Positions 1 through 64,000 of a DNA stretch of 64,000 nucleotides are shown in pieces. Both the position numbers and the translations under genes were made by a program. The stretch lies in the NCBI RefSeq assembly GCF_000177675.1, contig NZ_ADGX01000001.1, positions 62,001 to 126,000 on the forward strand, written 5' to 3'. The number at the start of each line of letters is the position of its first letter. Positions within the stretch are counted from its first letter, which is position 1. The DNA comes from Parafrankia sp. EUN1f. GTDB lineage: Bacteria > Actinomycetota > Actinomycetes > Frankiales > Frankiaceae. The notes under the pieces were generated by a model, which made no database searches, was not told where the DNA came from, and worked only from the letters and a program-made list of their open reading frames with translations.

Positions 1-411
1 CTTCTTCGCGGTGAACACCTTGTCGAGCAGCGAACGGTAGGTACGGTGCCCCGGAGGGTCGTTAGAGACCAACGTGTTCATCGGTAACCAACCCTGCGCC
101 GCAAACAGATCGCTCGCCTTTTGATCCCACCCGAGTTCGCCGAGAAGACCGGTGTTGCTGCTCAGGACGCCCACATTCAGTAAAGCCTTCCGGACATCGT
201 CGTACCTCGTGAGGATGTAGTTCCCTGACTTCGGATCGCGATAGACGGGCTGCTCGTCGTACAATTTCTCGTAGACCGGGAACGGACATTCATAGACGTC
301 CGGGTCGGTGAGCGTGACGTGACTATCAGAGTTCGGCTCGCCGGAACCCTCAGTCGTGTCACTGTGATGGATCTGGTTTTCGCCGGAGTCGACGTACGAC
401 TTCTCGATCAC
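1..411 (-). CDS. Cytochrome P450, N-terminal part (cut by window edge)
   Basis: Read on the minus strand, the frame gives a typical bacterial P450 N-terminus: a TDPDVYECPFPVYEKL segment, then YILTRYDDVRKAL, then the helix-C type segment SNDPPGHRTYRSLLDKVF, where the HR pair normally contacts a heme propionate. The I-helix and heme-cysteine motif would lie before position 1 and are not seen. I chose the GTG at 411 because AGGAG lies 7 nt upstream and no ATG exists between it and the in-frame stop at 565-567. About 137 residues are present. It is a soluble monooxygenase that would need a ferredoxin; the only neighbour of that type directly upstream is a dead remnant. The substrate is unknown. 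It fits the catabolic cluster that follows. Confidence 0.85.
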   Translation of the reverse strand, partial: MIEKSYVDSGENQIHHSDTTEGSGEPNSDSHVTLTDPDVYECPFPVYEKLYDEQPVYRDPKSGNYILTRYDDVRKALLNVGVLSSNTGLLGELGWDQKASDLFAAQGWLPMNTLVSNDPPGHRTYRSLLDKVFTAKK

Positions 412-531
412 TACCCGCTCCTCGTTGTCGTCGAGAGGCGCGGTGACTGCGACAGAAGCACAGCGCCGATCCGCGCCTTCGGAGTGAGGGTGCCCCGATG
501 GTTCCCGCAGCCGCGCTTCTCCGGACGCACC

Positions 532-648
532 TAGCGTCCCAAGGACCTTGCGAATCGCGGGCCATCAGAGACCGTTCTGGACTGCGGCTGCGTAAGATGC
601 TCGCCCACGCGACGCCGAAATGATGCGCGTCAGAAAAGCCGTGACGGT
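532..648 (-). pseudogene. Remnant of a [2Fe-2S] ferredoxin gene
   Basis: The minus-strand frame reads TVTAFLTRIISA, then SYAAAVQNGL, a stop, then WPAIRKVLGTL. This aligns with the intact ferredoxin at 8597-8998 (YDAAVQNGIRWPTSCEGLGTC) at both DNA and protein level. An Arg CGA codon has become TGA at 565-567, and two cluster cysteines are replaced (Arg at 550-552, Leu at 532-534). It lies directly upstream of the P450 at the window edge, so it may once have been that enzyme's redox partner. It is not coding now. Confidence 0.7.
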
Positions 649-910
649 AGGTGCGCGGGCTTCCAGCCTCCGCAACTCCCTACGCCTTACACTTGGATCT
701 CATGCAGAAAGTCGGAATCTGCCCAGTATCACCGAAAGCCGATTGGACCAATCACCGATCACAGCAGCCTGGCTATTACACGCCGGTCACCTCGGCGCCT
801 GACCCGAGGATGCCGCTGGCGGACCTGATCAGGCTCCATCACGACCGCTGGCCGACGAACCCCTTGCGACTGAGCATGGACCCGGCGGTTCCGGCAGCCG
901 CATGCGTAGA
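649..910. other. Intergenic, nothing recognised
   Basis: I see no supported gene or strong repeat here. It separates the ferredoxin remnant from the 3' end of the NmrA-like gene. Confidence 0.5.
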
Positions 911-1864
911 TCAACCGGCCCGAGAACCTGCGAGTGGCTCGGCAGACGGGTCGAAGGTCCAGTCCTGGCGCTCCGCCCACTCCTCGAAGGTCTCCATGCT
1001 GATCGGGATCTCTCGGAGCACCGACGCGACATCAACCCTGAACGGCTGATGCGGGGAGTTGTTGTTGAACGAGTAGAAGCTGTCGAAGAACGCCGCGGAG
1101 ACTGCCTTCGGCCGGTCGCGCTCGTCGTACCCGAGGGCGGCATGCGCGAGCAGGCCAAACTCGTAGGGGGTGACATACTCATACCGCAGGGGCTTGCCCA
1201 TCACACGCGAGAGAACGGCGAGAATCTCGTCGATGCCAAGGGTCTGCGGCCCACCCAGACAGATCCGCTTCCCGTGGAGGTCGGGGCGGTCAAGTGCAGC
1301 AACCATGAACTTCGCCAGGTCGTCCATGGACATCCAGTCCGCCCGCATGTCCGGCCGTTGACAATACCGGTAGACACCTTCCAGCGCCAATGCCGGCTTG
1401 GCGAATCGGGTAAGCAAATTGTCCATGAAGAGAACGGGCCTGAACGTCACGACAGGCAGCCCGGCGCCAGCGAACAGGTTCTCAATCTCCAGCACCAGAT
1501 CGTAGCGTGGTTCACCGCATGGCCGGTCCGGTGCCCACATCTTGGAGTTGAGAACGACGACGCCTGCCCCGGAGCTCTGCGCTGCGGCGATCACGTGCTC
1601 GCTCTGACGGAGCGCGGAATCCCTGTCGACGGAGGCCGGCGAGTAGAAGATCGCGTCCGCCCCGGATACAGCCCGCTGCAACGAATCCAGATCGGCGTAG
1701 TCGGCGGCGACGACGTCGGCATCGAAGATCCCCAGACGGTCGAAGAGCCCGACACTGCGTGTCACTGCGCGAGGTCGATGCCCCGCACGGATCAACTCAC
1801 GTACCTGTGCTTGGCCCATGCGCCCACTGGCGCCGAAGACCGTGACCGTTCGCCTATTCCGCAC
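911..1864 (-). CDS. NmrA-like NAD(P)-binding oxidoreductase
   Basis: The protein is 317 aa, the normal size for NmrA/HSCARG-type atypical short-chain reductases. A Rossmann motif, VFGASGRMGQ, is at residues 9-18 and is followed by the usual second strand. The centre reads FRPVLFMDNLL, typical of NmrA-like proteins, and no YxxxK catalytic pair is obvious, so it could be a reductase of an enal or quinone substrate or a redox sensor. The start is GTG with AAGGGA upstream. It lies 31 bp downstream of the F420-type oxidoreductase gene on the same strand and is probably co-transcribed with it. I infer a redox step in the cluster; the substrate cannot be read from sequence. Confidence 0.8.
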   Translation of the reverse strand: MRNRRTVTVFGASGRMGQAQVRELIRAGHRPRAVTRSVGLFDRLGIFDADVVAADYADLDSLQRAVSGADAIFYSPASVDRDSALRQSEHVIAAAQSSGAGVVVLNSKMWAPDRPCGEPRYDLVLEIENLFAGAGLPVVTFRPVLFMDNLLTRFAKPALALEGVYRYCQRPDMRADWMSMDDLAKFMVAALDRPDLHGKRICLGGPQTLGIDEILAVLSRVMGKPLRYEYVTPYEFGLLAHAALGYDERDRPKAVSAAFFDSFYSFNNNSPHQPFRVDVASVLREIPISMETFEEWAERQDWTFDPSAEPLAGSRAG

Positions 1865-1895
1865 GGCTCATCCCTTCGTTGACCGCGACTATTTG

Positions 1896-2945
1896 CTATG
1901 TGCCATCTGCGCCGGGATTCGTGGTGACCGCGCGCATACCGACTGCTATCTCATCCCACAGCTCCCTCGTGGTCGGGTACGGTGTCAGCGCACTGACGCG
2001 GTCGGATGCATCGGCGTACCGATCAGCCATCGCTTGTGCGACGTTTCTGGGCTCGGCGACGACAGCGAACGCCTGGAGCATCTCGTCGTCAACGAGCCGG
2101 CTCATCTCCTTGTGCTCTCCAGCTCTCAGTAGGGTGACCCATTGCTCGTGGATATGACCCCAGCCGTGGTGGTCAAAGATCCTTCGGTACTGATGTGTCG
2201 CGCCGAGGAATGCGATGCGTGATCGTACCCGGCGATCGGCAGATCGGAGCTCCTTCTCGTCTCGTCCGGTCACGACCAAGACGGGGGCGACCGTCTGGAA
2301 GGGACGGTGGAGCGGAGCGGCCCGATTCCGCAGACCACGCGTCCACGAAGGGCGCAAAACCGAGGCCAGGTAGTCGGGTGTCAACAAGGAATGCAGCACG
2401 ATGCCCTCGGCCACCTCGCCGGCGACTCTGACCATCCCCTCCCCCACCGCGCCCACGAAGACCGGGGGAGGCCCTGCCGCCGAGGGACGCGGGACGAAAT
2501 AGTCGGGCATCTTGTCGATCGTGTAAAATTTCCCGCGGTAATCAAGTTTCTCACGGTCGTTCCAACAACGCCAGATTGCCTTGACCGCGCCGATATAGTC
2601 CCGCAGCCTCGATCCGGGGGGGTCAAACGGCATCGAGAAGCGTCGCGTCACGTGACCGCGCATTTGGGTCCCCAGGCCGAGGACGAAACGTCCCCCCGAT
2701 GCGAGCTGCAGATCATGGCCCAACTGTGCTGCGATCATGGGGCTGCGAGCGAAGGCCACCGCCACCCCAGTGCCGATCTCGACTGTCGTGGTGTGGAGTG
2801 CACCGATCGCCAGGGGAAGGAACGAGTCGTGCTCAGCTTCCCGCACCCAGATCGTCTTGTAGCCGGACCGCTCGAAGGTCGCAAATTCGTCGGGGACGTG
2901 ATGTAGGTCGCTGATGCTCTGTTGGTAGTGGTAGTCAAACTTCAA
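1896..2945 (-). CDS. LLM-class, probably F420-dependent oxidoreductase
   Basis: This 349-aa protein has the bacterial-luciferase-like TIM barrel. It starts MKFDYHYQQ, has the IGTGVAVAFARSPM strand typical of actinobacterial F420-type members, then GGRFVLGLGTQMRGHVTRRF and the substrate-side loop HPDYF-like region PDYFVPRP. The family (mycobacterial-type LLM proteins) usually transfers hydride to or from F420 rather than FMN; the cofactor here is inferred. It is monocistronic or leads into the NmrA-like gene 31 bp downstream. A second, distantly related LLM protein occurs at 9082-9921 and a third at 48357-49484, so the window has three. Confidence 0.85.
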   Translation of the reverse strand: MKFDYHYQQSISDLHHVPDEFATFERSGYKTIWVREAEHDSFLPLAIGALHTTTVEIGTGVAVAFARSPMIAAQLGHDLQLASGGRFVLGLGTQMRGHVTRRFSMPFDPPGSRLRDYIGAVKAIWRCWNDREKLDYRGKFYTIDKMPDYFVPRPSAAGPPPVFVGAVGEGMVRVAGEVAEGIVLHSLLTPDYLASVLRPSWTRGLRNRAAPLHRPFQTVAPVLVVTGRDEKELRSADRRVRSRIAFLGATHQYRRIFDHHGWGHIHEQWVTLLRAGEHKEMSRLVDDEMLQAFAVVAEPRNVAQAMADRYADASDRVSALTPYPTTRELWDEIAVGMRAVTTNPGADGT

Positions 2946-3100
2946 CGATTTGCCCTGTTCCGAACTCAGGCGCCGTCGGGGCCATCAGCTGAGCGCCAAG
3001 TCCCCCTGATTGGACATCATGGGCTACCAAGACGGGGCTCGGAGTTCCGCCATCTCATCAGGGGAAGGCTGGCCATCCGGCGGGGCTGGCTGCGGAGAGA

Positions 3101-3712
3101 TCATGTTCCCGCCGTCCTCTTCTCAAACGCCTCGGCCGCCTTCGTCAGTCGATGGAACACCTGCGGCACGTCCGCGTCGTCGAGAATCCACAGGTGGGAG
3201 TCACCGAGGTTGCCGCTGAGGTGGAACTCCTCGCCGATGAGCTCGCCCGCCTCGCTGAAGGGCCACAGAATGCAGTTGCGGTACCGCTTGAGGTAGATCT
3301 TCGACGGGTCGGCGTCCGGCACGCCCCGAGCCCTGACGCACTGTCCCGGAAGGACGGCGGACATGTAGCCGTCGGTGACGATGGTCCGGTCATCGACCAC
3401 GATCGTCTCGATGTCGTACTGCAGTACGAGGCCACGCGCGCGTAAATGTCCGGCGTACCATTCCCGCACGGCCTTGCGGCCCTTGGGACCGATATCGGCA
3501 CCGTCGCGCCACACCCGGTACCGAGGCTCGGGCACCGGGTAGGCGTTCATGAGCCGGTCGAGGTCGAAGTCCACCTCACCCTGGAGGTGCTCGAGCACTT
3601 GCTCCAGCATCTGCTTGTGGCGCACATTCCGTGTCACCTCGTAACGACCCCGAACCCTCCTCACCATCAGAGCCGGGTCGAAAGTGACGTCTTGCGCCGT
3701 ATCAGGCGACAT
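3101..3712 (-). CDS. SnoaL/NTF2-like fold protein
   Basis: The protein is 203 aa from the ATG at 3712 (GCGGGG about 6 nt upstream); an upstream in-frame ATG at 3787 would add 25 residues but lacks a ribosome site and would cover a palindrome. The centre (RKAVREWYAGHL, then YDIETIVVDDRTIVTDGYMSAVLPG) has the cone-shaped alpha/beta pattern of NTF2-like hydratases, isomerases and cyclases. Length is somewhat above the usual 130-150 aa because of an N-terminal helical extension. Such proteins in degradation clusters often act as isomerases or dehydratases, but no catalytic residue can be assigned. It is transcribed alone, with an operator-like palindrome just upstream. Confidence 0.7.
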   Translation of the reverse strand: MSPDTAQDVTFDPALMVRRVRGRYEVTRNVRHKQMLEQVLEHLQGEVDFDLDRLMNAYPVPEPRYRVWRDGADIGPKGRKAVREWYAGHLRARGLVLQYDIETIVVDDRTIVTDGYMSAVLPGQCVRARGVPDADPSKIYLKRYRNCILWPFSEAGELIGEEFHLSGNLGDSHLWILDDADVPQVFHRLTKAAEAFEKRTAGT

Positions 3713-3744
3713 ACTTACCCCGCTTTGGCATGAAAATCTTGACG

Positions 3745-3763
3745 CTACCTTGCGCTTAGGTAG
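3745..3763. promoter_or_regulatory. Palindromic operator candidate
   Basis: CTACCT and AGGTAG are separated by 7 bases and flanked by further matching GAC/GTC bases. It lies 33 bp upstream of the chosen start of the SnoaL-like gene. The size fits a TetR-family site, but no regulator gene is adjacent. Confidence 0.35.
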
Positions 3764-3787
3764 GTCGTCAATCGTGGGAGGTCTCAT

Positions 3788-4483
3788 GAGCGGATATCGG
3801 ATGAAATCGGCTCTCGTCCTATGGCGGAGGTCATGCTGCTGCCGGGGTCGAACCTGATCCCGGCGACCATCGGGGCTCCGCGCAGGCGTTGACCGCTGCG
3901 GGCGCCGAGTTTCACCCGGATCTTGTCAGCCCCAGCGAGATCGAGCGTGGTAGGCGGGATCGTCGACGACGGCCGTATATGGCAGCCAAGAGACTGCTCT
4001 GATGACCCTGCTCGCTGCGGTGGGAAGCGATTTGCGTTCGGTGGACGGCGGCGCCACCCCGGCGGAGGTGATTCAGGGCCTCGACCGCGCGGTCATCGGA
4101 CACAGAGGTCTTTGGGCGTCAGGCCCGCGATGGCATCGCGCGTATTGGCGGACGGGGTCTCGGACACATAAAATAGAAGGTTCACCGGTACTGGGAGCAC
4201 CGGTGCGCCTTACGACAGAACGATCCTGACCGGATCGGCGCGGATCTGGACCTCATCAGTCGAGTCGACGGATCTGGTAGGAGAAACTCATGGATAGCTC
4301 CGAGGCGACCGATCTCGATGAGCGTTGCTCTGCCGAACCCGATGACCCCGAATCTCCCTTCGGCCACCACCATCTCAAGATGCCGCCGAGGTCAGTAGTT
4401 TCCGCACCGCTTCTACAGGGGCATCGCCGCAGGGACGTCAGTCGGTCCGCGACCCGACGACAAATCAGATCAGCGGAAAGGGG
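3788..4483. other. Intergenic, no convincing gene
   Basis: Short open frames exist on both strands but none has a family signature or good ribosome site. The segment may hold decayed coding DNA; I cannot name a parent gene. Confidence 0.4.
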
Positions 4484-4897
4484 TCACTTGACCTGGAGCT
4501 CATCCATCATCTCGAGGAGGGTTTCATCGGCATACTTGGTGTCGATGTACTCGTCCATGTGGTAGATCTTCCCGTCCCGGACATGGAACAAGTATATGTA
4601 TTCGTTGTTGTAGACCCGGCCATCAGCCAGCGTGGAGTAGCCCTTGAGCTGGCAGGCAACCCGGTCCGCTTCCGCGGTGATGCTCTCGAACTCGAACCGA
4701 ATTCCATCCTTGAATAACGACGGGACCGCGCCTGTGAAGGCCACGGTTTCTTCACGTGTACGTCTGCCACAGATCTTGGCGGTCCCCCGGGCAAGGGTGT
4801 CGAAGTCGTCGGTTAGAATACTGTCCATCAAGACCGCATCACCGCGGCCGAGCGCCTTCAGATAGGTCAGAGCGGCTTCTTTGTTCTGCTCAGACAT
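4484..4897 (-). CDS. SnoaL-like / NTF2-family protein
   Basis: This 137-aa protein has the classic NTF2-like layout: helix-rich start (MSEQNKEAALTYLKALGRGD), then a mixed sheet ending with YLFHVRDGKIYHMDEYIDTK, the signature of SnoaL-like and ketosteroid-isomerase-like proteins. The start is supported by AAGGAGG 8 nt upstream, one of the best ribosome sites in the window. It precedes the FAD flavoprotein gene on the same strand in reverse order (the flavoprotein lies upstream), so the two are probably one transcript. Possible roles are isomerase or dehydratase; no substrate is evident. Confidence 0.8.
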   Translation of the reverse strand: MSEQNKEAALTYLKALGRGDAVLMDSILTDDFDTLARGTAKICGRRTREETVAFTGAVPSLFKDGIRFEFESITAEADRVACQLKGYSTLADGRVYNNEYIYLFHVRDGKIYHMDEYIDTKYADETLLEMMDELQVK

Positions 4898-4979
4898 GAC
4901 GGATCCTCCTTATGAGGTCGGGGTGCGAGGCTTCAAAACGGGCCGCGCCGGGGGAAAGGCTTCGGCGGGACCCCTGGAG

Positions 4980-6473
4980 TCAGGCAGGGACAGGGGCCTG
5001 GGCCGCATCCGAGTCGGTACTCGCTGCCGTCGCATCGGCCGCACCGCGGGCGAGCCCGGCTGCGTTGCGACCGGCGATGCGGCCATACACCAGGCAGTTG
5101 GCGATCGAGTTCCCGCTACCCAGGTATAGGCTCCCGATGGTGCCGCCTGTGCACTCACCGGCCGCGAAGAGGCCGCGAACGTGAGCCTGACCGTTGTCGA
5201 GCACTCGCGCATCAGGATCAATGGCGGGACCGCAGGCTGTCAGGGCGATCAGCGACAGCCGCAACTCGCAGCCGTAGAAGGGCGCCTGCGCGACGGGCAC
5301 CATGTGGGCACCATCCTTCAGGAACAGTGAGTCATGCCCTCGTCGCGTGTCGTCGTTGTAGCGCTCGATCGTGCCGGTAAGGTTTTCCGGCTCAATGCCG
5401 AGCTTCTCGGCCAGATCCTCGAGAGTCGCCCCCACTTTCACCTTGCCGGCCTCGATCTGCTCGTCGAGAACCTCTTCGAGCCAATGCGACCGCACCACGC
5501 CTTCCAGGTTGACCTTTGTCGCGGCCTTGATGCTGTCAGCAGTGGCGCTGGTCTTGGCAGCGTGATCGAAGACGGCGAACACCCGGTTCCCCTGCCCCCG
5601 CACGATCGGGTCGACGACGCTGTAGGGGGCCATCTCGTCCATGAACCGTCGGCCACTTCGGTTCACCAGCACGAGCCAGCCGGGCAGGTAGGCCTGGGGA
5701 TCGCGGTTGAAGTCGGCGCACAGCACCCAGCCGCCCCGGTCAACGCCATCTATGTAGGCATTGACCGGCTCGACGAGCTTGAAGATGTCGCCGGCGTCAG
5801 GAACCTCGCCGGCGATATACCACGCCGCGTCGTTGGCTGCTGCGAGCGGCAGGTACCGATCCCATAGCTCCGGGTTGCCGCCGAAGCCGCCGGTCGCGAG
5901 CACCACCGCTCCGGCCCGGATGACGTCGTCCCCCGAGGCGACGCCGACCACCGTGCCGTCCTCCACGAGCAGCCGGTCGACGCGCTGCCCGAGCGCGATG
6001 TCGATGTTCGGGTTTCTGGTCACGTGCCGGGACAGGACGTCGACGATGCCCTGTCCCTGACCGACGACGGCATGTCCCCGCGGCACCCGCTCCTCGCCGG
6101 CTGGGATAAGATCCGGCGCGAACAGCACGCCGAGGTCCTGGATCCACTCGAAGGTGTCCGGCAGTTCGTCCACCAGCCTCCGTACCAGCGAGGGGACCAC
6201 GTTCCACTGGTTGGCCAGCAGGTAGTCCTGGAAGAGTTCGTCTGGGCTGTCCTCGAGGCCGCTAGCGCGCTGCAAGCTTGTGCCCGCTGCCATCATGATC
6301 CCGTTGGACAGCCGGCTGGAGCCACCGAGGATCGGCGCGCCTTCGACCAGCAGGACACTCGCACCGGCAGCGGCCGCTTCCAGAGCCGCCGCCATACCCG
6401 CCATGCCTGATCCCACGACGACAACATCTATGTCGTTGGGTCCGGGCTCCTGATCTCCGATGTCGCTCATCAC
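4980..6473 (-). CDS. FAD-dependent oxidoreductase (fumarate reductase/ketosteroid dehydrogenase-like)
   Basis: This 497-aa protein has an N-terminal dinucleotide-binding motif (VVGSGMAGMAAALEAAAAG, from about residue 20) and a GGSSRLSNGIMM loop that in this family holds the FAD. The C-terminal FAD motif is AGECTGGTIGSLYLGSGN near residue 440. These fit the FAD_binding_2 family, which includes 3-ketosteroid-delta-1-dehydrogenases, fumarate reductases and urocanate reductases. No Tat or lipoprotein signal is seen, so it is cytoplasmic. The neighbouring SnoaL-like protein and Rieske system suggest desaturation or reduction of an alicyclic or steroid-like ring; that is inference. The last residues are Ala/Asp rich and poorly conserved. 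Confidence 0.85.
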   Translation of the reverse strand: MMSDIGDQEPGPNDIDVVVVGSGMAGMAAALEAAAAGASVLLVEGAPILGGSSRLSNGIMMAAGTSLQRASGLEDSPDELFQDYLLANQWNVVPSLVRRLVDELPDTFEWIQDLGVLFAPDLIPAGEERVPRGHAVVGQGQGIVDVLSRHVTRNPNIDIALGQRVDRLLVEDGTVVGVASGDDVIRAGAVVLATGGFGGNPELWDRYLPLAAANDAAWYIAGEVPDAGDIFKLVEPVNAYIDGVDRGGWVLCADFNRDPQAYLPGWLVLVNRSGRRFMDEMAPYSVVDPIVRGQGNRVFAVFDHAAKTSATADSIKAATKVNLEGVVRSHWLEEVLDEQIEAGKVKVGATLEDLAEKLGIEPENLTGTIERYNDDTRRGHDSLFLKDGAHMVPVAQAPFYGCELRLSLIALTACGPAIDPDARVLDNGQAHVRGLFAAGECTGGTIGSLYLGSGNSIANCLVYGRIAGRNAAGLARGAADATAASTDSDAAQAPVPA

Positions 6474-6923
6474 ATGCCTTCCGTGGGTTAGCCGGACCTA
6501 GTGAAAGGTGTACGTCGGTGCCGACGTCTGCGAGTCGCGCGGTGGAATATCCGGCGCATTTCGCCATCCAGCCGTTTCCAAATTGCATGAATTTTAGGCA
6601 GAAGCTTCGAATGCGTCCAGCCCCTCAGCCCAAATACTTATTTCTTAGTAGGGTCAGGCCCCGCACGATCTCTGGTCGACTTTCTAGGTCCATGCGAAGG
6701 ATCTGGCGTCTGCCGCGGTGCGCGCACCCCGACTCTTGTCGAGGTGCGCGCGATATCATCGCGGCATCTTTGCCGTGAGGATATCGCACAACACCACGCC
6801 AGAACTAGGCCAGCGCCAGGAGACAGAACATCCGTCTCGTTCATGTACTCGGCTACCGGCTCACGAAATTCTGCGAAAGGTAGCGTTCGACGTACGCCGC
6901 GAGATTCCGGGTCCGGACGCCGA
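6474..6923. other. Long intergenic region between two operon starts/ends
   Basis: About 450 bp without a supported gene. It should hold the promoter of the flavoprotein gene (start 6473). A TTGCATGAATTTTAG stretch near 6585 is a weak relative of the CYATTWTGCAT element found elsewhere in this cluster. It also holds the long hairpin at 6750-6787. Confidence 0.5.
6750..6787. repeat. Nested perfect inverted repeat (hairpin)
   Basis: GCGATATC and GATATCGC form the outer 8-bp stem, CGGCA and TGCCG the inner 5-bp stem, with TCTT as loop and two symmetric 4-nt internal loops. It lies 137 bp beyond the 3' end of the Rieske gene. No T-run follows, so it is not a textbook terminator; it could be an RNA processing or factor-binding structure. 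Confidence 0.55.
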
Positions 6924-8375
6924 TCAGATCTTGCCGTTGATGTAGTCGGTCAGCCGGGCGTGGAAGTGCCGGATCCGGCTCTCCTGGTAGGAGGCGAGCG
7001 TGATCCCGGGCTTGGTGCGCTTCAAGGCCTTCAGGCCCCGCTGGATCTGCGGCATGTTGATCCGATCCTGGTTGACAACTGCGCTGAGGCTGCCCAGCTC
7101 CGGGGCCTCGAGCCAGTCGCCATCGCGCTCCAGCCAGTGGATTTTGGCCGGCTTCGGGCGCGGTGCGCCTTCGGGGATGGGCGATAGGTAGAAGATCTCC
7201 AGAATGCAGGAATCGGGATCCTCGCCGTTGGGCCGGAAGCGGTAGTAGATGTTCGTCAGCCCGGAATCCCACGGGAAGAAGTTGGGGAAGACGAAGTACT
7301 GGATCGCGTCCATCAGCTGGTAGGCCGGCGTTGAACCCAGGTCGAGACCCAGACGCGGCGCGAGCTCGGTACGGATCGTCTCGACGATCCGCTGCCGAGC
7401 GGTCTGACCCTCAGGGAGGCCCTCGAGCACGTCGCGGGGGACATCGCGGGAATTGGTCCCGAGGCGCTCCTCGTAGAACGTACGCGCCTCGAGATAGCTC
7501 TCGTAGATGTCCTCTTCCTCGAGCTCACCGAGCGTGCTGCTGCTGACTCCGCGTGCCGAAAGGACCCGGTTGACGTTCTTGCCGAACAGGTCCACCTGAC
7601 TCATGAAGTCCTGGATGCTCGGCGCGGTCTGGGGGTGGGTCTGAGGCAGGTGGTAGGCCTCAATGAATGCCTCGAGGGCGACCTTCCAGTTGGCCGAGAT
7701 GACCTGGGCGACATGGGCGGACTTGAATCGGTTCTCATAGCCGGTGTGCTTGAAATGTTCCGGGATCGGAGCCAGGAACTCCTCAAGCGGCTCACAGTCC
7801 GGATCCATGTTGATGAAGACGAAGCCGCCCCAGGTGCCGACCTTGACCTCGGGGAGAGAGAACTTCTCCGGGTCGACGTGCTTGAAGTCCCACTCCACGC
7901 AGGGCAGGCGCTTCATATCGCCGTCCAGGTTCCAGGCCCATCCGTGGAACGGGCAGCGGAACTCGGGCACCCGGCCGTCAGTCGCCCGGAGGCGGCGGCC
8001 CCGGTGCAGGCAGGCGTTCTGAAGCGCCTTGATGGAGCCGTCCGGGGTGCGGGCTATGATGAACGAGTCGTTGATGATCTCGTAGACGATGTGGTCGCCG
8101 GGTTCGGGGATCTCCTCCTCGCGGCACGCCATCTGCCAGACCTTGCGCCACACGTGCTCGACCTCGAGCTCGAGGAACTCCCGCGACGTGTATCGGTCGA
8201 TCGGGATGTCGTCGTCGCCGAGGTCTTGCCAGGACGGCCGCATGAAGTCTGGGACCTCGTCCCCGTCTTCGCGGATGACCTGTTGGTATGTCTTGCCGGC
8301 TCGACCGGAGGTCCTCGCCTCGATCAGGGCCTCGACGTCGTCGTGATCGGACGTCGGCTCCGAAACCTGCGTCAT
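6924..8375 (-). CDS. Rieske non-heme iron oxygenase, large (alpha) subunit
   Basis: The protein is 483 aa from the ATG at 8375, which has GAGAGGA about 10 nt upstream; an in-frame upstream start at 8429 would overlap the next gene. The Rieske cluster motif is CLHRGRR, then 16-17 residues later CPFHGWAWN (about residues 120-145). The mononuclear iron region is EAFIEAYHLPQTHP (about residues 240-255). These assign it to ring-hydroxylating oxygenase alpha subunits, which cis-dihydroxylate, hydroxylate or demethylate hydrophobic rings using electrons from a ferredoxin. It follows the 66-aa protein and the 2Fe-2S ferredoxin in one transcript. No beta subunit is adjacent, so it is probably an alpha-only homomultimer. 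Confidence 0.92.
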   Translation of the reverse strand: MTQVSEPTSDHDDVEALIEARTSGRAGKTYQQVIREDGDEVPDFMRPSWQDLGDDDIPIDRYTSREFLELEVEHVWRKVWQMACREEEIPEPGDHIVYEIINDSFIIARTPDGSIKALQNACLHRGRRLRATDGRVPEFRCPFHGWAWNLDGDMKRLPCVEWDFKHVDPEKFSLPEVKVGTWGGFVFINMDPDCEPLEEFLAPIPEHFKHTGYENRFKSAHVAQVISANWKVALEAFIEAYHLPQTHPQTAPSIQDFMSQVDLFGKNVNRVLSARGVSSSTLGELEEEDIYESYLEARTFYEERLGTNSRDVPRDVLEGLPEGQTARQRIVETIRTELAPRLGLDLGSTPAYQLMDAIQYFVFPNFFPWDSGLTNIYYRFRPNGEDPDSCILEIFYLSPIPEGAPRPKPAKIHWLERDGDWLEAPELGSLSAVVNQDRINMPQIQRGLKALKRTKPGITLASYQESRIRHFHARLTDYINGKI

Positions 8376-8403
8376 GCCGTCGCCATTCCTCTCGGCTAAG
8401 TGC

Positions 8404-8604
8404 CTACTTCTCCGCATCGGTGTACGCACCCGCCACGTAATCGAGCATCACCTGGTCCGCGTACTTCAGCTCTCCGGAGACCGGCAGGCCGTCCCGGGTG
8501 AAGACACCGCTCTGCCCGGTCGCCGGATCTTCGACAAAGACATTTCCGTCAAGCAGGAGAGTGAAGATCATGTTCGTGCCACGCTGGACCAGCTTCTTAC
8601 TCAT
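8404..8604 (-). CDS. 66-aa protein between ferredoxin and Rieske oxygenase
   Basis: This small acidic protein (MSKKLVQRGTNMIF start, then DGNVFVEDPATGQSGVF) overlaps the 3' end of the ferredoxin gene by 8 nt and ends 28 bp before the Rieske oxygenase start, so all three are translated together. I do not recognise the family. It has no cysteine and no membrane segment. Its position suggests an assembly or accessory role for the oxygenase, which is inference from context only. Confidence 0.7.
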   Translation of the reverse strand: MSKKLVQRGTNMIFTLLLDGNVFVEDPATGQSGVFTRDGLPVSGELKYADQVMLDYVAGAYTDAEK

Positions 8605-8998
8605 CCTTTGCTCCTGACGTTGGATCGCTCTGCCGCCGTGCCGCTGGACCGGAGTTGGGGTGAGGTCGTCCAGGCACCTTCCGTACCCCGCGCTTCATCA
8701 CGATGATGTCGCCCTCCGGGCGCACCTGGCAGGCGAGCCGCAAGGTGCCTTCCCGAGATGTGTCGACGACCTCGGCCAAGCCGTCAGCCTCGAACGGCTC
8801 CACCGCATTGATCCGGTCGGCCCCCTCGATCACCGACATGAAACACAAGTGACAGGTTCCGAGGCCCTCGCAGCTGGTGGGCCATCGGATACCGTTCTGG
8901 ACTGCGGCATCGTAGACACTCTGCCCGGGTTCGATGCTGAACGTGATGTTCTTTGGTCGCACCGTGACCGTCGCCGCTAGATCGTCAAGTCGCTGCAC
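8597..8998 (-). CDS. [2Fe-2S] plant-type ferredoxin
   Basis: The protein is 133 aa from a GTG at 8998 with GGGAGG 6 nt upstream; an in-frame TTG at 9019 lacks a ribosome site. The cluster ligands are visible: SCEGLGTCHLC (three cysteines in the CX5CX2C pattern, counted with a spacing usual for this family) and LACQ about 40 residues later. It should pass electrons to the Rieske oxygenase encoded two genes downstream. The C-terminus has a basic, low-complexity tail of about 25 residues. The first gene of this operon, it is preceded by a copy of the ATGCAAAATAG element at 9025-9035. A decayed homolog lies at 532-648. Confidence 0.9.
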   Translation of the reverse strand: MQRLDDLAATVTVRPKNITFSIEPGQSVYDAAVQNGIRWPTSCEGLGTCHLCFMSVIEGADRINAVEPFEADGLAEVVDTSREGTLRLACQVRPEGDIIVMKRGVRKVPGRPHPNSGPAARRQSDPTSGAKDE

Positions 8999-9024
8999 GC
9001 GCCGCCTCCCAACGCGCAAATTTT

Positions 9025-9035
9025 ATGCAAAATAG
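9025..9035. promoter_or_regulatory. Cluster-1 operator copy A (CTATTTTGCAT on minus)
   Basis: ATGCAAAATAG on the plus strand, the reverse complement of CTATTTTGCAT, lies 27 bp upstream of the ferredoxin GTG. The same word recurs at 10779, 16284 and 16626, always in an intergenic promoter position. Confidence 0.6.
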
Positions 9036-9081
9036 TCGACATGTGTCTAGGGTCACTGGCAGGTGATCTGACCGTCTGCGA

Positions 9082-9921
9082 TCACAGCAGCCCGAGCTGG
9101 CCTGGGGCGTTGTAGTCGAGGCGGCGCCGGACGCCGTCCAAGGTGTCCGCCTCGATGCTGACGACCAGCTGAGTCACGCCTGCCGCGCGGTACTGGTCGA
9201 TCAGTTCTAGGGATAGCCGTGCGCGCGGCGTCAGCGTGATCTCGAAGCCCGCCAGGTCTCGTCCGATCTTCTCCGCGTGCTGGAAGATCACCGCGCGGGC
9301 CCGTGCGGCCTCGTCCGGGGTGTGGCCGAACCCGTACCAGCCCGAGCCGAACTCGGCCGCGTCTTGCAGTGCGACCGTGGCTTTGCCGCCGAGGACGAGC
9401 GGCGGCCCCTCGGGGCGGACCGGACGCGGATGGGCGTCGATGCCGTCGAACCAGACGAAGTCCCCATGGAAGACGGGTTCCTTCATCGTCCATAGTGCCT
9501 GCAGAGCGTGGAGGTGCTCCCGGAACCGGGCCCGGCGGCGATCCGCGGGAACGCCCATGGCCTGGTACTCCAGGTCGAGGTAGCCGACCCCCACGCCCAG
9601 GACCAGGCGGCCGTCGGAGAGGACGTCGACAGTCGCCGCTTCTTTGGCGAGCTGGACCGGTTGCCGCAGTGTCGCCGCCACGATCCCTGTGCACAGCTGG
9701 ATCCGCTCGGTGTGCGCGGCGAGGTAGCCGAGCGTCACCAGAGGATCGGCCATGGGCCAGTCGGGGTCGAGCGGAGGCTTGGGCTGGCGGGGGCTCGGCA
9801 GCACGAGATGCTCCCCCACCCACAGCGACTGGTAGCCAAGTCCCTCCGCATGAGCGGCCACCTCGCCCGCCTGCCGGGACACCATCCCCCCGACGTTCGC
9901 CCCGAAGAATCCAAGCTTCAT
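9082..9921 (-). CDS. LLM-class, probably F420-dependent oxidoreductase
   Basis: The protein is 279 aa from the ATG at 9921 (GAGGG 7 nt upstream). It has the luciferase-like barrel: MKLGFFGANVGG, then SLWVGEHLVLPS, LCTGIVAATLRQP, the GRLVLGVGVGYLDLEY motif near residue 115 and the RRARFREHLHAL helix. This matches the short mycobacterial/actinobacterial F420-type LLM group. It lies 31 bp downstream of a crotonase gene on the same strand, so the two are probably co-transcribed. It could reduce an enoyl intermediate or oxidise an alcohol; the direction and substrate are not visible. Confidence 0.88.
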   Translation of the reverse strand: MKLGFFGANVGGMVSRQAGEVAAHAEGLGYQSLWVGEHLVLPSPRQPKPPLDPDWPMADPLVTLGYLAAHTERIQLCTGIVAATLRQPVQLAKEAATVDVLSDGRLVLGVGVGYLDLEYQAMGVPADRRRARFREHLHALQALWTMKEPVFHGDFVWFDGIDAHPRPVRPEGPPLVLGGKATVALQDAAEFGSGWYGFGHTPDEAARARAVIFQHAEKIGRDLAGFEITLTPRARLSLELIDQYRAAGVTQLVVSIEADTLDGVRRRLDYNAPGQLGLL

Positions 9922-9952
9922 GAGATATCCCTCGTGAACCTCGCGTCGCCCG

Positions 9953-10708
9953 TCACCGGGAGGTGATCCGATCGGCCATCGCCGCACGGGCAGCAGCCCT
10001 CCCGGGGTGCTCGGACGTCGTGTCGAACGCCTGGGCCTCCAGCTCGAGCTGCTCGACGAGATGGCGGCGGTGGGAGTCCTTCAACAGCCCCTTGGTCACC
10101 GGCCCGCTCACCCCGGGCAGGGTCGCGAGGCGGGTCGCGAGGGCCACGGTGTGTGCCACGAGCTCGGCAGCCGGCACAACCTCGTTGACCAGGCCCCACT
10201 CGTGAGCCCGCTCGGCATCCAGCCGCGCATTGCCGAGGAGGAGCTCGAAGGCTCGTGTGTAACCCAGCACGCGCACCAGATGATGCGTCGCGCCGTTGTC
10301 CGGCGAGAGGCCGACCTCCGCGAACCCGGCCGAGAACAACGCGTTCTCCGAGGCCACCCGGAGGTCGGCCGCGGCCGCCAGGGACAGGCCCGCACCAAGC
10401 GCAGGCCCGTTCACCGCCGCGACGAAGGGGATGTCCAGGGCGTCGAGCTGCAGGATCACCGGGTGGTAGAAGCGGCGCATCCGACGTGAGGACGGGGAGT
10501 AGTCAGACTTCGGCGCGCGGATGTCGCCGCCGGCGCAGAAGCCGCGGCCGGCACCGGTCAGAACAACCGCCCCGGCCCGTCCTGGCGCCGTCGCCAGAGC
10601 GTCCGACAGGGCGTCGAACAGCTCGGGAACGACGGCGTTGAGCCTGTCCGGTCTGTTCAGGGTCAGCACCAGCACCGGCCCGTGCATCTCCTCGAGGACA
10701 AGGCTCAT
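9953..10708 (-). CDS. Enoyl-CoA hydratase/isomerase (crotonase) family
   Basis: The protein is 251 aa from the ATG at 10708 (GGGGGAGG upstream). Crotonase features are the first strand VLTLNRPDRLNAVV, the oxyanion loop GAGRGFCAGGDI near residues 60-70, and the second loop NGPALGAGLSLAAAADLRV near 105. The residue that matches Glu144 of rat crotonase is in FAEVGLSPDNGATH, where an acidic residue is present only as Glu in FAEVG and Asp in SPDNG; this is common in actinobacterial paralogs. It should hydrate or isomerise an enoyl-CoA in the cluster. It is divergent from the CoA-ligase gene at 10852, and the shared gap carries operator copy B. Confidence 0.88.
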   Translation of the reverse strand: MSLVLEEMHGPVLVLTLNRPDRLNAVVPELFDALSDALATAPGRAGAVVLTGAGRGFCAGGDIRAPKSDYSPSSRRMRRFYHPVILQLDALDIPFVAAVNGPALGAGLSLAAAADLRVASENALFSAGFAEVGLSPDNGATHHLVRVLGYTRAFELLLGNARLDAERAHEWGLVNEVVPAAELVAHTVALATRLATLPGVSGPVTKGLLKDSHRRHLVEQLELEAQAFDTTSEHPGRAAARAAMADRITSR

Positions 10709-10778
10709 CGACCTCCCCCTGTGATCCCCGGTGTCATGGCGACTGCCTTTCGTCGACGGATGCGGCCAGATCCGCCTA

Positions 10779-10790
10779 CTATTTTGCATG
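10779..10790. promoter_or_regulatory. Cluster-1 operator copy B
   Basis: CTATTTTGCATG sits in the 143-bp gap between the divergent crotonase (start 10708) and CoA ligase (start 10852). One site could control both. Confidence 0.6.
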
Positions 10791-10851
10791 ACATCACGGT
10801 AATGACAAGGGCGTCGCGGCGAGCGCCGCAGGCGTCAGAGCAGGAGAGCCC

Positions 10852-12498
10852 ATGACGGAGACCAAAACGCCCGCCGTGCCAGCCGCCCTCGGCGGCAACC
10901 CGTGGCAGGGAAAGACTGTCCACGACGCCTTGGCGCACGCGGTCAGCCGATGGCCCGATCACGAGGCACTCGTCGACGGGGACACGGTTCTGACCTTCCG
11001 CGAGCTTTCGGCGGCGCGCGACCGACTGGCGGTGGCCCTGTCCAAGCGCGGCATCGCGAACGCCACACACGTCGCGGTTCATCTCCGCCGCTCGTGGGAG
11101 CACGTGGTCCTGCTGCACGCGTTGTGGCAGCTCGGCGCGGTGGTGATCACGCTGAACACGGCCTGGGAGTCAGAGGAGCTGGCGTACGCGCTCACCTCGA
11201 CAGAGGCCCAGTTCCTCGTGACCAGCACCCACGTGGCAGGCAAGCCCGTCGATCATCGGATGGCAGCCCTGGGGTTACCCGCGTACGGCCCAGCTGACAG
11301 CTCGCCGTTCCCGCTGCTGCAAGCCGTGATTTCCGATGACCCGGACGCATCCCCGCACGAGTGGAGCCTACAGTCGTGGCTCCGGTCCGAGGCGGGGCGC
11401 GCACCGGACCCGGTGCGCAACCAGGATGCCGTCATCCTCTTCACCTCCGGCTCGACCGCTCGCCCCAAAGGCGTCGTGATCCGGCAGGAGGGTCTCCTTG
11501 GCTCCGCCCACTACTTCATGGAGCGGCTGGGGCTCGGCCCGGACGACCGCTTCCTCGGCCTGGGGCAGTACTTCCACGCCGGCGGTCTGGTCCAGCTCCT
11601 GGGAACCTGCCTCTACGGCACCAGCATGCACATCTTCGACGGCTTCCAACCAGAGGCGATGGCGCAGGCCGTTCACGAGCGGGGGCTCACCGCGACCACC
11701 GGCTTCGACCTGGTCCTCGGCCGGCTGTGGGACGATCTCGAGCGGAAGGGTTGGCACCGACCCAGCAAGGTCGGTTGCGCCCCCGGGCTGACGATGTACG
11801 ACAGGCTCGAGGCCGAAGGCGCGACGGTCGTCATGATGTACGCGATGAGTGAGGCCGCGAACATGGTCACGCTGACCGAACCCCGGCTCGGGTCCGAGAA
11901 GGGCCGGATGAGCAACGGCCGTCCCCTGCCGGGAGTCACCGTCCGCATCTGTGATCCGGCCTCGGGCGCGCCGCTGCCAGCAGGCACACCCGGCGAGATC
12001 TGCTTCACCGGCTGGAACCTGTTCTCCCGCTACTACGGCGCTCCCGACCTGACCCGGGAGTCCTTCGACGACGAGGGCTTCTTCCACACCGGCGATTACG
12101 GCTGGTTGGACGAGAACGGCCGCCTCTACTACCGTGGGCGCTACTCGTCGATGATCAAGACTGGCGGGGAGAACGTCTCCGAGACCGAGGTGGAGAGCTT
12201 TCTGGTCCGCGAAATTTCCGATGTCGTCGCGGCTGCCGTGGTGGGCATACCGGATACCCGGTGGGGGGAGGCCGTGGTGGCCTTCGTCGAACTCCGCCCG
12301 GGCGCGGCGTTCGACCCGGCAGCCCTTCGCCGGGCGTGTCGCGGCAGGATCGCCGGCTACAAGATTCCGAAGCGTTTCCTGCCCATCGCGCCAACCGAGT
12401 GGCCGACGACGCCGATGGGCAAGCTCCTCCGGAAGGAGCTTCGTCAGACCGCCATCGAGCAGACCGGTGGCGAGATAGCGGCACATCTCGGGTCATGA
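10852..12498 (+). CDS. Acyl-CoA ligase (AMP-dependent synthetase)
   Basis: This 548-aa protein carries the adenylate-forming signatures: P-loop FTSGSTARPKGV near residue 200, the A5-type segment MMYAMSEAANMVTL near 330, the hinge region FFHTGDYGWLDENGRLYYRGR near 410, and the C-terminal lysine motif PMGKLLRKELR near 525. It activates a carboxylic acid through an acyl-AMP to its CoA thioester. The substrate-binding pocket cannot be read for specificity. It is the only plus-strand catabolic gene between 1 and 16.6 kb. It shares its promoter gap with the crotonase, and it ends inside the left arm of a strong terminator. Confidence 0.9.
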   Translation: MTETKTPAVPAALGGNPWQGKTVHDALAHAVSRWPDHEALVDGDTVLTFRELSAARDRLAVALSKRGIANATHVAVHLRRSWEHVVLLHALWQLGAVVITLNTAWESEELAYALTSTEAQFLVTSTHVAGKPVDHRMAALGLPAYGPADSSPFPLLQAVISDDPDASPHEWSLQSWLRSEAGRAPDPVRNQDAVILFTSGSTARPKGVVIRQEGLLGSAHYFMERLGLGPDDRFLGLGQYFHAGGLVQLLGTCLYGTSMHIFDGFQPEAMAQAVHERGLTATTGFDLVLGRLWDDLERKGWHRPSKVGCAPGLTMYDRLEAEGATVVMMYAMSEAANMVTLTEPRLGSEKGRMSNGRPLPGVTVRICDPASGAPLPAGTPGEICFTGWNLFSRYYGAPDLTRESFDDEGFFHTGDYGWLDENGRLYYRGRYSSMIKTGGENVSETEVESFLVREISDVVAAAVVGIPDTRWGEAVVAFVELRPGAAFDPAALRRACRGRIAGYKIPKRFLPIAPTEWPTTPMGKLLRKELRQTAIEQTGGEIAAHLGS

Positions 12499-12545
12499 CA
12501 CAGCTGCCCGGGCGCACTCAGAGTGCGCCCGGGCAGCGTGTCATG
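12494..12545. terminator. Long bidirectional hairpin between convergent genes
   Basis: A 16-bp perfect inner stem (CTGCCCGGGCGCACTC and its complement, one-base centre at 12520) extends to 25-26 bp with one bulged A. It includes the stop codon of the CoA ligase and ends 25 bp before the stop of the convergent acyl-CoA dehydrogenase. No T-run follows, as is common in actinomycetes. Confidence 0.85.
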
Positions 12546-12569
12546 GGCCGGGTAGCGCGTGTGAGACGC

Positions 12570-13766
12570 TCAGTAGCTCCGCTCGAGCCCGAGCACCTTC
12601 TCAGAGATGAAGTTGAGCACCATCTGGTTGTTGACGGGCGCGATGCGGTGCGGACGCAGCTCAATCCAGTGCCGGCCGATGTGATACTCCGTGGCGAATG
12701 AGTATCCGCCGTGGATCTGCATCACGTGGTCGGCTGTCTTGAACGCGGCCTCCGAGGCAAGGTACTTCGCCGTGTTCGCCAACCGTCCGATCTCTTTGGC
12801 AGGTGCGCCGGCATCATAGGCGTCCGCCGCTGCACGAACGGCGAGAGCCGCCGCGCTGAGCTGGATATAGGAGTCCGCGAGAGGGTGCTGCACCGACTGG
12901 TTCTTGCCGATCGTACGGCCGAAGACCACCCGCTGCCCTGCGTACTCCACACCACGCTCGAGGCACCAGCGCCCCATTCCGACACATTCGGCCGCCAGCA
13001 GGATCCGCTCCGCGTTGACACTCGCCAGAATCTGCCGGAAGCCCTGCCCCTCCTCACCGACCAGGTCGGAGACATCGACCGGGAGATCGTCGAACCACAC
13101 CTCGTTGGAGTCGACGGCGTTCCGACCCAGCTTGGCGATTCTCTTGATCGTGACCTGCGGAACCTTCAGGTCGGCCATCAGCATCGACATGCCCGAGGTG
13201 GTCTCCGTGCCGTCCGACGCCCGCGCGGAGGTCCGGCAGAGCAGCAGGCACTTCTCGGCACGCTGCGCGTGTGAGTTCCAGACCTTCTGGCCGTTGACGA
13301 TGTACTTGTCGCCGTCCCGCACCGCGGTGGTGCTGATGCGTGACGTGTCCGTGCCGGCGTCAGGCTCGGTCACCCCGAAGCTGACCGAGAGCTCACCGGC
13401 CACCATGCGGGCGAGGTACTTCTCCTTGAGCTCCGGGCTCCCGTACTTGATGATCGAGCTGAGCGCGATGTGGCTCGAGTGCACTGTGCTGCACGCGGCG
13501 GTCGCTCCGCCACCCGCGCCGACTTCCTCCAGCATGGCCGCGCCCTGACTCAGGGTGGCTCCGCCACCGCCGTACTCCTCAGGAACGGTCATCGTGGTGA
13601 AGCCGCTCTCAACGAAATCCTGGAAGTACTCGGCCGGAAACTCTTTCTTCCGCTCCTTCTCACTCCAGTACTCCAACGGGTACTTGGCGTTGATTGCTCG
13701 AACGGCCTGCCGGATCTCGTCGTGCCCGACAGTGGTGAGCGGCAGGTGCTCGGACCTGATCGTCAT
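12570..13766 (-). CDS. Acyl-CoA dehydrogenase
   Basis: This 398-aa protein has the standard fold: TVPEEYGGGG near residue 60, the FAD/substrate loop SVSFGVTEPDAGTDTS near 125, NGQKVWNSHAQ near 160, FGRTIGKNQSVQHPLAD near 270 and IHGGYSF near 350. At the usual C-terminal catalytic-glutamate position it reads HRIAPVNNQM, so the base is probably elsewhere, possibly in the helix that starts NAERILLAAE, as in isovaleryl-CoA-dehydrogenase-like members. It would make the 2,3-enoyl-CoA for the crotonases. Its start overlaps the end of the AtuA-domain gene by 4 nt (ATGA), which indicates translational coupling. Confidence 0.9.
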   Translation of the reverse strand: MTIRSEHLPLTTVGHDEIRQAVRAINAKYPLEYWSEKERKKEFPAEYFQDFVESGFTTMTVPEEYGGGGATLSQGAAMLEEVGAGGGATAACSTVHSSHIALSSIIKYGSPELKEKYLARMVAGELSVSFGVTEPDAGTDTSRISTTAVRDGDKYIVNGQKVWNSHAQRAEKCLLLCRTSARASDGTETTSGMSMLMADLKVPQVTIKRIAKLGRNAVDSNEVWFDDLPVDVSDLVGEEGQGFRQILASVNAERILLAAECVGMGRWCLERGVEYAGQRVVFGRTIGKNQSVQHPLADSYIQLSAAALAVRAAADAYDAGAPAKEIGRLANTAKYLASEAAFKTADHVMQIHGGYSFATEYHIGRHWIELRPHRIAPVNNQMVLNFISEKVLGLERSY

Positions 13767-14125
13767 CGGTGCTCCTCCTCATCGGCGCCCGAGTTCAGCA
13801 ACGCGAACTCGGTGTCGGTCAGCTCGATCTCGAGAAAGCACAGGGCGTCAGCGAGTGCCTTGCCCTGTGGGTCCAGTCGCAGCGTGCTCGTCCCACCACG
13901 GCCGAGAATCCCGTGCAGCAGGAAATTCAACGCGTAAAGGTTCGGCAGCTCGAACCGCTCAGTCTGTCGGGCACGATCTGAGAAATACTCCTGCACCACC
14001 GCGGCCGTGAGCTCCCGCTCCAACGCGACGAACCACCGCTCGTGCCGCGCCGCGACGCCGATGTTCGCCGTACCGCCCTTGTCCCCGGAACGGGCATACG
14101 CGATTCGTCCGACTGGGACCCTCAC
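13763..14125 (-). CDS. AtuA C-terminal-like domain protein
   Basis: This 120-aa protein contains YARSGDKGGTANIGVAAR near its N-terminus, the hallmark of the small domain that in many proteins is fused to the C-terminus of AtuA (acyclic terpene utilization) proteins. Here it is a separate gene that overlaps the AtuA-type gene by 4 nt at its start and the acyl-CoA dehydrogenase by 4 nt at its end. The two AtuA parts probably form one complex. The reaction is not established; the family was first linked to citronellol and geraniol catabolism in Pseudomonas. Confidence 0.85.
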   Translation of the reverse strand: MRVPVGRIAYARSGDKGGTANIGVAARHERWFVALERELTAAVVQEYFSDRARQTERFELPNLYALNFLLHGILGRGGTSTLRLDPQGKALADALCFLEIELTDTEFALLNSGADEEEHR

Positions 14126-15495
14126 CGTGACCCACCTGCCTCGATCAGTTCGACGGTCGGTTCGATGAACTCGGCCGGGACGAGTGCCGGCCAGTAGCTC
14201 AGCACCCCGGACACCCGGCCCCGCCCGGGCAGGAGGGTGGTCTTGCCCGGCGGACCGTGGAACACGGTGCTCAGCTCCACCACCGCGCGTTGGAGGTCGG
14301 CACGGTGGTGTGAACGCGCGGCGAAGCGCAGCACCACCTCGATCAGCTCGCCGGCGGGTGGGCTACGGCGCTCATGGACCGCGCCGGTTCCGATCAGATC
14401 CCAGCGCACCTCCTCGATGTCCAGCTTCAGGCGGGCCAAGCGCCGCTCCAGCACCTCCCTAGCCCGCTCGGCACGCGCCACCGCCCCCGGCGCGGAGTAG
14501 AGCCACAGCGCGCTCGTCGAGTACCCGTCCTCGTAGCTCGCCGAGACCTTGAGCGTCGTCGGGGCCGCCCGACCAGTCGCTCCGTCAATCTCCACCAGAT
14601 CACGGTCGAGCTGCCGGACTCGCAGGGTCGTCCAGTCCGCGCTGACATCCGGAGTCAGATAGGCACGCGGATCGCCGATCTCGTAGAGAAGCTGCTCGAT
14701 GGTCGTCGTGACATCCACGACGCCCCCGCTGCCGGGGGTCTTGCCGAGCTCGATGCGCCCATGCGAGTCCACCTCCACGATCGGGGAACCGACATCCTCC
14801 ATCGCCGGTACGTCCTCCCAGCCGGCCTGATGGTTACCACCCGTCACGTGGGCACCACACTCAATCAGGTGGCCGGCGACGATGCCCGCCGCAAGGAGGT
14901 CCCACTGGTCGGCCTTCCAGCCGAAGGAGTGTCGCAATGCCGCCAGGGTCAGAGACGGGTCGGCGACCCGGCCGCAGATCACCACGTTGGCCCCACGCCG
15001 CAGCGCCTCGACGACCGGTTCCGCGCCGATGTACGCATTGGCACTGGCCAGCCGATCGGCGATGAGGGAGAACGGCTCACCGGTCTCGATGTTCCGCAGG
15101 TCGGCCCCCTGCGCGCGGAGCTCATCGATCCGGGAGATGAGGTCGTCGCCGGCGACGGCCGCGATGCGGACCCGGTCCCCAAGACCGAGCTCCTCAGCGA
15201 GCTCGAGCACCCGCCGCGCACATCCTGACGGATTCATCCCGCCCGCGTTACAGATGATCGTGATACCGCGTTCGACGGCGTCACCGAGGCAGTCACGCAG
15301 AATGGGCACGATATCCGAGGCGTACCCAGCGCTCGGATCGCGCTTCAGCTGCTTGCGGAGCACGGACATCGTGACCTCGGCCAGGAAGTCCATCACCAGA
15401 TAGTCGATACGGCCGCCGCGGACCAGCCTGCCAGGGGCCGTGATGTCATCGCCCCAGTAGCCAAGCCCACCGCCAATACGGACAGTCGCCGTCAT
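14122..15495 (-). CDS. AtuA-family (DUF1446) protein
   Basis: The protein is 457 aa from the ATG at 15495, which overlaps the crotonase stop (ATGA); 15507 is an alternative. Family features are GGGLGYWGDDI at the start, YLVMDFLAEVTMSVL, then ICNAGGMNPSGCA and the AYIGAEPVVEAL and VICGRVADPSLTLA segments. AtuA proteins are required for acyclic terpene utilisation in pseudomonads, and actinobacterial homologs occur in clusters with crotonases and acyl-CoA dehydrogenases. Exact chemistry is unknown. Here the chain crotonase, AtuA, AtuA small domain, acyl-CoA dehydrogenase is one overlapping operon, so it likely acts on a CoA thioester. Confidence 0.88.
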   Translation of the reverse strand: MTATVRIGGGLGYWGDDITAPGRLVRGGRIDYLVMDFLAEVTMSVLRKQLKRDPSAGYASDIVPILRDCLGDAVERGITIICNAGGMNPSGCARRVLELAEELGLGDRVRIAAVAGDDLISRIDELRAQGADLRNIETGEPFSLIADRLASANAYIGAEPVVEALRRGANVVICGRVADPSLTLAALRHSFGWKADQWDLLAAGIVAGHLIECGAHVTGGNHQAGWEDVPAMEDVGSPIVEVDSHGRIELGKTPGSGGVVDVTTTIEQLLYEIGDPRAYLTPDVSADWTTLRVRQLDRDLVEIDGATGRAAPTTLKVSASYEDGYSTSALWLYSAPGAVARAERAREVLERRLARLKLDIEEVRWDLIGTGAVHERRSPPAGELIEVVLRFAARSHHRADLQRAVVELSTVFHGPPGKTTLLPGRGRVSGVLSYWPALVPAEFIEPTVELIEAGGSR

Positions 15496-16256
15496 CGGCC
15501 CTTCCATTCCGGTCGGCGCCCCTCACGGAAGGCACGCGGCCCCTCGCGAGCGTCCTCGCTGTCGTAGACGTGGCGGAAGAGCTCCGCGCCTATCGACGCA
15601 GTGGCGGAGACCCCGGCCTCGGCTCCGACCCGCATAAGCCACTTGGACGCCCGAACCGACAACGGCGCGTTCTTTGCGATCGTCTCCGCAATCGCCCACG
15701 CGCGGGGCAGCAGCTCAGCCTGTGGCAGGACCTCGTTGACCAGGCCGACCTCGTACGCACGTCGGGCGGAGATCGGCTGGGCGGTGAGCAGCAGCTCCGC
15801 GAGGACGCGCCTCGGGAGCATGCGCGTCAGTGGTGCGGCCCACGGGGCGCCACGGCTCCACTTGGCCTCCGAGATCGCGAACGAAGCGGACTCCGCAGCG
15901 AGGCAGATGTCGCCGAACTGCGCGAGCCGGAAGCCGCCCGCGTAGGCGGCACCGTTGACCGCGGTGATGACCGGCTTCTCGATGAAGTCGTCGGGGCCGA
16001 ACTCGGCGAAGTAGTCCGGTGGGGGCTGCCCGGTGCCGCGCCCCGCCAGCTCCTTGAGGTCCGCCCCCGCGCAGAAGGCCTTGTCACCCGCACCTGTCAC
16101 GATGACCACACGATGCCGGTCATCCGCAGCGAACTCCCGCATCGCGGCCGACAACGCGGCCCGCAGCTCCGCGTTCACCGCGTTGCGGGCCTCAGGCCGA
16201 TCGAGGGTGAGCAACAGGACTCCATCTCGCGACTCGCTCTTCAGGACACTGCCCAT
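15492..16256 (-). CDS. Enoyl-CoA hydratase/isomerase (crotonase) family
   Basis: The protein is 254 aa from the ATG at 16256 (an upstream in-frame start at 16268 is possible). It has LLTLDRPEARNAVNAEL at the N-terminus, the oxyanion loop AGDKAFCAGADLKELAG near residue 60, and NGAAYAGGFRLAQFGDICLA near 100. It is the first gene of an operon of four overlapping genes that includes AtuA and acyl-CoA dehydrogenase. Operator copy C lies 28 bp upstream. It probably hydrates or isomerises the unsaturated CoA ester of the pathway, working beside the crotonase at 9953-10708, from which it differs clearly. Confidence 0.88.
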   Translation of the reverse strand: MGSVLKSESRDGVLLLTLDRPEARNAVNAELRAALSAAMREFAADDRHRVVIVTGAGDKAFCAGADLKELAGRGTGQPPPDYFAEFGPDDFIEKPVITAVNGAAYAGGFRLAQFGDICLAAESASFAISEAKWSRGAPWAAPLTRMLPRRVLAELLLTAQPISARRAYEVGLVNEVLPQAELLPRAWAIAETIAKNAPLSVRASKWLMRVGAEAGVSATASIGAELFRHVYDSEDAREGPRAFREGRRPEWKGR

Positions 16257-16283
16257 GACACACTCCATCCCATGGTGTGTCTA

Positions 16284-16295
16284 CCATTTTGCATG
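16284..16295. promoter_or_regulatory. Cluster-1 operator copy C
   Basis: CCATTTTGCATG lies 28 bp upstream of the crotonase start at 16256. It differs from copy B by one base. Confidence 0.6.
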
Positions 16296-16625
16296 CACAA
16301 CGACGCGGCGTCAATGTGTTGGACATGGGACATCCTCCCGAGCCATGGAGACCTCATGACACAAAGTCCGCTCGTAGGTACGCTGCGCACGCCGATTCTC
16401 ACGGAGGACTGTCACCCCGCGAGCGAGAGGGCCAACGCGTTGCAGGCGATCAGCTCGACGCCAGCCGAACATCCTTGGGCGAGGCCTCCGAGCCCTCACC
16501 TCAGACGGGATGGATCTTGACGCGGACATGCTCGGACCGAGTAACACCCCCGCAGCGAAGGCACTCCCAGGGCGCGATGGCGACGCGAGGCAATCTGAAG
16601 CCACACTTTCCACCGACGCATCTTG

Positions 16626-16637
16626 CATGCATAATAG
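16626..16637. promoter_or_regulatory. Cluster-1 operator copy D
   Basis: CATGCATAATAG, reverse complement CTATTATGCATG, lies 28 bp upstream of the chosen SRPBCC start. CATAAT inside it could also serve as a -10 box. Confidence 0.5.
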
Positions 16638-16665
16638 TATGTAAATCGAGGCGATGGAGGTTGCG

Positions 16666-17139
16666 GTGCGGAAGGTTTACGTGAGTACGGTGTTCGACCA
16701 GCCCGTCGATGACGTGTGGACTGTCCTCGGAGACTTCCACCGCGTCGACAGATGGATCGAGATCGTCCACGCCTCCGAGCCTGAGGACGGCGACCAGGCG
16801 GCGACGATCGGCTCCATCCGGAAGTTGACGGTCGGCGATGATCGACACACGACCCGGGAGCGTCTCGTCTCGTACGATGCGATGAACCGTCAGATGACCT
16901 ACGAGCTGCCCGACCTGCCGCCCTTCGGCATGAGCCACTACCTGGGCACGATTCGCGTGCTGCCCGTCACGGACTCCGGCAAGACCTTCATCGAGTGGTA
17001 CGGCGCGTACGCGTGCGACGATATCGCTGATGTTCCCACGATCGAGGCCAGTCTCCGCAGGATCTACACCGCCTTCCTCGCGGATCTGCGCCGGTATCTC
17101 GAGTCGACCGCAGTGCCTCGCCGCCTGAGCAAAGACTGA
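16666..17139 (+). CDS. SRPBCC-family (polyketide cyclase-like) protein
   Basis: The protein is 157 aa from the GTG at 16666 (GGAGG 5 nt upstream); an ATG at 16654 in frame would place the ribosome site inside the gene. The pattern VYVSTVFDQPVDDVWTVLGD followed by FHRVDRWI and, near the end, an amphipathic helix (ASLRRIYTAFLADLRRYLES) is the START/SRPBCC helix-grip fold that binds hydrophobic ligands. In catabolic clusters such proteins are cyclases, dehydratases or carriers. It is controlled from a gap with operator copies C and D, so it belongs to the same regulon. Confidence 0.8.
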   Translation: MRKVYVSTVFDQPVDDVWTVLGDFHRVDRWIEIVHASEPEDGDQAATIGSIRKLTVGDDRHTTRERLVSYDAMNRQMTYELPDLPPFGMSHYLGTIRVLPVTDSGKTFIEWYGAYACDDIADVPTIEASLRRIYTAFLADLRRYLESTAVPRRLSKD

Positions 17140-18172
17140 GACCTGCGGATCGGCCAGGGAGGGCGTGTACCCGCCCGGTGATCGAGCTTCAGGGTCTCAG
17201 TCAGGCCGATCTTGGCACGCCTGTCGTCGAGGCACGCCCATGCTCACGTTAATCCCGAGGAGAACACATCGCGGGATCGTCCGGCCCCAAAGCCCGTCGC
17301 TGATCGATGAGATCGTCCGTGAGGGCACCCAGACGATGCCGCCGCGGCATTGGAAGCCAAGGTCGATATCCACATCGGCGAGCTTGCCGCTCAGTGCGAC
17401 AACTGCAGCCGTCGGCTGTAGGCGTGGGCTGCCCGCGGGAGCGGTAGGGATGGCCGAGCTGCACGGCCTGATCTCGGAACGGATTGACCAGCGCGCCGGG
17501 CTGAACGGCGCCGCCGGCAGTGACCGCAGCGCGTCGCGCTCGGCCGCGTCGAACACGACCAGCGGGGCTGCGCCGTCCAACGGCCGGGACGCCCATGGCG
17601 GCAGCGCGCGGCCAGCTTCGGCGATCGCTGCCCGCCAGGGGTGCGGCGACCGAGCCGCGAGAGTGACCACGTCGTGACAGCACGGCTCCCCCGGGTAGGC
17701 AGCCGGCGGCGATGGCGCGCGGGGTCTGGCGGCTGGGAGCAACGCGCGCCTCGGCCGGCGACCGCCGCACTCGATCTCCGCGGCTTCCCCTGACAAAACC
17801 GGCCAGACCGCGAACACGCCGGAGCCCTGCCAGCTCTAAAGGTTGGTGATGGTGTGTCCCGGGCCATCCGCCGCACAAGCGGACGGTCTACCATTCCCGA
17901 TCCTGAGCACCGTTGCAGGTCACGGGCCCGACGCGACCGGGCCGGCCAAGCCCTGTTGCCACACAAGGCCCATATCTTGTGGCAACGTCCACGGCCACAG
18001 GCCTCGTGACCTCCCACCCGAAAAGCGGATGGTCAACTCCACCGTTTACGCAGGTCAACCGGGGTCCGAGACAGGCCGTCACCGGGATCATGCGACGCCG
18101 TTGCCACACTCGTTGCCATATAACGATCAAGAAGTGATCGACAAATCGTGCTATTTCCGCAGGTCAAAGGGG
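17140..18172. other. Gene-poor scar region with GTTGCCA repeats
   Basis: About 1 kb without a gene I can support; the long open frames on the minus strand (17.2-18.0 kb) are low-complexity Arg/Ala/Pro rich and mutually overlapping, as expected by chance in high-GC DNA. It ends next to a partial tRNA. GTTGCCA-type words cluster at 17955-17961, 17980-17986 (inverted), 18102-18108 and 18112-18118. Confidence 0.5.
17955..17986. repeat. Inverted repeat GTTGCCACA...
   Basis: GTTGCCACACAAG and CTTGTGGCAAC form an imperfect inverted repeat with a 2-base bulge and an 8-base loop. Two direct copies of GTTGCCA follow about 120 bp downstream. Confidence 0.5.
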
Positions 18173-18219
18173 TGGGCAGGGGCGGGGTCGAACCGCCGAC
18201 CTTCCGCTTTTCAGGCGGC
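18173..18219 (-). tRNA. Partial tRNA-Phe(GAA)-like 3' half
   Basis: On the minus strand there is an anticodon loop CTGAAAA with a near-complete stem (CCGC/GCGG), variable loop, a perfect T-arm (GGCGG TTCGACC CCGCC) and an acceptor 3' strand CCTGCCC plus A. The sequence upstream of it does not form a D-arm or a 5' acceptor strand that pairs with CCTGCCC. It is therefore a fragment, as left when an integrative element uses a tRNA 3' end as attachment site. An unusual complete tRNA is possible but less likely. Confidence 0.5.
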
Positions 18220-18312
18220 AGGTGGGCGCCTGAACCGATCGGGCCCGGGTGACGGTCCGGTAGCACCGTCGCCGCGACCAACCTCGGACAGCCGCGGCGA
18301 CGTCTATCGAAC

Positions 18313-19416
18313 TCAGGCGGAGGACCTCACGGCGAGGCGGTCGCGGACCTGGCGGTAACGTTCGCGGCCGGCCAGAACCGGGCCGGTCTCGAGGTCCTCC
18401 TCGACGCCCAGGTCGTGCAGCGCGGCCCGGGTGAAATGCGGAATGGCGAGGCCCATCTGCGCGAAACGCAGCTCGTCGCTGGCGCCGCTGTCGAACAGCA
18501 TCGCTCCGACGAGCAGGATCACGCAGGTCTTGAAGGTCTGGAACGCCTTGTACCACTCCCGGTGCCGGACCGGAAGGCCCGTGAGTTTCTCGTAGTACGC
18601 GAGGGCCTCGTCGAAGGTGAGTGCCCCGGGACGGCCGGTGATGAAGACCGGCGTCGCCCAGAACAGTTCGAGGTAGCCGAGGTCCGCCAGCGGGTCGCCG
18701 AGGGCGGCCAGTTCCCAGTCGAACACGCCGGTCACCTCGCCGTCAGCGAAGGCGAAGTTCCCCGGTTTCACGTCGCCGTGCACGAGGGTGACCGTCTCCG
18801 AGGGCGCGGGCTGCTGCTCCCGCAGAACGTCGAGCAGCCGTTCCAGGGCGGGCAGCCGGTCCTTGCGCACCCGGTGCAGCTCCGACGCCCAGCGCCCGAG
18901 CTCGTCGTCCAGGTACGTCCGGCCGTCTCCGAGCGCGACCAGGCCGCTCTCCTGCAGGTCGACCCGGTGGATCGCGGCGATCTGCTCGACGATCCCCTCC
19001 GACATGCGGCGGATCGTGGCGGGGCTCGCGTCGAGCTCGGCGGGGATCCGGTCCTCGTAGACCTCGCCGGGCACCCGCTCCATCACGTAGAACGGGCGTC
19101 CCAGCACGGAGCCGGAGGGCTCCAGCCACAGCACCGCCGGGCTGCGGACGGCGCTGTGCTCCAGCCCGCGCAGAATGGTGAACTGCCGTTCCATGTCGTA
19201 CGGCTCGAGCAGCCCGGGGCTTCGCGGGCTGAGCCGGAGGACGACCTCCTGGCGGTGGTCGGTGCCGCTGGCGCGCCACGCGAGCGTGAGCACGCTGATC
19301 TCCGCCGAATAGCCGAACATCACCCGGTCGGCGTTTTCGATCCGGAGGTCGGTGGCTGCCGGCAGCTGGTCCCGCAGCCATGTGGATAATCGCTCGAGAC
19401 CGTTGTCGTCCCGCAT
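18313..19416 (-). CDS. APH-type phosphotransferase family protein
   Basis: This 367-aa protein has the aminoglycoside-phosphotransferase/choline-kinase fold: the nucleotide-binding beta strands at the N-terminus (VVLRLSPRSPG), YVMERVPGEVYEDRIP as hinge, the catalytic loop LVHGDVKPGNFAF near residue 195 and the metal-binding VFDWELAALGDPLADLGY near 215. It resembles the ACAD10/11-type kinase domain that occurs with acyl-CoA dehydrogenases, which in known members phosphorylates 4-hydroxyacyl-CoA. A similar role is plausible here because acyl-CoA dehydrogenase pairs lie in the same regulon. It lies 48 bp downstream of the P450 gene on the same strand. Confidence 0.85.
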   Translation of the reverse strand: MRDDNGLERLSTWLRDQLPAATDLRIENADRVMFGYSAEISVLTLAWRASGTDHRQEVVLRLSPRSPGLLEPYDMERQFTILRGLEHSAVRSPAVLWLEPSGSVLGRPFYVMERVPGEVYEDRIPAELDASPATIRRMSEGIVEQIAAIHRVDLQESGLVALGDGRTYLDDELGRWASELHRVRKDRLPALERLLDVLREQQPAPSETVTLVHGDVKPGNFAFADGEVTGVFDWELAALGDPLADLGYLELFWATPVFITGRPGALTFDEALAYYEKLTGLPVRHREWYKAFQTFKTCVILLVGAMLFDSGASDELRFAQMGLAIPHFTRAALHDLGVEEDLETGPVLAGRERYRQVRDRLAVRSSA

Positions 19417-19464
19417 GGTGCACCTGTTTCCTTGTCGTCTTTCCCTGTCGTCCCCGCCGGTCGT

Positions 19465-20682
19465 TCAGCTCGGGGTGAACCGGATGCGGATCCGGTCGTA
19501 CGCCCGAGCGAAGGTGGCGGGGAGAATTTTCGGCTCGGTCGGGTCGACGAGCTCCCAGTCCGGCATCCGGCGCAGCAGTTCCTCGAACATCACCCGCAGC
19601 TCGAGGCGGGCCAGATGAGCACCCAGGCAGACATGGGTGCCGAAGCCGAACGCCACATGCCGGGGAGCGGTCCGGGCGACGTCCAGGGTCTCCGGGTCGG
19701 CGAAAACCCGCGGGTCGCGGTTCGCCGCCGGGTAGAGCAGCAGGAGCTGGTCGCCGCGGCGGATGTGCTGGCCGTGCAGCTCGTGATCCTCCGTCGCGGT
19801 GCGCCGCATGTTGAGCACCGGCGACACCCACCGGATGAACTCCTCGATGGCCTTGGACGCCAGCAGCTCGGGCCGCTCGAGCAGCAGGGCCCGCTGATCG
19901 GGGTGCAGGGCGAGGTCGCGGATCATCGTGCCGATGACGGTGCGGGTCGTCTCCGCGCCGCCGTCGAGCACCAGGAGGATCTCGTCGAGAACCTTCTTGG
20001 TGCTCCAGTCGGGCCGGTTCGCCCACAGCGAGATGAGGTCGTCGCGTGGCTCGGCGCGCCGGGCCTTGACGACCTCGAGGGTGCCCTCGTAGAAGTCCTT
20101 GATGAGGCCGGGGATCTCCGGATGCGTGACGTGCGGTGGCCCGTCCGGTGACGTCTGGCCGGAGAGCAGCATGATCTGCTCGGACCAGCGCCGGACCCGC
20201 TCCCACTGGTTCCTCGGGTAGCCGAGCAGATCACTGATCATGATGGCGGGAAGGCGTGAGGCGATCGCCTCGATCGCCTCACACTCCCCGAGCGGGGTCA
20301 CCGCGTCGAGGATCTCCGTGACGACGTCGCGGACGTGCTGCTCGTGCCGGCGCACCGCGCGCGGGGTGAACTGGCTGGCGACGAGATTGCGCTGCGCCTG
20401 GTGGTCAGGGTCATCCATATTGATCATGGATAGTTCTTCGCGCAGGTCGATGTGGGGGCGGGAACCTTCGAAGGACGAATAGCGCGCCCCGTCCTTCTCG
20501 ACGGTGACGACATCTTCGAAGCGGGAGATCACCCACAGCCGCTGCGCTGGATCCCAGAAGACCGGCGCCTGGTCCCTTAACCACCGGTAGGCATCCCACG
20601 GATCAACGTAGAACTCCGGGTCCAGAACGTTGATGCGCCGCACGGAGTCGCCCTCGGTCTCGGTCTCGGCCGTCGTCGTCAT
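19465..20682 (-). CDS. Cytochrome P450
   Basis: The protein is 405 aa from the ATG at 20682, normal for bacterial class I P450s; the open frame extends 77 codons further but without family similarity. Visible are NMDDPDHQAQRNLV (helix C), LDGGAETTRTVIG (I-helix with the acid-alcohol Glu-Thr pair), the ExxR motif region EEFIRWVSP and the heme loop FGFGTHVCLGAHLA near residue 350 with the axial cysteine. No membrane anchor. It overlaps the upstream gene by 4 nt (ATGA), which fixes the start. No ferredoxin gene is adjacent. The substrate is unknown but likely hydrophobic. Confidence 0.93.
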   Translation of the reverse strand: MTTTAETETEGDSVRRINVLDPEFYVDPWDAYRWLRDQAPVFWDPAQRLWVISRFEDVVTVEKDGARYSSFEGSRPHIDLREELSMINMDDPDHQAQRNLVASQFTPRAVRRHEQHVRDVVTEILDAVTPLGECEAIEAIASRLPAIMISDLLGYPRNQWERVRRWSEQIMLLSGQTSPDGPPHVTHPEIPGLIKDFYEGTLEVVKARRAEPRDDLISLWANRPDWSTKKVLDEILLVLDGGAETTRTVIGTMIRDLALHPDQRALLLERPELLASKAIEEFIRWVSPVLNMRRTATEDHELHGQHIRRGDQLLLLYPAANRDPRVFADPETLDVARTAPRHVAFGFGTHVCLGAHLARLELRVMFEELLRRMPDWELVDPTEPKILPATFARAYDRIRIRFTPS

Positions 20683-21854
20683 GAGTACGACACCTGGTGG
20701 TCCGAGTCGGCGGTGAGGCCGAGCTCCGGCCATTCGCCACCGATGATGCTTTCCATGATTCCGTAACCCACCGCGTCTCCCTCCCGGACCCGGACAGGCG
20801 TATCGCGGAACTGGCCGAGTTCGCGCAACGACTCGTCCGACCAGCAGTCCGCGATGTACTCGCCGTCCAGGTGCAGCTTTCCCTTCCAGCTTCCGTGAAT
20901 CTGGCCCTTCCACTCGCCGTAGAGCCCGGTCTTGAGGAAGAAGCCGGAGTCCCCCAGCGCCTCGACCTCGATGACCCGCAGCTCACCGGACTCCATGGTC
21001 AGGTGCAGCTCGCCACCCTTCACGAAACGGGTGCGCGGGTCGTAGGTCATGCGCGGCTCGGCGTGGCGCACCGCGTTCTGCCGCCCGTCCGCCTCGTTCA
21101 CATAGGCCGACGTGTAGCCCCAGGCTCCACCGGCGATGAAGATGGCCGTCTCGTAGTAGGTTCCGTCGGCGCGGCGAAGGAACACCGGCGCCCATTTCAT
21201 GAGCCCCTTCACCGGGGCGGCGCCCGGCTTCGGCGTGGCGGAGCGGCGCGGCGCGAGATCGGTGGGAGCCGCACCGACGGCCTGCCGCACACCCCAGGAA
21301 TGATCCCGGTAGCCGAACCACGTCTCCGGGCGCACCTCGTATGTCTCACCGTTGACGGTGACCGTGCCGGAGACCCAGCCGCCCTGGTGATAGCGGACGA
21401 TGTTCACGTCGACGCGGCCGGTGTGCCGGTTGCGGACGAGGTTGCGATCCTCGAAGAACGGCTGCGTCACCCCGGACAGGACCAGGTCGAAGGAGATCGG
21501 CTGGATATCGTTCTCCGCCAGTCGGAACCGCACCTGGGTCAGCGGCTCGACGATCTCGTACTCGATCGGGCCGATGCCCATCAGCTCGGGCGCGGTGCGC
21601 AACTCGCGACTACCCCGGACGGTCCATTGTTCGCGGCCCCGGGAGACGCCGGCGAAACCGTCGATGATGCCACGGTTCTGGTACTTCCCCAGGCCGAAGT
21701 CGACCTGCAGCGAACCGTCGACGCTGGCGAGCGAACCCCAGATCTTCTCGGTCCAGGCCAGGTCGGACTCGGACACCGTGGCGAACGTGTCGACGATCTG
21801 GTGGGTGAGAGTCTCGTCCGCGCCGCGCAGCGCGCCGATGTCCTTCGGTGCCAT
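20679..21854 (-). CDS. Conserved protein of unknown function (lipocalin/AttH-like beta fold suspected)
   Basis: The protein is 391 aa from the ATG at 21854 (GAGGGG 9 nt upstream; ATG at 21863 is an alternative). It is rich in beta strands and contains YEVRPETWFGYRDHSWGVR at about residue 175-195, a motif found in actinobacterial proteins with two beta-barrel halves resembling CrtC/AttH hydroxyneurosporene-synthase folds (DUF7064/7065-type, recalled, not verified). Such proteins sit next to P450s and SDRs in lipid and steroid clusters. Start of an operon with the P450 and the phosphotransferase. Role not known; binding or hydration of a hydrophobic substrate is a guess. Confidence 0.7.
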   Translation of the reverse strand: MAPKDIGALRGADETLTHQIVDTFATVSESDLAWTEKIWGSLASVDGSLQVDFGLGKYQNRGIIDGFAGVSRGREQWTVRGSRELRTAPELMGIGPIEYEIVEPLTQVRFRLAENDIQPISFDLVLSGVTQPFFEDRNLVRNRHTGRVDVNIVRYHQGGWVSGTVTVNGETYEVRPETWFGYRDHSWGVRQAVGAAPTDLAPRRSATPKPGAAPVKGLMKWAPVFLRRADGTYYETAIFIAGGAWGYTSAYVNEADGRQNAVRHAEPRMTYDPRTRFVKGGELHLTMESGELRVIEVEALGDSGFFLKTGLYGEWKGQIHGSWKGKLHLDGEYIADCWSDESLRELGQFRDTPVRVREGDAVGYGIMESIIGGEWPELGLTADSDHQVSYS

Positions 21855-22268
21855 CTGGCTCATCCCCTCAAGACCATGGGCGCGGCTGGCGACTGGCGGC
21901 GACTGCGCCGGCCGGCCGGCCGCTCCACAGCTACTGCGGCTACTGATGCACTCGATCCCGGTGACGAGCCCCCGGCCGTGCCGCGTCACGATGCCCCATG
22001 CGTGACATGGTGGCACATAATCTCATTTTTGTCTCACCTCGGACGCTTCCATCTCCCGCCCGGCACCGCAGCCGACCCCAGACCCATCCGCAGCCAGCCC
22101 GCGGACATCGAAGGGTAAGACATCAAGTGCCACTTGTAACGCGGCCGGTCAAATGGTTAGCTCTGTCGCGTACGCCCCTCCGAGCGCGCGGCACAGGCCC
22201 CCAGCCAGTGGAAGCCCTTAGCGACCGCTCGCCGGCGATCCGGAAGGGAAGAGGAGCCGGGATGATGG
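21855..22268. other. Divergent promoter region (about 410 bp)
   Basis: It lies between the minus-strand P450 operon and the plus-strand SnoaL/SDR genes. It carries the palindrome at 22124-22136; nothing else is clear. Confidence 0.55.
22124..22136. promoter_or_regulatory. Palindrome CAAGTGCCACTTG
   Basis: Perfect 13-bp palindrome with a single central C, placed in the divergent promoter region. It resembles a regulator half-site pair; the regulator is not identified. Confidence 0.35.
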
Positions 22269-22808
22269 ATGGACACTGAACCCACGGCATCGATCGCCCG
22301 GCTCCGCGACCGGCTCGCGGCGGCCCAGGACGATCGCGAGCGCGCCATGCTCGTCGTCCTGGAACGCCGCGTGACCGCCGAGATCGTCGGTGACCTCGAG
22401 GCCCTGGGCGCGGCCGTGACGCCGGACTTCGTGCTCAGATCCCATCCGGCCGGCGGGCTGACAGGCGAGGGGCGCGACGCTTTCGTGGCCGGTTTCGCCG
22501 CCGGGCTGGCCCGTGCCTATCGAATGCTGTGGCTGGACTGGGATCATCTCGCCGTCGACGGAGTGACCGGGACCATCGCCGCGGACGGCCTGATGCGCAT
22601 GGTGCTGCGTGGCCCGGCCGCGGCGGCGATGTACCCCGACTCCGTCGACGATCCGTCGTCCGATTACCTCGCCAGCACACCGATGGCCATCTACGTCACC
22701 TTTCGCGACGGGCTGATTGCCCGCGAGGTGACCTATGCCGACAACAGCGCCACCGTCGTCACCAGACACACCGGCACCGGCACCGGCACCGGCACCGGCA
22801 CAAACTAA
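22269..22808 (+). CDS. SnoaL/NTF2-like protein with Thr-Gly tail
   Basis: This 179-aa protein has a helical start, then FVLRSHPAGGLTGEGRDAFVAGFAAGL and the closing strands AIYVTFRDGLIAREVTYADN, which fit the SnoaL-like polyketide-cyclase fold. The last 12 residues are a (Thr-Gly) run encoded by five tandem ACCGGC units at 22769-22798, a likely slippage-prone tail. GAGGAG lies 14 nt before the ATG, a rather long spacing. It is followed 95 bp later by an SDR gene on the same strand and probably shares its transcript. Confidence 0.75.
   Translation: MDTEPTASIARLRDRLAAAQDDRERAMLVVLERRVTAEIVGDLEALGAAVTPDFVLRSHPAGGLTGEGRDAFVAGFAAGLARAYRMLWLDWDHLAVDGVTGTIAADGLMRMVLRGPAAAAMYPDSVDDPSSDYLASTPMAIYVTFRDGLIAREVTYADNSATVVTRHTGTGTGTGTGTN
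22769..22800 (+). repeat. ACCGGC hexanucleotide tandem repeat
   Basis: Five consecutive ACCGGC units encode the alternating Thr-Gly C-terminus of the SnoaL-like protein. Copy number may vary between strains. Confidence 0.8.
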
Positions 22809-22903
22809 ACGTCAAATAATCGAAGGCGGCGGCCAGCTCCCGGTCTGGCCGTCATTGTCGTCGTACCGGCGGCAACTGGTTTCCGGGTCGGAGGGTGGGC
22901 GAC

Positions 22904-23755
22904 ATGGTTGGCTCGGTCGAGGGGCATTCCATCCTGGTAACCGGCGGCGGGACCGGGATCGGATCGGGAATCACGGCCGCACTGGCCCACGAGGGCGCGT
23001 GGGTCACCATCTGCGGGCGTACCCAGGCAACCCTGGAATCGGCTGCTGAGGGCATCAACGCGAAGGTCGGCCGCGAGGCCGTGACCTGGCACGTCGCGGA
23101 CGTCACGAACGAGGCGGACGTCCAGCGGGTCGTGGCGGCGGCCGCGCAATGGCGCGACGGGCTCGACGGTGTCGTCGCGAACGCCGGTGGCGGCGGGGCC
23201 CTCGCCCCGTTGCACCTGCAGAAGGTCTCCGAGTTCGAGCGCGTCATCAGCCTGAACGTGATCGGAACCTTTCTGCTCGCGAAGCACGCCGTGCCGATCT
23301 TCGCCCGCGCCGGCAAAGGCTCCTTCGTGGGCCTCTCGTCCATCGCCGGGCATCTCACCCATCCGTTCTTCGGCGCCTACCCCGTCGCGAAGGCCGGGGT
23401 GGAAGCGCTGATCCGCAACGCCGCGGACGAGTACGGCGAGGCCGGTATCCGTTTCAACGCGGTACGCCCCGGTCTCACCGCGACCGAGATCATGGGTTTC
23501 GTCCAGCCCGGCACACCGGTCTACGAAAGCTACGACGCCAACACCCCGCTCGGTGGCGCCACTCAGGTGGACGACGTCGCCCAGCTGGTCGTGTTCCTCC
23601 TGTCGGATCGTGCGAGCCGGATCAGCGGCCAGATCGTCAACATCGACGGCGGCACGAGCGTTCGCCGCGGGCCGGACTGGTCCGCCGTTGTGGAGCCCCG
23701 CTTCGGCGGCCACGAGGTCGCCCTCGGCCGCGCCGAGCCACCCGCCCCGGCCTAG
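22904..23755 (+). CDS. Short-chain dehydrogenase/reductase (SDR)
   Basis: The protein is 283 aa from the ATG at 22904 (GGAGGG 8 nt upstream; GTG at 22895 is possible). Classical SDR motifs are the cofactor loop TGGGTGIGSG near residue 13, NAGGGG near 90, the catalytic SSIAG...YPVAK (Ser, Tyr, Lys) near 140-160 and the PG segment VRPGLTATEI near 185. It ends with an IDGGTSVRRG element followed by a 25-residue tail. It oxidises or reduces an alcohol/ketone with NAD(P); cofactor preference is not clear. It lies in a plus-strand run with the SnoaL-like and cyclase-family genes. Confidence 0.9.
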   Translation: MVGSVEGHSILVTGGGTGIGSGITAALAHEGAWVTICGRTQATLESAAEGINAKVGREAVTWHVADVTNEADVQRVVAAAAQWRDGLDGVVANAGGGGALAPLHLQKVSEFERVISLNVIGTFLLAKHAVPIFARAGKGSFVGLSSIAGHLTHPFFGAYPVAKAGVEALIRNAADEYGEAGIRFNAVRPGLTATEIMGFVQPGTPVYESYDANTPLGGATQVDDVAQLVVFLLSDRASRISGQIVNIDGGTSVRRGPDWSAVVEPRFGGHEVALGRAEPPAPA

Positions 23756-23842
23756 AAAGCCGCGGTCACCAGGGCGCGGCAGGCCACGTCCGCGACGGCG
23801 GCTTCGCGAGGCCGGGCGGTGGGCGCAGGCAGGAGGGGAAGG

Positions 23843-24757
23843 ATGACCAAGGATTTCCGCGCAATTGGCCGTGACCTGTCGAACTGGGGGCGCTGGGGAG
23901 CGGACGACGAGATCGGAACGCTGAACCTGATCACGCCGGCTCGGGTCGCCGCGGGGGCGGCGCTGGCGCGGACGGGGCGTGTGTTCGACCTGGGGTACAC
24001 CCTCTCCTCCAAAGGCCCACAGATCGGATTAGGCGGGCGGGTGAACCCCGTCCATCTGATGTCGATGACGGGTCAGTCCGTGTATCCCGACGGCGCGGGG
24101 TTCGCGGACGACTTCATCGTCATGCCGTTGCAGTGCGCCACGCAGTGGGACGGGCTCGCGCACGTCTTCTACGACGGCTTCTGCTACAACGCCGTGCCCG
24201 CGTCGTCGATCACCCCGCAGGGAGCGGACAGGCTCGCCATCGACCGGATCGCGCGGGGGGTCATCGGGCCGGCCGTGCTCGCGGACGTGGCGCGTTTCCA
24301 CGGCGTCGACTGCCTGGCGCCGGACCACGGGATCAGCCCAGGCGAACTGGACGCGACCCTCGACCGCCAGGGCGTCACCCTGGCACCCGGCAGCATCCTG
24401 CTCGTGCGTACCGGGTGGACACGGCGGTTCACCGAGGGTTCGGCCGCCGAGTTCATGAGCGGCGAGCCCGGCCTCACCCTGGAGTGCTGCGAGTGGCTTG
24501 GTGAGCACGACGTGGCGGCGCTGGCGGCCGACAACTGGGCGGTCGAGCGGTATCCGACCGGCGATCCGGGCGCCATCATGCCGGTGCATTACGTCCTCAT
24601 CAGGGATATGGGGATGACGCTCGGCGAGATGTTCGACCTGGAAGCTCTCGCCGCGGACTGCGCAGCCGACGGAGTTTATGAGTTCCTCCTGGCGGCGCCG
24701 GCGTTGAAGGTCGCGAACGGCGTAGGGACACCCTTGAATCCGTTGGCGGTGAAATAG
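23843..24757 (+). CDS. Cyclase-family (metal-dependent hydrolase, kynurenine formamidase-like) protein
   Basis: The protein is 304 aa from the ATG at 23843, which follows AGGGGAAGG. It carries the family pattern NWGRWGADDEIGTLNLITP at the start and TQWDGLAHVFYDG near residue 100, which replaces the HxGTHxD motif of kynurenine formamidases in this larger actinobacterial subfamily; metal ligands His and Asp are kept. A second family block is PDHGISPGEL-like at residue 155. Members hydrolyse cyclic or amide substrates with a bound divalent metal. It is preceded by the SDR and probably co-transcribed. Ring hydrolysis of a lactone or 1,3-diketone is a reasonable but unproven role. Confidence 0.8.
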   Translation: MTKDFRAIGRDLSNWGRWGADDEIGTLNLITPARVAAGAALARTGRVFDLGYTLSSKGPQIGLGGRVNPVHLMSMTGQSVYPDGAGFADDFIVMPLQCATQWDGLAHVFYDGFCYNAVPASSITPQGADRLAIDRIARGVIGPAVLADVARFHGVDCLAPDHGISPGELDATLDRQGVTLAPGSILLVRTGWTRRFTEGSAAEFMSGEPGLTLECCEWLGEHDVAALAADNWAVERYPTGDPGAIMPVHYVLIRDMGMTLGEMFDLEALAADCAADGVYEFLLAAPALKVANGVGTPLNPLAVK

Positions 24758-24984
24758 CGCTGGTTCGGCACCGTCCTTGGCAGGCCTGGCGCGCGCCGAA
24801 CATCGCGGGCACGATCAGCCCGTCAACAGACCGGCCGCCGGGGTGATACCCGCCAGTGCCGCCGCAATCCGCTGACCACAACCACGACCACACCCGCGGC
24901 GGCCACTGGAGCGACGACATCACGATCACCGAAGCCGGCCTGGCCGCCATCGCGACTTGACGGCGGGCATCGGAGCGCAAGAGT

Positions 24985-25008
24985 ATCAATGTTGACACCA
25001 ATGTCGAG
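24985..25008. promoter_or_regulatory. Cluster-2 operator copy a
   Basis: This 24-bp stretch contains ATCAATGTTGACACC followed by AATGTCGAGA. It aligns over its full length with copy b at 29866-29889 (about 20 of 24 bases identical). It lies upstream of the acyl-CoA dehydrogenase pair. Confidence 0.6.
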
Positions 25009-26122
25009 ATTGGTACGCCTCGGCAGCCGGCAAGGCACAGGAGTTGACGCCGTTCTGACTACCACCTTCGCCTCCGACGACATCGTCGCGCTTCGCGATG
25101 CCCTGCGCGGGGCCCTGGGGACCGTCTGGCAGGAGCTTCCGTCGACGGTCGAGACCACCTGGCGTGAGCGGTGGGAGCCCCTGGCCGAGCTCGGCCTGCC
25201 GGGCTTCTGCGTTCCGGAGGCCCGGGGCGGCTTCGGCCTGCGGGTCGACGCCGCCGTCACCGCGGCCATGGAGCTCGGAGCCGCCCTGCATCCCAGCCCG
25301 TTCGCCGGGCTCACCGCGAGCGCCCACGCTCTCGCCGAGGCCGCCGAGGCCGCGGGAAGCAGCGGTGATCCGGTCGTGGGCGGGCTGCTCGACGACATCG
25401 CCGCCGGCGCACGCATCTGCGCGTTCGGCCGGCTCGGTCCCGACGGTCGGACCGCCCGGCTGGTCGACGGCGGCCCCGACGCCGACGCGCTGCTGCTGCT
25501 CGACCGCACCCGCGACGAGCTACTGCTCCTGGCCGGCCCTGGCGACTGGAGCGGCGAACCGTCCCGGCACGGTTTCGACATCACCAGGACCTGCGCGGAT
25601 GTCACGGTGACCGCCGGCCGCGGGCAGCGCATCGCGGCACCGGTTCACGCCGACGCGCTGTACGAGCTTCTCCTCGCCGCCGACGCGATCGGCGGCACCC
25701 AGCGGGCGCTGGACCACACCGTCGCCTACACCGGCCAGCGCCAGGCCTTCGGCCGGCCGATCGGCGGGTTCCAGGCCGTCCAGCACCGGCTCGCCGACCA
25801 TGCTGTGCGTGTCCGCGGCATGGCGCTGCTCGTCCATGAGGCGGCCCGGCAGTTCGACGCCGAGCCGCGGTCGCAGGAGCAGGCACTGGCGCAGGCTCAG
25901 CGGGTCCGGCGGGCCGTCGCCCTCGCCTCGCTGAGCGTCAGCTCGGGCGCCGGGCACATCCTGCACGACCTGCTCCAGCTGACCGGCGCCATCGGCTTCA
26001 CCTGGGAGTACGGCCTGCACCTCTACCAGCGCCGGGTGCATCAGGACGCCCGCCTCGCCGCGAACCCGCGAGCGGCCGCGCGCTCGCTCGCCGACACCGA
26101 AGGATGGACCGATGCGCACTGA
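24989..26122 (+). CDS. Acyl-CoA dehydrogenase, small partner of a pair
   Basis: This protein (up to 377 aa) has an acyl-CoA dehydrogenase core but lacks several usual motifs: the N-terminal helices end with LGLPGFCVPEARGGFGL, the middle loop is degenerate, and the C-terminal half keeps QAFGRPIGGFQAVQHRLAD and IGFTWEYGLHLYQRR. No catalytic Glu/GGxSEI segment is seen. Such chains form alpha2beta2 heterotetramers with a full partner, as in mycobacterial steroid-degrading FadE pairs; the next gene overlaps by 11 nt and is that partner. The nominal ATG at 24989 lies inside the operator; the real start may be the CTG at 25055 after AGGAG. Confidence 0.82.
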   Translation: MLTPMSRLVRLGSRQGTGVDAVLTTTFASDDIVALRDALRGALGTVWQELPSTVETTWRERWEPLAELGLPGFCVPEARGGFGLRVDAAVTAAMELGAALHPSPFAGLTASAHALAEAAEAAGSSGDPVVGGLLDDIAAGARICAFGRLGPDGRTARLVDGGPDADALLLLDRTRDELLLLAGPGDWSGEPSRHGFDITRTCADVTVTAGRGQRIAAPVHADALYELLLAADAIGGTQRALDHTVAYTGQRQAFGRPIGGFQAVQHRLADHAVRVRGMALLVHEAARQFDAEPRSQEQALAQAQRVRRAVALASLSVSSGAGHILHDLLQLTGAIGFTWEYGLHLYQRRVHQDARLAANPRAAARSLADTEGWTDAH

Positions 26123-27308
26123 CCTCGAGGAGTACCGCGCCCGGGTCCGTGCCTTCATCGCCGAGCACGGCGTGCCGATGCGGGGCGAGGGGGTGCGGGT
26201 CCCCGCGGACGCCGACGAGGAGCGGGCGATCCGGAGATGGCTACGCGCCCTGTACGAGGCTGGCTTCCTCGGCGCCGGCTGGCCGGTGCAGTGGGGTGGC
26301 CGCGCGGACCATCTCCCCCAGCACGACCTGGTGCTGATGGAGGAGCTCATCCGCGGCGACGTCTACCGGCCGCTCGATCAGGTGATGCTGGCCAGCCACG
26401 CCATCATCGAGTTCGGCTCCGACGAGCAGAAGGCCCAGCTGCTCCCGCGCATCCGCGGCGGCGAGCACGTCTGGTGCCAGTTGTTCAGCGAGCCGGATGT
26501 CGGCAGCGACCTCGCCTCCCTGCGCACCCGCGCGGAGCCGGACGGAGCCGGGGCCGGGGACGGGGACGGGGACGGGGACGGGTTCACCGTGACGGGTCAG
26601 AAGATCTGGAGCACCGACGCCCAGTGGGCCGACATGGGCATGCTGCTGGCCCGCACCGACCCGTCCGTGAACCGGCACGCCGGCATCACCGCGTTCGTCA
26701 TCCCGATGGACCTGCCCGGCATCGAGATCCGGCCGATTCGCGAGATGACCGGTTACGCCGAGTTCTGCGAGGTCTTCCTGGACGGTGTCCGCCTCGGGCC
26801 CGAGCACGTGCTCGGCGAGGTGAACGGCGGCTGGAAGGTCGTCACGTCGGGGCTGGCGTCCGAACGCGCCTTCGTCGGCGCGAACTCCCTTCAACTCGAG
26901 CGCATGTTCGACGACCTGGTCGCGCTGGCACGCGCCGCCCGGCTCCCCGACGGCACCGCCGCGCTGGAGCATGAGGACACCCAGGCCACCCTCGCCGAGG
27001 CGCTCGCCCGCGTCGAGGAGGTGAAGCTCATCGTGCGCGACACCGTGGAGCGCATCCTGATCGACGACGAACATCCCAGCGACGGCCCCGTCGCCAAGCT
27101 CGCCTACACGGAGACCAACGTCGCCCTGACGGAGATCGCGATGGGGATCATCACCTCGTCGGTCGCCATCGACGAGGCCGGGGCGGCGGTCGCCGACCGC
27201 TGGTACCACAACTTCCTCTGGGGCCGGGCCCTGACGATCTCCGGCGGCGCCTCGGAGATCATGCGCGGCCTGATCGGCCGCCAGCTCCTCGGCCTGCCGC
27301 GAGCATAG
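26112..27308 (+). CDS. Acyl-CoA dehydrogenase, large partner of a pair
   Basis: This 398-aa protein has GWPVQWGGRADHL near residue 57, the flavin-site segment CQLFSEPDVGSDLASL near 125, VTGQKIWSTDAQWADMG near 160 and the C-terminal ISGGASEIMRGLIGRQLLGLPR. It overlaps the preceding dehydrogenase by 11 nt, so the two chains are probably made in equal amounts and form an alpha2beta2 enzyme. A GDGDGDGD run at about residues 150-157 comes from GGGGAC repeats at 26556-26582 and lies in a surface loop. It would introduce a 2,3 double bond into a CoA ester for the crotonase at 29087. Confidence 0.9.
   Translation: MRTDLEEYRARVRAFIAEHGVPMRGEGVRVPADADEERAIRRWLRALYEAGFLGAGWPVQWGGRADHLPQHDLVLMEELIRGDVYRPLDQVMLASHAIIEFGSDEQKAQLLPRIRGGEHVWCQLFSEPDVGSDLASLRTRAEPDGAGAGDGDGDGDGFTVTGQKIWSTDAQWADMGMLLARTDPSVNRHAGITAFVIPMDLPGIEIRPIREMTGYAEFCEVFLDGVRLGPEHVLGEVNGGWKVVTSGLASERAFVGANSLQLERMFDDLVALARAARLPDGTAALEHEDTQATLAEALARVEEVKLIVRDTVERILIDDEHPSDGPVAKLAYTETNVALTEIAMGIITSSVAIDEAGAAVADRWYHNFLWGRALTISGGASEIMRGLIGRQLLGLPRA
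26556..26582 (+). repeat. GGGGAC hexanucleotide tandem repeat
   Basis: Four units encode the Gly-Asp run in the acyl-CoA dehydrogenase. Length variation would change a loop but keep the frame. Confidence 0.75.
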
Positions 27309-27334
27309 GCGGCCCACGAGCCTGGGCAGCCAGG

Positions 27335-27361
27335 CGTCCCCCGGCCCGCGGCCGGGGGACG
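27335..27361. terminator. Bidirectional terminator hairpin
   Basis: A perfect 12-bp stem (CGTCCCCCGGCC and its complement) with loop CGC lies between the convergent acyl-CoA dehydrogenase and CoA ligase genes. There is no T-run. Confidence 0.85.
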
Positions 27362-27377
27362 TGCGCGCGGGCAGGGC

Positions 27378-29021
27378 CTAGCCGGTGTAACGCGGCGCGA
27401 TCTGCCGTCTGATCTGCGCCTTGATGATCTTTCCGGTGGAGGTGCGGGGGAAGTCCACGACGACCTCGACGTACTCGGGGAGCTTCTGGCGGCCAAGTCC
27501 CGCCGCGAGCAGCAGCGCGCGGATGTCGTCGACGCCCCGCACTGCCGATCCCGGTGCCAGGCGCAGCAGCGCGCACGGCTTCTCCCCGAGGCGGGTGTCG
27601 GGTACCGCCACCACGGCCGCCTCCAAAACCTCGGGCATGGTCTTGAGCAGCAGCTCCTCGACCTCCGCGGCGCTGATGTTCTCACCGCCGCGGATGATGA
27701 TGTCCTTCTTGCGGTCGGTGATCGTCAGCGCGCCGTCGGCGTCGAGAACGCCGATGTCCTCCGTGCGGTACCAGCCGTCGGCGTCGAAGGTCGCGCGGGT
27801 GAGCGCCGGGTCGGTGTAGCCGATGCAGCAGTCCGGGCCCCGGCTCCAGATCTCGCCGGGCTGGCCGACGGCGACCGGCTTGCCCTCGTCGTCCAGCAGC
27901 TTCAGTTCGACGCCGTCGAGGGGAGCACCGTCGGTGCGCAGGCGCAGCCGCTCGTCGTGCTCGTGGCGCGACCCGGTGATCGACGGATGCTCCGTCGATC
28001 CGTACATGCGCACGACGGAGACCCCGGCGGCCTTCGCCTTCTCCGTGACGGCGACGGGCACCGCCGCGCCGCCGAGCCCGGCGAACCGCAGGTAGCGCAG
28101 ATGCTCCTCGGTCAGATCCGGGTGGTCGAGCAGGCTGGTGAGGAAGTAGGTCGCCCCCGAGCCGGCCGTCAGCCCGTACTCGAGCATCGTCGAGAGAACC
28201 CGGGCCGGATCCCAGACGTCGATCAGGTCGACGGAGTCGCCCCGCAGGACCGGGATGAGCAGCGCACCGATCATCCCCATGAAATGGCCGACGGGTGTGC
28301 CGGTCAGCGACGGCAGCCCGCCGTTGGCGCCCATCGCGCCGAGCTGGCGCGCCTCCGCTCCCAGGGTGTTGTGGGAGTGGATGACGCCCTTCGGGTCGGC
28401 CGTCGTGCCCGACGTGTACGCGACCAGCACCGGCGCGTCGGCGTCGGGCGCGGCCGGTTCGGCCAGCTCAGGCCCGCCGGTGAGCTTTTCGAACGTGACC
28501 GCGCCGGCAGGCAGCCGCCGGTCACCGGCTCCGACCACGCCGACGACCTTCAACGAAGGCGCGGTGGCGCAGACGCTCTCGAGGTCGTCCAGGTAGTCGC
28601 GGCGACCGAAGCCCGCGGCCGTGACGAACGCCGTGACCTCCGTCCGGCGCAGGATGTAGCCGACCTCCTTCGGGCCGTAGAAGTGCACGATCGGCACGAC
28701 CACCGCACCGAGGAAGGTGCTCGCGTAGAACGCCGCCGCGGCCTCGACCCAGTTCGGAAGCTGGAACGCGACCGCGTCCCCCTCCCGCACCCCGCGCGCC
28801 GACAGCCCGCCCGCCAGGGCCAGCGCCTGTGCCCGCAGGTCACCGAACGTCCCCGCCCACGGCCGTTCCTGGGAGTGGATGCGGACGGTCTGCTCGGCGT
28901 GGGCCCGCAGCGCCGCGTCGATCTTCATGCCCATCGGCGTGTCGTCCCACAGGCCCCGGCGTCGCCACTGATCCGCCAGCTGGCCGGGAACCGGCCTGGT
29001 CACCCAACGCGGATCGGACAC
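27378..29021 (-). CDS. Acyl-CoA ligase (AMP-dependent synthetase)
   Basis: This 547-aa protein has the P-loop VAYTSGTTADPKGVIHSHN near residue 205, the segment MYGSTEHPSITGS near 320, the hinge DGWYRTEDIGVLD near 410 followed by DRKKDIIIRGGENIS, and the C-terminal SPTGKI-like lysine motif RTSTGKIIKAQIRR. It resembles medium/long-chain fatty-acid or cyclohexanecarboxylate-type ligases. It is convergent with the acyl-CoA dehydrogenase pair and precedes the crotonase, 65 bp away, in the same direction. It probably activates the acid that enters this cluster. Confidence 0.9.
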   Translation of the reverse strand: MSDPRWVTRPVPGQLADQWRRRGLWDDTPMGMKIDAALRAHAEQTVRIHSQERPWAGTFGDLRAQALALAGGLSARGVREGDAVAFQLPNWVEAAAAFYASTFLGAVVVPIVHFYGPKEVGYILRRTEVTAFVTAAGFGRRDYLDDLESVCATAPSLKVVGVVGAGDRRLPAGAVTFEKLTGGPELAEPAAPDADAPVLVAYTSGTTADPKGVIHSHNTLGAEARQLGAMGANGGLPSLTGTPVGHFMGMIGALLIPVLRGDSVDLIDVWDPARVLSTMLEYGLTAGSGATYFLTSLLDHPDLTEEHLRYLRFAGLGGAAVPVAVTEKAKAAGVSVVRMYGSTEHPSITGSRHEHDERLRLRTDGAPLDGVELKLLDDEGKPVAVGQPGEIWSRGPDCCIGYTDPALTRATFDADGWYRTEDIGVLDADGALTITDRKKDIIIRGGENISAAEVEELLLKTMPEVLEAAVVAVPDTRLGEKPCALLRLAPGSAVRGVDDIRALLLAAGLGRQKLPEYVEVVVDFPRTSTGKIIKAQIRRQIAPRYTG

Positions 29022-29086
29022 GGCGACTCCTCCTCGTGACAGACAGGCAGGCAGGTGGACCAGGCAGGTGGACGCAGCGCCGTGGC

Positions 29087-29836
29087 TCAGCGGCCGACCC
29101 AGTTCGGCGGGCGCTTCTCGGCGAAGGCGCGAGCCCCCTCCTTCGCGTCCTCGCTGCCGAACACCGGCGCGACGGTCGCCGCGATCCCGTCCCAGTCGGC
29201 GGCGGTCAGCTCGCCGACCATCATCGCCTTGGTGACCCGCACCGCCAGCGGCCCGTTCGCGGCGATCTGATCCGCCAGCTCCAGCGCGACAGGCAGTACC
29301 TCGGCGACCGGCACGACCCTGTTGACCAGGCCCATCTCCCCCAGCCTGGCCGCGCTGACCGGCGCACCGGTCAGCCCCAGCTCCAGGGCCAGCGGCAGCG
29401 GGATCCGCTGGGGCAGCCGGGTGCCGCCACCCGCGGCGATGAGGCCGCGCTTGACCTCGGGCAGGCCGAAGCGGGCCGTCTCGGCGGCCACCAGCAGATC
29501 ACAGGCCAGCGCCAGCTCGAAGCCGCCACCGACGGCCGTTCCGTTGATGGCCCCGATGATCGGCTTCGGGAACAGCCGCCGGGTGAAGATGCCGATCCCG
29601 GGGCCGTCGATGTCGGCGACGGTGCCCGACAGGAACGCCTTCAGGTCCATGCCCGCGCAGAAGACCCGCTCACCCGCACCGGTCAGGACGACGGCACGCA
29701 CCTCATCGTCCTTCTCCGCCTGCTCGAACGCGTGGCCGAGCCCCGACATGGTCGGCGCGTCCAGCGCGTTGGCCGCCTCTGGCCGGTTGATGGTGACCAC
29801 CATGACCGGACCGCGCCGGTCGACGTCGACGGACAT
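29087..29836 (-). CDS. Enoyl-CoA hydratase/isomerase (crotonase) family
   Basis: The protein is 249 aa from the ATG at 29836 (AGGGAG 5 nt upstream). It has MVVTINRPEAANALDAP at the N-terminus, the oxyanion loop GAGERVFCAGMDLKAFLSG near residue 60, NGTAVGGGFELALACDLLVA near 100 and FGLPEVKRGLIAAGGG with the acidic residue of FGLPE and a following Lys near 125. The C-terminus ends in the common AFAEKRPPNWVGR tail. It lies upstream of the CoA ligase in the same operon and downstream of operator copy b. It probably hydrates the enoyl-CoA produced by the dehydrogenase pair. Confidence 0.9.
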   Translation of the reverse strand: MSVDVDRRGPVMVVTINRPEAANALDAPTMSGLGHAFEQAEKDDEVRAVVLTGAGERVFCAGMDLKAFLSGTVADIDGPGIGIFTRRLFPKPIIGAINGTAVGGGFELALACDLLVAAETARFGLPEVKRGLIAAGGGTRLPQRIPLPLALELGLTGAPVSAARLGEMGLVNRVVPVAEVLPVALELADQIAANGPLAVRVTKAMMVGELTAADWDGIAATVAPVFGSEDAKEGARAFAEKRPPNWVGR

Positions 29837-29865
29837 GGCTGCTCCCTTGAGGAATATGGCCCCGA

Positions 29866-29889
29866 CATCAATGTCGACATCGACGTCGA
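29866..29889. promoter_or_regulatory. Cluster-2 operator copy b
   Basis: It contains the near-palindrome TCAATGTCGACATCGA (29868-29883) followed by CGTCGATC. It lies 30 bp upstream of the crotonase ATG. Confidence 0.65.
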
Positions 29890-29942
29890 TCCGAATGTTC
29901 CTGACCATAGCGGGCCGACCCGCCCCTCGCAACGCGCTGCCC

Positions 29943-30333
29943 CTACGCGGCGGGGTGGTCCTGGAGGAGTACGAAGAGGGATTCGCCGAGGTTGAGTCGG
30001 CCGCCGTTGCGGGTGGTGATGGCGTCCGGGGTGACATGCCCGGATGTGTCGGCGAGTGCGGCGGTTGGGTGTTCCCCGGGGGTCACCGGGGGCGCGGGCA
30101 GGAGGGTCCGGCCGTCGGGGAGCAGCGCGACGATCGTTCCGTTGCTGGTTCTGCGGAGCACGATCTCCTCGTTGTGGAGGTGGCGGTGGCGGGTGCCGCA
30201 GACGAGGGTGAGGTTGTCCAGGTCGGTGTGGCCGCCGTTGGCCCATCCGGTGAGGTGGTGGATGTTCAGCCAGCGGGTGTGGTCGCAGCCGGGGCCGCAA
30301 CGGCGGTCGAACGCGGCGAGCAGACCGAGCCAG
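29943..30333 (-). pseudogene. 13E12-type HNH gene, 3' part (left flank of element)
   Basis: On the minus strand, the frame from the AGCCAG core reads WLGLLAAFDRRCGPGCDH, then an intact HNH core: LNIHHLTGWANGGHTDLDN and RHRHLHNE, and about 70 further residues to the stop at 29943. No start codon or N-terminal domain precedes it. It joins in frame (567 bases, 189 codons with stop) to the 5' part at 41511-41692. This is the C-terminal domain of the 13E12/DUF222 HNH family, which recurs in actinobacterial genomes. The whole gene would be short, 188 residues, as most of the usual DUF222 middle is missing. Confidence 0.8.
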
Positions 30334-30350
30334 CAGTCTACGCGATCATG
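30328..30350. other. Left attachment site (attL)
   Basis: Core AGCCAG (30328-30333) followed after 9 bases by the arm CGATCATG (30343-30350). The chromosomal arm GCGGCGA is at 30313-30319. Confidence 0.75.
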
Positions 30351-30438
30351 GCCGCATTCGTTGCGGTATTGACCGGACGGCGGCGGACGGTCCGTTTACG
30401 CAGGTCACGCGGCCCGTCCGCCGGTCGGCGTGCTCCGG

Positions 30439-30762
30439 CTATCCGGCCGCGTCGGTCTGGACGTAGCCGGCCAGGACGCTTTCGATGCGGTCGACCAGCC
30501 GGAAGTCGAGTTCGGTGATCCGCTGCCCGGCGCTGTAGGTGGTGAGGCTGAACGTCAGCTCTCCCCAGTGCAGTTCGACGTCGGGGTGGTGCTCCAGTTC
30601 CTTCGCGGACTCGGCGACGGCGCCGAGAGCTTCGATCGCGGCGTAGTACTCCACGGGGAACGTCTTGTGGATCTCTTCGCGGTCGGTGGCCTTCACCCAT
30701 CCGTCCAACGCGGCGAGACGTCGGGTGACCTCGTCGGCCGGTAGCGGGTCGCGTAGTCCCAT
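30439..30762 (-). CDS. 4a-hydroxytetrahydrobiopterin dehydratase-like protein (pterin-4a-carbinolamine dehydratase family)
   Basis: This 107-aa protein has the family length and pattern: GWVKATDREEIHKTFPVEYY, then AKELEHHPDVELHWGELTF, with the conserved HHPD stretch, and a C-terminal helix ELDFRLVDRIESVLAGY. In the classical enzyme, PCD/DCoH, the histidines HH dehydrate the pterin carbinolamine made by aromatic amino acid hydroxylases. Here the usual THdxGGLT segment reads TTYSAGQRITELD, so the third active-site histidine is absent and activity is doubtful. It is the first gene inside the left end of the integrated element, an unusual place for it. Standalone actinobacterial homologs occur widely. 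Confidence 0.8.
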   Translation of the reverse strand: MGLRDPLPADEVTRRLAALDGWVKATDREEIHKTFPVEYYAAIEALGAVAESAKELEHHPDVELHWGELTFSLTTYSAGQRITELDFRLVDRIESVLAGYVQTDAAG

Positions 30763-30776
30763 GCTCGTTTCCCTTC

Positions 30777-32282
30777 CTACAGCGTCGTCAGCAGAGCTTT
30801 GACCTGTCGTCCGGTCTCATGGTCATGCCACGGCGTGAGGTGGCGCCAAACTCCGTGGAGTTCCTGCCGTAGCCGCGCCGAACTCGTCTCCCGGGCGACG
30901 GTGGCGGCGTGCGTCACAGCGTCCGCGGCGGCGTCCGGATTCCCGGCGGTGGCCTGCCGTGCCCGGTACACACTGTTGTCTCGGCGGGCCGTAGCGGGCA
31001 GGGTCGAGATGACCTGCTCCCACAGGGGCAGGGCTTCGCGGCCAAGGCCGAGACGGTTGTAGCAGGTGGCCCGCTGGACCTCGATGTAGCCGGGGGTGCG
31101 TCGGCAGGCGTTGAACCACGGGTAGTCGTCATCGACGCGGGAGAGCAGCGCGGCGGCCTTGTCCAGGGCGTAGTCAGCGCCGCGCCGGTCGCCGATGAGG
31201 GCGTAGCCGTGGGCGGTCTGCTGCATCGCCTGGACCCGGACCTTCGCGCAGAGACTGTCCTCGTCCGCCAGTGCGGCGCTGGTGAGGTCGAGGGCGCCCG
31301 GCCCGTCCTGCTGGTCGGTGCAGATCATCGCCTTGTTGGTCAGCGCGTGTCTCACGAGCTGGGTGTCTCCCACCCGGTGCGCGAGTTCGAGCGCCTGATT
31401 CGCCCACTGCGACGCGGTCGCCAGGTCTCCGGCGTCCTGGTACAGCCAGGTCGTCAGACCCGCGTAGGCGACGCTGGTACGCAGCAGGGCCTGCCGTTCA
31501 GGTCCCCGGGCGACTCGCAGGAACTGCCGGATCAGCTCCTGCTGCACGAGCACCGACGGAATCACGGTGTGCGGGCCGAGAGCAGCGTCGGCACGGTAGT
31601 AGCCGTCAAGCTGCGCGGCCAGGTGCTCGATGGCCTCGGGCGCGACCTGCTGATACGACGCCAGGGGCATGACCTTGCCCCCAACCAGGAATCCCGCACC
31701 GCTTCCCGCAAGGAACGTGCGCCGGTCGATGGCCACGATGACCACCTCCCCTACATCGGCGATGACCCGGTACTGATCAACCGGCGGAGTCGCACTACTC
31801 TCGCCCGGCGCTTCGGCGACGCCGGGATACTCCGGCGGGGCCGATGGTCTGGGTTCGGGACCGGTCCGGGACGGCTTACCGGCGTGTGGTCGTGGCAGCT
31901 TGAACCACAGCAGGTCCTCTGGGATCCGCAGGGCTTCGGCCCATCGGATGAGCTTCGTGAGATCGGTGATCGGATCGCCCGATTCGATTCTGCTGAGCCG
32001 CGTCTGCGTGATGCCCATCCATCCGGCGACCGTCTCCTGTGACAGGGCAACCGGGTGGTGGGGATGGTTACGGTAGGCCGTGATCACCCGGCCTAGGTGG
32101 CGTTCATCGAGGGCGTCCCGGAGTTGATCGGACGCGTCCCAGAATCCGGCCGGTACCTCCGGTGCGCCAGTGCCGAGGTTGCGCGCCTGACGCTGACATG
32201 GCCCGCATGATCCCCGGTCGTTGTCACGGGCCAGGCGGGTTCCACACCGACAGTAGCGAGAATCGCCGTCGTGGTCGCTCAT
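30777..32282 (-). CDS. XRE-family transcriptional regulator with N-terminal Zn-ribbon and TPR domain
   Basis: The protein is 501 aa. The N-terminus has four cysteines (CRC near residue 11, CGPC near 26) that look like a small metal site. A helix-turn-helix of the XRE type follows at about residues 75-115 (LSQETVAGWMGITQTRLSR). After a Pro-rich linker and a hydrophobic segment (FLAGSGAGFLVGGKV), the C-terminal 300 residues are tetratricopeptide-like helices. Such regulators are common in actinomycetes and often lie beside mobile or developmental genes. It is 15 bp upstream of the PCD-like gene on the same strand. It may control the element's genes. Confidence 0.85.
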   Translation of the reverse strand: MSDHDGDSRYCRCGTRLARDNDRGSCGPCQRQARNLGTGAPEVPAGFWDASDQLRDALDERHLGRVITAYRNHPHHPVALSQETVAGWMGITQTRLSRIESGDPITDLTKLIRWAEALRIPEDLLWFKLPRPHAGKPSRTGPEPRPSAPPEYPGVAEAPGESSATPPVDQYRVIADVGEVVIVAIDRRTFLAGSGAGFLVGGKVMPLASYQQVAPEAIEHLAAQLDGYYRADAALGPHTVIPSVLVQQELIRQFLRVARGPERQALLRTSVAYAGLTTWLYQDAGDLATASQWANQALELAHRVGDTQLVRHALTNKAMICTDQQDGPGALDLTSAALADEDSLCAKVRVQAMQQTAHGYALIGDRRGADYALDKAAALLSRVDDDYPWFNACRRTPGYIEVQRATCYNRLGLGREALPLWEQVISTLPATARRDNSVYRARQATAGNPDAAADAVTHAATVARETSSARLRQELHGVWRHLTPWHDHETGRQVKALLTTL

Positions 32283-32533
32283 CGCAAGGGCGCCCCTTCG
32301 TGACCTCCCAGGCCCGGATCTTGCCTGCGTAGTCTATCCACCACGGTCGGTCGCATATGCGCCCGGCGCATGCCCGTCATGCGCACCTGTTCTAGTGATC
32401 ACGAGTCGTCGATCCCACGCTTGCGTCAGGCCCCGGGGCCGGGTCGAGAAGGCCGCACACCAGCATCGGCGGTGCGCTCCTCGGCCTCGGGTGCCGCTCC
32501 ACGCGATACCCCGGGCGAAAGAAAGGGCAAACA

Positions 32534-32806
32534 GTGGAACAGATAAGCGGTGGCCGTTCGGGCACACCGAACCTCGGCGCCGATCTCCCGCTGAGACTCC
32601 TAAACTTGCAGGGTGACGTCGCCGTGACCGCGATGGAGGAACTGGAAAGCAAGCTCATCGGCTACCGAGGCCGCCTGCCCACCGAACCCCTCGAATACGC
32701 CGCGCTGATGGAGAGAACCGAAAACGCTACGGAGGAAGTCAGGTGGATCAAAGACCAGCTAGCAAAGATCACCGGCCGGGAGGAAGGACGTTCGGCGAAG
32801 CTATAG
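32534..32806 (+). CDS. Small helical protein, unknown function
   Basis: This 90-aa frame starts at GTG 32534 (AAAGG upstream), with an alternative ATG at 32633. The C-terminal half (MEELESKLIGYRGRLP, then TENATEEVRWIKDQLAKI) is strongly charged and amphipathic, likely a coiled coil. It overlaps the next gene by 64 bases. I do not recognise the family. It is in the integrated element, divergent from the regulator gene. A regulatory or antitoxin-like role is possible but not supported by a motif. Confidence 0.5.
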   Translation: MEQISGGRSGTPNLGADLPLRLLNLQGDVAVTAMEELESKLIGYRGRLPTEPLEYAALMERTENATEEVRWIKDQLAKITGREEGRSAKL

Positions 32807-33090
32807 CCCAACGCATTCGTCCCTACGCCGTCCTAATCGGCTACGGTGTCCAGGTCGCCATCTTCGCCACCTGGAACGAAGCCCACATTTGGGCGCACGA
32901 GAAACTGCAAGACCCCAACGTCATTCTCCCCCTCGAAGTGGAAGACCGGACACAGCGGATCACGCGCCGCATCACCCGCGAAACATGCGAACTCATCGCG
33001 TGGACAATCTTCACGAAGGTCGGCGGTTGTGAACCGATGAATAACGATTTCGACACCGCCTATCGCGACCTTGACGGGAAGCGAGTCTAA
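32743..33090 (+). CDS. Small protein, unknown function
   Basis: This 115-aa frame starts at GTG 32743 with GGAGG 7 nt upstream, so translation is well supported. It contains a hydrophobic stretch (YAVLIGYGVQVAIFATW) and a basic segment (RTQRITRRITRETC). It overlaps the preceding small gene by 64 bases in another frame. It could be membrane associated. I do not recognise it. The pair overlap and position inside the element make a two-gene module, for example toxin-antitoxin, a possibility only. Confidence 0.5.
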   Translation: MDQRPASKDHRPGGRTFGEAIAQRIRPYAVLIGYGVQVAIFATWNEAHIWAHEKLQDPNVILPLEVEDRTQRITRRITRETCELIAWTIFTKVGGCEPMNNDFDTAYRDLDGKRV

Positions 33091-33290
33091 GCGGATCGCA
33101 CGTGTAAATACGTACTCTGGGGGCGACCGAACGTAGACGGGATCGACGGCTTGGCCCTAGATCAGGCACCGCCCGCAGTGACTGTCACTCCTTGGCGGTA
33201 GAATCCTACTACCGTTAGCGTCAGAACCACCGCCTAAGCCGGTTACTTCGGTGTTGCAGTGACGGGCTTCGTGCTCTGATCGGAGGCACC

Positions 33291-35054
33291 TTGACCCAGA
33301 TTGAGAGATCGCCGCAAGAGGATCTCCCCCGCCGGTCCCTGCTCTCAGTAGTCGTGGGCTCCATTGTTTGCGGAATCATCGTCACCGGTGCAGTCGGCTA
33401 TTTTGGTTGGACGTTCTTAGAGCGACTCGATTCAAACAATAATGTGGATTCTACCGAGGCGTTGGAACTCGCTAAATTCGCATTGACCGTAACGGCCGGC
33501 CTTGGCGCCGTCATAGCCTTGGTTGTTGCCTATCGTCGTCAGCGAGTTGACGAAGCGGCGCACCACCTCTCAGCAATGGCAGGGCATCGGGATCAGATTC
33601 GCTTGCTGAGCGAAAGATTCTCGACTGCGTCGACACTTCTCGGTAACCAGGAGGCGGCAGCCACTCGACTTGCCGGAGTTTACGCAATGGCTACTTTGGC
33701 CGACGAATGGGAGGACCAGAGGCAGTCATGTGTGGATGTTCTGTGCGCATATCTGAGGTTGCCCTATAGTCTAACCGACCTAGACAGGGCGGAACGTCAG
33801 GTGCGGTTCGCCGTGTACTCTGTGATTCGTAGTCATCTTTCGCCGGAATCTCCCATATCCTGGCGGAATCTGTCCTTCGATCTGTCGGACGCCAATCTTT
33901 GTGATGGATCCTTGGCGGGGATTGAGATAACGGAAGGGTCGCTCTCTCTAGCCAACTCTATCGTGTCGAAACCGGGCTTTTCCCTGGATGGTGCAGAGTT
34001 TCGCAATGCCACCGTCGACCTCTCCGGACTGAGGGTGGAAAGCGGGAAACTCTCATTCACAGGAACAATATTTATCGATTCCATCGTCAATGCGTACGCA
34101 AGTAGCGTGCTATCGGATGGAGTTATTGACTTCGGCAATGCAAATATCTTCGGTAGGAGCGCACTGAAATTTGAGAAGATGAGCCTGAATGGAGGGTGGT
34201 TAAACTTCGATCGCACAAGTATTTTGTGGGACCGGACTGCCAGGATGCCGCCACACGAATCCAGTATATCTTTCAAGGACTCGAAGTTCGACGGAGGGCT
34301 GTGCACGTTCCGAAACATGGAGGTTGAGTCGAGCCGCATTGGAATTCATTCGGATCGACGTCCATCCCCAATTGATTTCAGCTCGACCAGGAGTACGAAT
34401 TCTATTGTCAGCTTTAGTAAGGCTACCCTGCCGGACGGTCGAATTAATCTTGGTTCAATGCGAATCGACGGGGGCAAGCTTAGCTTCGAAAGGATGAGGG
34501 TCGGGGACGGTCTCATCGACCTATCCGGCGCAGTCTTGAGCGACGGTTGGATCAGCTTCGACGACGCAAAATTTTCTACAAGCGGCGACGCCGATGACAA
34601 CCTCATCATTCCGACCTGGCTCCGCAATCTCGACGGAAAGACCAATGAAGAGCGGCGCACGGTAAGGTACCTATCCCTAGACCACCCTCCGAGCTTTTTG
34701 GACTTCTCTGGGGCGACGCTTGACGGTGGAAATATCACATTCGAGGGGATGGACGCGACCTACGGAAAGATTGATTTTGTCGATTGTCGGCTAACGGCGA
34801 CAGCGATATGGGTGGCGACATGGTCGATTGGTAGCGCAGTCTGGGACTTCTGGCTATCGGAGTTCTCTGGCGGGCTATTCGTATTTGCACTTCCATCTAA
34901 TATGGTGTTCCTGATCGACGCCGATCAGGTGAGTGGAAGGCCATTCGCGGTCATTGAGAGACGATTTCACCATGGGAGCGAAGATGAATTGAGGATGGTT
35001 GGAAGTTTGGAGGAAATTAGTCGCCACGTCTATGGAATAAGTGTTTCAGAGTAA
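33291..35054 (+). CDS. Membrane-anchored protein with pentapeptide-like repeat domain, low GC
   Basis: This 587-aa protein has two membrane segments at the N-terminus (VVVGSIVCGIIVTGAVGYFGW and FALTVTAGLGAVIALVVAY, about residues 20-42 and 67-85), a helical segment (HRDQIRLLSERFSTASTLLG), then about 350 residues of short beta repeats with pattern x-L/F-x-x-A/G-x-F/I (for example SDGWISFDDAKFS, DGGNITFEGMDA). These look like a right-handed beta-helix related to pentapeptide repeats. Its base composition is visibly lower in GC than all neighbours, which points to recent transfer. GGAGG precedes the start. Function unknown; similar proteins occur in phage-resistance islands, so defence is one hypothesis. 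Confidence 0.7.
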   Translation: MTQIERSPQEDLPRRSLLSVVVGSIVCGIIVTGAVGYFGWTFLERLDSNNNVDSTEALELAKFALTVTAGLGAVIALVVAYRRQRVDEAAHHLSAMAGHRDQIRLLSERFSTASTLLGNQEAAATRLAGVYAMATLADEWEDQRQSCVDVLCAYLRLPYSLTDLDRAERQVRFAVYSVIRSHLSPESPISWRNLSFDLSDANLCDGSLAGIEITEGSLSLANSIVSKPGFSLDGAEFRNATVDLSGLRVESGKLSFTGTIFIDSIVNAYASSVLSDGVIDFGNANIFGRSALKFEKMSLNGGWLNFDRTSILWDRTARMPPHESSISFKDSKFDGGLCTFRNMEVESSRIGIHSDRRPSPIDFSSTRSTNSIVSFSKATLPDGRINLGSMRIDGGKLSFERMRVGDGLIDLSGAVLSDGWISFDDAKFSTSGDADDNLIIPTWLRNLDGKTNEERRTVRYLSLDHPPSFLDFSGATLDGGNITFEGMDATYGKIDFVDCRLTATAIWVATWSIGSAVWDFWLSEFSGGLFVFALPSNMVFLIDADQVSGRPFAVIERRFHHGSEDELRMVGSLEEISRHVYGISVSE

Positions 35055-35283
35055 AATTTGACGGGGCGACAATCCGATACATCCTCCCTCGTTTTTCGTG
35101 ATCCGTGGACACATGCAGATTCCTCGACCCACTTTCTAGGTGCTCAAAATTTCGCCGTGGTTACTATTCTAGGTATGCCGGGAAGTGTGCTAGATCTAGC
35201 GGTTCACCTAGTGGCCGATTGGGGCTGTATCTGATCTCCGGCGTCCTAGCGGCTGGCTCGCAGAATGTCCAGGAAATGCGAAA

Positions 35284-35313
35284 AAGGGGCGCCTGGGGGC
35301 GCCCCTTCCTTTT
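35284..35313. terminator. Intrinsic terminator with A/T flanks
   Basis: AAGGGGCGC and GCGCCCCTT form a 9-bp stem with a 6-base loop, preceded by AAA and followed by CCTTTT. It can act on both strands, for the low-GC gene and the convergent gene at 35325. Confidence 0.75.
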
Positions 35314-35324
35314 CGCTGAACGAT

Positions 35325-35738
35325 CTATGAAGTGGGGTGGGTGATGTCGTTGAGGTGGCGTCCGTACAGGCGGTAGATGCGGGCGTCGAGGATGGTGCGG
35401 AAGTCGGCCTCGGCCAGCGTCGGGGGGTCGGTGGTGGTGTCGACGGTGGGTGTCCAGCCGACGGGGCCGTCGGTGTCGGGGTAGGTCGGGCGCCGGGCGG
35501 GTGTGGGGATGGGGCCGAAGGTCAGGATGACGGTCGGGTCGGTGGGTTCTGCGGGTCGGTGGTCGAGGTAGACGACGCGGGGCAGGGTTGCGGTGACGTC
35601 GATGAGGTCGTGGAGGTCGGCGCCGGGGGTGAGGGTGAGTCCGTAGAGTCCCCGGTCGGTGCGGCGGACGGAGACGAAGCGTTGGCCGTCGAACGGGTTG
35701 CGCCAGGGGCCGTGGTCGGGGGGCTGAATACTGGGCAC
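35325..35738 (-). CDS. Small hypothetical protein of the element
   Basis: The 137-aa protein starts at GTG 35738 (AGGAG 10 nt upstream); a longer frame begins at 35846. It contains FDGQRFVSVRRTDRGLYGL, then a Thr/Pro-rich stretch, and ends LNDITHPTS. I do not recognise a family. It is divergent from the small HTH gene, and the two share a TTGGGGT repeat region. Possibly a regulator-controlled partner of the HTH protein. Confidence 0.55.
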   Translation of the reverse strand: MPSIQPPDHGPWRNPFDGQRFVSVRRTDRGLYGLTLTPGADLHDLIDVTATLPRVVYLDHRPAEPTDPTVILTFGPIPTPARRPTYPDTDGPVGWTPTVDTTTDPPTLAEADFRTILDARIYRLYGRHLNDITHPTS

Positions 35739-35826
35739 AGGGTCACGTCTCCTGTCGGTGGCAGGGGTGTGGTCCAGGTCCGGGGACGGTGTGCCAGCAC
35801 TGACCTCGGACCGCTGCGTGGACCTC

Positions 35827-35867
35827 TTGGGGTAGGGCAACCCCAATGGTAGGTGGCTGTTTGGGGT
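35827..35867. promoter_or_regulatory. TTGGGGT repeats in a divergent promoter
   Basis: TTGGGGT at 35827, its inverted copy ACCCCAA at 35840-35846 and a direct copy at 35861-35867 lie between the two divergent genes. A TATACC box near 35874 could be a -10 for the HTH gene. They look like operators for the HTH protein. Confidence 0.5.
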
Positions 35868-35887
35868 TGGGCTATACCATCGCGGCC

Positions 35888-36085
35888 GTGACCGACGAAT
35901 CGCTGTGGACGACCGGCGACATCGCCAAGGAGCTTGGGGTCACGACAGAGCGGGCGCGTCAGCTCTCGCACCGGCCGGACTTCCCGGTGCCGGTGCAGAC
36001 GGTCCGGCACTTCCGGCTGTGGCGCGCGTCGGACGTTCAGGAGTGGATCGCCCGGCGTCGGCCTGCCCCTGACGATGGCACGTGA
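35888..36085 (+). CDS. Small HTH protein, excisionase/AlpA-like
   Basis: The 65-aa protein starts at GTG 35888, possibly leaderless after TATACC. It has the short MerR/excisionase-like pattern LWTTGDIAKELGVTTERARQL followed by RPDFPVPVQ and RHFRLWRASDVQEWI. That is the helix-turn-helix and wing of AlpA/Xis-type proteins, which regulate or direct excision of integrated elements. A longer frame from 35846 lacks similarity. Inside a serine-integrase element it is a good recombination directionality factor or repressor candidate. Confidence 0.65.
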   Translation: MTDESLWTTGDIAKELGVTTERARQLSHRPDFPVPVQTVRHFRLWRASDVQEWIARRRPAPDDGT

Positions 36086-36737
36086 TCTGTGGCCTGAGAT
36101 CCGACCGTCGGTTGTCGCCCGGCGGCCCCTCCGGTCCCCGGAGAGCCGGCGGACAGTGACGAATAAGGCTGCGTTGGGCGCGGGTCGGTGGTGCTTGCTG
36201 CAAGCGGCACGGCTGCTTGCGTAAGCACCCCTGTAAAGCGGGCGAAACTGGCGCTGAACTGGGTGTTTTCGTGTAAGCGGCCAAGCTGGCGGATCGCGAA
36301 AACCGGGCAAAACCAGCCTTGAGACCCCGCCCCACGTCCGACTGCAAACCGTCGGCGATCGGACGTTCGCCGCGCGGTCGATCACCGACGGTAGCCGGCG
36401 GGGTGGCCTTGCGGTGGATCTGGGGACGGTCTCGGTGTGTTCGCGGGCCGTGGTCCCCGTGGATGTCCGTACCGGTCACGCATGGTTGCCACGGTCATCA
36501 CGTGATAGTGAGGATGTGGGTGAGCCCCGCGCCGGCCGGTCTGGCCCTTCACGTGATTGACCAGGGTGTCCTTCGATCGATCTGCCGGCTGTGTCGGTGC
36601 GGGGCTCGTGTGCGCTCACCGGACGGGCGGGTGACCTTATAGGAGCCTGGCCAGAGGCCCCGTCACTGTCTTGTCCGCCGCCCGGCTGGTGCGTGCCGCA
36701 CCCCGTCGATCGAGGTGAAGGGACGGCTGTCGTCACG
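36086..36737. other. Non-coding DNA upstream of the IS110-type gene
   Basis: About 650 bp with no supported gene, just upstream of a transposase of the IS110 family. In this family the bridge RNA is encoded in a non-coding end of the element, often upstream of the gene. I cannot fold or align it by eye. The motif ATAGGAGC at 36639-36646 recurs at 38260-38267, downstream. Confidence 0.4.
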
Positions 36738-37810
36738 ATGGCACAGCAGCGGCAGGCAGTCGACGTCGTCGGTGGTGTGGACACCCACCGGGACACCCAC
36801 ACGGCGGCGGTGCTCGACACGGCCGGGCGCCAGCTTGGCTCGGCGCAGTTCCCGGCGACAGCGGCTGGCTACGGCCAGCTGCTGGAGTGGATGTGCGGCT
36901 TCGGGACTGTGGTGAAGGTCGGGGTCGAGGGGACCGGTTCCTACGGTGCGAACCTGACCCGGTATCTGACCGGGGCGGGTGTCACGGTGGTCGAGATCGA
37001 TCGTCCCGATCGCAAGACGCGGCGCTGGCAGGGCAAGTCCGACCCGGTCGACGCGGACGCCGCTGCCCGCGCGGTGCTGGCGGGGCGACGTACCGGGGTC
37101 CCGAAGGATCGTGACGGGAGGGTCGAGGCGGTACGCGCGTTGCGGGTCGCCCGCCGTGGGGCGGTCAGCCACCGTGCGGACGTGGTCAGGCAGATGAAGG
37201 CGCTGATCGTGACCGCACCGGAACCGGTCCGCGCCGCACTGTCCGGGCTGACCACGGCCCGGCTGGTCGCCGTGTGCGCCGAGGTCGAGGTTTCCGCCGC
37301 CCAGGCGGGGGATCCGGCGGTGGCGGTCCGCCTGGCGCTGCGCAGCCTCGCCTGCCGCGTGCGGCACCTGTCCGATGAGATCGTCGACCTGGACAAGGTC
37401 ATCGGCCGGCTTGTCGCCGTGGTCGCCCCGAAGCTGCTCGCCGTGAACGGTGTCGGTGCCGACTGCGCTGGCCAGCTTCTCGTCAGCGCGGGTGACAACC
37501 CCGACCGGCTGCGTTCCGAGGCGGCGTTCGCGATGCTCTGCGGTGTCGCTCCGCTGCCTGCCTCGTCCGGGCGGACGCACCGCTACCGGCTCAACCGCGG
37601 CGGGGACCGCCAGGCCAACGCCGCGCTCTACCGGGTCGTGCTCTGCCGGCTGCGTTGGGCCCGGCCACCCAGGCCTACTCCCAGCGCCGCACCGCCGAAG
37701 GCAAGACCAAGAAAGAGATCATCCGCTGCCTCAAACGCTACGTCGCCCGGGAGATCTACACGATCCTCACCGCCACTGCCCTATCGAACGATCTTTCTGC
37801 GGCTGCGTGA
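36738..37810 (+). pseudogene. IS110-family transposase, frameshifted near the C-terminus
   Basis: The N-terminal RuvC-like DEDD domain is present: VDTHRDTHTAAVLD (Asp), VEGTGSYG (Glu), KSDPVDADAAARAV (Asp, Asp). The C-terminal Transposase_20 domain is present with PLPASSGRTHRYRLNRGG, carrying the serine. At about 37660 the frame breaks: the reading shifts and the family's usual RTAEGKTKKEIIRCLKRYV segment is found in another frame, ending at TGA 37808-37810. The coding frame without correction runs to about 37910 but with unrelated residues. The element may be inactive. ATG 36738 is the chosen start. The IS lies inside the integrated element. Confidence 0.75.
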
Positions 37811-37906
37811 CCTTTCTGGGAACCTTGACGGAGGAGGACCGCTGCTGCCGATCGGGGGCCGGATCAGATCACGGCCGGCGCCGCGTTCCAGGGGAGGTCT
37901 CGCGTC

Positions 37907-38224
37907 GTGATGTGGCACTGGATCATGCTGGCCTCCTTCTCTGTCACCCTGCTACCCGCAGGACTGGCCCTGACCGCCGACCGGGCGCCACGCCGCCTGC
38001 GCGCCAGGATAGGGCCGGTGCGCCCGGTGGGCTGGGGCGTGCTGCTGATCTACGCCGCAGCGCCCGTCGACACGGTCCCGCGCCTGGCTGGCGCTTCCCT
38101 TGACGTGATCTTCGTGTGCAGCACTGCCGGCGGCGTCCTGTGCCTCGCCGGCGCCCTGCTGGGGCGCGTCAGCATCTATCGGTATCAGAGCCGCGCCACC
38201 GATGGACCATGGACCGCCAGCTGA
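37907..38224 (+). CDS. Small integral membrane protein
   Basis: The 105-aa protein starts at GTG 37907 (GGGGAGG 9 nt upstream). It has two or three hydrophobic segments: WIMLASFSVTLLPAGLAL, PVGWGVLLIYAAAPV, and LDVIFVCSTAGGVLCLAGALL. I do not recognise a family. It follows the broken transposase and could be IS cargo or an independent gene of the integrated element. Moderately confident it is real because of the ribosome site and clean membrane pattern. Confidence 0.55.
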   Translation: MMWHWIMLASFSVTLLPAGLALTADRAPRRLRARIGPVRPVGWGVLLIYAAAPVDTVPRLAGASLDVIFVCSTAGGVLCLAGALLGRVSIYRYQSRATDGPWTAS

Positions 38225-38361
38225 TCAAGGTCGGACACGCTCATGTGCGCTTGACATCCATAGGAGCATCAGTGGGTAGCGGCGGACCGGTTCTTGGCCG
38301 CGGTGCGCGCGACCATTCCGATTACTAATCGTAATGGTCGGCACCTCGTCGGGAGCACGAG

Positions 38362-38440
38362 CTGTTAGCGGCAGGGGTGCTAACTGTTAGCACCACCGTT
38401 AGCGGGCCATAGTGCTTCTGAGCTGGGACTTAGCGTGTTA
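38362..38440. repeat. GTTAGC iteron-like repeats
   Basis: Four direct GTTAGC and one inverted GCTAAC copy, all within 80 bp, spaced irregularly; a fifth near-copy (CTTAGC) lies within. Confidence 0.7.
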
Positions 38441-38608
38441 GCGGGTGCCTCGTCGAAACGGCGAAAAGCCGCCGAAACGAGTGTCCGACCCCTCCTCGTG
38501 CCGGGCCGCGTGCGGCAGGCCGGTCCAACCCTCCCGCTTGCGATAGTCGCTTAGAGTGATTGATTGCCGAAGTCGTCGATGGGCGCGACCATCGGTCGGG
38601 CGGGCCGC

Positions 38609-38767
38609 CGGTGGTAGCGGTAGCGGCAATGCCGCCCGGCGCACCCCCATCTACAGCCGATCGCGGCCGGTCGGCGGTTCCGGCCGCTACCCGCTACCTT
38701 CACCAATGTCCGCAGGTCAGACCCGGTCCGACCGGTAGCGCCACGGGTAGCGCCACCGCTACCCGTG
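38609..38767. repeat. GGTAGCG repeats with a perfect palindrome
   Basis: GGTAGCG or its inverse occurs at least seven times. The last part is the perfect inverted repeat CACGGGTAGCG-CCAC-CGCTACCCGTG at 38742-38767. Confidence 0.7.
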
Positions 38768-38965
38768 CCGGCCAGCGCGCTACCTCACTGCGTCAAGCGT
38801 CGCCGTATCTGGTCTTGCGTCAGTGGTGATGGCCTGTCGCTGGCCTTACGTCATCCGGGGCCTAGGGTGGCCCGTCAAGTTTCCGTTCCAACTGATCACG
38901 GCGACCCGGGCCTGGCGTCGGGGGCGGCGCACAGCGTCGGCGGGATGGGCGTAGACAATGGCGCG

Positions 38966-39484
38966 ATGCCCGATGATGAGTCACGACCAGTCTGGCCGAC
39001 CAATGCGGCCGGAGAGACCTACGGCTCGGCAGTGCCGGCCGTGAAGCTCGGCCTGCCTCAAAGCGACTGGCCGGACCTGATCTCGGCGGGGCTCAGGGAC
39101 GGGAAGCGCGGCTACATCAGGCGGACCGAAATGGAAGCTGCGCGCGGTACCTATCTGCCCCCCGCCGAATTCGCCGAATGGAACAAGAAGGCCGCGGCAC
39201 GGCGTGCGGCCGGAGAGCGCACCCTGATCCCGGTCTACGAGCAGGACGGCGTGACCGTCATCGGCACGTTCGTAATGGGCTCCGCCGAACCTGCCCTGCC
39301 AGCGTCGCCAGGGCGGCCTGGAGGTGTGCGGCGCGCCGCCGCTCCAGCCAGTGACGCTCCAGCCAGCGACGCTCCAGTCGCGTGGTTCCTCGGCGGAGAG
39401 CCCAGACCGGATGACCGGACTCCGGCGGAGAGGCCAGACCGGATGACGGGGCCCCATCCCGACACCGACAACACGAACGACTGA
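38966..39484 (+). CDS. Conserved hypothetical protein of actinobacterial elements
   Basis: The 172-aa protein starts at ATG 38966 (ATG 38945 also in frame). It reads MPDDESRPVWPTNAAGETYG, then AGLRDGKRGYIRRTEME and IPVYEQDGVTVIGTFVMG, a pattern I know from many small actinomycete proteins of unknown function. The C-terminal third is Ala/Pro/Asp rich with a short ASDAP tandem. A TAGACA box directly before the ATG fits a leaderless transcript. Located in the integrated element; function not known. Confidence 0.6.
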   Translation: MPDDESRPVWPTNAAGETYGSAVPAVKLGLPQSDWPDLISAGLRDGKRGYIRRTEMEAARGTYLPPAEFAEWNKKAAARRAAGERTLIPVYEQDGVTVIGTFVMGSAEPALPASPGRPGGVRRAAAPASDAPASDAPVAWFLGGEPRPDDRTPAERPDRMTGPHPDTDNTND

Positions 39485-39660
39485 ACCCGGCTCACAGCGC
39501 CCCTGCAGGCCAGTTCAAACATCGCCTGACACTCACCGGGCCGCGCCGCACGGCGGACGGATAGCCCCGGGTCCGCCGACGGCCGGACTCCACGCCCGGA
39601 AATGGGATTAATTCAAGGTCATCAAGCGTTGTAACAAGTAGGAGATGCTGTCGGTCAGGG

Positions 39661-40017
39661 TTGATCGGCGTTCTCCGGTTCTGGACCCGCCGCCCGGCAG
39701 CACCTGCCCGGCGGGCGGTGGCGTGTCTGCCCCGTTTCGCCGTTCTGGAGGCCACCACGGTCGCGTCGCCCGACCTCGCCTGCACACGCACGACACGACG
39801 GACCCGTACCCGGAAACGCAACAGCCGCGCCGTCACCGGCGCGGCTGCCACGACCGCGATCCCCACTCAACGGACACCCGACCCGGCGCCCACCCCCGGC
39901 ACGGACGACGTCCGGGAACGATGGCTCACCGAGACACTCGCCCGTGCACCGGCCTTACCCGCGCCGGTGCGGGCCCGGATCGCGCGCATCCTGCACGACC
40001 CGCCCGGCGACAACTAA
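39661..40017 (+). CDS. Small hypothetical protein, convergent with integrase
   Basis: The frame runs to 118 aa; the start is uncertain (TTG 39661 or GTG near 39718). The C-terminus TDDVRERWLTETLARAPALP then ARIARIL looks like a real helical domain seen in short actinobacterial proteins near phage-like integrases; the N-terminal part is basic and low in complexity. Its stop overlaps that of the integrase by 4 bases in convergent orientation. Low confidence that the N-terminus is correct. Confidence 0.4.
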   Translation: MIGVLRFWTRRPAAPARRAVACLPRFAVLEATTVASPDLACTRTTRRTRTRKRNSRAVTGAAATTAIPTQRTPDPAPTPGTDDVRERWLTETLARAPALPAPVRARIARILHDPPGDN

Positions 40018-41456
40018 TCCTGACCGGCAGCGTCGGTCTCGTGCTGCCGCCAGTGCACCGTCACCCGGTTGGGGTCGAACGGCTTGCGGCCCCAACCGGT
40101 CGGTGCGACCTCGATCCGGTCGACCAGCAGCGTGAGGATCGACCGGCGCCGCATCAGCTCACCCGACTCCCACGCGGCGATCGCGTCCGGGCCGGGCAGG
40201 ACGACCCGTCGCAGGGCCTCCTGCTCGGCTTGGCGCCGCAGATCGTTGCGTTCCGTCTCCGCGGCGCGGTGCGCGCTGCCGTACGCCTCATCCGACAGCT
40301 CCCCGCGCGCCCACATCCCGGCCAACCGGTCCATCCGCGACCCCAGCTCCGCGAGCTTCGCCGCGCTGGTCGACGGACCCTCCTCGGCCGTGTACTCGGC
40401 GTACGCCCGCAACCGGCGTCCGATCAGGTCGGTCAGAAGGTCTTCGACCGGCCGTGCCGGTACGTGAACCTTCGTCGCGCACGAGTCGCCGATCACCGAG
40501 CAACGGAACGCATCCGGCCGCCGGCTGCTGACGGTGCTGCGCATCCGGGTTCCGCAGGTCGCGCAGACCATGAACCCGGCGAGGAGCTGCTTCACCTCGT
40601 TGCCGGGCACGATCCGGCGGGCCGCCCGCTCCTCGATGGTGGCCTTCAGCGCCTGCCACTCCTCCACCGGCAGGATCGGCTCCCAGTCGCCCGGGGCCAC
40701 GATGTTGTCGTAGCCCTTGAAGCTGCGCAGCCCGGCGATGCCCGGCTTGACGAGCATCCGCCCCAGCACCGGGCCGTCCCACCACTTCCGACCTTGCGCG
40801 GTCGGCACGCCGCGCCGGTTGAGGTCCATCGCGATCGCGTGCACCGATTCGCCGCGCATCACCCGGCGGGCCACTTCCCGCAGGATCTCGGCTTCGTCCG
40901 GCTGGATCAGCCAGGTCACGACGATCTCATCGCCGATGATCTCGCGCTTGCGCTGGTAACCGTAGGGCCGCTTCCCGCCGGGGAACCGGCCCTGGTCCGC
41001 CATCCGGACGTGCGCGCGGGTCACCCGCGCGGAGATCTTCTCCGACTCGTTGGTGTCCTTCACCCCATCGGAGTCGAACTGCCCCCGACCGACCTCACTG
41101 GCGAAGTCGTAGACCGTCCCGTCGGTCGTGTAGACCTTGCCGTGCACCGCCTCCATCAGGTCGATGAACTCGGCCCGCTGCAGACGCTGGCGGACGAGAC
41201 GGCTGCCCCGGACACAGCCCACAGCCGTCCACCTGCCCGCCCGGATGTCCCGGATCAGCCGGTTGTACTCCGGGCGCTCAGCATCCTTGTTGAACGCGGA
41301 GATGTCGTTGTCCTCGTAGACCTCACCCAACACCAGGCCGGGGGTCCGCTCGATGAGGTCGATGACGTCCGAGGTCTGGTCACTGACCCCGTGCCGCTTG
41401 CCGTACCGGTCATAGGAGATCCGGACGTAGACCGCGACCGGGACGTCACCGGACAT
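40014..41456 (-). CDS. Serine integrase (large serine recombinase)
   Basis: The protein is 480 aa from the ATG at 41456. The N-terminal resolvase domain starts AVYVRISYDRYG with the nucleophile Ser near residue 14, and continues VYEDNDISAFN and AVGCVRGSRLVRQ. The recombinase domain holds GRFPGGKRPYGYQRKRE and LVKPGIAGLRSFKGYD. A zinc ribbon (CATCGTRMRST, later FRCS) and a coiled-coil-containing C-terminus follow. Enzymes of this kind catalyse phage or element integration between attP and attB without host factors. The gene starts 55 bp from the right attachment core. It is the likely mover of the whole 30328-41516 element. Confidence 0.95.
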   Translation of the reverse strand: MSGDVPVAVYVRISYDRYGKRHGVSDQTSDVIDLIERTPGLVLGEVYEDNDISAFNKDAERPEYNRLIRDIRAGRWTAVGCVRGSRLVRQRLQRAEFIDLMEAVHGKVYTTDGTVYDFASEVGRGQFDSDGVKDTNESEKISARVTRAHVRMADQGRFPGGKRPYGYQRKREIIGDEIVVTWLIQPDEAEILREVARRVMRGESVHAIAMDLNRRGVPTAQGRKWWDGPVLGRMLVKPGIAGLRSFKGYDNIVAPGDWEPILPVEEWQALKATIEERAARRIVPGNEVKQLLAGFMVCATCGTRMRSTVSSRRPDAFRCSVIGDSCATKVHVPARPVEDLLTDLIGRRLRAYAEYTAEEGPSTSAAKLAELGSRMDRLAGMWARGELSDEAYGSAHRAAETERNDLRRQAEQEALRRVVLPGPDAIAAWESGELMRRRSILTLLVDRIEVAPTGWGRKPFDPNRVTVHWRQHETDAAGQD

Positions 41457-41495
41457 GTGCGGAGTGTACGACGCTGTGGGCCCATAAATGGCGGG

Positions 41496-41516
41496 CATGA
41501 TCGTGCGCATAGCCAG
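41496..41516. other. Right attachment site (attR)
   Basis: Arm CATGATCG (41496-41503), then 7 bases, then core AGCCAG (41511-41516). The chromosomal arm TCGCCGC is at 41524-41530. Confidence 0.75.
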
Positions 41517-41692
41517 GTGCAGGTCGCCGCGGCGATCCGGCCCGCCCACTGGCAGATCGCGGTCTCCAGCTCGGCGACCGGGACGGCGTCGGGATCCACC
41601 GAGAAACCAGCAGCGTCCGCAGCCGCAGCGGCGGCAGCGGCGGTGGGGGTGTCGTCAGGAGGAACATCAGCAGTTTTGATCATGAGAATCAC
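41511..41692 (-). pseudogene. 13E12-type HNH gene, 5' part (right flank of element)
   Basis: The minus-strand frame from GTG 41692 (or ATG 41683) reads ADVPPDDTPTA, an Ala run, then VAELETAICQWAGRIAAATC and TW, which matches the start of DUF222/13E12-type HNH proteins. It ends at the AGCCAG core, after which integrase-side DNA takes over. It joins in frame to 29943-30333. Together they would encode 188 residues with DUF222-like N-terminus and HNH C-terminus. Confidence 0.75.
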
Positions 41693-42189
41693 CGGGCCAG
41701 GGGTGCCGTCGACCAGTCGGACCCGTGCATGGTCACACCGACCACCGACAGTTCCCGCAACCCAGGCTCAACCCCGACCCTGCCCGTGGTGACGGCGGGC
41801 CCGACCGTGACGGTCCGCGACGGGTGCGGGGGGCGGTTGCGCCGAACCGCCCCCCGCACCCGGGCAAACACCCGCTCGCCAGTGCGCACAACCGCCTGGC
41901 CAGCCCGACGCGCTCCATACCCTGCGCCGAAGGCCTCCGGACCCCAACGGCGTTCGTTGGGCAGCGGCGAGAGTCATCCGGCACCGGCATGTCCGCGCCG
42001 GTCGCGACCGAGAAGCCCTCGGCCACAAAAATCAATGGAGGCTCACGAGGCGGGCTCGGCGGGCAACCCTTTACACACAACACCCGCAGCCCTGTTCGGT
42101 GACGCGGCATAGTCATGTTCGATGGCGGGGGATCATCCAGGTCATCACGCCCAGTCCCCGCACGCACCAAACCAGGGAGCGTTACCCGC
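41693..42189. other. Intergenic, nothing clear
   Basis: About 500 bp between the disrupted HNH gene and the DUF262 gene. Both flanking genes point away from it, so promoters are expected. No element or repeat stands out. Confidence 0.45.
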
Positions 42190-43959
42190 ATGGCCTTCTG
42201 CACTCCAGTGACCGTGGCCGAGGTCCTGGCTGGGATCCACAAGAAGAACTACCTGCTTCCAGCGATCCAGCGGGAGTTCGTCTGGGACACCAGCCAGATC
42301 GTGCGCCTGGTGGACAGCCTGATGCGCCGCTACCCGATCGGCTCTTTCCTGTTCTGGGCGATCGAGCCCCAGGAAGCACAGAGCTATACCTTCTACGACT
42401 TCCTCACGTACTACCACGAGCGTGATCATCCATATGCGAGCAAGGCGTCGGTCCCGGCCGGCCACGGCGTCACCGCCATACTCGACGGCCAGCAGCGGCT
42501 GACCGCGCTCAACATCGCTTTCTACGGCACGCACGCCGAAAAGAAGAAGTACATGGCGGCGAACAACCCGAACGCCTTCCCGAAGAAGGTGCTGTACCTC
42601 GACCTGCTCGAGAGCCCGGACAGCGACGAGTCCGACCTGCAGTACAACCTGCGGTTCCTCACCAAGGAGGAGGCGAAGCCAACCGCCGGCGCTCCGGACC
42701 GCTGGTTCCCGGTCAGCGGCGCGCTCATGCTTTCCGATGGCGGGCCGGCCGTGATGGACGAGCTCGAGCGGCGAGACATCCTCGGTCATGGCAAGGGCCC
42801 GTTCCAGCGCCTGTTCGCCCTATACCACGCCCTCCGAGAGGCGAAGCCGATCAACTACTACCTGGAGGACTCCCAGGACGCCGACAAGGTCGTCGACATC
42901 TTCATCCGGGTGAACAGCGGCGGCGCGACGCTGTCGCACTCCGATCTTCTTCTGACGATGGCCACCAACCTGTGGACGGAGCATGATGCCCGGGAGGAGG
43001 TACGAGGCCTGGTCGAGGAGCTGAACGGCGGCGGTGGCCGGCACTTCGACTTCTCCAAGGACGTGGCGCTCAAGACCGCGCTGATGGGTGCGGGCGGAGA
43101 CATCAAGTTCCAGGTCGCCAACTTCACCCCGCGGAGGATGGCGACAGTCGAGAGCCAGTGGGGGGCGACGAAGGACGCGCTCCTGCGTGCTGCCACTCTG
43201 CTACAGACTTTCGGCTTCGAGGCCCGTACGCTGACCGCCGACAGCGTCATCATCCCGATTGCCTACTACCTGCGGCACCGCGGTCTGACGGACAGCTACC
43301 TGACGTCGTCGGCGGCGGCCGGCGACCGCGCGCAGCTACAAAGCTGGGTCATCCGCTCGCTGCTGAAGCGCGGTATCTGGGGCTCGGGCCTCGACGGGCT
43401 GTTGACCCGGATCCGACAGACGATCGACGATCACGGCGCCGACGGATTCCCGATCGAGGAGATCGAGAGCGGGATGACGGCCCTGGGAAAGTCGCTGAGC
43501 TTCGACCCGACCGAGGTCGACGACCTGTTGGAAATGAAGTACGGCGGCCAGCGGACCTTCGCGACCCTCGCACTGCTCTACCCGGGCCTCGACCTGTCCA
43601 AGCAGTTCCACCAGGACCACATCTTCCCGAAGTCGCGGTTCACCAAGAAGCGGCTGGCCGACGCCGGCATTCCGGCGCACCAGATCGACGCGTACATCGA
43701 CGCGGTGAACCGGCTGCCGAACCTGCAGCTGCTCGCCGAGATCCCCGGCATCGAGAAGAGCGCCAAGCTGCCTGCGGACTGGCTCGCCGAGAAGTACTGG
43801 ACCGACGCGAAGCGCAAGCAGTACCAGGCCGACAACGATCTCGACGGCCTGCCTCTCGACCTCACCTCGTTCCTGGACTTCTACGAGCAGCGCAGACAGC
43901 GGATGCGCACCCGGCTCACCACGATCCTGGGCATGGCCGCCCCGACGCGCCGGGTCTGA
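42190..43959 (+). CDS. DUF262/HNH protein, GmrSD-like restriction enzyme candidate
   Basis: The protein is 589 aa from the ATG at 42190 (GGGAG 10 nt upstream). The N-terminal DUF262 (ParB-like) domain has LLPAIQREFVWD near residue 23 and ILDGQQRLTALN near 98, the motif tied to nucleotide binding. FIRVNSGGATLSHSDLL near 240 is typical of the family. The C-terminal half contains FHQDHIFPKSRF, an HNH-type motif, then NRLPNLQLL. Single-chain proteins with both domains resemble GmrSD type IV enzymes, which cleave modified phage DNA. It sits alone beside the integrated element. Confidence 0.85.
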   Translation: MAFCTPVTVAEVLAGIHKKNYLLPAIQREFVWDTSQIVRLVDSLMRRYPIGSFLFWAIEPQEAQSYTFYDFLTYYHERDHPYASKASVPAGHGVTAILDGQQRLTALNIAFYGTHAEKKKYMAANNPNAFPKKVLYLDLLESPDSDESDLQYNLRFLTKEEAKPTAGAPDRWFPVSGALMLSDGGPAVMDELERRDILGHGKGPFQRLFALYHALREAKPINYYLEDSQDADKVVDIFIRVNSGGATLSHSDLLLTMATNLWTEHDAREEVRGLVEELNGGGGRHFDFSKDVALKTALMGAGGDIKFQVANFTPRRMATVESQWGATKDALLRAATLLQTFGFEARTLTADSVIIPIAYYLRHRGLTDSYLTSSAAAGDRAQLQSWVIRSLLKRGIWGSGLDGLLTRIRQTIDDHGADGFPIEEIESGMTALGKSLSFDPTEVDDLLEMKYGGQRTFATLALLYPGLDLSKQFHQDHIFPKSRFTKKRLADAGIPAHQIDAYIDAVNRLPNLQLLAEIPGIEKSAKLPADWLAEKYWTDAKRKQYQADNDLDGLPLDLTSFLDFYEQRRQRMRTRLTTILGMAAPTRRV

Positions 43960-44171
43960 CGTCGCGCGGCGACCTTCGCGTCGCCGGGCGACCATCCCTG
44001 CTACGCCGGCCACATCCGCACGCACCGGAGAGCCGGGCCGGTCCAGAATTGACCGGTTCTGGCTGGTACGAGAGACGCACGGTGGGGAGCGCAGTGGGCC
44101 AGGTCGAGACCGAGGCTGCCGCCAGGCCGGCGGCGCTGGCCGAGTGGGAGACATCCACGCGGGGACCGCGG

Positions 44172-45029
44172 ATGTCCGACTTCGCGCTGCCGGACACCGT
44201 GCTGGTGGATGGCACGCCGATCCGTTACGCGGTGTCCGGGTCGGGGAGCCGCGATCTGGTGCTGGTGCACGGCTACCGGGCGCATCACGGGTGGTGGTAC
44301 CGGATGCTGCCGGCGTTGGAGGAGCGCTGGCGGGTGATCCGGTTCGATCTCAGTGGGCACGGCGACAGCGGGCACCGCGACCGTTACGGCGTGGACGTGT
44401 GGACCGCCGACCTGATCGCGGTGCTCGACGCGGTCGGGTCCCGGCAGGCGTTGCTGGTCGGGCACAGCATGGGCGGCCGGATCGCCGCGGTCGCCGGGGC
44501 CGATCATCCGGCCCGGTTCGGCGGGATCGTCATGTTCGACTCGATGCTGCGGCCAGCCGGCTCGCCGCCGCCTCCTCGGGTGGCGTCCCTCCCGTCGGGG
44601 CGTGAGATCCGTTATCCCACCCGGGACGTCGCCGCGGCGAGGTTCCGGCTGCGCCCGCCGCAGCCGGAGCCGTCCGCCGAGGTGGTCCGCCCGGTCGCCG
44701 AGTACGCGGTGCGCCCGAGCACGATCGCCCAGGGCTGGACCTGGAAGTTCGACCAGCGCGGGCTGCCGCTGATCGACAACGACCGGGTGACGGAGAGCCT
44801 GGCGCAGCTGCGGAATCCGGTGTGGTTCGTACGTGCCGGGCGCAGCCTCATCGTCACCGACGAGGTCGCCGCGTACGCCCGCGCCGCGCTGCCGGCCGGA
44901 ACGACGTTCGTGACCGTGCCCGACGCCCACCATCATCTCGTCCTCGACGCCACGGACGAGTGTCTGCTCCTGCTGGCGGACCTGCACGCAGACCTGGCCG
45001 CCACGGTGCGTCCGCGATCAGCCAGCTGA
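44172..45029 (+). CDS. Alpha/beta hydrolase
   Basis: The protein is 285 aa from the ATG at 44172 (GGGGA 6 nt upstream; a GTG at 44094 in frame with GGGGAG is an alternative). It has VLVHGYRAHHGWWYRML near residue 35, the nucleophile elbow VGHSMGGRIAA near 105, and VPDAHHHLVLDATDE near the end with the catalytic histidine candidate. It is convergent with the amidohydrolase gene 39 bp away. It probably cleaves an ester or C-C bond in the second catabolic block; the substrate is unknown. Confidence 0.85.
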   Translation: MSDFALPDTVLVDGTPIRYAVSGSGSRDLVLVHGYRAHHGWWYRMLPALEERWRVIRFDLSGHGDSGHRDRYGVDVWTADLIAVLDAVGSRQALLVGHSMGGRIAAVAGADHPARFGGIVMFDSMLRPAGSPPPPRVASLPSGREIRYPTRDVAAARFRLRPPQPEPSAEVVRPVAEYAVRPSTIAQGWTWKFDQRGLPLIDNDRVTESLAQLRNPVWFVRAGRSLIVTDEVAAYARAALPAGTTFVTVPDAHHHLVLDATDECLLLLADLHADLAATVRPRSAS

Positions 45030-45068
45030 CCGCGGACGCCCGGGCGTACCGGGAGGATCAGGCGGAGA

Positions 45069-46259
45069 TCAGTCGAGCTTGATTCCGGTGACCGCCAGGG
45101 CGTTGTCACGGGCGACCAGCCGGACGTCCGTCTCGCCGAGGCCGGACAGGGACTCGGCCAGGAAGTCCACGGGCTGGCGGACGCCCTCGGCGTGCGGCCA
45201 GTCCGAGCCGAGCAGCAGGCGGTCGACCCGGACGTCCTTGACGAGCGTGTCGATGTCGTCCTCCCAGAAGGGGGTGATCCAGACGTGCTCGCCGAACACC
45301 TCCCGCGGGGAGTCGCGGAAGTAGCCGGGGTTGCGGTTGGCGGCGTCGTCGAGGCGGTGCAGCAGCTCGGGCACCCAGGAGGCGCCGTTCTCCACACTGG
45401 CGAAGCGCAGCGCCGGGAACCGGTCGAAGATCCGGTGGCAGACCGCGGCGGCGTAGAAGTCGCTGACCGCGCGGCTCTTCGTGACGATGCCGCGCAGCGG
45501 CGAGCGGAACAGCGAGGTCTCCTCGCCGCCCGGCTCCCACATCTGCACGAGGGCGTCGTATCCGTCCAGGCCGGCGTGCGTGGCCACCGCGACGCCGGCT
45601 TCGGCGGCCAGGCCCCAGAACGGGTCGTAGACCGGGTCGAACGGCGAGCGGTAGCCGCCGGCCACCGGCACCGGGGCGTTGCGCACGTTCACGACGAGGG
45701 CACCGCCGTCGATGAGGCGGCGCAGCTCCTCGGCGGCGAACACCGGGTCGAGCAGCGGGATGTAGGGCACCGCGAACAGGCGGTTCTCGTAGCGGAAGCC
45801 CCAGTCGTCGTCCAGCCACCGGTTGAACGCCTGGAACACCTTGCCGGCGGCGTCGGTGTCGCGCTTGAGTGCGTCCTCGAGGCCGACACCGAGGGTCGGG
45901 AACACCAGCATGGCGGCGAGGCCCTGCTCGTCCATCACCCGCAGCCGGGCCGCGCGGTCGTGGTATTCGGCGGGCAGCGGCTCCAGCTCACCGAACGCGT
46001 CCTTGATCTGCTGCTGGCGCGGGTTGCCCCGGTACCAGTCGTACAGCGCGCCCGGCTTCGCGACGGGGTTGAACGTCGGGTTGGCGATGTACGAGTTGAG
46101 GGTGCCGCCCACGAGCAGGCGCCGCCGGCCGTTCACCTCGGCCCAGCGGACCCCACGGTTACGCAGCGAGGGGTCCTGGTATCTCGTGAAGGCGTCCTCG
46201 GCCTCGTAGTAGTGGTTGTCGAAGTCGAAGATCCATGGCTTGGTCTCCGGGCTGGTCAC
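45069..46259 (-). CDS. Amidohydrolase (PF04909-type) family protein
   Basis: The protein is 396 aa from GTG 46259 (GAGGTG upstream); a GTG at 46316 would reach into the operator. Features are the metal-site start WIFDFDNHYYE, AMLVFPTLGVG, VATHAGLDGYDAL near residue 225 with a metal histidine, and LLLGSDWPHAEG near 350, the usual Asp motif. It resembles 2-amino-3-carboxymuconate-semialdehyde decarboxylase-like enzymes and related hydrolases or decarboxylases. It is the last gene of a run that starts at 46376 or beyond. A second member lies at 52981-53925. Confidence 0.85.
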   Translation of the reverse strand: MTSPETKPWIFDFDNHYYEAEDAFTRYQDPSLRNRGVRWAEVNGRRRLLVGGTLNSYIANPTFNPVAKPGALYDWYRGNPRQQQIKDAFGELEPLPAEYHDRAARLRVMDEQGLAAMLVFPTLGVGLEDALKRDTDAAGKVFQAFNRWLDDDWGFRYENRLFAVPYIPLLDPVFAAEELRRLIDGGALVVNVRNAPVPVAGGYRSPFDPVYDPFWGLAAEAGVAVATHAGLDGYDALVQMWEPGGEETSLFRSPLRGIVTKSRAVSDFYAAAVCHRIFDRFPALRFASVENGASWVPELLHRLDDAANRNPGYFRDSPREVFGEHVWITPFWEDDIDTLVKDVRVDRLLLGSDWPHAEGVRQPVDFLAESLSGLGETDVRLVARDNALAVTGIKLD

Positions 46260-46321
46260 GATCCACCTCGCTTCCCGATCACTGTCACTGTCGCGCGTCG
46301 GTTCATCGACGTCCACGTTTC

Positions 46322-46345
46322 AAAGTCGACGTCGATGTCAATACT
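46322..46345. promoter_or_regulatory. Cluster-2 operator copy c
   Basis: On the minus strand it reads TATTGACATCGACGTCGACT, sharing GACATCGACGTCGA exactly with copy b. It lies between the SDR stop and the amidohydrolase start. Confidence 0.6.
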
Positions 46346-46375
46346 AGGCTACCGGTCGCCCCGGCGCTGGCGTCC

Positions 46376-47173
46376 TCAGTCGGTCTGGCCGGTGATGAGC
46401 GCGGCCTGCAGGCCCGCGTCCACCGGGATGTTCACACCGTTGAGGTAACCGGCGGCGTCCGAGCCGAGGAAGGCCAGGATCCGCGCGACCTCGGCCGGCG
46501 TGGCCGCCCGCCCGTTGCCCTGCCGGACCGACCAGTCGATGAGCTCGTCGGTCATCGTCACCCGGAAGTCACTCAGCAGCGGCGTGCTGACCGGGCCGGG
46601 GCAGGCGCTGTTGATCCGCGTCCGCGCCCAGCTGGCCCCGCGTGCCGCGTAGTGCGTGTAGAGCTGGGTGCACTCCTTGGACAGCGCATACGGGTCGGCA
46701 GCCAGGTCGGGGTGAGCGTCAAGCCAGGCCAGGGCCTCGTCCCAGTCGTCGATCGCCAGCAGCTTGAGCAGCTCGTCCTTGTGCGCCTGCCAGCCGATGC
46801 CGGCCATGGACGAGGTGATGACGACGGCCGCACCGGCCGGCATCCGCACCGCCAGCTCCTGGGTCAGCCGCCGGACCGCCAGGTAGTTCACGCTGAACAC
46901 GACCGGCGCCGGCTGCGTGCCCGCGACACCGGCGTTGTTGAACAGCACGTGGACGGGGCCCTCGATCGCCGCCACGGCCGCGTCGACACCGGCCTGGGAC
47001 GACAGGTCGGCCTCGATGAAATGGTCGACCTTGGCATCCGGAGGATTGCGGTCGATCACGGTGATGTCGGCGGCGCCGAGATCCTGGAGCAGGTCGAGCA
47101 GGGCCGCGCCGATGCCGGAGGCACCGCCGGTGACGACCACCCGCCGCCCGTGATAGCCGAACGGATTCCCCAT
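46376..47173 (-). CDS. Short-chain dehydrogenase/reductase (SDR)
   Basis: This 265-aa protein has VVVTGGASGIGAALLD near residue 12, FNNAGVAG near 83, a substrate loop, SSMAGIG near 122 and DPYALSKECTQLY near 165 with the YxxxK-type Tyr and Lys. An insertion of about 25 residues before the catalytic Tyr is the pattern of 3-alpha-hydroxysteroid-dehydrogenase/carbonyl-reductase-like SDRs. It overlaps the phosphotransferase start region (shared base 47173), so both are translated from one transcript. Substrate unknown. Confidence 0.88.
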   Translation of the reverse strand: MGNPFGYHGRRVVVTGGASGIGAALLDLLQDLGAADITVIDRNPPDAKVDHFIEADLSSQAGVDAAVAAIEGPVHVLFNNAGVAGTQPAPVVFSVNYLAVRRLTQELAVRMPAGAAVVITSSMAGIGWQAHKDELLKLLAIDDWDEALAWLDAHPDLAADPYALSKECTQLYTHYAARGASWARTRINSACPGPVSTPLLSDFRVTMTDELIDWSVRQGNGRAATPAEVARILAFLGSDAAGYLNGVNIPVDAGLQAALITGQTD

Positions 47174-48360
47174 CAGATCTCCCCGGTGGTCGCGAGCAGG
47201 TCGAGGACGCCCAGGTCGCGAATCGCGCGGGCCGCGTTGGTGGCCATCGACAGGAACATCCGATCGGAGCTGTCCGTGCGCGGAGCACTCGCGTACACGC
47301 AGCCGATCATCGTGATCAGCGGGCCCTGCAGCATTCCGCGCCGGTAGTCCTCGAAACAGTCCGCACCCGAGTAGCCGGTGACGCCGTACTCGACGAGCTG
47401 GTCGTGGTAGGCGGCGACCAGCTCCGCCTCCTGGGCCCGCCGCTGCGCCGGCGCCAGCGCGGTGGACAGGAAGTAGGCGAGGTCCCGCCCCGGAAAACCG
47501 ATCTCCAGCGTCTGCCAGTCGACGGCCTGGACGTCCGAGTCGCCGGTGAACAGGAGGTTGTCGAGCCGGTAGTCCCCGTGGATCAGGGAACGGCGGGTGG
47601 CCGTGTGCCGGCCCCAGCCGCTGACGAGGGCCGCCGCGCGCAGCAGCGTGTCGGCGTCCTCCGGTTCGAGCTGCTCCCGGTACCGCTCGGTGAACTCGGC
47701 GGCCGCCGCCGTCACGACCTTGCCGAGGTAGGCCATGCCGTTGTCATCCGCGCGGACCGGCCAGGCGGTGTCCCGCCCGAGCCGGGCGTCCTTCCCGAAG
47801 CCCTCGTCTCCGCCCAGGTTCTCGTCGTTCCAGAACGGGGCGTGCAGGCCCGCGAGGTTCCGCACGGCGATCGCCGCCCGCGCGGGCGAGCAGCCGTCGA
47901 GCTGGCTGCCGGCCTCGGCCGGATGGGCGTCGTCGAGCACCAGGGTGAACCGGAGCAGGTCGTCGCTGACCGCGGCGTACCAGCAGCGGGGCGTCCGAAT
48001 CGCCGCCCGGTGCGCGAAGTGGGCGTAGAAGCCGACCTCGTTGCGGTAGGCGGACCGCAGCCGCCGGCGGACGTCCGGCGCACCGGCGGCCATCTTGACC
48101 ACCAGGCTGGCCGGCGCCCCACCTCCGTCGAGGTGGAAGCGGTAGCTGACGGCCGTCTGGCCGGTGCCGACCGGCTCGAACCGCACCGCGGTCACCTCGG
48201 CGTCGAGACCGCCCGCCCGCAGGACGTCGGTCATCCACCCCGGTGTGATCTCGGCGGGGTCGTCGACGATCCCGGGGCCGCCGCCCAGGACCGCCGCCTG
48301 CCCTGACGCGGCCGGTGACGCGGCCGGTGATGCGGCTGGTGCGCGAACGTCACCGGTCAT
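47173..48360 (-). CDS. APH-type phosphotransferase family protein
   Basis: This 395-aa protein has the kinase-like fold: SLVVKMAAG (beta strand with Lys), FTLVLDDAHPAEAGSQ as hinge, the catalytic loop RRSLIHGDYRLDNLLF near residue 255 and VDWQTLEIGFPGRDLAYFL near 280. It is a different subfamily from the one at 18313-19416 and resembles actinobacterial proteins associated with LLM oxidoreductases and SDRs. The N-terminus has Ala/Pro repeats (ASPAASPAAS) that vary little. It overlaps the LLM gene by 4 nt. Role probably phosphorylation of a hydroxy intermediate; unproven. Confidence 0.85.
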   Translation of the reverse strand: MTGDVRAPAASPAASPAASGQAAVLGGGPGIVDDPAEITPGWMTDVLRAGGLDAEVTAVRFEPVGTGQTAVSYRFHLDGGGAPASLVVKMAAGAPDVRRRLRSAYRNEVGFYAHFAHRAAIRTPRCWYAAVSDDLLRFTLVLDDAHPAEAGSQLDGCSPARAAIAVRNLAGLHAPFWNDENLGGDEGFGKDARLGRDTAWPVRADDNGMAYLGKVVTAAAAEFTERYREQLEPEDADTLLRAAALVSGWGRHTATRRSLIHGDYRLDNLLFTGDSDVQAVDWQTLEIGFPGRDLAYFLSTALAPAQRRAQEAELVAAYHDQLVEYGVTGYSGADCFEDYRRGMLQGPLITMIGCVYASAPRTDSSDRMFLSMATNAARAIRDLGVLDLLATTGEI

Positions 48361-49484
48361 GCGACCCGCCCGGGGTTCGCCGGCAGGTCACGGACGGCCG
48401 GCGGACGGATCCCCCGGTACGCGTCCACCACCGAGGTGAGCTCCGTCGGCGTCGCGCCGTGCATGATCACACCCGTCACACCGAGGTCGAACTGGCGGGC
48501 GACGGCCTGGGCGCACTGCCGCGGGCTGCCGGTCGCGCTGGTCGCGATCCACTCCGCCGGGATCAGCGTGGCGAGATGCTCCAGCTCGGCGGTGGTCGCC
48601 TTCGCGTCAAAGGCGCCCTTGAAGCCGCGGACGAACGTGTCGGCCCGGAAACGCTCCAGCACCGCCGGGTCCCAGTCGTTGACCCGCACCATCAGGTCGC
48701 CGTAGCCCTGCAGGTAGGAGGCGAGCCGACCGATGGTCTTGAGCAGCCGCCGGTCCTCGGGGATCTCGTCGGAGACGGTGGCGAGCACCGACCACACCCG
48801 CACCTCGGCCGGGTCCCGCCCCACCGACTTCGCTCCCCGGGCGACGGCGGCGAGCGCCTCGGTGACGGCGGCGTCCGAGTAGAAGGTGTGCAGCACGACC
48901 GCGTCGAGGCACCGCCCGGCGAGCTCCAGGGTGCGGGTGCCGAGCGCGGCGATGAGGATCGGGATGTCCTCGTCGAAGTCCCGGTCCTGGTGCAGATAGG
49001 GGAACTTGCCGGCCGGGCCGTCGTGGCCGAGCACCATCTCGCCCTTCCACAGCCGGCGCAGCAGTGCTACGACGTCCTCGATCTGCGCGCCGGTGATCGG
49101 TGCCAGGCCAAGCGCCTTGAACAGGCCGTCGAAGCCGCGGCCGAGGCCGAGCGCGAACCGGCCGCCGGTCAGGCGGTGCATCGTGGTCGCCATCGTCGCG
49201 GTGACGATCGGATGGCGGGTGTTGTGGTTCGTCGCGGCGGTCGCGATGCCGATCGTGTCGCTGACCGCGCCGGCGGCGCCGGAGAGCGTCGCCGCGTCCT
49301 TGGTGCTGAACCGCTCCGAGATGAACGCGGCACCCAGGCCCAGCTCCTCGGCCTGGCGCACCTCGTCGACCAGGTCGCGCGGGCTCCCGCTGTGCCCGGC
49401 GAGGGTGTAGAAACCGAGCTCGGTGAGCTGGCTGCGCGCCCCGGTCGCCGCCGTCGCCGTGGTTTCGGTGGTCTGTGATGTCAT
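48357..49484 (-). CDS. LLM-class, probably F420-dependent oxidoreductase
   Basis: This 375-aa protein starts with a 20-residue Thr/Ala-rich tail, then the LLM barrel: LGFYTLAGHSGSPRDLVDE, AAFISERFSTKD, AATNHNTRHPIVTATMATT near residue 85 and GGRFALGLGRGFDGLF near 110. It belongs to the mycobacterial-type F420 group with a clearly different sequence from the two in region 1. It overlaps the phosphotransferase by 4 nt and ends 1 bp from the ALDH stop region in the same direction, so the run ALDH, LLM, phosphotransferase, SDR is one operon. It may act on an aldehyde or alcohol intermediate. Confidence 0.88.
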   Translation of the reverse strand: MTSQTTETTATAATGARSQLTELGFYTLAGHSGSPRDLVDEVRQAEELGLGAAFISERFSTKDAATLSGAAGAVSDTIGIATAATNHNTRHPIVTATMATTMHRLTGGRFALGLGRGFDGLFKALGLAPITGAQIEDVVALLRRLWKGEMVLGHDGPAGKFPYLHQDRDFDEDIPILIAALGTRTLELAGRCLDAVVLHTFYSDAAVTEALAAVARGAKSVGRDPAEVRVWSVLATVSDEIPEDRRLLKTIGRLASYLQGYGDLMVRVNDWDPAVLERFRADTFVRGFKGAFDAKATTAELEHLATLIPAEWIATSATGSPRQCAQAVARQFDLGVTGVIMHGATPTELTSVVDAYRGIRPPAVRDLPANPGRVA

Positions 49485-49485
49485 G

Positions 49486-50943
49486 TCACGCTCCTGGCGG
49501 GGTGGAACCGGCCGGCAGGTTGACCGTCTGGTAGGTCAGGTAGGCCGCGAGGGCCTCCGGGCCCAGCTCACGACCGATCCCGGAATCCTTGACGCCGCCG
49601 AACGGCGCGACGTTGTCGAGCATGAACATGTTGACGCCGAGCACGCCGACGTCGATCCGGTCGGCCAGGGCGTAGCCCGCCTCGACGTCGGACGTCCAGA
49701 TCGTGCCGCCCAGCCCGTAGCGGGTGCCGTTGGCGATCGCGATCGCGTCGTCCACCGTGTCGTAGGGGATGACGGTCAGCACCGGGCCGAAGATCTCCTC
49801 CTGCGCGATCCGCATCGCCGGGTCGACGTCGGTGAAGACGGTCGGTTCGACGAAGAAGCCGCGCGACTGCCCGGCGGGCCGGCCACCGCCGAGGGCCAGC
49901 GTGGCGCCCTCGCCCCGCCCGATCCCGATGTACTCCTCGACCCGGTCCCGCTGCCGGCCGCTGGCCAGCGGCCCGAGCCCGGTGGCCTCGTCCAGCGGAT
50001 CGCCGACCTTCAGCGCGCCGACCGCCGCGAGCAGGCCCTCGACCAGCTCGGCGTGACGGTCACGGGGTGCCAGGATGCGGGTCTGCGCGACGCAGGCCTG
50101 CCCGTTGAGCATGAAGCCGTACTGCAGGATCCCCGGCAGCGCACGGCCGAGGTCCGCGTCCGGGAGCACGAGCGCCGCACCCTTGCCGCCGAGCTCCAGG
50201 CTCACCGGGCGCAGCAGCTCCCCGCACAGGGCGGCGATGCGCCGGCCGGCCGCGGTGCTGCCGGTGAACGAGATCTTGTCGACGCCCGGGTGGGTCACCA
50301 GGTACTCGCTGACGTCCCGGTCGGCCGGGACGACGTTGAGCACACCGGGCGGCAGGTCGGCGTCCGCGGCGGCCTCGGCGAGGATCTGCAGGGACAGCGG
50401 GGCGTCCGGCGCCGGCTTGAGCACGACGGTGCAGCCGGCGAGCAGCGCCGGGCCCAGCTTGAGCGCGCTCAGGTAGAGCGGCACGTTCCAGGCCACGATC
50501 GCGCCGACGACCCCCACCGGGCGCCGGCGCACGACGGTCGGCCCGAGCATTCCCGCCCTGGTCTCGGTGAAGGCGATCTCGGGGGCGAGCCCGGCGTAGT
50601 AGTCCAGCGTCATCGTCGCCATCAGCACCTGCGCCAGCCGGGCCGCGGCGACGGGGGTGCCGTTCTCCTGGCTGATCGTGACGGCCAGTTCCTCGGAGCG
50701 CGCCTGCAGCGCCTTCGACAGCCGGCCCAGTGCCGCGCCGCGCTCCGCCGGGTCCAGCCGGGGCCACGGCCCGGAGTCGAAGGCGGCGCGGGCGGCGGCG
50801 ACGGCCCGGTCGACGTCCGCGCGCTGCCCCACGGGCACCGAGCCGATGACCTCCTCGCTGCCGGCGGAGATCACCTCGAACACCTCGGCGCTGGCCGGGG
50901 CGGTCCAGCGCCCGTCGATGTAGAGCTCGTTACGCACGCTCAC
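49486..50943 (-). CDS. Aldehyde dehydrogenase
   Basis: The protein is 485 aa from GTG 50943 (GGAGG 6 nt upstream); its start overlaps the CoA-ligase end by 14 bases. Motifs: VGAIVAWNVPLYLSALKLGP near residue 145, FTGSTAAGRRIA near 225, ELGGKGAALVLPDAD near 250 with the catalytic Glu, and GQACVAQTR near 285 with the catalytic Cys. PFGGVKDSGIGREL is near 450. It oxidises an aldehyde to acid with NAD(P). With the upstream ligase the acid could be converted to a CoA ester. Confidence 0.93.
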   Translation of the reverse strand: MSVRNELYIDGRWTAPASAEVFEVISAGSEEVIGSVPVGQRADVDRAVAAARAAFDSGPWPRLDPAERGAALGRLSKALQARSEELAVTISQENGTPVAAARLAQVLMATMTLDYYAGLAPEIAFTETRAGMLGPTVVRRRPVGVVGAIVAWNVPLYLSALKLGPALLAGCTVVLKPAPDAPLSLQILAEAAADADLPPGVLNVVPADRDVSEYLVTHPGVDKISFTGSTAAGRRIAALCGELLRPVSLELGGKGAALVLPDADLGRALPGILQYGFMLNGQACVAQTRILAPRDRHAELVEGLLAAVGALKVGDPLDEATGLGPLASGRQRDRVEEYIGIGRGEGATLALGGGRPAGQSRGFFVEPTVFTDVDPAMRIAQEEIFGPVLTVIPYDTVDDAIAIANGTRYGLGGTIWTSDVEAGYALADRIDVGVLGVNMFMLDNVAPFGGVKDSGIGRELGPEALAAYLTYQTVNLPAGSTPPGA

Positions 50944-52630
50944 CGCTCTCCTCCACTTCGTGGTCTTCCTGGATGTCTTCGGTCGAGGCCGGCGACACAG
51001 CCGGCGACGCGGCCGGCGCGGGCGCGGCTGCCGGTGGCTCCGCGGCCAGGCGGTCGAGGTACTGCTGGCGGAGCGGGACCTTGTAGAGCTTTCCGGTCGG
51101 CAGCCGCGGCAGTTCCGCCGCGAAGTCGACGACCCGCGGAACCTTCGGCCCGGCGAGGTGCGCCCGGACATGGGCGCGCAGCTGTTCGGCCAGCTCCGGT
51201 GTCGGTTCCACCCCTGCGACGGGCTGGACGACCGCGTGCACGTACTCGCCCATCTCCGGGTCGGGCAGGCCGAAGACGGCCACGTCCTCGACGTCCGGGT
51301 GGATCGTGAGGCAGGCCTCGATCTCCGCCGGGTAGATGTTCACCCCACCCGAGATGATGGTGAACGAGCTACGGTCGGTGAGATAAAGGTAGCCGTCCTC
51401 GTCGACGTAGCCCAGGTCCCCCAGCGACAGCCAGTTGGCGTGCTGCGGGTGCCGGGCCGACAGCGTCTTCTCCTGGTCGTTGTGGTACTCGAAGACGGTG
51501 TCCTCGCGCTCGAAGTAGATCGAGCCCGTCTCACCGGCGGGCAGCTCGGCGCCGTCCGGCCCGCAGACGCGGATCGTGCCCAGCGACGCCCGGCCGACCG
51601 AGCCGGGGCGTTCAAGCCACTCCGCCGACGAGATCACCGTCATGCCGGCGCCTTCGGTGCCGGAGTAGTACTCGGTCACGATCGGGCCGAACCAGTCGAT
51701 GATCTGCTGCTTCACCGGCACCGGGCACGGCGCTCCGGCGTGCAGCACCCGCTGCAGGCTGGACAGGTCGTAGCGCCGGCGGATCTCCGCCGGGAGCTTC
51801 AGCAGGCGGACGAACATCGTCGGCACCGCCTGCAGATGGGTGACCCGCTCCCGCTCGATCACCTCGAGCATCTCCCGGGCGTCGAACTTCTCCATGATCA
51901 CCACGGTGGCGCCCAGCTCGTGCGCTCCGCGCACCCAGCCCAGCGGGGCGGCGTGGTAGAGCGGCGCCGGGCACAGATACACCGAGCGCTCGCTCATGCC
52001 GGCGAGGCTGCGGCACATCCGGGCGCCCTTCGCCACGATGGGCACGCTGCCGTCCAGCTCCTGCAGCGGCCGCTTGATCCCCTTCGGCCGCCCGGTGGTG
52101 CCCGAGGAGTAGAGCATCAGCTCACCCATCACGAGCCGTGCGGGGCTCTCGGCGGGCACCGCGGCGATAGCGGCCTCGTAGGCCTCGAACCCGTCGGCGC
52201 CGCCGCCGTCGGCGCCCTCCCGGACGCCGTCGATCATCAGGCGGGTCGCGCAGCCCGGCACGTCGCGGACCGCGGGGACCGCGGCCGCGGCGAGCGTCGC
52301 CGTCGTCACCAGGGCGCAGGCCCCCGAGTCGCGCAGGATGTAGGCGATCTCCTCAGCGGTGCCGTACCGGTTGACAGCCGTGATGTACAGGCCCGACCGC
52401 ACGGCCGCCCACAGCACCTCCATGAACCGCGGGTGGTTCTCCGCGAGCAGCGCGACGACGTCGCCGGCGACCAGCCCGCGGTCGCTCAGGAGCCGGGCCA
52501 GCCGGGCGGACCGCTCGTTGAGGGCGCCGTAGGTGATGACCTGCCGGCCGCGGGCCATGATCACCGCGGGCCGGTCCGGATCGTAGGTCGCGTAGCCGCT
52601 GGGATCTGCCACGTAGCCGCTGGACTGCAT
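50930..52630 (-). CDS. Acyl-CoA ligase (AMP-dependent synthetase)
   Basis: This 566-aa protein has the P-loop MLYSSGTTGRPKGIKRP near residue 175, TEYYSGTEGAGMTV near 310, WLSLGDLGYVDEDGYLYLTDR near 390 and the C-terminal TGKLYKVPLRQQYL. The last 40 residues are an Ala/Pro/Glu-rich tail that is not part of the fold. It is the first gene of the operon that continues with ALDH, LLM, phosphotransferase and SDR. Operator copy d lies about 165 bp upstream, in the gap shared with the divergent amidohydrolase. It probably activates a carboxylic acid intermediate. Confidence 0.9.
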   Translation of the reverse strand: MQSSGYVADPSGYATYDPDRPAVIMARGRQVITYGALNERSARLARLLSDRGLVAGDVVALLAENHPRFMEVLWAAVRSGLYITAVNRYGTAEEIAYILRDSGACALVTTATLAAAAVPAVRDVPGCATRLMIDGVREGADGGGADGFEAYEAAIAAVPAESPARLVMGELMLYSSGTTGRPKGIKRPLQELDGSVPIVAKGARMCRSLAGMSERSVYLCPAPLYHAAPLGWVRGAHELGATVVIMEKFDAREMLEVIERERVTHLQAVPTMFVRLLKLPAEIRRRYDLSSLQRVLHAGAPCPVPVKQQIIDWFGPIVTEYYSGTEGAGMTVISSAEWLERPGSVGRASLGTIRVCGPDGAELPAGETGSIYFEREDTVFEYHNDQEKTLSARHPQHANWLSLGDLGYVDEDGYLYLTDRSSFTIISGGVNIYPAEIEACLTIHPDVEDVAVFGLPDPEMGEYVHAVVQPVAGVEPTPELAEQLRAHVRAHLAGPKVPRVVDFAAELPRLPTGKLYKVPLRQQYLDRLAAEPPAAAPAPAASPAVSPASTEDIQEDHEVEESGERA

Positions 52631-52980
52631 ATGTCCTCATGTCCTCCAGCCTCACCGGCGAGGTGCTGGGTCCTCCGGCCGTGATGGACGTGGACGGCGT
52701 GGAAATGGGATGTTCGTTTTGCGGGTCGGTGCGCCGGGCCGGAGCCGCGAAAGATCGGTCCGCCGCCGCGGGAGCGAGCGTAACGCACCTTGATATCGAT
52801 GTCGACATCGAGACCGGTTGGCGGCTATCGTGAGCCCGGTCCCGCCCGCACCACATCGCCGCACGACCCGATCACCGCACATCCCGGCATCACGTCGCCG
52901 CCGCACGTCGTCACATGTCGCCACATGTCGCCGCGCGTCCCGGCATCAGTCACGGCATCACGTCACGGAAGGTGTCCAAG
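52631..52980. other. Divergent promoter region (about 350 bp)
   Basis: Holds operator copy d. Repeated CACGTCGCC-like words occur between 52880 and 52940 but show no clear structure. Confidence 0.5.
52796..52811. promoter_or_regulatory. Cluster-2 operator copy d, perfect palindrome
   Basis: TCGATGTCGACATCGA is a perfect 16-bp palindrome, preceded by TTGATA and followed by GACC. It is the cleanest copy of the cluster-2 element and sits in the gap between divergent operons. Confidence 0.7.
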
Positions 52981-53925
52981 GTGGCTTCCGCGCACCCGTC
53001 CCCCGCCGCTCCGGTCGCGCACGACCGCCCCTGGCCGCTTGACCTCGGTGTGATCGACACGCTGGTAGGGCTCCCCCAGGACCCGGCCGCGCTGTACCGG
53101 CAGATCCGTTCCGTGCTGCGCGACAAGGAGTCGCGTGAGGACTTCGTGATGCCGGCGTCGTACATGTTCCACGACGTGCCGACCGCCCACGAGGCCGAGG
53201 ACGCGGACCCGGTCGCCCTCGTGCTCGGCGAGATGGACCGCCACGGGATCGACGTCGCGCTGATCAGCCTCAGCGCCAACACCGAGGTCGCCCAGCGCGC
53301 GCTCACCGAGCACCCGGGCCGGTTCGTCGCCTCGTGGACCTGCGACCCGAACCAGGGGATGGCGGGGCTGCGCACCCTCGTCCGCATGCACGAGGAATGG
53401 GGTGTCCGCGCAGCGTCGCTGTTCCCGCACGGGGTCTCCCCGCAGGTCGCGATCGACGCGCCGCAGATGTACCCGATCTACGCCAAGTGCGTCGAGCTGG
53501 AGATCCCCGTCTTCGTGTCGGTCGGGATCGCCGGCCCCCGGGTCCCGTCCATGGTGCAGCGCGTCGAGCTCATCGACCAGGTGATGTACGACTTCCCCGA
53601 GCTCGTCTTCGTGATGCGCCACGGTGCCGAACCGTGGACGGACCTCGCGGTGAAGCTGATGCTCAAATGGCCGAACCTCTACTACTCGACCAGCGCCTTC
53701 TCGCCGCGCTACTACCCGGCGAACATCATCGACTACGCCAACACCCGCGGCGCGGACAAAATCATCTACGGCGGCTACTTCCCGATGGGCCTCAGCCTCG
53801 ACCGGATCATGACGGAGCTGGCCCAGGTCCCCCTGAAGGCGGATGTCTGGCCGAAGTTCCTCCGCGAGAACGCCGCCCGCGTTCTCGGCCTCGGCCTCGG
53901 CAACACTGACGGGACGGCCGCGTGA
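52981..53925 (+). CDS. Amidohydrolase (PF04909-type) family protein
   Basis: The protein is 314 aa from GTG 52981 (GGAAGG 8 nt upstream); a GTG at 52972 is close. It has LDLGVIDTLVGLP at the start, VALISLSANTEVAQRAL, FVMRHGAEPWTDLAVKLM near residue 215 and YGGYFPMGLSLDRI near 265. The metal-binding HxH of the N-terminus is not obvious, and the last Asp motif is changed to GGYF, so catalysis may differ from that of the 45069-46259 member. The stop overlaps the next gene by 4 bases (GTGA). It leads a plus-strand operon with a dehydrogenase pair. Confidence 0.8.
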   Translation: MASAHPSPAAPVAHDRPWPLDLGVIDTLVGLPQDPAALYRQIRSVLRDKESREDFVMPASYMFHDVPTAHEAEDADPVALVLGEMDRHGIDVALISLSANTEVAQRALTEHPGRFVASWTCDPNQGMAGLRTLVRMHEEWGVRAASLFPHGVSPQVAIDAPQMYPIYAKCVELEIPVFVSVGIAGPRVPSMVQRVELIDQVMYDFPELVFVMRHGAEPWTDLAVKLMLKWPNLYYSTSAFSPRYYPANIIDYANTRGADKIIYGGYFPMGLSLDRIMTELAQVPLKADVWPKFLRENAARVLGLGLGNTDGTAA

Positions 53926-55094
53926 ACCTCGCCTTCTCCGACGAGCAGAACGAGCTGCGCCGCACGGTCCGCGACTTCCTCGAGAAGAACTCGCCCGAGA
54001 CCGAGGTCCGGCGCCTCATGGAGACGGCCGAGGGCTACGACCCGGACGTCTGGCACCAGCTCGCCGCCGAACTGGGCATCGCGGGGCTGGCGGTGCCGGA
54101 GGAGTACGGCGGCGCCGGCTGCGGATTCGTCGAACTGGGCATCGTCCTGGAGGAGGCGGGACGCGCGCTGCTGTGCGCGCCCCTGCTGTCGACCGTGGTC
54201 CTCGCCGCCTCCACCCTGCTCGAGCTGGGTGACGAGGGCGCGTGCGCCGACTACCTGCCCGGCATCGCCGACGGGACGACCCTGGCCACCCTCGCACTCA
54301 CCGAGTCCACCGGCCGCTGGAACGACCCCGACGCCGTCACCTGCACCGCTTCCCCAAGCGGGGGCACGGGCGGCGGCGCGGACACGGGCGGCTGGACCGT
54401 CTCGGGCCGCAAGTCGTTCGTGCCCGACGGGCAGACCGCCGCGCTGCTGCTCGTGGTGGCCCGCACCGACGCCGGCCTCAGCGTGTTCGCCGTCGCCGGC
54501 GACGTCCCGCAGGTGCGGCGCGAACCGCGCGCAACCCTCGACCAGACCCGCCGGCAGGCCGACCTCACCTTCACCGCCGCCCCCGCCCGCCTGCTCGGCA
54601 CCGACGGCGCGGCCTGGCCGGCCCTCGAGCGGGTGCTCGACCTCGCCGCGATCGCCGTCGCCGCCGAACAGGTCGGCGCCGCCTCGCGGGTGCTGGACAT
54701 GGCGGTCGACTACGCGAAGACCCGGGTCCAGTTCGGCCGCCCGATCGGCGCGTTCCAGGCCATCAAGCACAAGCTCGCCGACCTGCACCTGGCCGTCGAG
54801 TCGGCGCGTTCTGCCGCCTACCACGGCCTGTGGGCCGCGGCCGAAAGCCCGCTCGAACTGCCGGCGGCGGCCAGCCTCGCCAAGGCCTGCTGCGGCGACG
54901 CCTTCGTCACCGCCGCCACGGAGAACATCCAGGTGCACGGCGGCATCGGCTTCACCTGGGAGCACCCGGCCCACCTCTACCTGAAGCGGGCCCACAGCTC
55001 CCGGCAGCTGTTCGGCAACGCGGCGCACCACCGCCAGCGCCTCGCCCAGGTGCTGCTCGCCGAACTCCCCGAAACGCCCGCGCTCCCCGCCTGA
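53922..55094 (+). CDS. Acyl-CoA dehydrogenase, partner 1 of a pair
   Basis: The 390-aa protein starts at GTG 53922, in a GTGA overlap with the previous gene. It has LAVPEEYGGAGCG near residue 55, LATLALTESTGRWND near 120 in place of the usual flavin-loop, RVQFGRPIGAFQAIKHKLADL near 270, and IHVHGGIGFTWEHPAHLY-like segment VHGGIGFTWEHPAHL near 340. The C-terminal catalytic Glu segment is reduced. It is like FadE subunits that form heterotetramers. It is followed by a second dehydrogenase 62 bp later. Confidence 0.88.
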   Translation: MNLAFSDEQNELRRTVRDFLEKNSPETEVRRLMETAEGYDPDVWHQLAAELGIAGLAVPEEYGGAGCGFVELGIVLEEAGRALLCAPLLSTVVLAASTLLELGDEGACADYLPGIADGTTLATLALTESTGRWNDPDAVTCTASPSGGTGGGADTGGWTVSGRKSFVPDGQTAALLLVVARTDAGLSVFAVAGDVPQVRREPRATLDQTRRQADLTFTAAPARLLGTDGAAWPALERVLDLAAIAVAAEQVGAASRVLDMAVDYAKTRVQFGRPIGAFQAIKHKLADLHLAVESARSAAYHGLWAAAESPLELPAAASLAKACCGDAFVTAATENIQVHGGIGFTWEHPAHLYLKRAHSSRQLFGNAAHHRQRLAQVLLAELPETPALPA

Positions 55095-55156
55095 GCCGGC
55101 CCGCGAACATCTCCCGAACGCCCGTCGTCATGAATCCCAGCGGAGGCGCAGACCCG

Positions 55157-56359
55157 ATGCCGAACCCAGCCGCCCCGGTGTCCGACCGGCCCGCCGAGGG
55201 GCGGTCGGAGTTCCAGGCCCGCGTCCACGAGTGGTTCACCGCGAACGCGCCACGCAAGGGCTCACCGGAGGACTTCTCCGCGGTACACATCGTCAGCGCC
55301 GCCACCGCCGAGGAGTACCGCGCGCAGGAACAGCACGCGATCTCCGTGACCCGCACGTGGCAGCGCAGACTCTTCGACGCCGGCCTCGCCGGCCGCTCAT
55401 GGCGGCCCGAGTACGGCGGGCACGGCGCACCCGACTGGCAGGACGAGGTCGTCATCGAGGAGCAGGCCCGCTGGGGCGTGTCGACGAAGATGTTCGCCGT
55501 CGGCCTCGAGATGGTGCCCGCGGTGCTGTTCAGGCACGGCACCCACGAGCAGCGCGCCACCTTCCTGCCGCCGATCCTGCGCGGCGAGCACAGCTGGTGC
55601 CAGCTGCTGTCCGAGCCGGGCGCCGGCTCCGACCTGGCCAACGTGCAGACCCGGGCGACCCCGGTCGACGGCGGCGGCTGGTCGGTCACCGGCCAGAAGG
55701 TGTGGACGTCCAACGCCGGCTGCAGTGAGTACGCGCTGCTCGTCGCCCGCACCGGCAGCCGCGAGGAGGGCCGCGCGGGCCTGTCCTGCTTCCTGCTGGA
55801 GATGGCGCAGCCCGGCGTCGACATCCGCCCGCTGCGGCAGATGTCCGGGGCGTACCACTTCAACGAGGTGTTCCTCGACGACGTCCACGTGCCGGAGAAC
55901 GGTCTGATCGGTGCCCCCGGCGAAGGCTGGGCGGTGCTGCGCACGATGCTCGCGAGCGAACGCGCGGCGATCGGCGGTGGCACCAGCGCCCGCTCCGCCA
56001 CCCAGCTCGTCGGCCTGGCCCGCACCCTCGGCTGCGACGGCGACCCGGTCGTGCGGGACCTGCTCGCCCAGGCCGCGATCCGGGAACGCACCCTCGACCT
56101 GCTGCGCGCCCGGATCGCCGCCGGCCACGCCGTCGCCGCCGCCGGCCCGACCACGAAGCTGCTCTACTCCGAGCACGCCCGCCTCAGCGCCGACGCGGCG
56201 ACGACCATCCTCGGGATGGCCGCGACCGTCGTCGACGACGAGGTGTCCGCCCCGTGGATCGAACGGCTGCTGTTCGCCCCCGGCCTGCGCCTGGGCGGCG
56301 GCACCGACGAGATCCAGCGCAACGCCATCGCCGAACGGGGTCTGGGCCTGCCCCGCTGA
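55157..56359 (+). CDS. Acyl-CoA dehydrogenase, partner 2 of a pair
   Basis: The protein is 400 aa from the ATG at 55157 (GGAGG 10 nt upstream; ATG 55130 in frame). Motifs: SWRPEYGGHGAPDWQDE near residue 80, WCQLLSEPGAGSDLANVQT near 155, VTGQKVWTSNAGCSEYAL near 190 and GGGTDEIQRNAIAERGLGLPR at the C-terminus. Pairs with the 53922 gene as the probable alpha2beta2 enzyme, as the 24989/26112 pair does. The C-terminal GGGTDEIQ is the common end of this subgroup. The enzyme should act on a CoA ester of this second catabolic block. Confidence 0.9.
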   Translation: MPNPAAPVSDRPAEGRSEFQARVHEWFTANAPRKGSPEDFSAVHIVSAATAEEYRAQEQHAISVTRTWQRRLFDAGLAGRSWRPEYGGHGAPDWQDEVVIEEQARWGVSTKMFAVGLEMVPAVLFRHGTHEQRATFLPPILRGEHSWCQLLSEPGAGSDLANVQTRATPVDGGGWSVTGQKVWTSNAGCSEYALLVARTGSREEGRAGLSCFLLEMAQPGVDIRPLRQMSGAYHFNEVFLDDVHVPENGLIGAPGEGWAVLRTMLASERAAIGGGTSARSATQLVGLARTLGCDGDPVVRDLLAQAAIRERTLDLLRARIAAGHAVAAAGPTTKLLYSEHARLSADAATTILGMAATVVDDEVSAPWIERLLFAPGLRLGGGTDEIQRNAIAERGLGLPR

Positions 56360-57261
56360 GCTCGTCGTTGATCCCGGCCTCTCACCGGGTCGGGCTTCGC
56401 ACGGTCGGGCTTCGTGGTTTCTGACGGCCGTGGTCAGGTTCCAGCGCAGGCTCGACCGTCCCGCGCTGACGGCTAAGGGGCCGCTTGTGTCCCGTGCCCG
56501 CAGGGTGTTGACACCCCTTTCCGCGCGGGAGCCGCAAGCCCTGGACAACTGATTTTCGGAACGGACACGAAAAGGTCGTGACCCGCTGCGGCCGCGATGG
56601 TCGGCCCGGGCCTGGAGAGCATGGCAGCGGCCTCAGGCCCGCCAGGGGCCGTGAAGACGCTGGTCACGGCGCGGGCCTGGGTCTCGGCGAGCACTGTTTT
56701 CCGCGTCGGGCGGAGTCCACCAGACGGTGGCTGCGCGTCGCGGCGGGGTCACCGTCCCAGATCACGACCCTAGACTCTCGTTCAATTCCTCTGACTGAGT
56801 AAGACACTACGAGTTTCAGACACCACCGTCACTCCGAAGCATTCGCCGACCGGACCGGGTGCACAGGACCGAGACCCGGGCCGGGCTGGGGGCGGCGTGG
56901 GGTTCGCGGTCACGCTTTCGCGGATATGGCTGGCCAGGACCCGTGCGATCACCTCGCACAAACGGGGCCCGTGTTTCAAGACCGATGAAGGAGTTGGGAT
57001 GCCCGCCGCCTCGCACCTCACATCGCTGACCATGGACAACGCGACGAGGAGCAGCGGCAACATCTCCGCGCTGCGGTAACCACGCTCACCCTTGACCTCA
57101 CGCGGCGGCCCCGTTACGGGGGACAGGCCAGGAGCCACCGAAAGGCCGCGGCTACGATCCCCTGGCAGACGGCTACCTTTCACCAACCGGCGCGGTGTCC
57201 GTCCGTGTGCTGTTTCGGAAGAGCTCGGGATCGGTCGTAAATCAGCGGGGGCGCGCACCAC
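56360..57261. other. Intergenic with ATPase remnant
   Basis: About 900 bp. The only recognisable piece is the decayed ATPase fragment at 56900-56965. The rest is featureless. Confidence 0.5.
56900..56965 (-). pseudogene. Fragment of an AAA ATPase-nuclease gene
   Basis: The minus-strand frame reads CEVIARVLASHIRESVTANP, which matches YREVIVRVLASRIQESVIADP in the intact protein at 58348-59925; the DNA matches too (CTGGCCAGGACCCG in both, plus strand). Flanking sequence shows no further similarity, so it is a short relic. Confidence 0.65.
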
Positions 57262-58323
57262 ATGAGCATTGAAGCAATGAGCGAGTACGACAGGGCAGCC
57301 TGGATCAAGTTGGAGGAATGGAGGACGAAGCGGCTTTCCCCGCGGGAACGCAATCTTCTCCCGAAGGGCGCTCGCGAAAAGATTGCCAAGGCCGGAGAAA
57401 GGGTTGGTGAAGGGTTCGAGAAAATTCCCGGAGCAAGCCAGTTCATCGAGCTGTTCAACAAGGCACTCGAAGGTGTCACGGGGTTGATCAGTCGGACGGC
57501 GGACGCATCGATGCGCCGCCAGGCAGTGATCGACGCATACCGCCGGTCGGGCCACCAGGTCACCGATCTGGCCGACGTCCGGAAACTCGAGCTGCGAGAC
57601 GTCGATCAGGTCAGTCCACGCCTTGGCCTGCGCTACACGGCGTTCAGCAGCGCCGAAGGCGCCGTGACTGGTCTCGCGGTCTCTGGAGGAGAGATCCTCG
57701 CGGGCGGTGGAGCGATCTTCGGTGCCGGTGTGGGTGCCGCACCGGGCGCAGGCACCGTCGTCGGCGCACTCGCGGTGGACGCGGCGGCCGTGCTCGGCGC
57801 CATGAGCCGAGCGACCGCACATATCGCGGCCTACTATGGCTACGACACCGATCTCCCCGAGGAGCAGGTGTTCGCCGTGGGCATCCTGAGCTTCAGCCTC
57901 GCCGGACAGTCCGGCAAAAGCGCCGCGTATATCGAGCTCAACAAGGTGGTGCAAGAGCTCGTTCGCAAAGCGTCCTGGGAAACACTCAACAAGAACGGAG
58001 TCACGAAGGTCGTCCGGGCTATCTACGAACGCCTTGGACTTCGCCTCACCAAGCAGAAGCTCGGTGGAGCCGTTCCTGTCATCGGCATCGCGGTGGGCGC
58101 CGGTCTGAACGCCCACATGCTGGAGAGGCTGACCACCGACGCGGACCGGCTCTACCGAGAGAGGTTCCTTCGCGAGAAGTATGGAATTCCGGCCACCACA
58201 GACTCCGGAGCAGCGCAGACCGCCCCCGGCCACGGCGGCGCCGGCATAGACGTCATCCGCATCAGCGAACTCATCGACGGTGAACTCGACATTGATGCTG
58301 GCCTCGATCCGGGCCGTCCCTGA
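57262..58323 (+). CDS. EcsC-family protein
   Basis: This 353-aa protein has an N-terminal helix (DRAAWIKLEEWRTKRLSPRER), a central hydrophobic Gly/Ala stretch (GEILAGGGAIFGAGVGAAPGAG) that could enter membranes, and the C-terminal family segment KLGGAVPVIGIAVGAGLNAH. These fit the EcsC family, named after Bacillus EcsC of the Ecs ABC-transporter operon, whose function is unknown. Start at ATG 57262 or 57277; no strong ribosome site is seen at either. It is convergent with the ATPase-nuclease gene. It lies in a block of possibly defence-related genes. Confidence 0.75.
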   Translation: MSIEAMSEYDRAAWIKLEEWRTKRLSPRERNLLPKGAREKIAKAGERVGEGFEKIPGASQFIELFNKALEGVTGLISRTADASMRRQAVIDAYRRSGHQVTDLADVRKLELRDVDQVSPRLGLRYTAFSSAEGAVTGLAVSGGEILAGGGAIFGAGVGAAPGAGTVVGALAVDAAAVLGAMSRATAHIAAYYGYDTDLPEEQVFAVGILSFSLAGQSGKSAAYIELNKVVQELVRKASWETLNKNGVTKVVRAIYERLGLRLTKQKLGGAVPVIGIAVGAGLNAHMLERLTTDADRLYRERFLREKYGIPATTDSGAAQTAPGHGGAGIDVIRISELIDGELDIDAGLDPGRP

Positions 58324-58347
58324 CGTCGAACGCGCCCGCTCCGCTGG

Positions 58348-59925
58348 CTACGCCCGGACCAGGGTAATGGTGCGTCCGGCGGGGCTTGTCGTGGTGGTGA
58401 TGACCGTGCGCTCGGCGATATCCGCGGCGTTCGGGCGCTGGTCGAAGACGACGAGAACTCCGGTGGTCAGGTCCAGGCGGTCGAGGTAACCGTCGAGCTG
58501 GCGCAGGCCGGCGCGCAGCGGGTCGGCCCGGCCCTCGCGCCATACCTTGAGCTCGAGAGCTTCCCGCTGAAGGTGGCGGGTGCCGTCCTCGACGATGTAG
58601 GGCCAGCGGATCAGCAGGTCCGTCCGCCCGGTACCGACGCCGTACTCGCGGTCGACGTAGCCACCGCCGTTCACGACTCGCTGAAGAAAGCCCATGAGAA
58701 CCAGCTGGGGTGCGGCTTCGCTGTAGTAGTCGCGAGAGGTGAGGAACTCGCCGTGTTCCATCCAGAACTCGGTGAACTCGCTGAGCATTTTCGGCAGGTC
58801 GAAGGTGCCGTCGGGGCGCACGAACGACCGCGGGTCGGCGATCACGCTCTCCTGAATGCGACTGGCCAGGACCCGCACGATCACCTCACGGTAGATCGGG
58901 TTGGCGGCCCGCACCGGCGGATCCTGCGCGATCAGACCCAGATCACGCAGGTAGGCGATGTCATCGTCATAGGGCTCGATCGTCAGAACGTCCCCGGCGA
59001 GCACCGGGCCGAGGACCCGGCGGACCCGCGGTTCCGCGAGCCTGGCCGCGAGCGAGTCCAGATGTGTGGCACGGGCCAGGATCAACCGTTCCTTGGCCTG
59101 CTCCACATGGTCGATGGTGATCGGCTCGACCGGCGGGACCGCGAGTTTCTCGACGACCTCACGGGCGAGCGCGTTGACCAGCCACGGTTGGCCACCGGTA
59201 AGCTCGATCGCTCGGTCGACGGCGGCCGACGTGAACTCCTGCCCAGTCTCGGCGGTGTGCTGGCCGTAGAGCTCACGCACCTCGTCCGCGGTGAAGTCTC
59301 CAAGCCGCAGCGACTCCAGCTTGATGTTGAACGGGCTGGACGTCCCCAGCCGTGAGGGGTCACCACCGGAAGCCGCTTTGTAGTCCCGCACGTCGCGCAG
59401 GCCGCACAGGGCGACCGAGGCGGGAAAGCTGCCAGGACGACCACGGTATCCATCGCGTAGCTGGCTGAGCACGCTGATCAGGGTCTGCCCGCGCAGCGCG
59501 TCGATCTCGTCGACGAACAGCACCAGCGGCCGGGGGCAGGCCTGCGCCCACGCGGTCAGGGCCGCCACGAGCAGGGCTCCTTCCGCGGCCTCGGGCCAGG
59601 CCGGAGGCCGCAGCGGCAGTGGCAGTACCCGATCGGCCTCCGCCCGGATCCGTTCCAGGACCGCACGGCTCGCCGAACCGATGTCGTCCTCCCACGCCCG
59701 CCCGGACTCGCAGGAGAACAGCAGCGCGGCGTACCGGCCGGCGGCGGTCAGCTCACGGGCGAGTGCTTCCAGCGTCGTCGTCTTGCCCGTCTGTCGGGGC
59801 GCGTGAACGACGAAGTAGCCTTCCTGCTCGACGAGACCCAGCGCCTCGGGCAGCCGCGCCGCCGCCGGAACCATGTAGTCGATTCCGGGCCGACACGGAC
59901 CCGCGGTGTTGAACCGTCGACTCAT
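58348..59925 (-). CDS. AAA-like ATPase with C-terminal PD-(D/E)XK nuclease-type domain
   Basis: The protein is 525 aa from the ATG at 59925 (GGGGGTGAC upstream). It has Walker A VVHAPRQTGKTTTLEAL near residue 45, Walker B RPLVLFVDEIDAL near 140, a sensor/arginine segment GGQPWLVNALAREVVEKL near 240 and winged-helix-like DPPVRAANPIYREVIVRVL near 335. The C-terminal domain has TGRTDLLIRWPY, then ALELKVWR, the D...ExK pattern of PD-(D/E)XK nucleases (PDDEXK_9-like). Similar fusions occur in bacteria with unknown roles, perhaps defence. A broken copy lies at 56900-56965. Confidence 0.8.
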   Translation of the reverse strand: MSRRFNTAGPCRPGIDYMVPAAARLPEALGLVEQEGYFVVHAPRQTGKTTTLEALARELTAAGRYAALLFSCESGRAWEDDIGSASRAVLERIRAEADRVLPLPLRPPAWPEAAEGALLVAALTAWAQACPRPLVLFVDEIDALRGQTLISVLSQLRDGYRGRPGSFPASVALCGLRDVRDYKAASGGDPSRLGTSSPFNIKLESLRLGDFTADEVRELYGQHTAETGQEFTSAAVDRAIELTGGQPWLVNALAREVVEKLAVPPVEPITIDHVEQAKERLILARATHLDSLAARLAEPRVRRVLGPVLAGDVLTIEPYDDDIAYLRDLGLIAQDPPVRAANPIYREVIVRVLASRIQESVIADPRSFVRPDGTFDLPKMLSEFTEFWMEHGEFLTSRDYYSEAAPQLVLMGFLQRVVNGGGYVDREYGVGTGRTDLLIRWPYIVEDGTRHLQREALELKVWREGRADPLRAGLRQLDGYLDRLDLTTGVLVVFDQRPNAADIAERTVITTTTSPAGRTITLVRA

Positions 59926-60046
59926 CGTCACCCCCGACCGCCGCGTCCGACGCCACCCACCTGCCCGGACAACCACCTTACGTAGCCACCATGACATCCT
60001 CCCCGACCTTCGGTCTCCGCCTGCCCGGCGGCGACGATCCGAGGGG

Positions 60047-61351
60047 TCACGGAGCGCAGGCCGACCCGTTCTGGCTGAACTGTGCGAACGGAGCCTCGGC
60101 GGCGGCGACGGACATGGCGGTGAGACGGTCGGAGACCCCCGCCTCTTCGCAGTTCCATCGAATCCAGTCGAGGAAAAGCGCCTTCGCCTCGGCCGTGACC
60201 GGATCGTCCGTCCAGTCGCCCATCACTTCCCGGAAGTACCGGACCCGGTGTGGCGAAGCGCCGTGCCGGGCTTCCGGCAGGCATCCGTCGAGCCATTCCC
60301 AGGCGAGCACGTCGACTGCCTCGGCGCCCGGAGGCTCGCCGTGCCGGGCGGTGTACCAGGTGGTGAACGCCGCGACGGCCGGTTCCGGATCGGCGTTGCC
60401 ATAGAGGGACCTCCACGCCGGCAGCGGTCCCCCGCGCCGCTTCCAGGCGTCGGCCACGTCGATGCCGCGGCGCAGTGCCCGAAACCAGTTGTCCAACGCG
60501 GACTCCGACTCGTCACCATCGAGGTCCATCTCGTCCTGGTCCGCCTGGACGAGGCACACCAGCTCGTCGGCCGTCGTCACGGGCCACGGCTCGACGCCGG
60601 CGGCGGGCTCGCCGGCATACCTCCGCCAGGCTGCGGCGGCCCGCGCAACGTCATCGTGCACGCCCGCATTGGCGATCGTGACCACCCCGCAGGCGTCGAT
60701 GTCGAAGAGGAACACCGACGGGTCCTGCCCGCCCGGATAGATGAAGCCGGCGATCACCCCCAGGCGGGTTCCGTACGCATCCCGCATCTTCCACACCTCG
60801 CCGGTCGCGGCGATCTCGAGCAGCGCATCAAGCCAGGACGGCTCCGGCGCCACGGCGATCAGGAGCGGAACCAGGCTCCGGAGCGCGCTCGTCGCCCCGA
60901 ACGCGAGCGGCGGGACAGCGACCGAGGCGATGCCGTGCAGCAGCCGCCACGGCGCTTCCCACCCATCGCCACCCGCCTCCAGCTCACCGCGAGCGCGCTC
61001 GGTCAGCGCGGCGATGACCTCCAGCAGCCACCGGTCGAAATCCCCGACGAGCTCATCGCGCGCAGCGAGTCGCAGCGGCCGGCCGAGCAGAGTCGACGTC
61101 ATCTCCTCCAGTGCCCGCGGACCGTCTGCGGACAGCACGACACCGGCCTCGTCGAGGACCTCCTCGATCGCTGACTGGAACCAGAGCGGTTCCTCGCCAC
61201 GCCGCAGCCGGGACCGCAGATGTGCGAGAACGGTCGGCCAGTCCGGATCGGCGCGCGGACCCCCAGCCCCCGACCGCTGCCCGGAGCCAGGACGGCCGGC
61301 GGGCCGCTTCCTGCTTTTCTTCGGCTTACGTCCACGCGACACCGGCGACAT
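60047..61351 (-). CDS. Conserved protein of unknown function
   Basis: The 434-aa protein starts at ATG 61351, just after a basic segment (PVSRGRKPKKSRKRPAGRP). The rest is alpha/beta without a recognised motif; blocks include LLGRPLRLAARDELV, FLFDIDACGVVTIAN and AVDVLAWEWLDGC. There is no membrane segment or signal peptide. I do not recognise the family. It is followed by a gene on the same strand at 61552 (about 200 bp upstream of it) and may be in the same transcript. The start is uncertain because no strong ribosome site is present. Confidence 0.6.
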   Translation of the reverse strand: MSPVSRGRKPKKSRKRPAGRPGSGQRSGAGGPRADPDWPTVLAHLRSRLRRGEEPLWFQSAIEEVLDEAGVVLSADGPRALEEMTSTLLGRPLRLAARDELVGDFDRWLLEVIAALTERARGELEAGGDGWEAPWRLLHGIASVAVPPLAFGATSALRSLVPLLIAVAPEPSWLDALLEIAATGEVWKMRDAYGTRLGVIAGFIYPGGQDPSVFLFDIDACGVVTIANAGVHDDVARAAAAWRRYAGEPAAGVEPWPVTTADELVCLVQADQDEMDLDGDESESALDNWFRALRRGIDVADAWKRRGGPLPAWRSLYGNADPEPAVAAFTTWYTARHGEPPGAEAVDVLAWEWLDGCLPEARHGASPHRVRYFREVMGDWTDDPVTAEAKALFLDWIRWNCEEAGVSDRLTAMSVAAAEAPFAQFSQNGSACAP

Positions 61352-61551
61352 GTCGACGATCGTATTTACGGCCCATCCTGGTACTCGGCCCCGCCGGTGA
61401 TCCGTCTGTAGCCTTTGCTCCGACCGCCATCCTGCCGCCCGGCCTGGCAGGCGGAAGCCAGACCTGCGGTGTTTGTGGCGGCGACTGACATGCCTGGCCC
61501 CGACGCCCTCACGGCTTCTCCCGGCGCGCCCGGGGTGAACGTGGCCCGTGA

Positions 61552-62574
61552 CTACCGGTACCGCCGTGCCACTGCGGTGAAGGCCTCCTTGGGCTCCCAC
61601 TCCATGTCGGGGTAGGTACGCCCCCGGTGCCCTTCGAGAAGTTTGACGATGCCAAGGCTGGCACGATCCAGGTCTTCGCGGGGGTCGCCGTCGGGGCGGT
61701 GGGGGAAGCCAGCCAGGGCGAAAAGGTAGACGAATGCGCTGTCCACGCCCTCGGTGTCGAAGATTTCCAGCAGTTCGCTCAGGTATGCGGCCTGGCCGGC
61801 CTCATCTCGCTCGTATATCCCGTTCAGCCGCGTCGGAGCCCCCGTGTGCGGGTCGTGTTCGACCACTTCCAGTACTCGCCCGCCCCGGTCCCCCGCGCCG
61901 CGGTAGGCCGCGGTACCGAAGCCGGTCAGGGCCAGCGGCTTCGGGCCTCGAGCCAGGGCACGCACGCCCGCTCGGAATCGGTCGGCGACCTCCGCGGAGC
62001 GGATCAGCTCGAAGGTCATGAAGTCGAAGGGGGCCCAGTCGACCTGCTCGAACTGGATGGATGCGTAGGTCAGCTTTCCCTGGAAGCGCTCGCGGATCGC
62101 TGCCGCGGCGTCGCGCAGGAACGCGTTGATCCGCTCGCCGAGCTCACTCATCGCGTGAGCTCGCCGGTCGGGATCGCGAATGAGCTGTGTGACCCGCTCT
62201 TCGGGGTTGTCGCCGGGCAGGAAGCCGCGGTTCATCACGCTCAGCTCGACACCGGCGACGAACACGACGGTGGTGCCCTGCTTCCGTAGCCGCTCGGCCC
62301 GTTCGGCGCAGTCACCGAAGAGCGCGAGGATCTGCGGCGGGTCCAGTTCCAGGGGATAGGGCGAGAACCAGACCTCCAGGCCGAGCTCGGCGGCGCAGCC
62401 GGCGGCCAGCTCCAGTCGGCCCGGGTCGCCGCCGATGATCTGGACCGCGTTGCAGTGCAGGTCGTCGCGGATGACGGTGAGTTCGCGTCGCACGACCAAA
62501 GGGTCGAGGTGCTCTCGGGATATCCGGCCGTGTGTGACGAGTCCGGTGTCGTAGGTCATTCCTCTGGCTCGCAT
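61552..62574 (-). CDS. TIM-barrel-like protein of the actinobacterial 'abortive infection' type
   Basis: The protein is 340 aa from the ATG at 62574 (GGAAGGGA 9 nt upstream). It reads MTYDTGLVTHGRISREHLDP, ELTVIRDDLHCNAVQIIGGD, LGLEVWFSPYPLELDPPQIL and VVFVAGVELSVMNRGFLPGD, the pattern of actinomycete proteins often annotated as abortive infection proteins. These are glycoside-hydrolase-like barrels by appearance, with unproven role. It is divergent from the TetR gene at 62676 and shares with it a twin palindrome. Regulation by the TetR protein is likely. Confidence 0.7.
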   Translation of the reverse strand: MRARGMTYDTGLVTHGRISREHLDPLVVRRELTVIRDDLHCNAVQIIGGDPGRLELAAGCAAELGLEVWFSPYPLELDPPQILALFGDCAERAERLRKQGTTVVFVAGVELSVMNRGFLPGDNPEERVTQLIRDPDRRAHAMSELGERINAFLRDAAAAIRERFQGKLTYASIQFEQVDWAPFDFMTFELIRSAEVADRFRAGVRALARGPKPLALTGFGTAAYRGAGDRGGRVLEVVEHDPHTGAPTRLNGIYERDEAGQAAYLSELLEIFDTEGVDSAFVYLFALAGFPHRPDGDPREDLDRASLGIVKLLEGHRGRTYPDMEWEPKEAFTAVARRYR

Positions 62575-62624
62575 GGCGCCGTCCCTTCCATCGGTCGCGG
62601 TGGAGCCGAGACTTACAGAAAAGA

Positions 62625-62652
62625 TGCGTGCACGCAAGTTTGCGTATGCGCA
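62625..62652. promoter_or_regulatory. Twin palindromic operator
   Basis: TGCGTGCACGCA (62625-62636, perfect) and TGCGTATGCGCA (62641-62652, one mismatch in symmetry) are separated by AGTT. The pair sits between the divergent genes and is a good site for the adjacent TetR-family protein. Confidence 0.65.
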
Positions 62653-62675
62653 GTCATCTGTGGAAGGCTGACACC

Positions 62676-63320
62676 GTGTCACCACCACCGGGACTGCGAG
62701 AGCGGAAGAAGCAGGCCACACGCGAGGCGCTACGCGAAGCGGCCCTGCGCCTGGCCGTGGAGCGCGGACCGGACGGAGTGCGCGTCGAGGACATCGCCGA
62801 AGCAGCCGGGGTCTCGCCACGCACGTACAACAACTACTTCGCCAGCCGCGAGCAGGCGATCGTCGCCGCCGTCACCGCGGACCGGGAAACACGGATCGCG
62901 GCGGCTGTGGCGGCCCGGCCCACCGAGGTGCGCCTGGCCGACGCCGTCACCGAGGCGGTGGTCGAGCAGTACACGAACACCCGCGAGCACGAACGTGAGG
63001 CACTGCTGCTGATCACCACCCGGACCGCGCTGCGCGAGGCGTTCCTCGACACCACCACCGGCATCGAGGCCCCACTAACGGCTGTTCTCGCTGAGCGCCT
63101 CGGCGATACCGAGGCACGCACCGCCCGCGTTCTCGCGGCGAGCGTCGCCACGGCCGTGCGCATCGCGCTCGACGAGTGGCTTCAGGGCACAGGCACAGAC
63201 GCAGCGGGCGCCGGCGCCACCGGACTGCTCATACCCTCCGGTGCCCTGCCCGACCTGCTCCGCGGTGCGCTGGCCCCGCTCGCGCCCGCTTTCGACGCCG
63301 CCGAGAACCCCAGCCGCTGA
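62676..63320 (+). CDS. TetR-family transcriptional regulator
   Basis: The protein is 214 aa from GTG 62676 (GGAAGG 8 nt upstream). The N-terminal HTH region is LRERKKQATREALREAALRL and GVRVEDIAEAAGVSPRTYNN, ending in YFASREQAIVAAV, the typical TetR DNA-binding fold. The C-terminal ligand domain is helical with a Thr-rich stretch. It probably represses itself and the divergent barrel-protein gene through the twin palindrome. No ligand can be predicted. A MOSC-protein gene follows 17 bp later and may be in the same transcript. Confidence 0.88.
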   Translation: MSPPPGLRERKKQATREALREAALRLAVERGPDGVRVEDIAEAAGVSPRTYNNYFASREQAIVAAVTADRETRIAAAVAARPTEVRLADAVTEAVVEQYTNTREHEREALLLITTRTALREAFLDTTTGIEAPLTAVLAERLGDTEARTARVLAASVATAVRIALDEWLQGTGTDAAGAGATGLLIPSGALPDLLRGALAPLAPAFDAAENPSR

Positions 63321-63337
63321 CACGTACCGTCGGTTCC

Positions 63338-63988
63338 GTGAAGGTGCTCTCCGTCAATGTCGGCATACCCCGCGCCAACCCCTGGAAGGGGCTCGGTCTG
63401 ACCGGTATCGACAAGCGGCCCGTCGACGGGCCGGTCGCCGTTGTCGCCCCCGGGCCGAAGGGCACCGGGGCGGTCGGTCTCGCCGGCGACCGGGTCTACG
63501 ACGTGAAGCACCACGGCGGCTCCGACCAGGCCGTCTATGCCTACGCTCGCGAGGATCTCGACGGATGGGAGGCGGAGCTGGGCCGGCCGCTCGCGAACGG
63601 CGTCTTCGGGGAGAACCTCACGACCACCGGCCTCGACGTCAACGGCGCCCTGATCGGTGAACGTTGGCGTGTCGGGCCGAAGGTCGTCCTGGAGGTGTCG
63701 AGCGCGCGCATCCCGTGCGGGACGTTTCAGGGCTGGCTGGAACGCGACGGTTGGATCAGGACGTTCACGCAGGCCGCGCTGCCCGGCGCATACCTTCGCG
63801 TGATCGAACCTGGGGATATCCGCGCCGGGGATCCCGTCGAGATCGTGCACCGGCCTGACCACGATGTGACCGTCGCGCTCGTCTTCCGCGCGATGACACG
63901 TGAACCGGAACTGCTCCCCCGGCTCCTCGCCGCCGACGCGCTGCCGGAGGAGGGCAAGGATCTGGCGCGTAGGCGTACGACCGCCTAG
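63338..63988 (+). CDS. MOSC-domain protein
   Basis: The protein is 216 aa from GTG 63338. It has VLSVNVGIPRANPWKG at the start, VGLAGDRVYDVKHHGGSDQA with the conserved H-G-G-x-D-Q block, and VSSARIPCGTF with the conserved cysteine that marks MOSC domains. The same layout is seen in YiiM-like MOSC proteins that reduce or transfer sulfur in molybdenum-cofactor-linked chemistry. A ribosome site is weak. It is 17 bp downstream of the TetR gene in the same direction and ends the annotated window. Its substrate is unknown; it may act in detoxification of N-hydroxylated compounds. Confidence 0.85.
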   Translation: MKVLSVNVGIPRANPWKGLGLTGIDKRPVDGPVAVVAPGPKGTGAVGLAGDRVYDVKHHGGSDQAVYAYAREDLDGWEAELGRPLANGVFGENLTTTGLDVNGALIGERWRVGPKVVLEVSSARIPCGTFQGWLERDGWIRTFTQAALPGAYLRVIEPGDIRAGDPVEIVHRPDHDVTVALVFRAMTREPELLPRLLAADALPEEGKDLARRRTTA

Positions 63989-64000
63989 GCGATCGATTCT

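Follow-up and report, generated by a model that had tools for sequence, protein, structure and literature searches.

The word CYATTWTGCAT occurs four times in the window, i.e. the whole stretch of 64,000 nucleotides that was analysed (C396:62001-126000), and its copies are most likely docking sites for one switch protein, which is encoded ~20 kb to the left of the window. Judged from the sequence, we consider it probable that these four copies are operators of a single self-regulated, pathway-specific repressor of the GntR/FCD type, which would govern an island of ~75 kb (C396 3.5-79 kb). We infer that the protein binds these sites and that it represses instead of activating, and likewise the kind of ligand. 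The putative operators and target genes in the window are listed with window coordinates and strand, and with scores in bits for the operators.

9015..9036 (-): operator ACTATTTTGCATAAAATTTGCG, 5' of the ferredoxin-Rieske operon, centre 27 bp before GTG 8998; 28.7 bits
10778..10799 (+): operator ACTATTTTGCATGACATCACGG, within the crotonase/CoA ligase divergon; 23.8 bits
16283..16304 (+): operator ACCATTTTGCATGCACAACGAC, 5' of the crotonase-AtuA operon, centre 37 bp from ATG 16256; 28.9 bits
16617..16638 (-): operator ACTATTATGCATGCAAGATGCG, 5' of the SRPBCC gene, centre 38 bp from GTG 16666; 28.4 bits
6577..6598 (+): predicted operator TCCAAATTGCATGAATTTTAGG, absent from the earlier note, 114 bp 5' of an FAD-dependent oxidoreductase gene; 17.4 bits
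692..713 (-): marginal predicted operator GACTTTCTGCATGAGATCCAAG, ~290 bp 5' of a P450 gene; 14.1 bits, weak
6924..8998 (-): target operon for 2Fe-2S ferredoxin (GTG 8998), a small 66-aa gene product and Rieske oxygenase
9082..10708 (-): target genes for crotonase (9953-10708) and luciferase-like flavin oxidoreductase (from 9082)
10852..12498 (+): target gene for CoA ligase (AMP-binding)
12570..16256 (-): target operon for crotonase, AtuA, an AtuA ferredoxin-like protein and acyl-CoA dehydrogenase
16666..17139 (+): target gene for an SRPBCC/polyketide cyclase-2 protein

All four copies reported in the earlier note match the word exactly (9025-9035, -; 10779-10789, +; 16284-16294, +; 16627-16637, -). 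Three of its positions (9025, 10779 and 16284) were right, while the fourth, given as 16626, was one base off. The distances of 27-80 bp to gene starts hold as well: from centre to likely start we measured 27, 37 and 38 bp at the single promoters, and in the divergon 80 bp to the crotonase start (10708) and 63 bp to the CoA ligase start (10852). The cluster had further been described as devoid of a regulator gene, and indeed none is seen in its part within the window.

When up to two mismatches to CYATTWTGCAT were allowed, the window contained 10 matches as compared to a shuffle mean of 7.7, i.e. no excess. Thus, only the exact word is informative and the test is the whole genome. We therefore scanned the home genome of this Frankiaceae strain (9.35 Mb, 396 contigs) and used the reversed word as control. 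Five exact matches were obtained, every one located on C396, versus none for the control. Equal abundance of the word elsewhere in the genome had been named beforehand as the observation that speaks against a shared element, and the number of exact copies outside C396 is zero. At one mismatch, word and reversed control both yielded 22 matches; three extra matches of this kind are also found on C396, at 12330, 45790 and 45814. As the word had been chosen from the four window copies, independent evidence comes from the fifth copy and from the later tests.

This fifth exact copy (C396:41571-41581) is located ~46-47 bp 5' of the likely start of a regulator gene (C396:41628-42323, +), which encodes 231 aa from a likely ATG at 41628 preceded by GGAGG and lies on the same contig, 20.4 kb to the left of window position 1. 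The predicted location of the regulator gene outside the window, possibly to the left of position 1, thus appears well founded, as the sole other exact copy precedes a gene of the GntR/FCD type. The N-terminus of the protein comprises a GntR winged helix-turn-helix (PF00392, E 1.7e-14) and the C-terminus an FCD domain (PF07729, E 4.3e-16), both over the curated cut-offs, and by these two domain matches it is a FadR-subfamily (FCD) regulator of the GntR family. None of the NCBIfam equivalog cut-offs considered (PhnR, CsiR, NanR, LldR, FadR, PdhR, GlcC) was reached, the best being TIGR03338 with 73 bits versus 271.5. In the FCD domain, Asn124, His128, His172 and His194 do not vary among five aligned sequences, a set which would fit a metal-carboxylate pocket. 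The FadR-like DNA-contact residues (Arg 28 and SR-T at 37-39; numbering according to PMC4494728, alignment by eye) are kept in all aligned orthologues. A MeaB-type GTPase is encoded 3' of the regulator gene, and two near-copies of the element, CTGTTATGCAT, are present 24 bp apart at C396 45790 and 45814, 5' of a SnoaL-FMO gene. The regulator's own site reaches only 17.2 bits and is located inside the tail of the upstream ORF, which counts against our main reading. The crotonase ORF in question (C396:40032-41606) continues as a Pro/Arg-rich tail across the regulator's operator, which may be a true elongation or stem from a frameshift.

The architecture of the element became apparent from Mycolicibacterium, which has a copy whose 22 bp are perfectly palindromic (ACTATTATGCATGCATAATAGT). 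This places the centre of the site at GCA/TGC, so that CYATTWTGCAT corresponds to one good half-site; the other half-site is degenerate in most copies. The palindrome consensus reads YATNNTGCA/TGCANNATR, with the slash marking the centre. When the core was scored around every site, a single secondary maximum stood out clearly, located at precisely ±12 bp. This additional box was detected in 12 of 40 flanks in C396 (0.6 on average at other offsets) and in 10 of 28 flanks in other genera (0.4 on average). Likeness between sites is limited to the ~22-bp site and the 12-bp box, and the flanks differ. Sites C396:4570, 17164 and 55529 group as a sub-type of their own (GCCATACTGYATGCCAA), whose second box lies at a distance of 12 bp, and resemble each other more closely than the window sites.

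To delimit the regulon, a weight matrix was built from 12 sites of other genera and run over all of C396, recording merged sites of at least 13 bits. It detected 19 sites in C396 3.5-79 kb, none in the other 57 kb and 8 in a 400-kb control comprising five other contigs of the home genome; at 15 bits the respective numbers were 17, 0 and 2. All 19 sites fall outside confident ORFs (called by codon-position GC, ends trimmed by 30 nt), though 68% of C396 3.5-79 kb is coding. Since the sites of the other genera had been picked with a matrix derived from the C396 founder sites, both sets are not fully independent; 13 of the 19 sites are not founders, and intergenic confinement to one stretch was not a selection criterion. 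Neighbouring genes encode ABC transporters, crotonase together with an F420-type reductase, CoA-transferase III, Fe-ADH, FMO, acyl-CoA dehydrogenase/SDR and FAD reductase, in addition to the four window targets. The candidate sites 6522 and 62692 and a second tandem box at 45813 are all weak. The view of the earlier note that the element marks one regulon with a regulator encoded elsewhere is supported, whereas the palindrome, ~15 further, mostly weaker sites and the ~75-kb span had been overlooked.

The right part of C396 is ordinary DNA of the genus: it is 94% identical in genome G004, and homology with genomes G001 and G005 starts at 87-89 kb. The regulon therefore occupies the same region as a stretch of accessory DNA with a right edge at 79-87 kb and a left edge that may lie beyond the contig end. 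The segment that separates the last site from the genus-conserved DNA (window 17140-25000, C396 79.1-87 kb) contains no operator, yet carries catabolic-looking genes (P450, phosphotransferase-like, SDR).

Within the Frankiaceae the regulator is rare, being represented by one orthologue with 75% identity (Frankia sp. AiPa1) and by a paralogue with 66% identity on contig C198 of the home genome. The other five genomes of the genus yielded neither a close regulator orthologue nor an AtuA match at the set cut-offs, and the best AtuA match within the family outside the home genome is 45% identical. Concordantly, the element occurs at background level in other Frankiaceae, where the regulator is missing save for the one orthologue. 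Outside the family, alignment queries against named genomes identified regulator orthologues with 75% identity in both Blastococcus endophyticus and Nocardioides immobilis, with 64% in Mycolicibacterium sp. P9-22, and in Amycolatopsis acidicola one with 50% plus another with 53% that is part of an AtuA gene cluster. Near the orthologues of these four genera, homologues of the island enzymes are encoded: AtuA (65-71%), acyl-CoA dehydrogenase (82%), crotonase (74-75%), Rieske (67%), CoA-transferase (56-59%) and E1 subunits (48-56%).

The element is likewise found in these genera. Mycolicibacterium carries CCATTTTGCAT 5' of the regulator gene and CCATTCTGCATGCAA at two other places, and the copy in Amycolatopsis reads ACCATATTGCATGCAAATTGCG. 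In Amycolatopsis and Nocardioides, the orthologous promoters carry counterparts of site ACCATTTTGCATGCACAACGAC of the crotonase-AtuA operon, and these two and the home strain all retain TGCATGCANNATNGTAG directly 5' of crotonase. The element upstream of the regulator's own gene is exact in the home genome and in Mycolicibacterium, but degenerate in Frankia AiPa1, Nocardioides and Blastococcus; that precisely these closest orthologues have merely a degenerate own-gene element counts against our main reading. In Mycolicibacterium, a predicted site is also present near a thiolase gene with a ChsH2-like protein. Furthermore, predicted operators L148:4383 and L148:15749 of Mycolicibacterium sp. P9-22 (G395:C14) flank an Mce-type operon (MlaE permease, Mce4_CUP1), and the perfect palindrome of this genus is located directly 5' of an FMN-dependent dehydrogenase gene.

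Palindromes resembling TTGGATCCAA or TTTCGTATCCAA are located near more distant GntR/FCD relatives, i.e. in Nocardia and Gordonia (L122:5582, L125:5582, L124:5620) and, 5' of the GntR gene, in Actinomycetospora (L114-L119). These palindromes are apparently sister operators that differ at central positions. Where the TGCATGCA element is present, the regulators retain Arg at helix-turn-helix position 28 as well as the SRTP motif, while relatives with TTTCGTATCCAA- or TTGGATCCAA-like sites exhibit another residue at position 28 and SRIP or SRLP in this small sample. Positions 28 and 39 are among those correlating with operator bases in the subfamily (PMC4494728). The DNA-reading residues of the regulator would thus fit the operator type, as far as can be seen from few proteins.

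Several explanations were weighed against a repressor encoded on C396. It is very hard to believe that the copies reflect chance similarity or a mobile repeat. The two-mismatch count in the window, which equals that of the shuffles, would suit chance, and a transposase-like ORF near the 12320 site (44% identical over 95 aa to a Mycolicibacterium one) would suit a mobile repeat. However, likeness between copies ends with the site and its 12-bp box, i.e. there is no long flanking identity, and chance was rejected on account of the counts in the genome, the controls and the other genera. We also regard it as highly improbable that the element is a core promoter box, such as the -10 region of an alternative sigma factor. 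Its reverse reading holds CAWAAT, which is near TATAAT, and the sites are near starts, but dyad symmetry, the perfect palindrome and the 12-bp phasing are at odds with such a box. Moreover, orientation is mixed: the element runs with the gene at the regulator, at the two SnoaL-FMO sites and at the ferredoxin, and opposite to it at crotonase-AtuA and SRPBCC. A special-sigma promoter was accordingly rejected on the grounds of mixed orientation and dyad symmetry.

The remaining two alternatives concern the identity and the mode of action of the protein. Recognition of the operators by the C198 paralogue (C198:11396-12052), either in place of the C396 protein or jointly with it, has a low probability in our estimate. 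Both proteins have the same recognition helix, SRTPLREAL, with Arg at position 28, and given their 66% identity they might share operators. On the other hand, the sites cluster on C396 around the C396 regulator gene and include its own promoter, while C198 has one weak match only (9.3 bits), near the gene of the paralogue itself. The C198 paralogue adjoins acyl-CoA mutase-like genes (large part and B12-binding part). That the GntR protein acts as an activator, at all or some promoters, is unlikely. Divergons and sites 114-290 bp from the start (6577 and 692) do not force repression. However, three of the four window sites, the strongest ones, are centred 27-38 bp 5' of likely starts; the ferredoxin-Rieske operator ACTATTTTGCATAAAATTTGCG overlaps a -10-like hexamer (TAAAAT) and the SRPBCC operator ACTATTATGCATGCAAGATGCG includes another (CATAAT). 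This geometry fits a repressor blocking RNA polymerase, and repression is the mode of action of well-studied GntR/FCD proteins, e.g. NanR (PMC8012715).

According to the preferred reading, i.e. a repressor encoded by the C396 gene, a dimer of the regulator would bind the palindrome and further dimers might join via the weaker box exactly 12 bp away that is present at many sites. In the absence of substrate, the regulator would occupy the -10 regions or the DNA beside them and thereby shut off its own promoter as well as about a dozen or more further ones in the island. An acidic pathway intermediate bound in the FCD pocket would then release it from the DNA. FadR-subfamily proteins respond to small carboxylic acids (PMC4494728); together with the invariant Asn/His residues, this makes an acid intermediate the obvious candidate inducer. 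As to the pathway substrate, a hydrophobic ring or terpenoid-like compound may be surmised from the genes present, which include those for Rieske oxygenase, P450, FMO, AtuA, CoA ligase, CoA-transferase and paired acyl-CoA dehydrogenases, and from the predicted Mycolicibacterium sites near the Mce-type operon and the thiolase gene. The enzymes tested from the home genome reached no curated equivalog cut-off, so that the families do not allow naming the substrate.

FadR-subfamily regulons have been catalogued by Suvorova et al. 2015 (PMC4494728). According to this work, operators follow the rule of a palindrome with TKGT/ACMA boxes and 2 or 3 nt between GT and AC; the 2-nt groups are GntR, HpxS, HypR, MdcY, PrpR and UxuR, exceptions from the rule are NanR and BioR, and GntR regulators have extra boxes 7-12 nt from the centre. 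The C396 system shares with these regulons the GntR helix-turn-helix and FCD domains, an AT-rich palindrome with a central 2-nt gap between conserved pairs, weaker extra boxes within this distance and a local catabolic regulon. In contrast, its operator replaces the GT/AC pairs by GC/GC (TKGC-AT-GCMA), and the regulon has ~19 sites spread along 75 kb and includes pathway genes for AtuA, Rieske and CoA-transferase. NanR of E. coli is likewise an FCD-type GntR protein with repeated boxes close to promoters, and several of its dimers bind side by side on one operator (PMC8012715), which for the C396 regulator is a proposal. NanR recognizes three direct GGTATA repeats and has an N-terminal extension (PMC8012715), whereas the C396 system features palindromic boxes 12 bp apart and a protein that starts almost directly with the helix-turn-helix domain. 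Atu1419 of Agrobacterium fabrum (PDB 6z74), a GntR/FCD protein controlling hydroxycinnamic acid degradation (PMC7797058), and McbR (PDB 4p9f) rank among the nearest proteins of solved structure when sequences are aligned over most of their length. However, both are only distant relatives (E 1e-12 to 1e-15), and operators and targets differ from those of the C396 regulator.

The TetR-family proteins KstR and KstR2 of actinobacterial steroid degradation are local repressors with many operators in a large CoA-thioester catabolic island. The C396 regulon resembles theirs in the many operators spread over a large CoA-thioester island and in the predicted Mycolicibacterium site before an Mce-type uptake operon, but differs in the GntR/FCD regulator and in the operators.

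While the regulator family is already known, neither the regulon nor the GC-type operator core was found described in the literature searched, which covered few subscription journals. By sequence comparison, the 75-kb block of degradation genes appears related to blocks in several other soil bacteria. We tentatively propose, as a possibility still short of an even chance, the spread of a portable module among the Frankiaceae and the genera Mycolicibacterium, Amycolatopsis, Nocardioides and Blastococcus, with several regulator dimers side by side per operator. This module would consist of the GntR/FCD regulator, its GC-type operator including boxes phased by 12 bp, and a pathway of the AtuA/Rieske/CoA-thioester type, the substrate of which is probably hydrophobic. 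One regulator and one operator would join some 50 genes that lack an assigned function into a single pathway and mark its end, and the compound releasing the regulator would provide a direct route to the pathway substrate. The operator would also serve to detect this pathway in further genomes, and the related clades, in which the operators are changed, would constitute a small test of how the specificity of GntR proteins changes.

Follow-up and report, generated by a model that had tools for sequence, protein, structure and literature searches.

A probably helper-mobilised serine-integrase element related to AICEs occupies one site in 13E12 genes of Parafrankia

The window analysed here, a stretch of 64,000 nucleotides (G000:C396:62001-126000) from the 9.35-Mb, 396-contig genome of Parafrankia sp. 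EUN1f (G000), contains an integrated element that splits a 13E12 (DUF222-HNH) gene (30334..41510; 11,183 bp core to core). Both junctions recur in two other Parafrankia genomes, G004 and G003 (Parafrankia soli NRRL B-16219, contig NZ_MAXA01000213.1), and an orthologous empty site exists; judged by these comparisons, the element is real and not a chance arrangement. Comparison of the genomes further shows insertion at one exact site, in different copies of the gene, and an exchangeable cargo slot. We consider it likely that this is an AICE-descended integrative element with exchangeable cargo and its attB at codon ~68 of 13E12 genes, which would excise and spread with a helper or with chromosomal DNA. 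Helper mobilisation is the probable mode.

The element is bounded by two copies of the core CTGGCT on the minus strand, reading AGCCAG on the plus strand. The right core (41511..41516) forms the junction with the 5' half of the 13E12 gene, where the gene strand reads GCGACCTGCACCTGGCT followed directly by ATGCGCACGATCATGCCC. The left core (30328..30333) forms the junction with the 3' half, where GGCCATGATCGCGTAGACTG, CTGGCT and CGGTCTGCTCGCC stand in succession. The right attP arm ATGCGCACGATCATGCCC (41493..41510) pairs with the arm at the opposite end, and the left arm GGCCATGATCGCGTAGACTG (30334..30353) adjoins the left core. Joining the element ends yields an attP whose core lies between the inverted arms CATGATCG and CGATCATG, with 17 of 30 positions matched; such inverted arms are expected for a serine integrase site. 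The same junctions are found in G004 (L036) and G003 (L038/L144), with the gene part slightly changed. The large serine integrase (40014..41456, minus strand; phrog_95) is composed of Resolvase, Recombinase and zinc-ribbon domains and adjoins one att site; together with an attB found unoccupied and a short core repeated identically at the two ends, these are the features of a large serine integrase element. The initial annotation had proposed a serine-integrase element splitting one 13E12-type gene at AGCCAG, with this core at both junctions and the integrase starting 55 bp from the right one. The cores lie where it placed them, the best integrase start (41456) agrees with that distance, and the split is borne out by an orthologous pair of empty and occupied sites and by the junctions in three genomes.

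The 5' piece of the target gene (41511..41692, minus strand) matches the N-terminus of full-length paralogs up to residue 68. The 3' piece (29943..30333, minus strand) carries the HNH motif (PF01844, 2.3e-6) and an internal deletion of ~290 codons at ~30294. Joining pieces 41692-41511 and 30327-29943 keeps the frame: 182 + 385 gives 567 nt, or 188 codons and a stop, and the rejoined frame reads TCTWLGLLAAFDRR continuing into CGPGCDHTRWLNIHHL. The window copy would span only 188 codons because the ~290 codons that full copies hold between FDRR and PGCDHTRW are gone. The earlier expectation that excision restores an intact frame thus holds for the open frame but not for an intact gene: most of DUF222 is missing, and the intact genes of relatives span ~480-493 codons. 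Uninterrupted paralogs carry CCTGGCTGG; the open frames of unsplit copies measure 531 and 560 codons (for the first, the 480 codons from the methionine were used). Besides the unsplit gene on C225 described below, G000 has two more unsplit paralogs, on contigs C366 and C388. G004 has 0.9 kb more than the window at the 3' piece, its rejoined copy spans 493 codons and has no stop, and its 3' half confirms the DUF222 and HNH domains of the unsplit gene (PF02720, 4.3e-16; PF01844, 2e-5). In G003, the 3' half is frameshifted and cut.

The empty site was found by comparison with G004. The left chromosomal flank of the G004 element (L036:2857-8089) matches G000 contig C225 (L097) at 94.5% identity. 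In the adjoining gene, L036:8100-8508 aligns with L097:586-211 and L036:17922-18137 with L097:216-1, leaving a 6-bp overlap of the length and place of the core CTGGCT. Since the two halves overlap in L097 by the core, the orthologous 13E12 gene is unsplit in G000 (C225) and split by the element in G004 (C8). The search for an unsplit gene in relatives that had been suggested with the initial annotation thereby yielded this orthologous pair as well. The window copy itself sits at another locus; for the corresponding G004 locus, spread over contigs C27 and C12, the assembly breaks within the 13E12 gene. Upstream of the window gene lies a perfect 18-bp inverted repeat (window:41821-41862), and homology between 13E12 copies reaches this repeat; the repeat unit may thus be longer than the gene itself. 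A DUF262-type gene (42115-43959; PADLOC HEC-05, 691 bits) adjoins the split gene; it represents a stretch of ~2 kb (window:41905-43885) that is absent from the same G004 locus.

The backbone of the element includes, next to the left arm, a pterin-4a-carbinolamine dehydratase-like (PCD) gene (30439..30762, minus strand; PF01329, 7.6e-20), located behind an XRE-TPR regulator of the NsdA family (30777..32282, minus strand; NF053720, 165 bits against a cut-off of 75). This XRE/PCD pair (window:30439-32282) is kept in eight other Frankiaceae loci, in two of the eight beside RepSA. The conserved protein p115 (32743..33090, plus strand) is encoded alongside p90 (32534-32806). On the other side of the cargo slot, p173 (35325..35846, minus strand; real start probably 35738) belongs to a Frankiaceae family that adjoins RepSA in AICEs; its predicted structure has a mean pLDDT of 64.5, and a fold search with it gave no significant match. 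Divergent from p173 is a 72-aa HTH protein, HTH72 (35867..36085, plus strand), a candidate excisionase or recombination directionality factor (PHROG excisionase, 5.8e-8), which is 96% identical in G004 and 86% in G003. Among HTH proteins near other serine integrases, a clearly similar one was found in G023 only; there (L010:2949-3438), CTAG clusters flank the small HTH gene, 45% identical to HTH72, downstream of an integrase that is 36% related. A conserved ORF (38765..39484, plus strand; real start probably later) is 78% identical in G004 and missing in G003. The window element additionally contains a 1.8-kb IS110-family insertion (36507..38274, plus strand; transposase 36591-37910; PF01548/PF02371), which is absent from the 9,419-bp element of G004.

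The cargo slot (33041..35187) is located between p115 and p173. Its borders, 33040/33041 and 35169/35188 in the two comparisons, agree within ~20 bp, and its genes differ from element to element. The slot has a GC content of 53% in the window and G004 and 61% in G003, and the backbone 67-69% (67% in the window). In the window it encodes a 587-aa pentapeptide-repeat protein with N-terminal helices (33291..35054, plus strand), relatives of which are so annotated on Streptomyces plasmids; this protein has no Pfam match above cut-off and no PADLOC match, and its structure prediction, with a pLDDT of 41, is of too low quality for use. The G004 slot carries DUF6119/TIGR04141, and the G003 slot carries Mrr-type nuclease, HNH, Nudix and AdoHcyase-like genes together with a weak restriction-nuclease-like match; in genome G013, the Nudix/AdoHcyase pair likewise comes after the XRE module. 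The right border of the slot is located in an array of CTAG-rich palindromes (35136..35246; consensus TGCTAG-RY-CTAGCA), the only such cluster in the window, where CTAG averages 0.07 per 160 bp. This array is conserved at four loci adjoining p173, with six CTAG in the window, eight each in G004 and G003, and six in G006, beside a p173 homolog. It is absent from the resident AICEs, so a shared transfer site is not supported, and a tandem-repeat search for a clt-like locus gave no strong array.

Among the 58 genomes searched, the integrase has close relatives only in G004 (96% identity) and G003 (88%), the next being at most about 38% identical, and the three Parafrankia integrases form one fully supported clade in a tree built with a quick method. 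No relative was found in viral_contigs, and annotated phages and plasmids contain only distant integrases, at ~30% identity or less. All three Parafrankia insertions lie at codon ~68 of a 13E12 gene, and the element sits in different 13E12 copies, as shown for two of the three genomes. The element copies are 92-93% identical in nucleotides and the hosts 94.5%; the copies are thus as diverged as their hosts and give no sign of very recent exchange. The IS110 insertion and the internal deletion of the target gene suggest that the window copy may be inactive.

The genome of the window holds two complete AICEs, whose Tra was found by Pfam. One, on contig C387, is arranged as Tra (FtsK/SpoIIIE), RepSA, homologs of HTH72 and p173 in divergent order, and a tyrosine integrase; the other, on C344, contains Tra, RepSA, a p173 homolog and an integrase. 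The divergent HTH72/p173 pair of the window element is arranged as in the complete Tra-RepSA-Int AICE, with weak identities of 29-35% to the complete-AICE homologs. Moreover, G013, which we take to be Frankia CcI3, and G005 contain PCD-XRE-p90-p115 beside RepSA and another, apparently broken serine integrase. The XRE regulator is in line with a report on Frankia AICEs, where the NsdA family is the second XRE type (PMC3218068). The window element has the site-specific integrase of an AICE and the Xis-type HTH of the rep-int interval (homolog in L154; PHROG excisionase). Among its ORFs there is no match to a replication initiator (RepSA, RepAM or Prim-Pol), RepSA of the genome being on other contigs, and its ORFs given to Pfam include no FtsK match for an FtsK/SpoIIIE-type Tra, which the resident AICEs have; a Walker-A motif scan missed even the resident Tra proteins and was set aside as evidence in favour of Pfam. 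A relaxase, as expected of an IME, was found neither by Pfam nor by PHROGs. The earlier statement that the element holds no structural phage or conjugation gene agrees with our Pfam and PHROGs searches. The accompanying statement that its transfer mode is unexplained is right as to the absence of rep and tra, but it overstates the mystery in view of the AICE-like backbone and the two complete resident AICEs.

In the mechanism we propose, the serine integrase would have recombined an attP in which CATGATCG arms flank CTGGCT with the attB that lies at codon ~68 of the 13E12 gene, a gene present in several copies. Excision would be carried out by the integrase with HTH72 as putative directionality factor. 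Because no recognised rep, tra, relaxase or capsid gene is present, we infer that the element spreads via the Tra pump of a resident AICE or along with chromosomal DNA. The cargo would be what the element delivers: the pentapeptide protein here, and elsewhere DUF6119/TIGR04141, or Mrr nuclease, HNH and Nudix.

A former AICE that has lost rep and tra and is now decaying as a static genomic island would fit the IS110 insertion, the deletion in the window target gene, the broken target of G003 and the equal divergence of elements and hosts. We regard this as unlikely. Three genomes share an undamaged, conserved integrase frame and backbone and have kept the att sites, and in two of them the element is shown to sit at different 13E12 copies. 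With rep or tra seen in none of the three elements (0/3), a single streamlined form that they have in common is more plausible than three independent losses. It is quite improbable that the element is a phage satellite, excised and then packaged by a helper phage. The best phage integrases are only 28-30% identical, viral_contigs hold no integrase relative, Pfam and PHROGs detect no capsid, terminase or other structural gene, and the backbone modules match AICEs, although the integrase belongs to a phage integrase family (phrog_95), the target family is that of phiRv1 and the size is near the 9.3 kb of phiRv1. Both phiRv1 and phiRv2 are now termed PICI-like, a type defined by a major capsid protein together with integration genes (PMC10654092), and of these the element has the integration genes and no capsid match. 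Finally, the two pieces could derive from different 13E12 genes joined by recombination, with an immobile stretch between them, as several 13E12 copies exist in the genome and the window pieces lack the middle of the gene. This is hardly credible: in G004 both halves of one full gene flank the element, and G000 has an unsplit gene at the orthologous locus, which refutes a two-gene origin for G004.

Beyond Parafrankia, comparisons indicate that 13E12 genes are a recurrent landing pad and that their targeting has several independent origins. At 13 of 65 distinct serine-integrase loci, a non-random set that owes most of its members to similarity with two 13E12-targeting integrases and includes the three Parafrankia copies, a 13E12 piece lies less than 700 bp upstream of the integrase (in three weaker cases of the 13, 141-400 bp away); downstream the count is 0/65. 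Well-supported branches of the integrase tree (quick method) force at least six changes of the 13E12-adjacency label. In G009, presumably Frankia alni ACN14a, a 478-aa integrase lies 37 bp from a C-terminal 13E12 piece (residues 389-478), with the N-terminal piece 7.4 kb away; G019 contains a near copy. This 7.4-kb element (L158:5347-14369) splits 13E12 inside the HNH motif; among its products are a GntR/UTRA regulator and a DUF218 protein. Outside Frankiaceae, in another family, G221 (L220:3644-8239) has a 13E12 gene interrupted at residue ~390; a serine integrase lies at the break, and both halves were found, 4.3 kb apart. Other integrases border on a 13E12 piece, at residues 356, 369, 388 or 390, with only one half seen. 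The open literature searched gave no DUF222 or 13E12 target beyond phiRv1. The phiRv1 core is GGTTGGCCGTGG (PMC3986857). In G328 (genus g10, taken as Mycobacterium) a 13E12 gene contains it, in frame, within its C-terminal PPPHLDHGQPRINHYHHPEKLL tail after HNH. It is found in frame once more (L241), at another position within a 13E12 gene; both positions differ from the DUF222 site of the present element. With G328 being a genome other than that of M. tuberculosis, and with this further occurrence, placing the phiRv1 core in the C-terminal tail leans partly on general background about the phiRv1 attB. The initial annotation had considered the target choice conserved with phiRv1; the gene family is indeed common, but the site differs (codon ~68 against the C-terminal tail), and because different integrases chose 13E12 repeatedly at different codons, convergence fits better than conservation.

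The element described here, probably AICE-descended and helper-mobilised, is a variant of AICE-related integrative elements. Of greater general interest is the independent, repeated targeting of 13E12, by which the single case of phiRv1 in REP13E12 becomes a testable rule: a multi-copy gene family as recurrent integration target. A wider reading, that 13E12 is a general actinobacterial landing pad, to which several serine-integrase lineages turned independently and at different codons, and the Parafrankia family a mobilisable AICE satellite, with the CTAG array as cis-acting transfer or maintenance site and cargo-slot border, is conceivable but rather doubtful. For Frankia and Parafrankia, two genera with poorly developed genetics, the defined attP/attB pair and its integrase might provide an integration vector. 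In addition, an element without tra and rep beside complete AICEs offers a clean system for testing mobilisation by AICE Tra pumps.

Compared with known systems, the element resembles phiRv1 of Mycobacterium tuberculosis in its large serine integrase, its size of ~10 kb and its 13E12-family target, but it inserts at codon ~68 in DUF222 whereas the phiRv1 core GGTTGGCCGTGG lies at the 13E12 C-terminal tail, and it lacks the capsid gene of the PICI-like phiRv1 (PMC10654092). The G009 element likewise splits a 13E12 gene, with a serine integrase ~34% identical and no rep, tra or capsid gene among the ORFs scanned; it differs in its site in the HNH motif (codon ~389), its unrelated backbone, its GntR regulator and its DUF218 protein. 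The AICEs of Frankia, and AICE-like elements without tra or rep (PMC3218068), are similar in the NsdA-type XRE, the Frankiaceae hosts, the HTH72/p173 pair in the xis position and the Nudix cargo, here that of G003. The present element differs in having no Rep and no Tra, a serine integrase and a 13E12 target, and no description of a PCD gene or CTAG array was found there for the group. It fits the published description, with the difference that it forms a family whose content is conserved.
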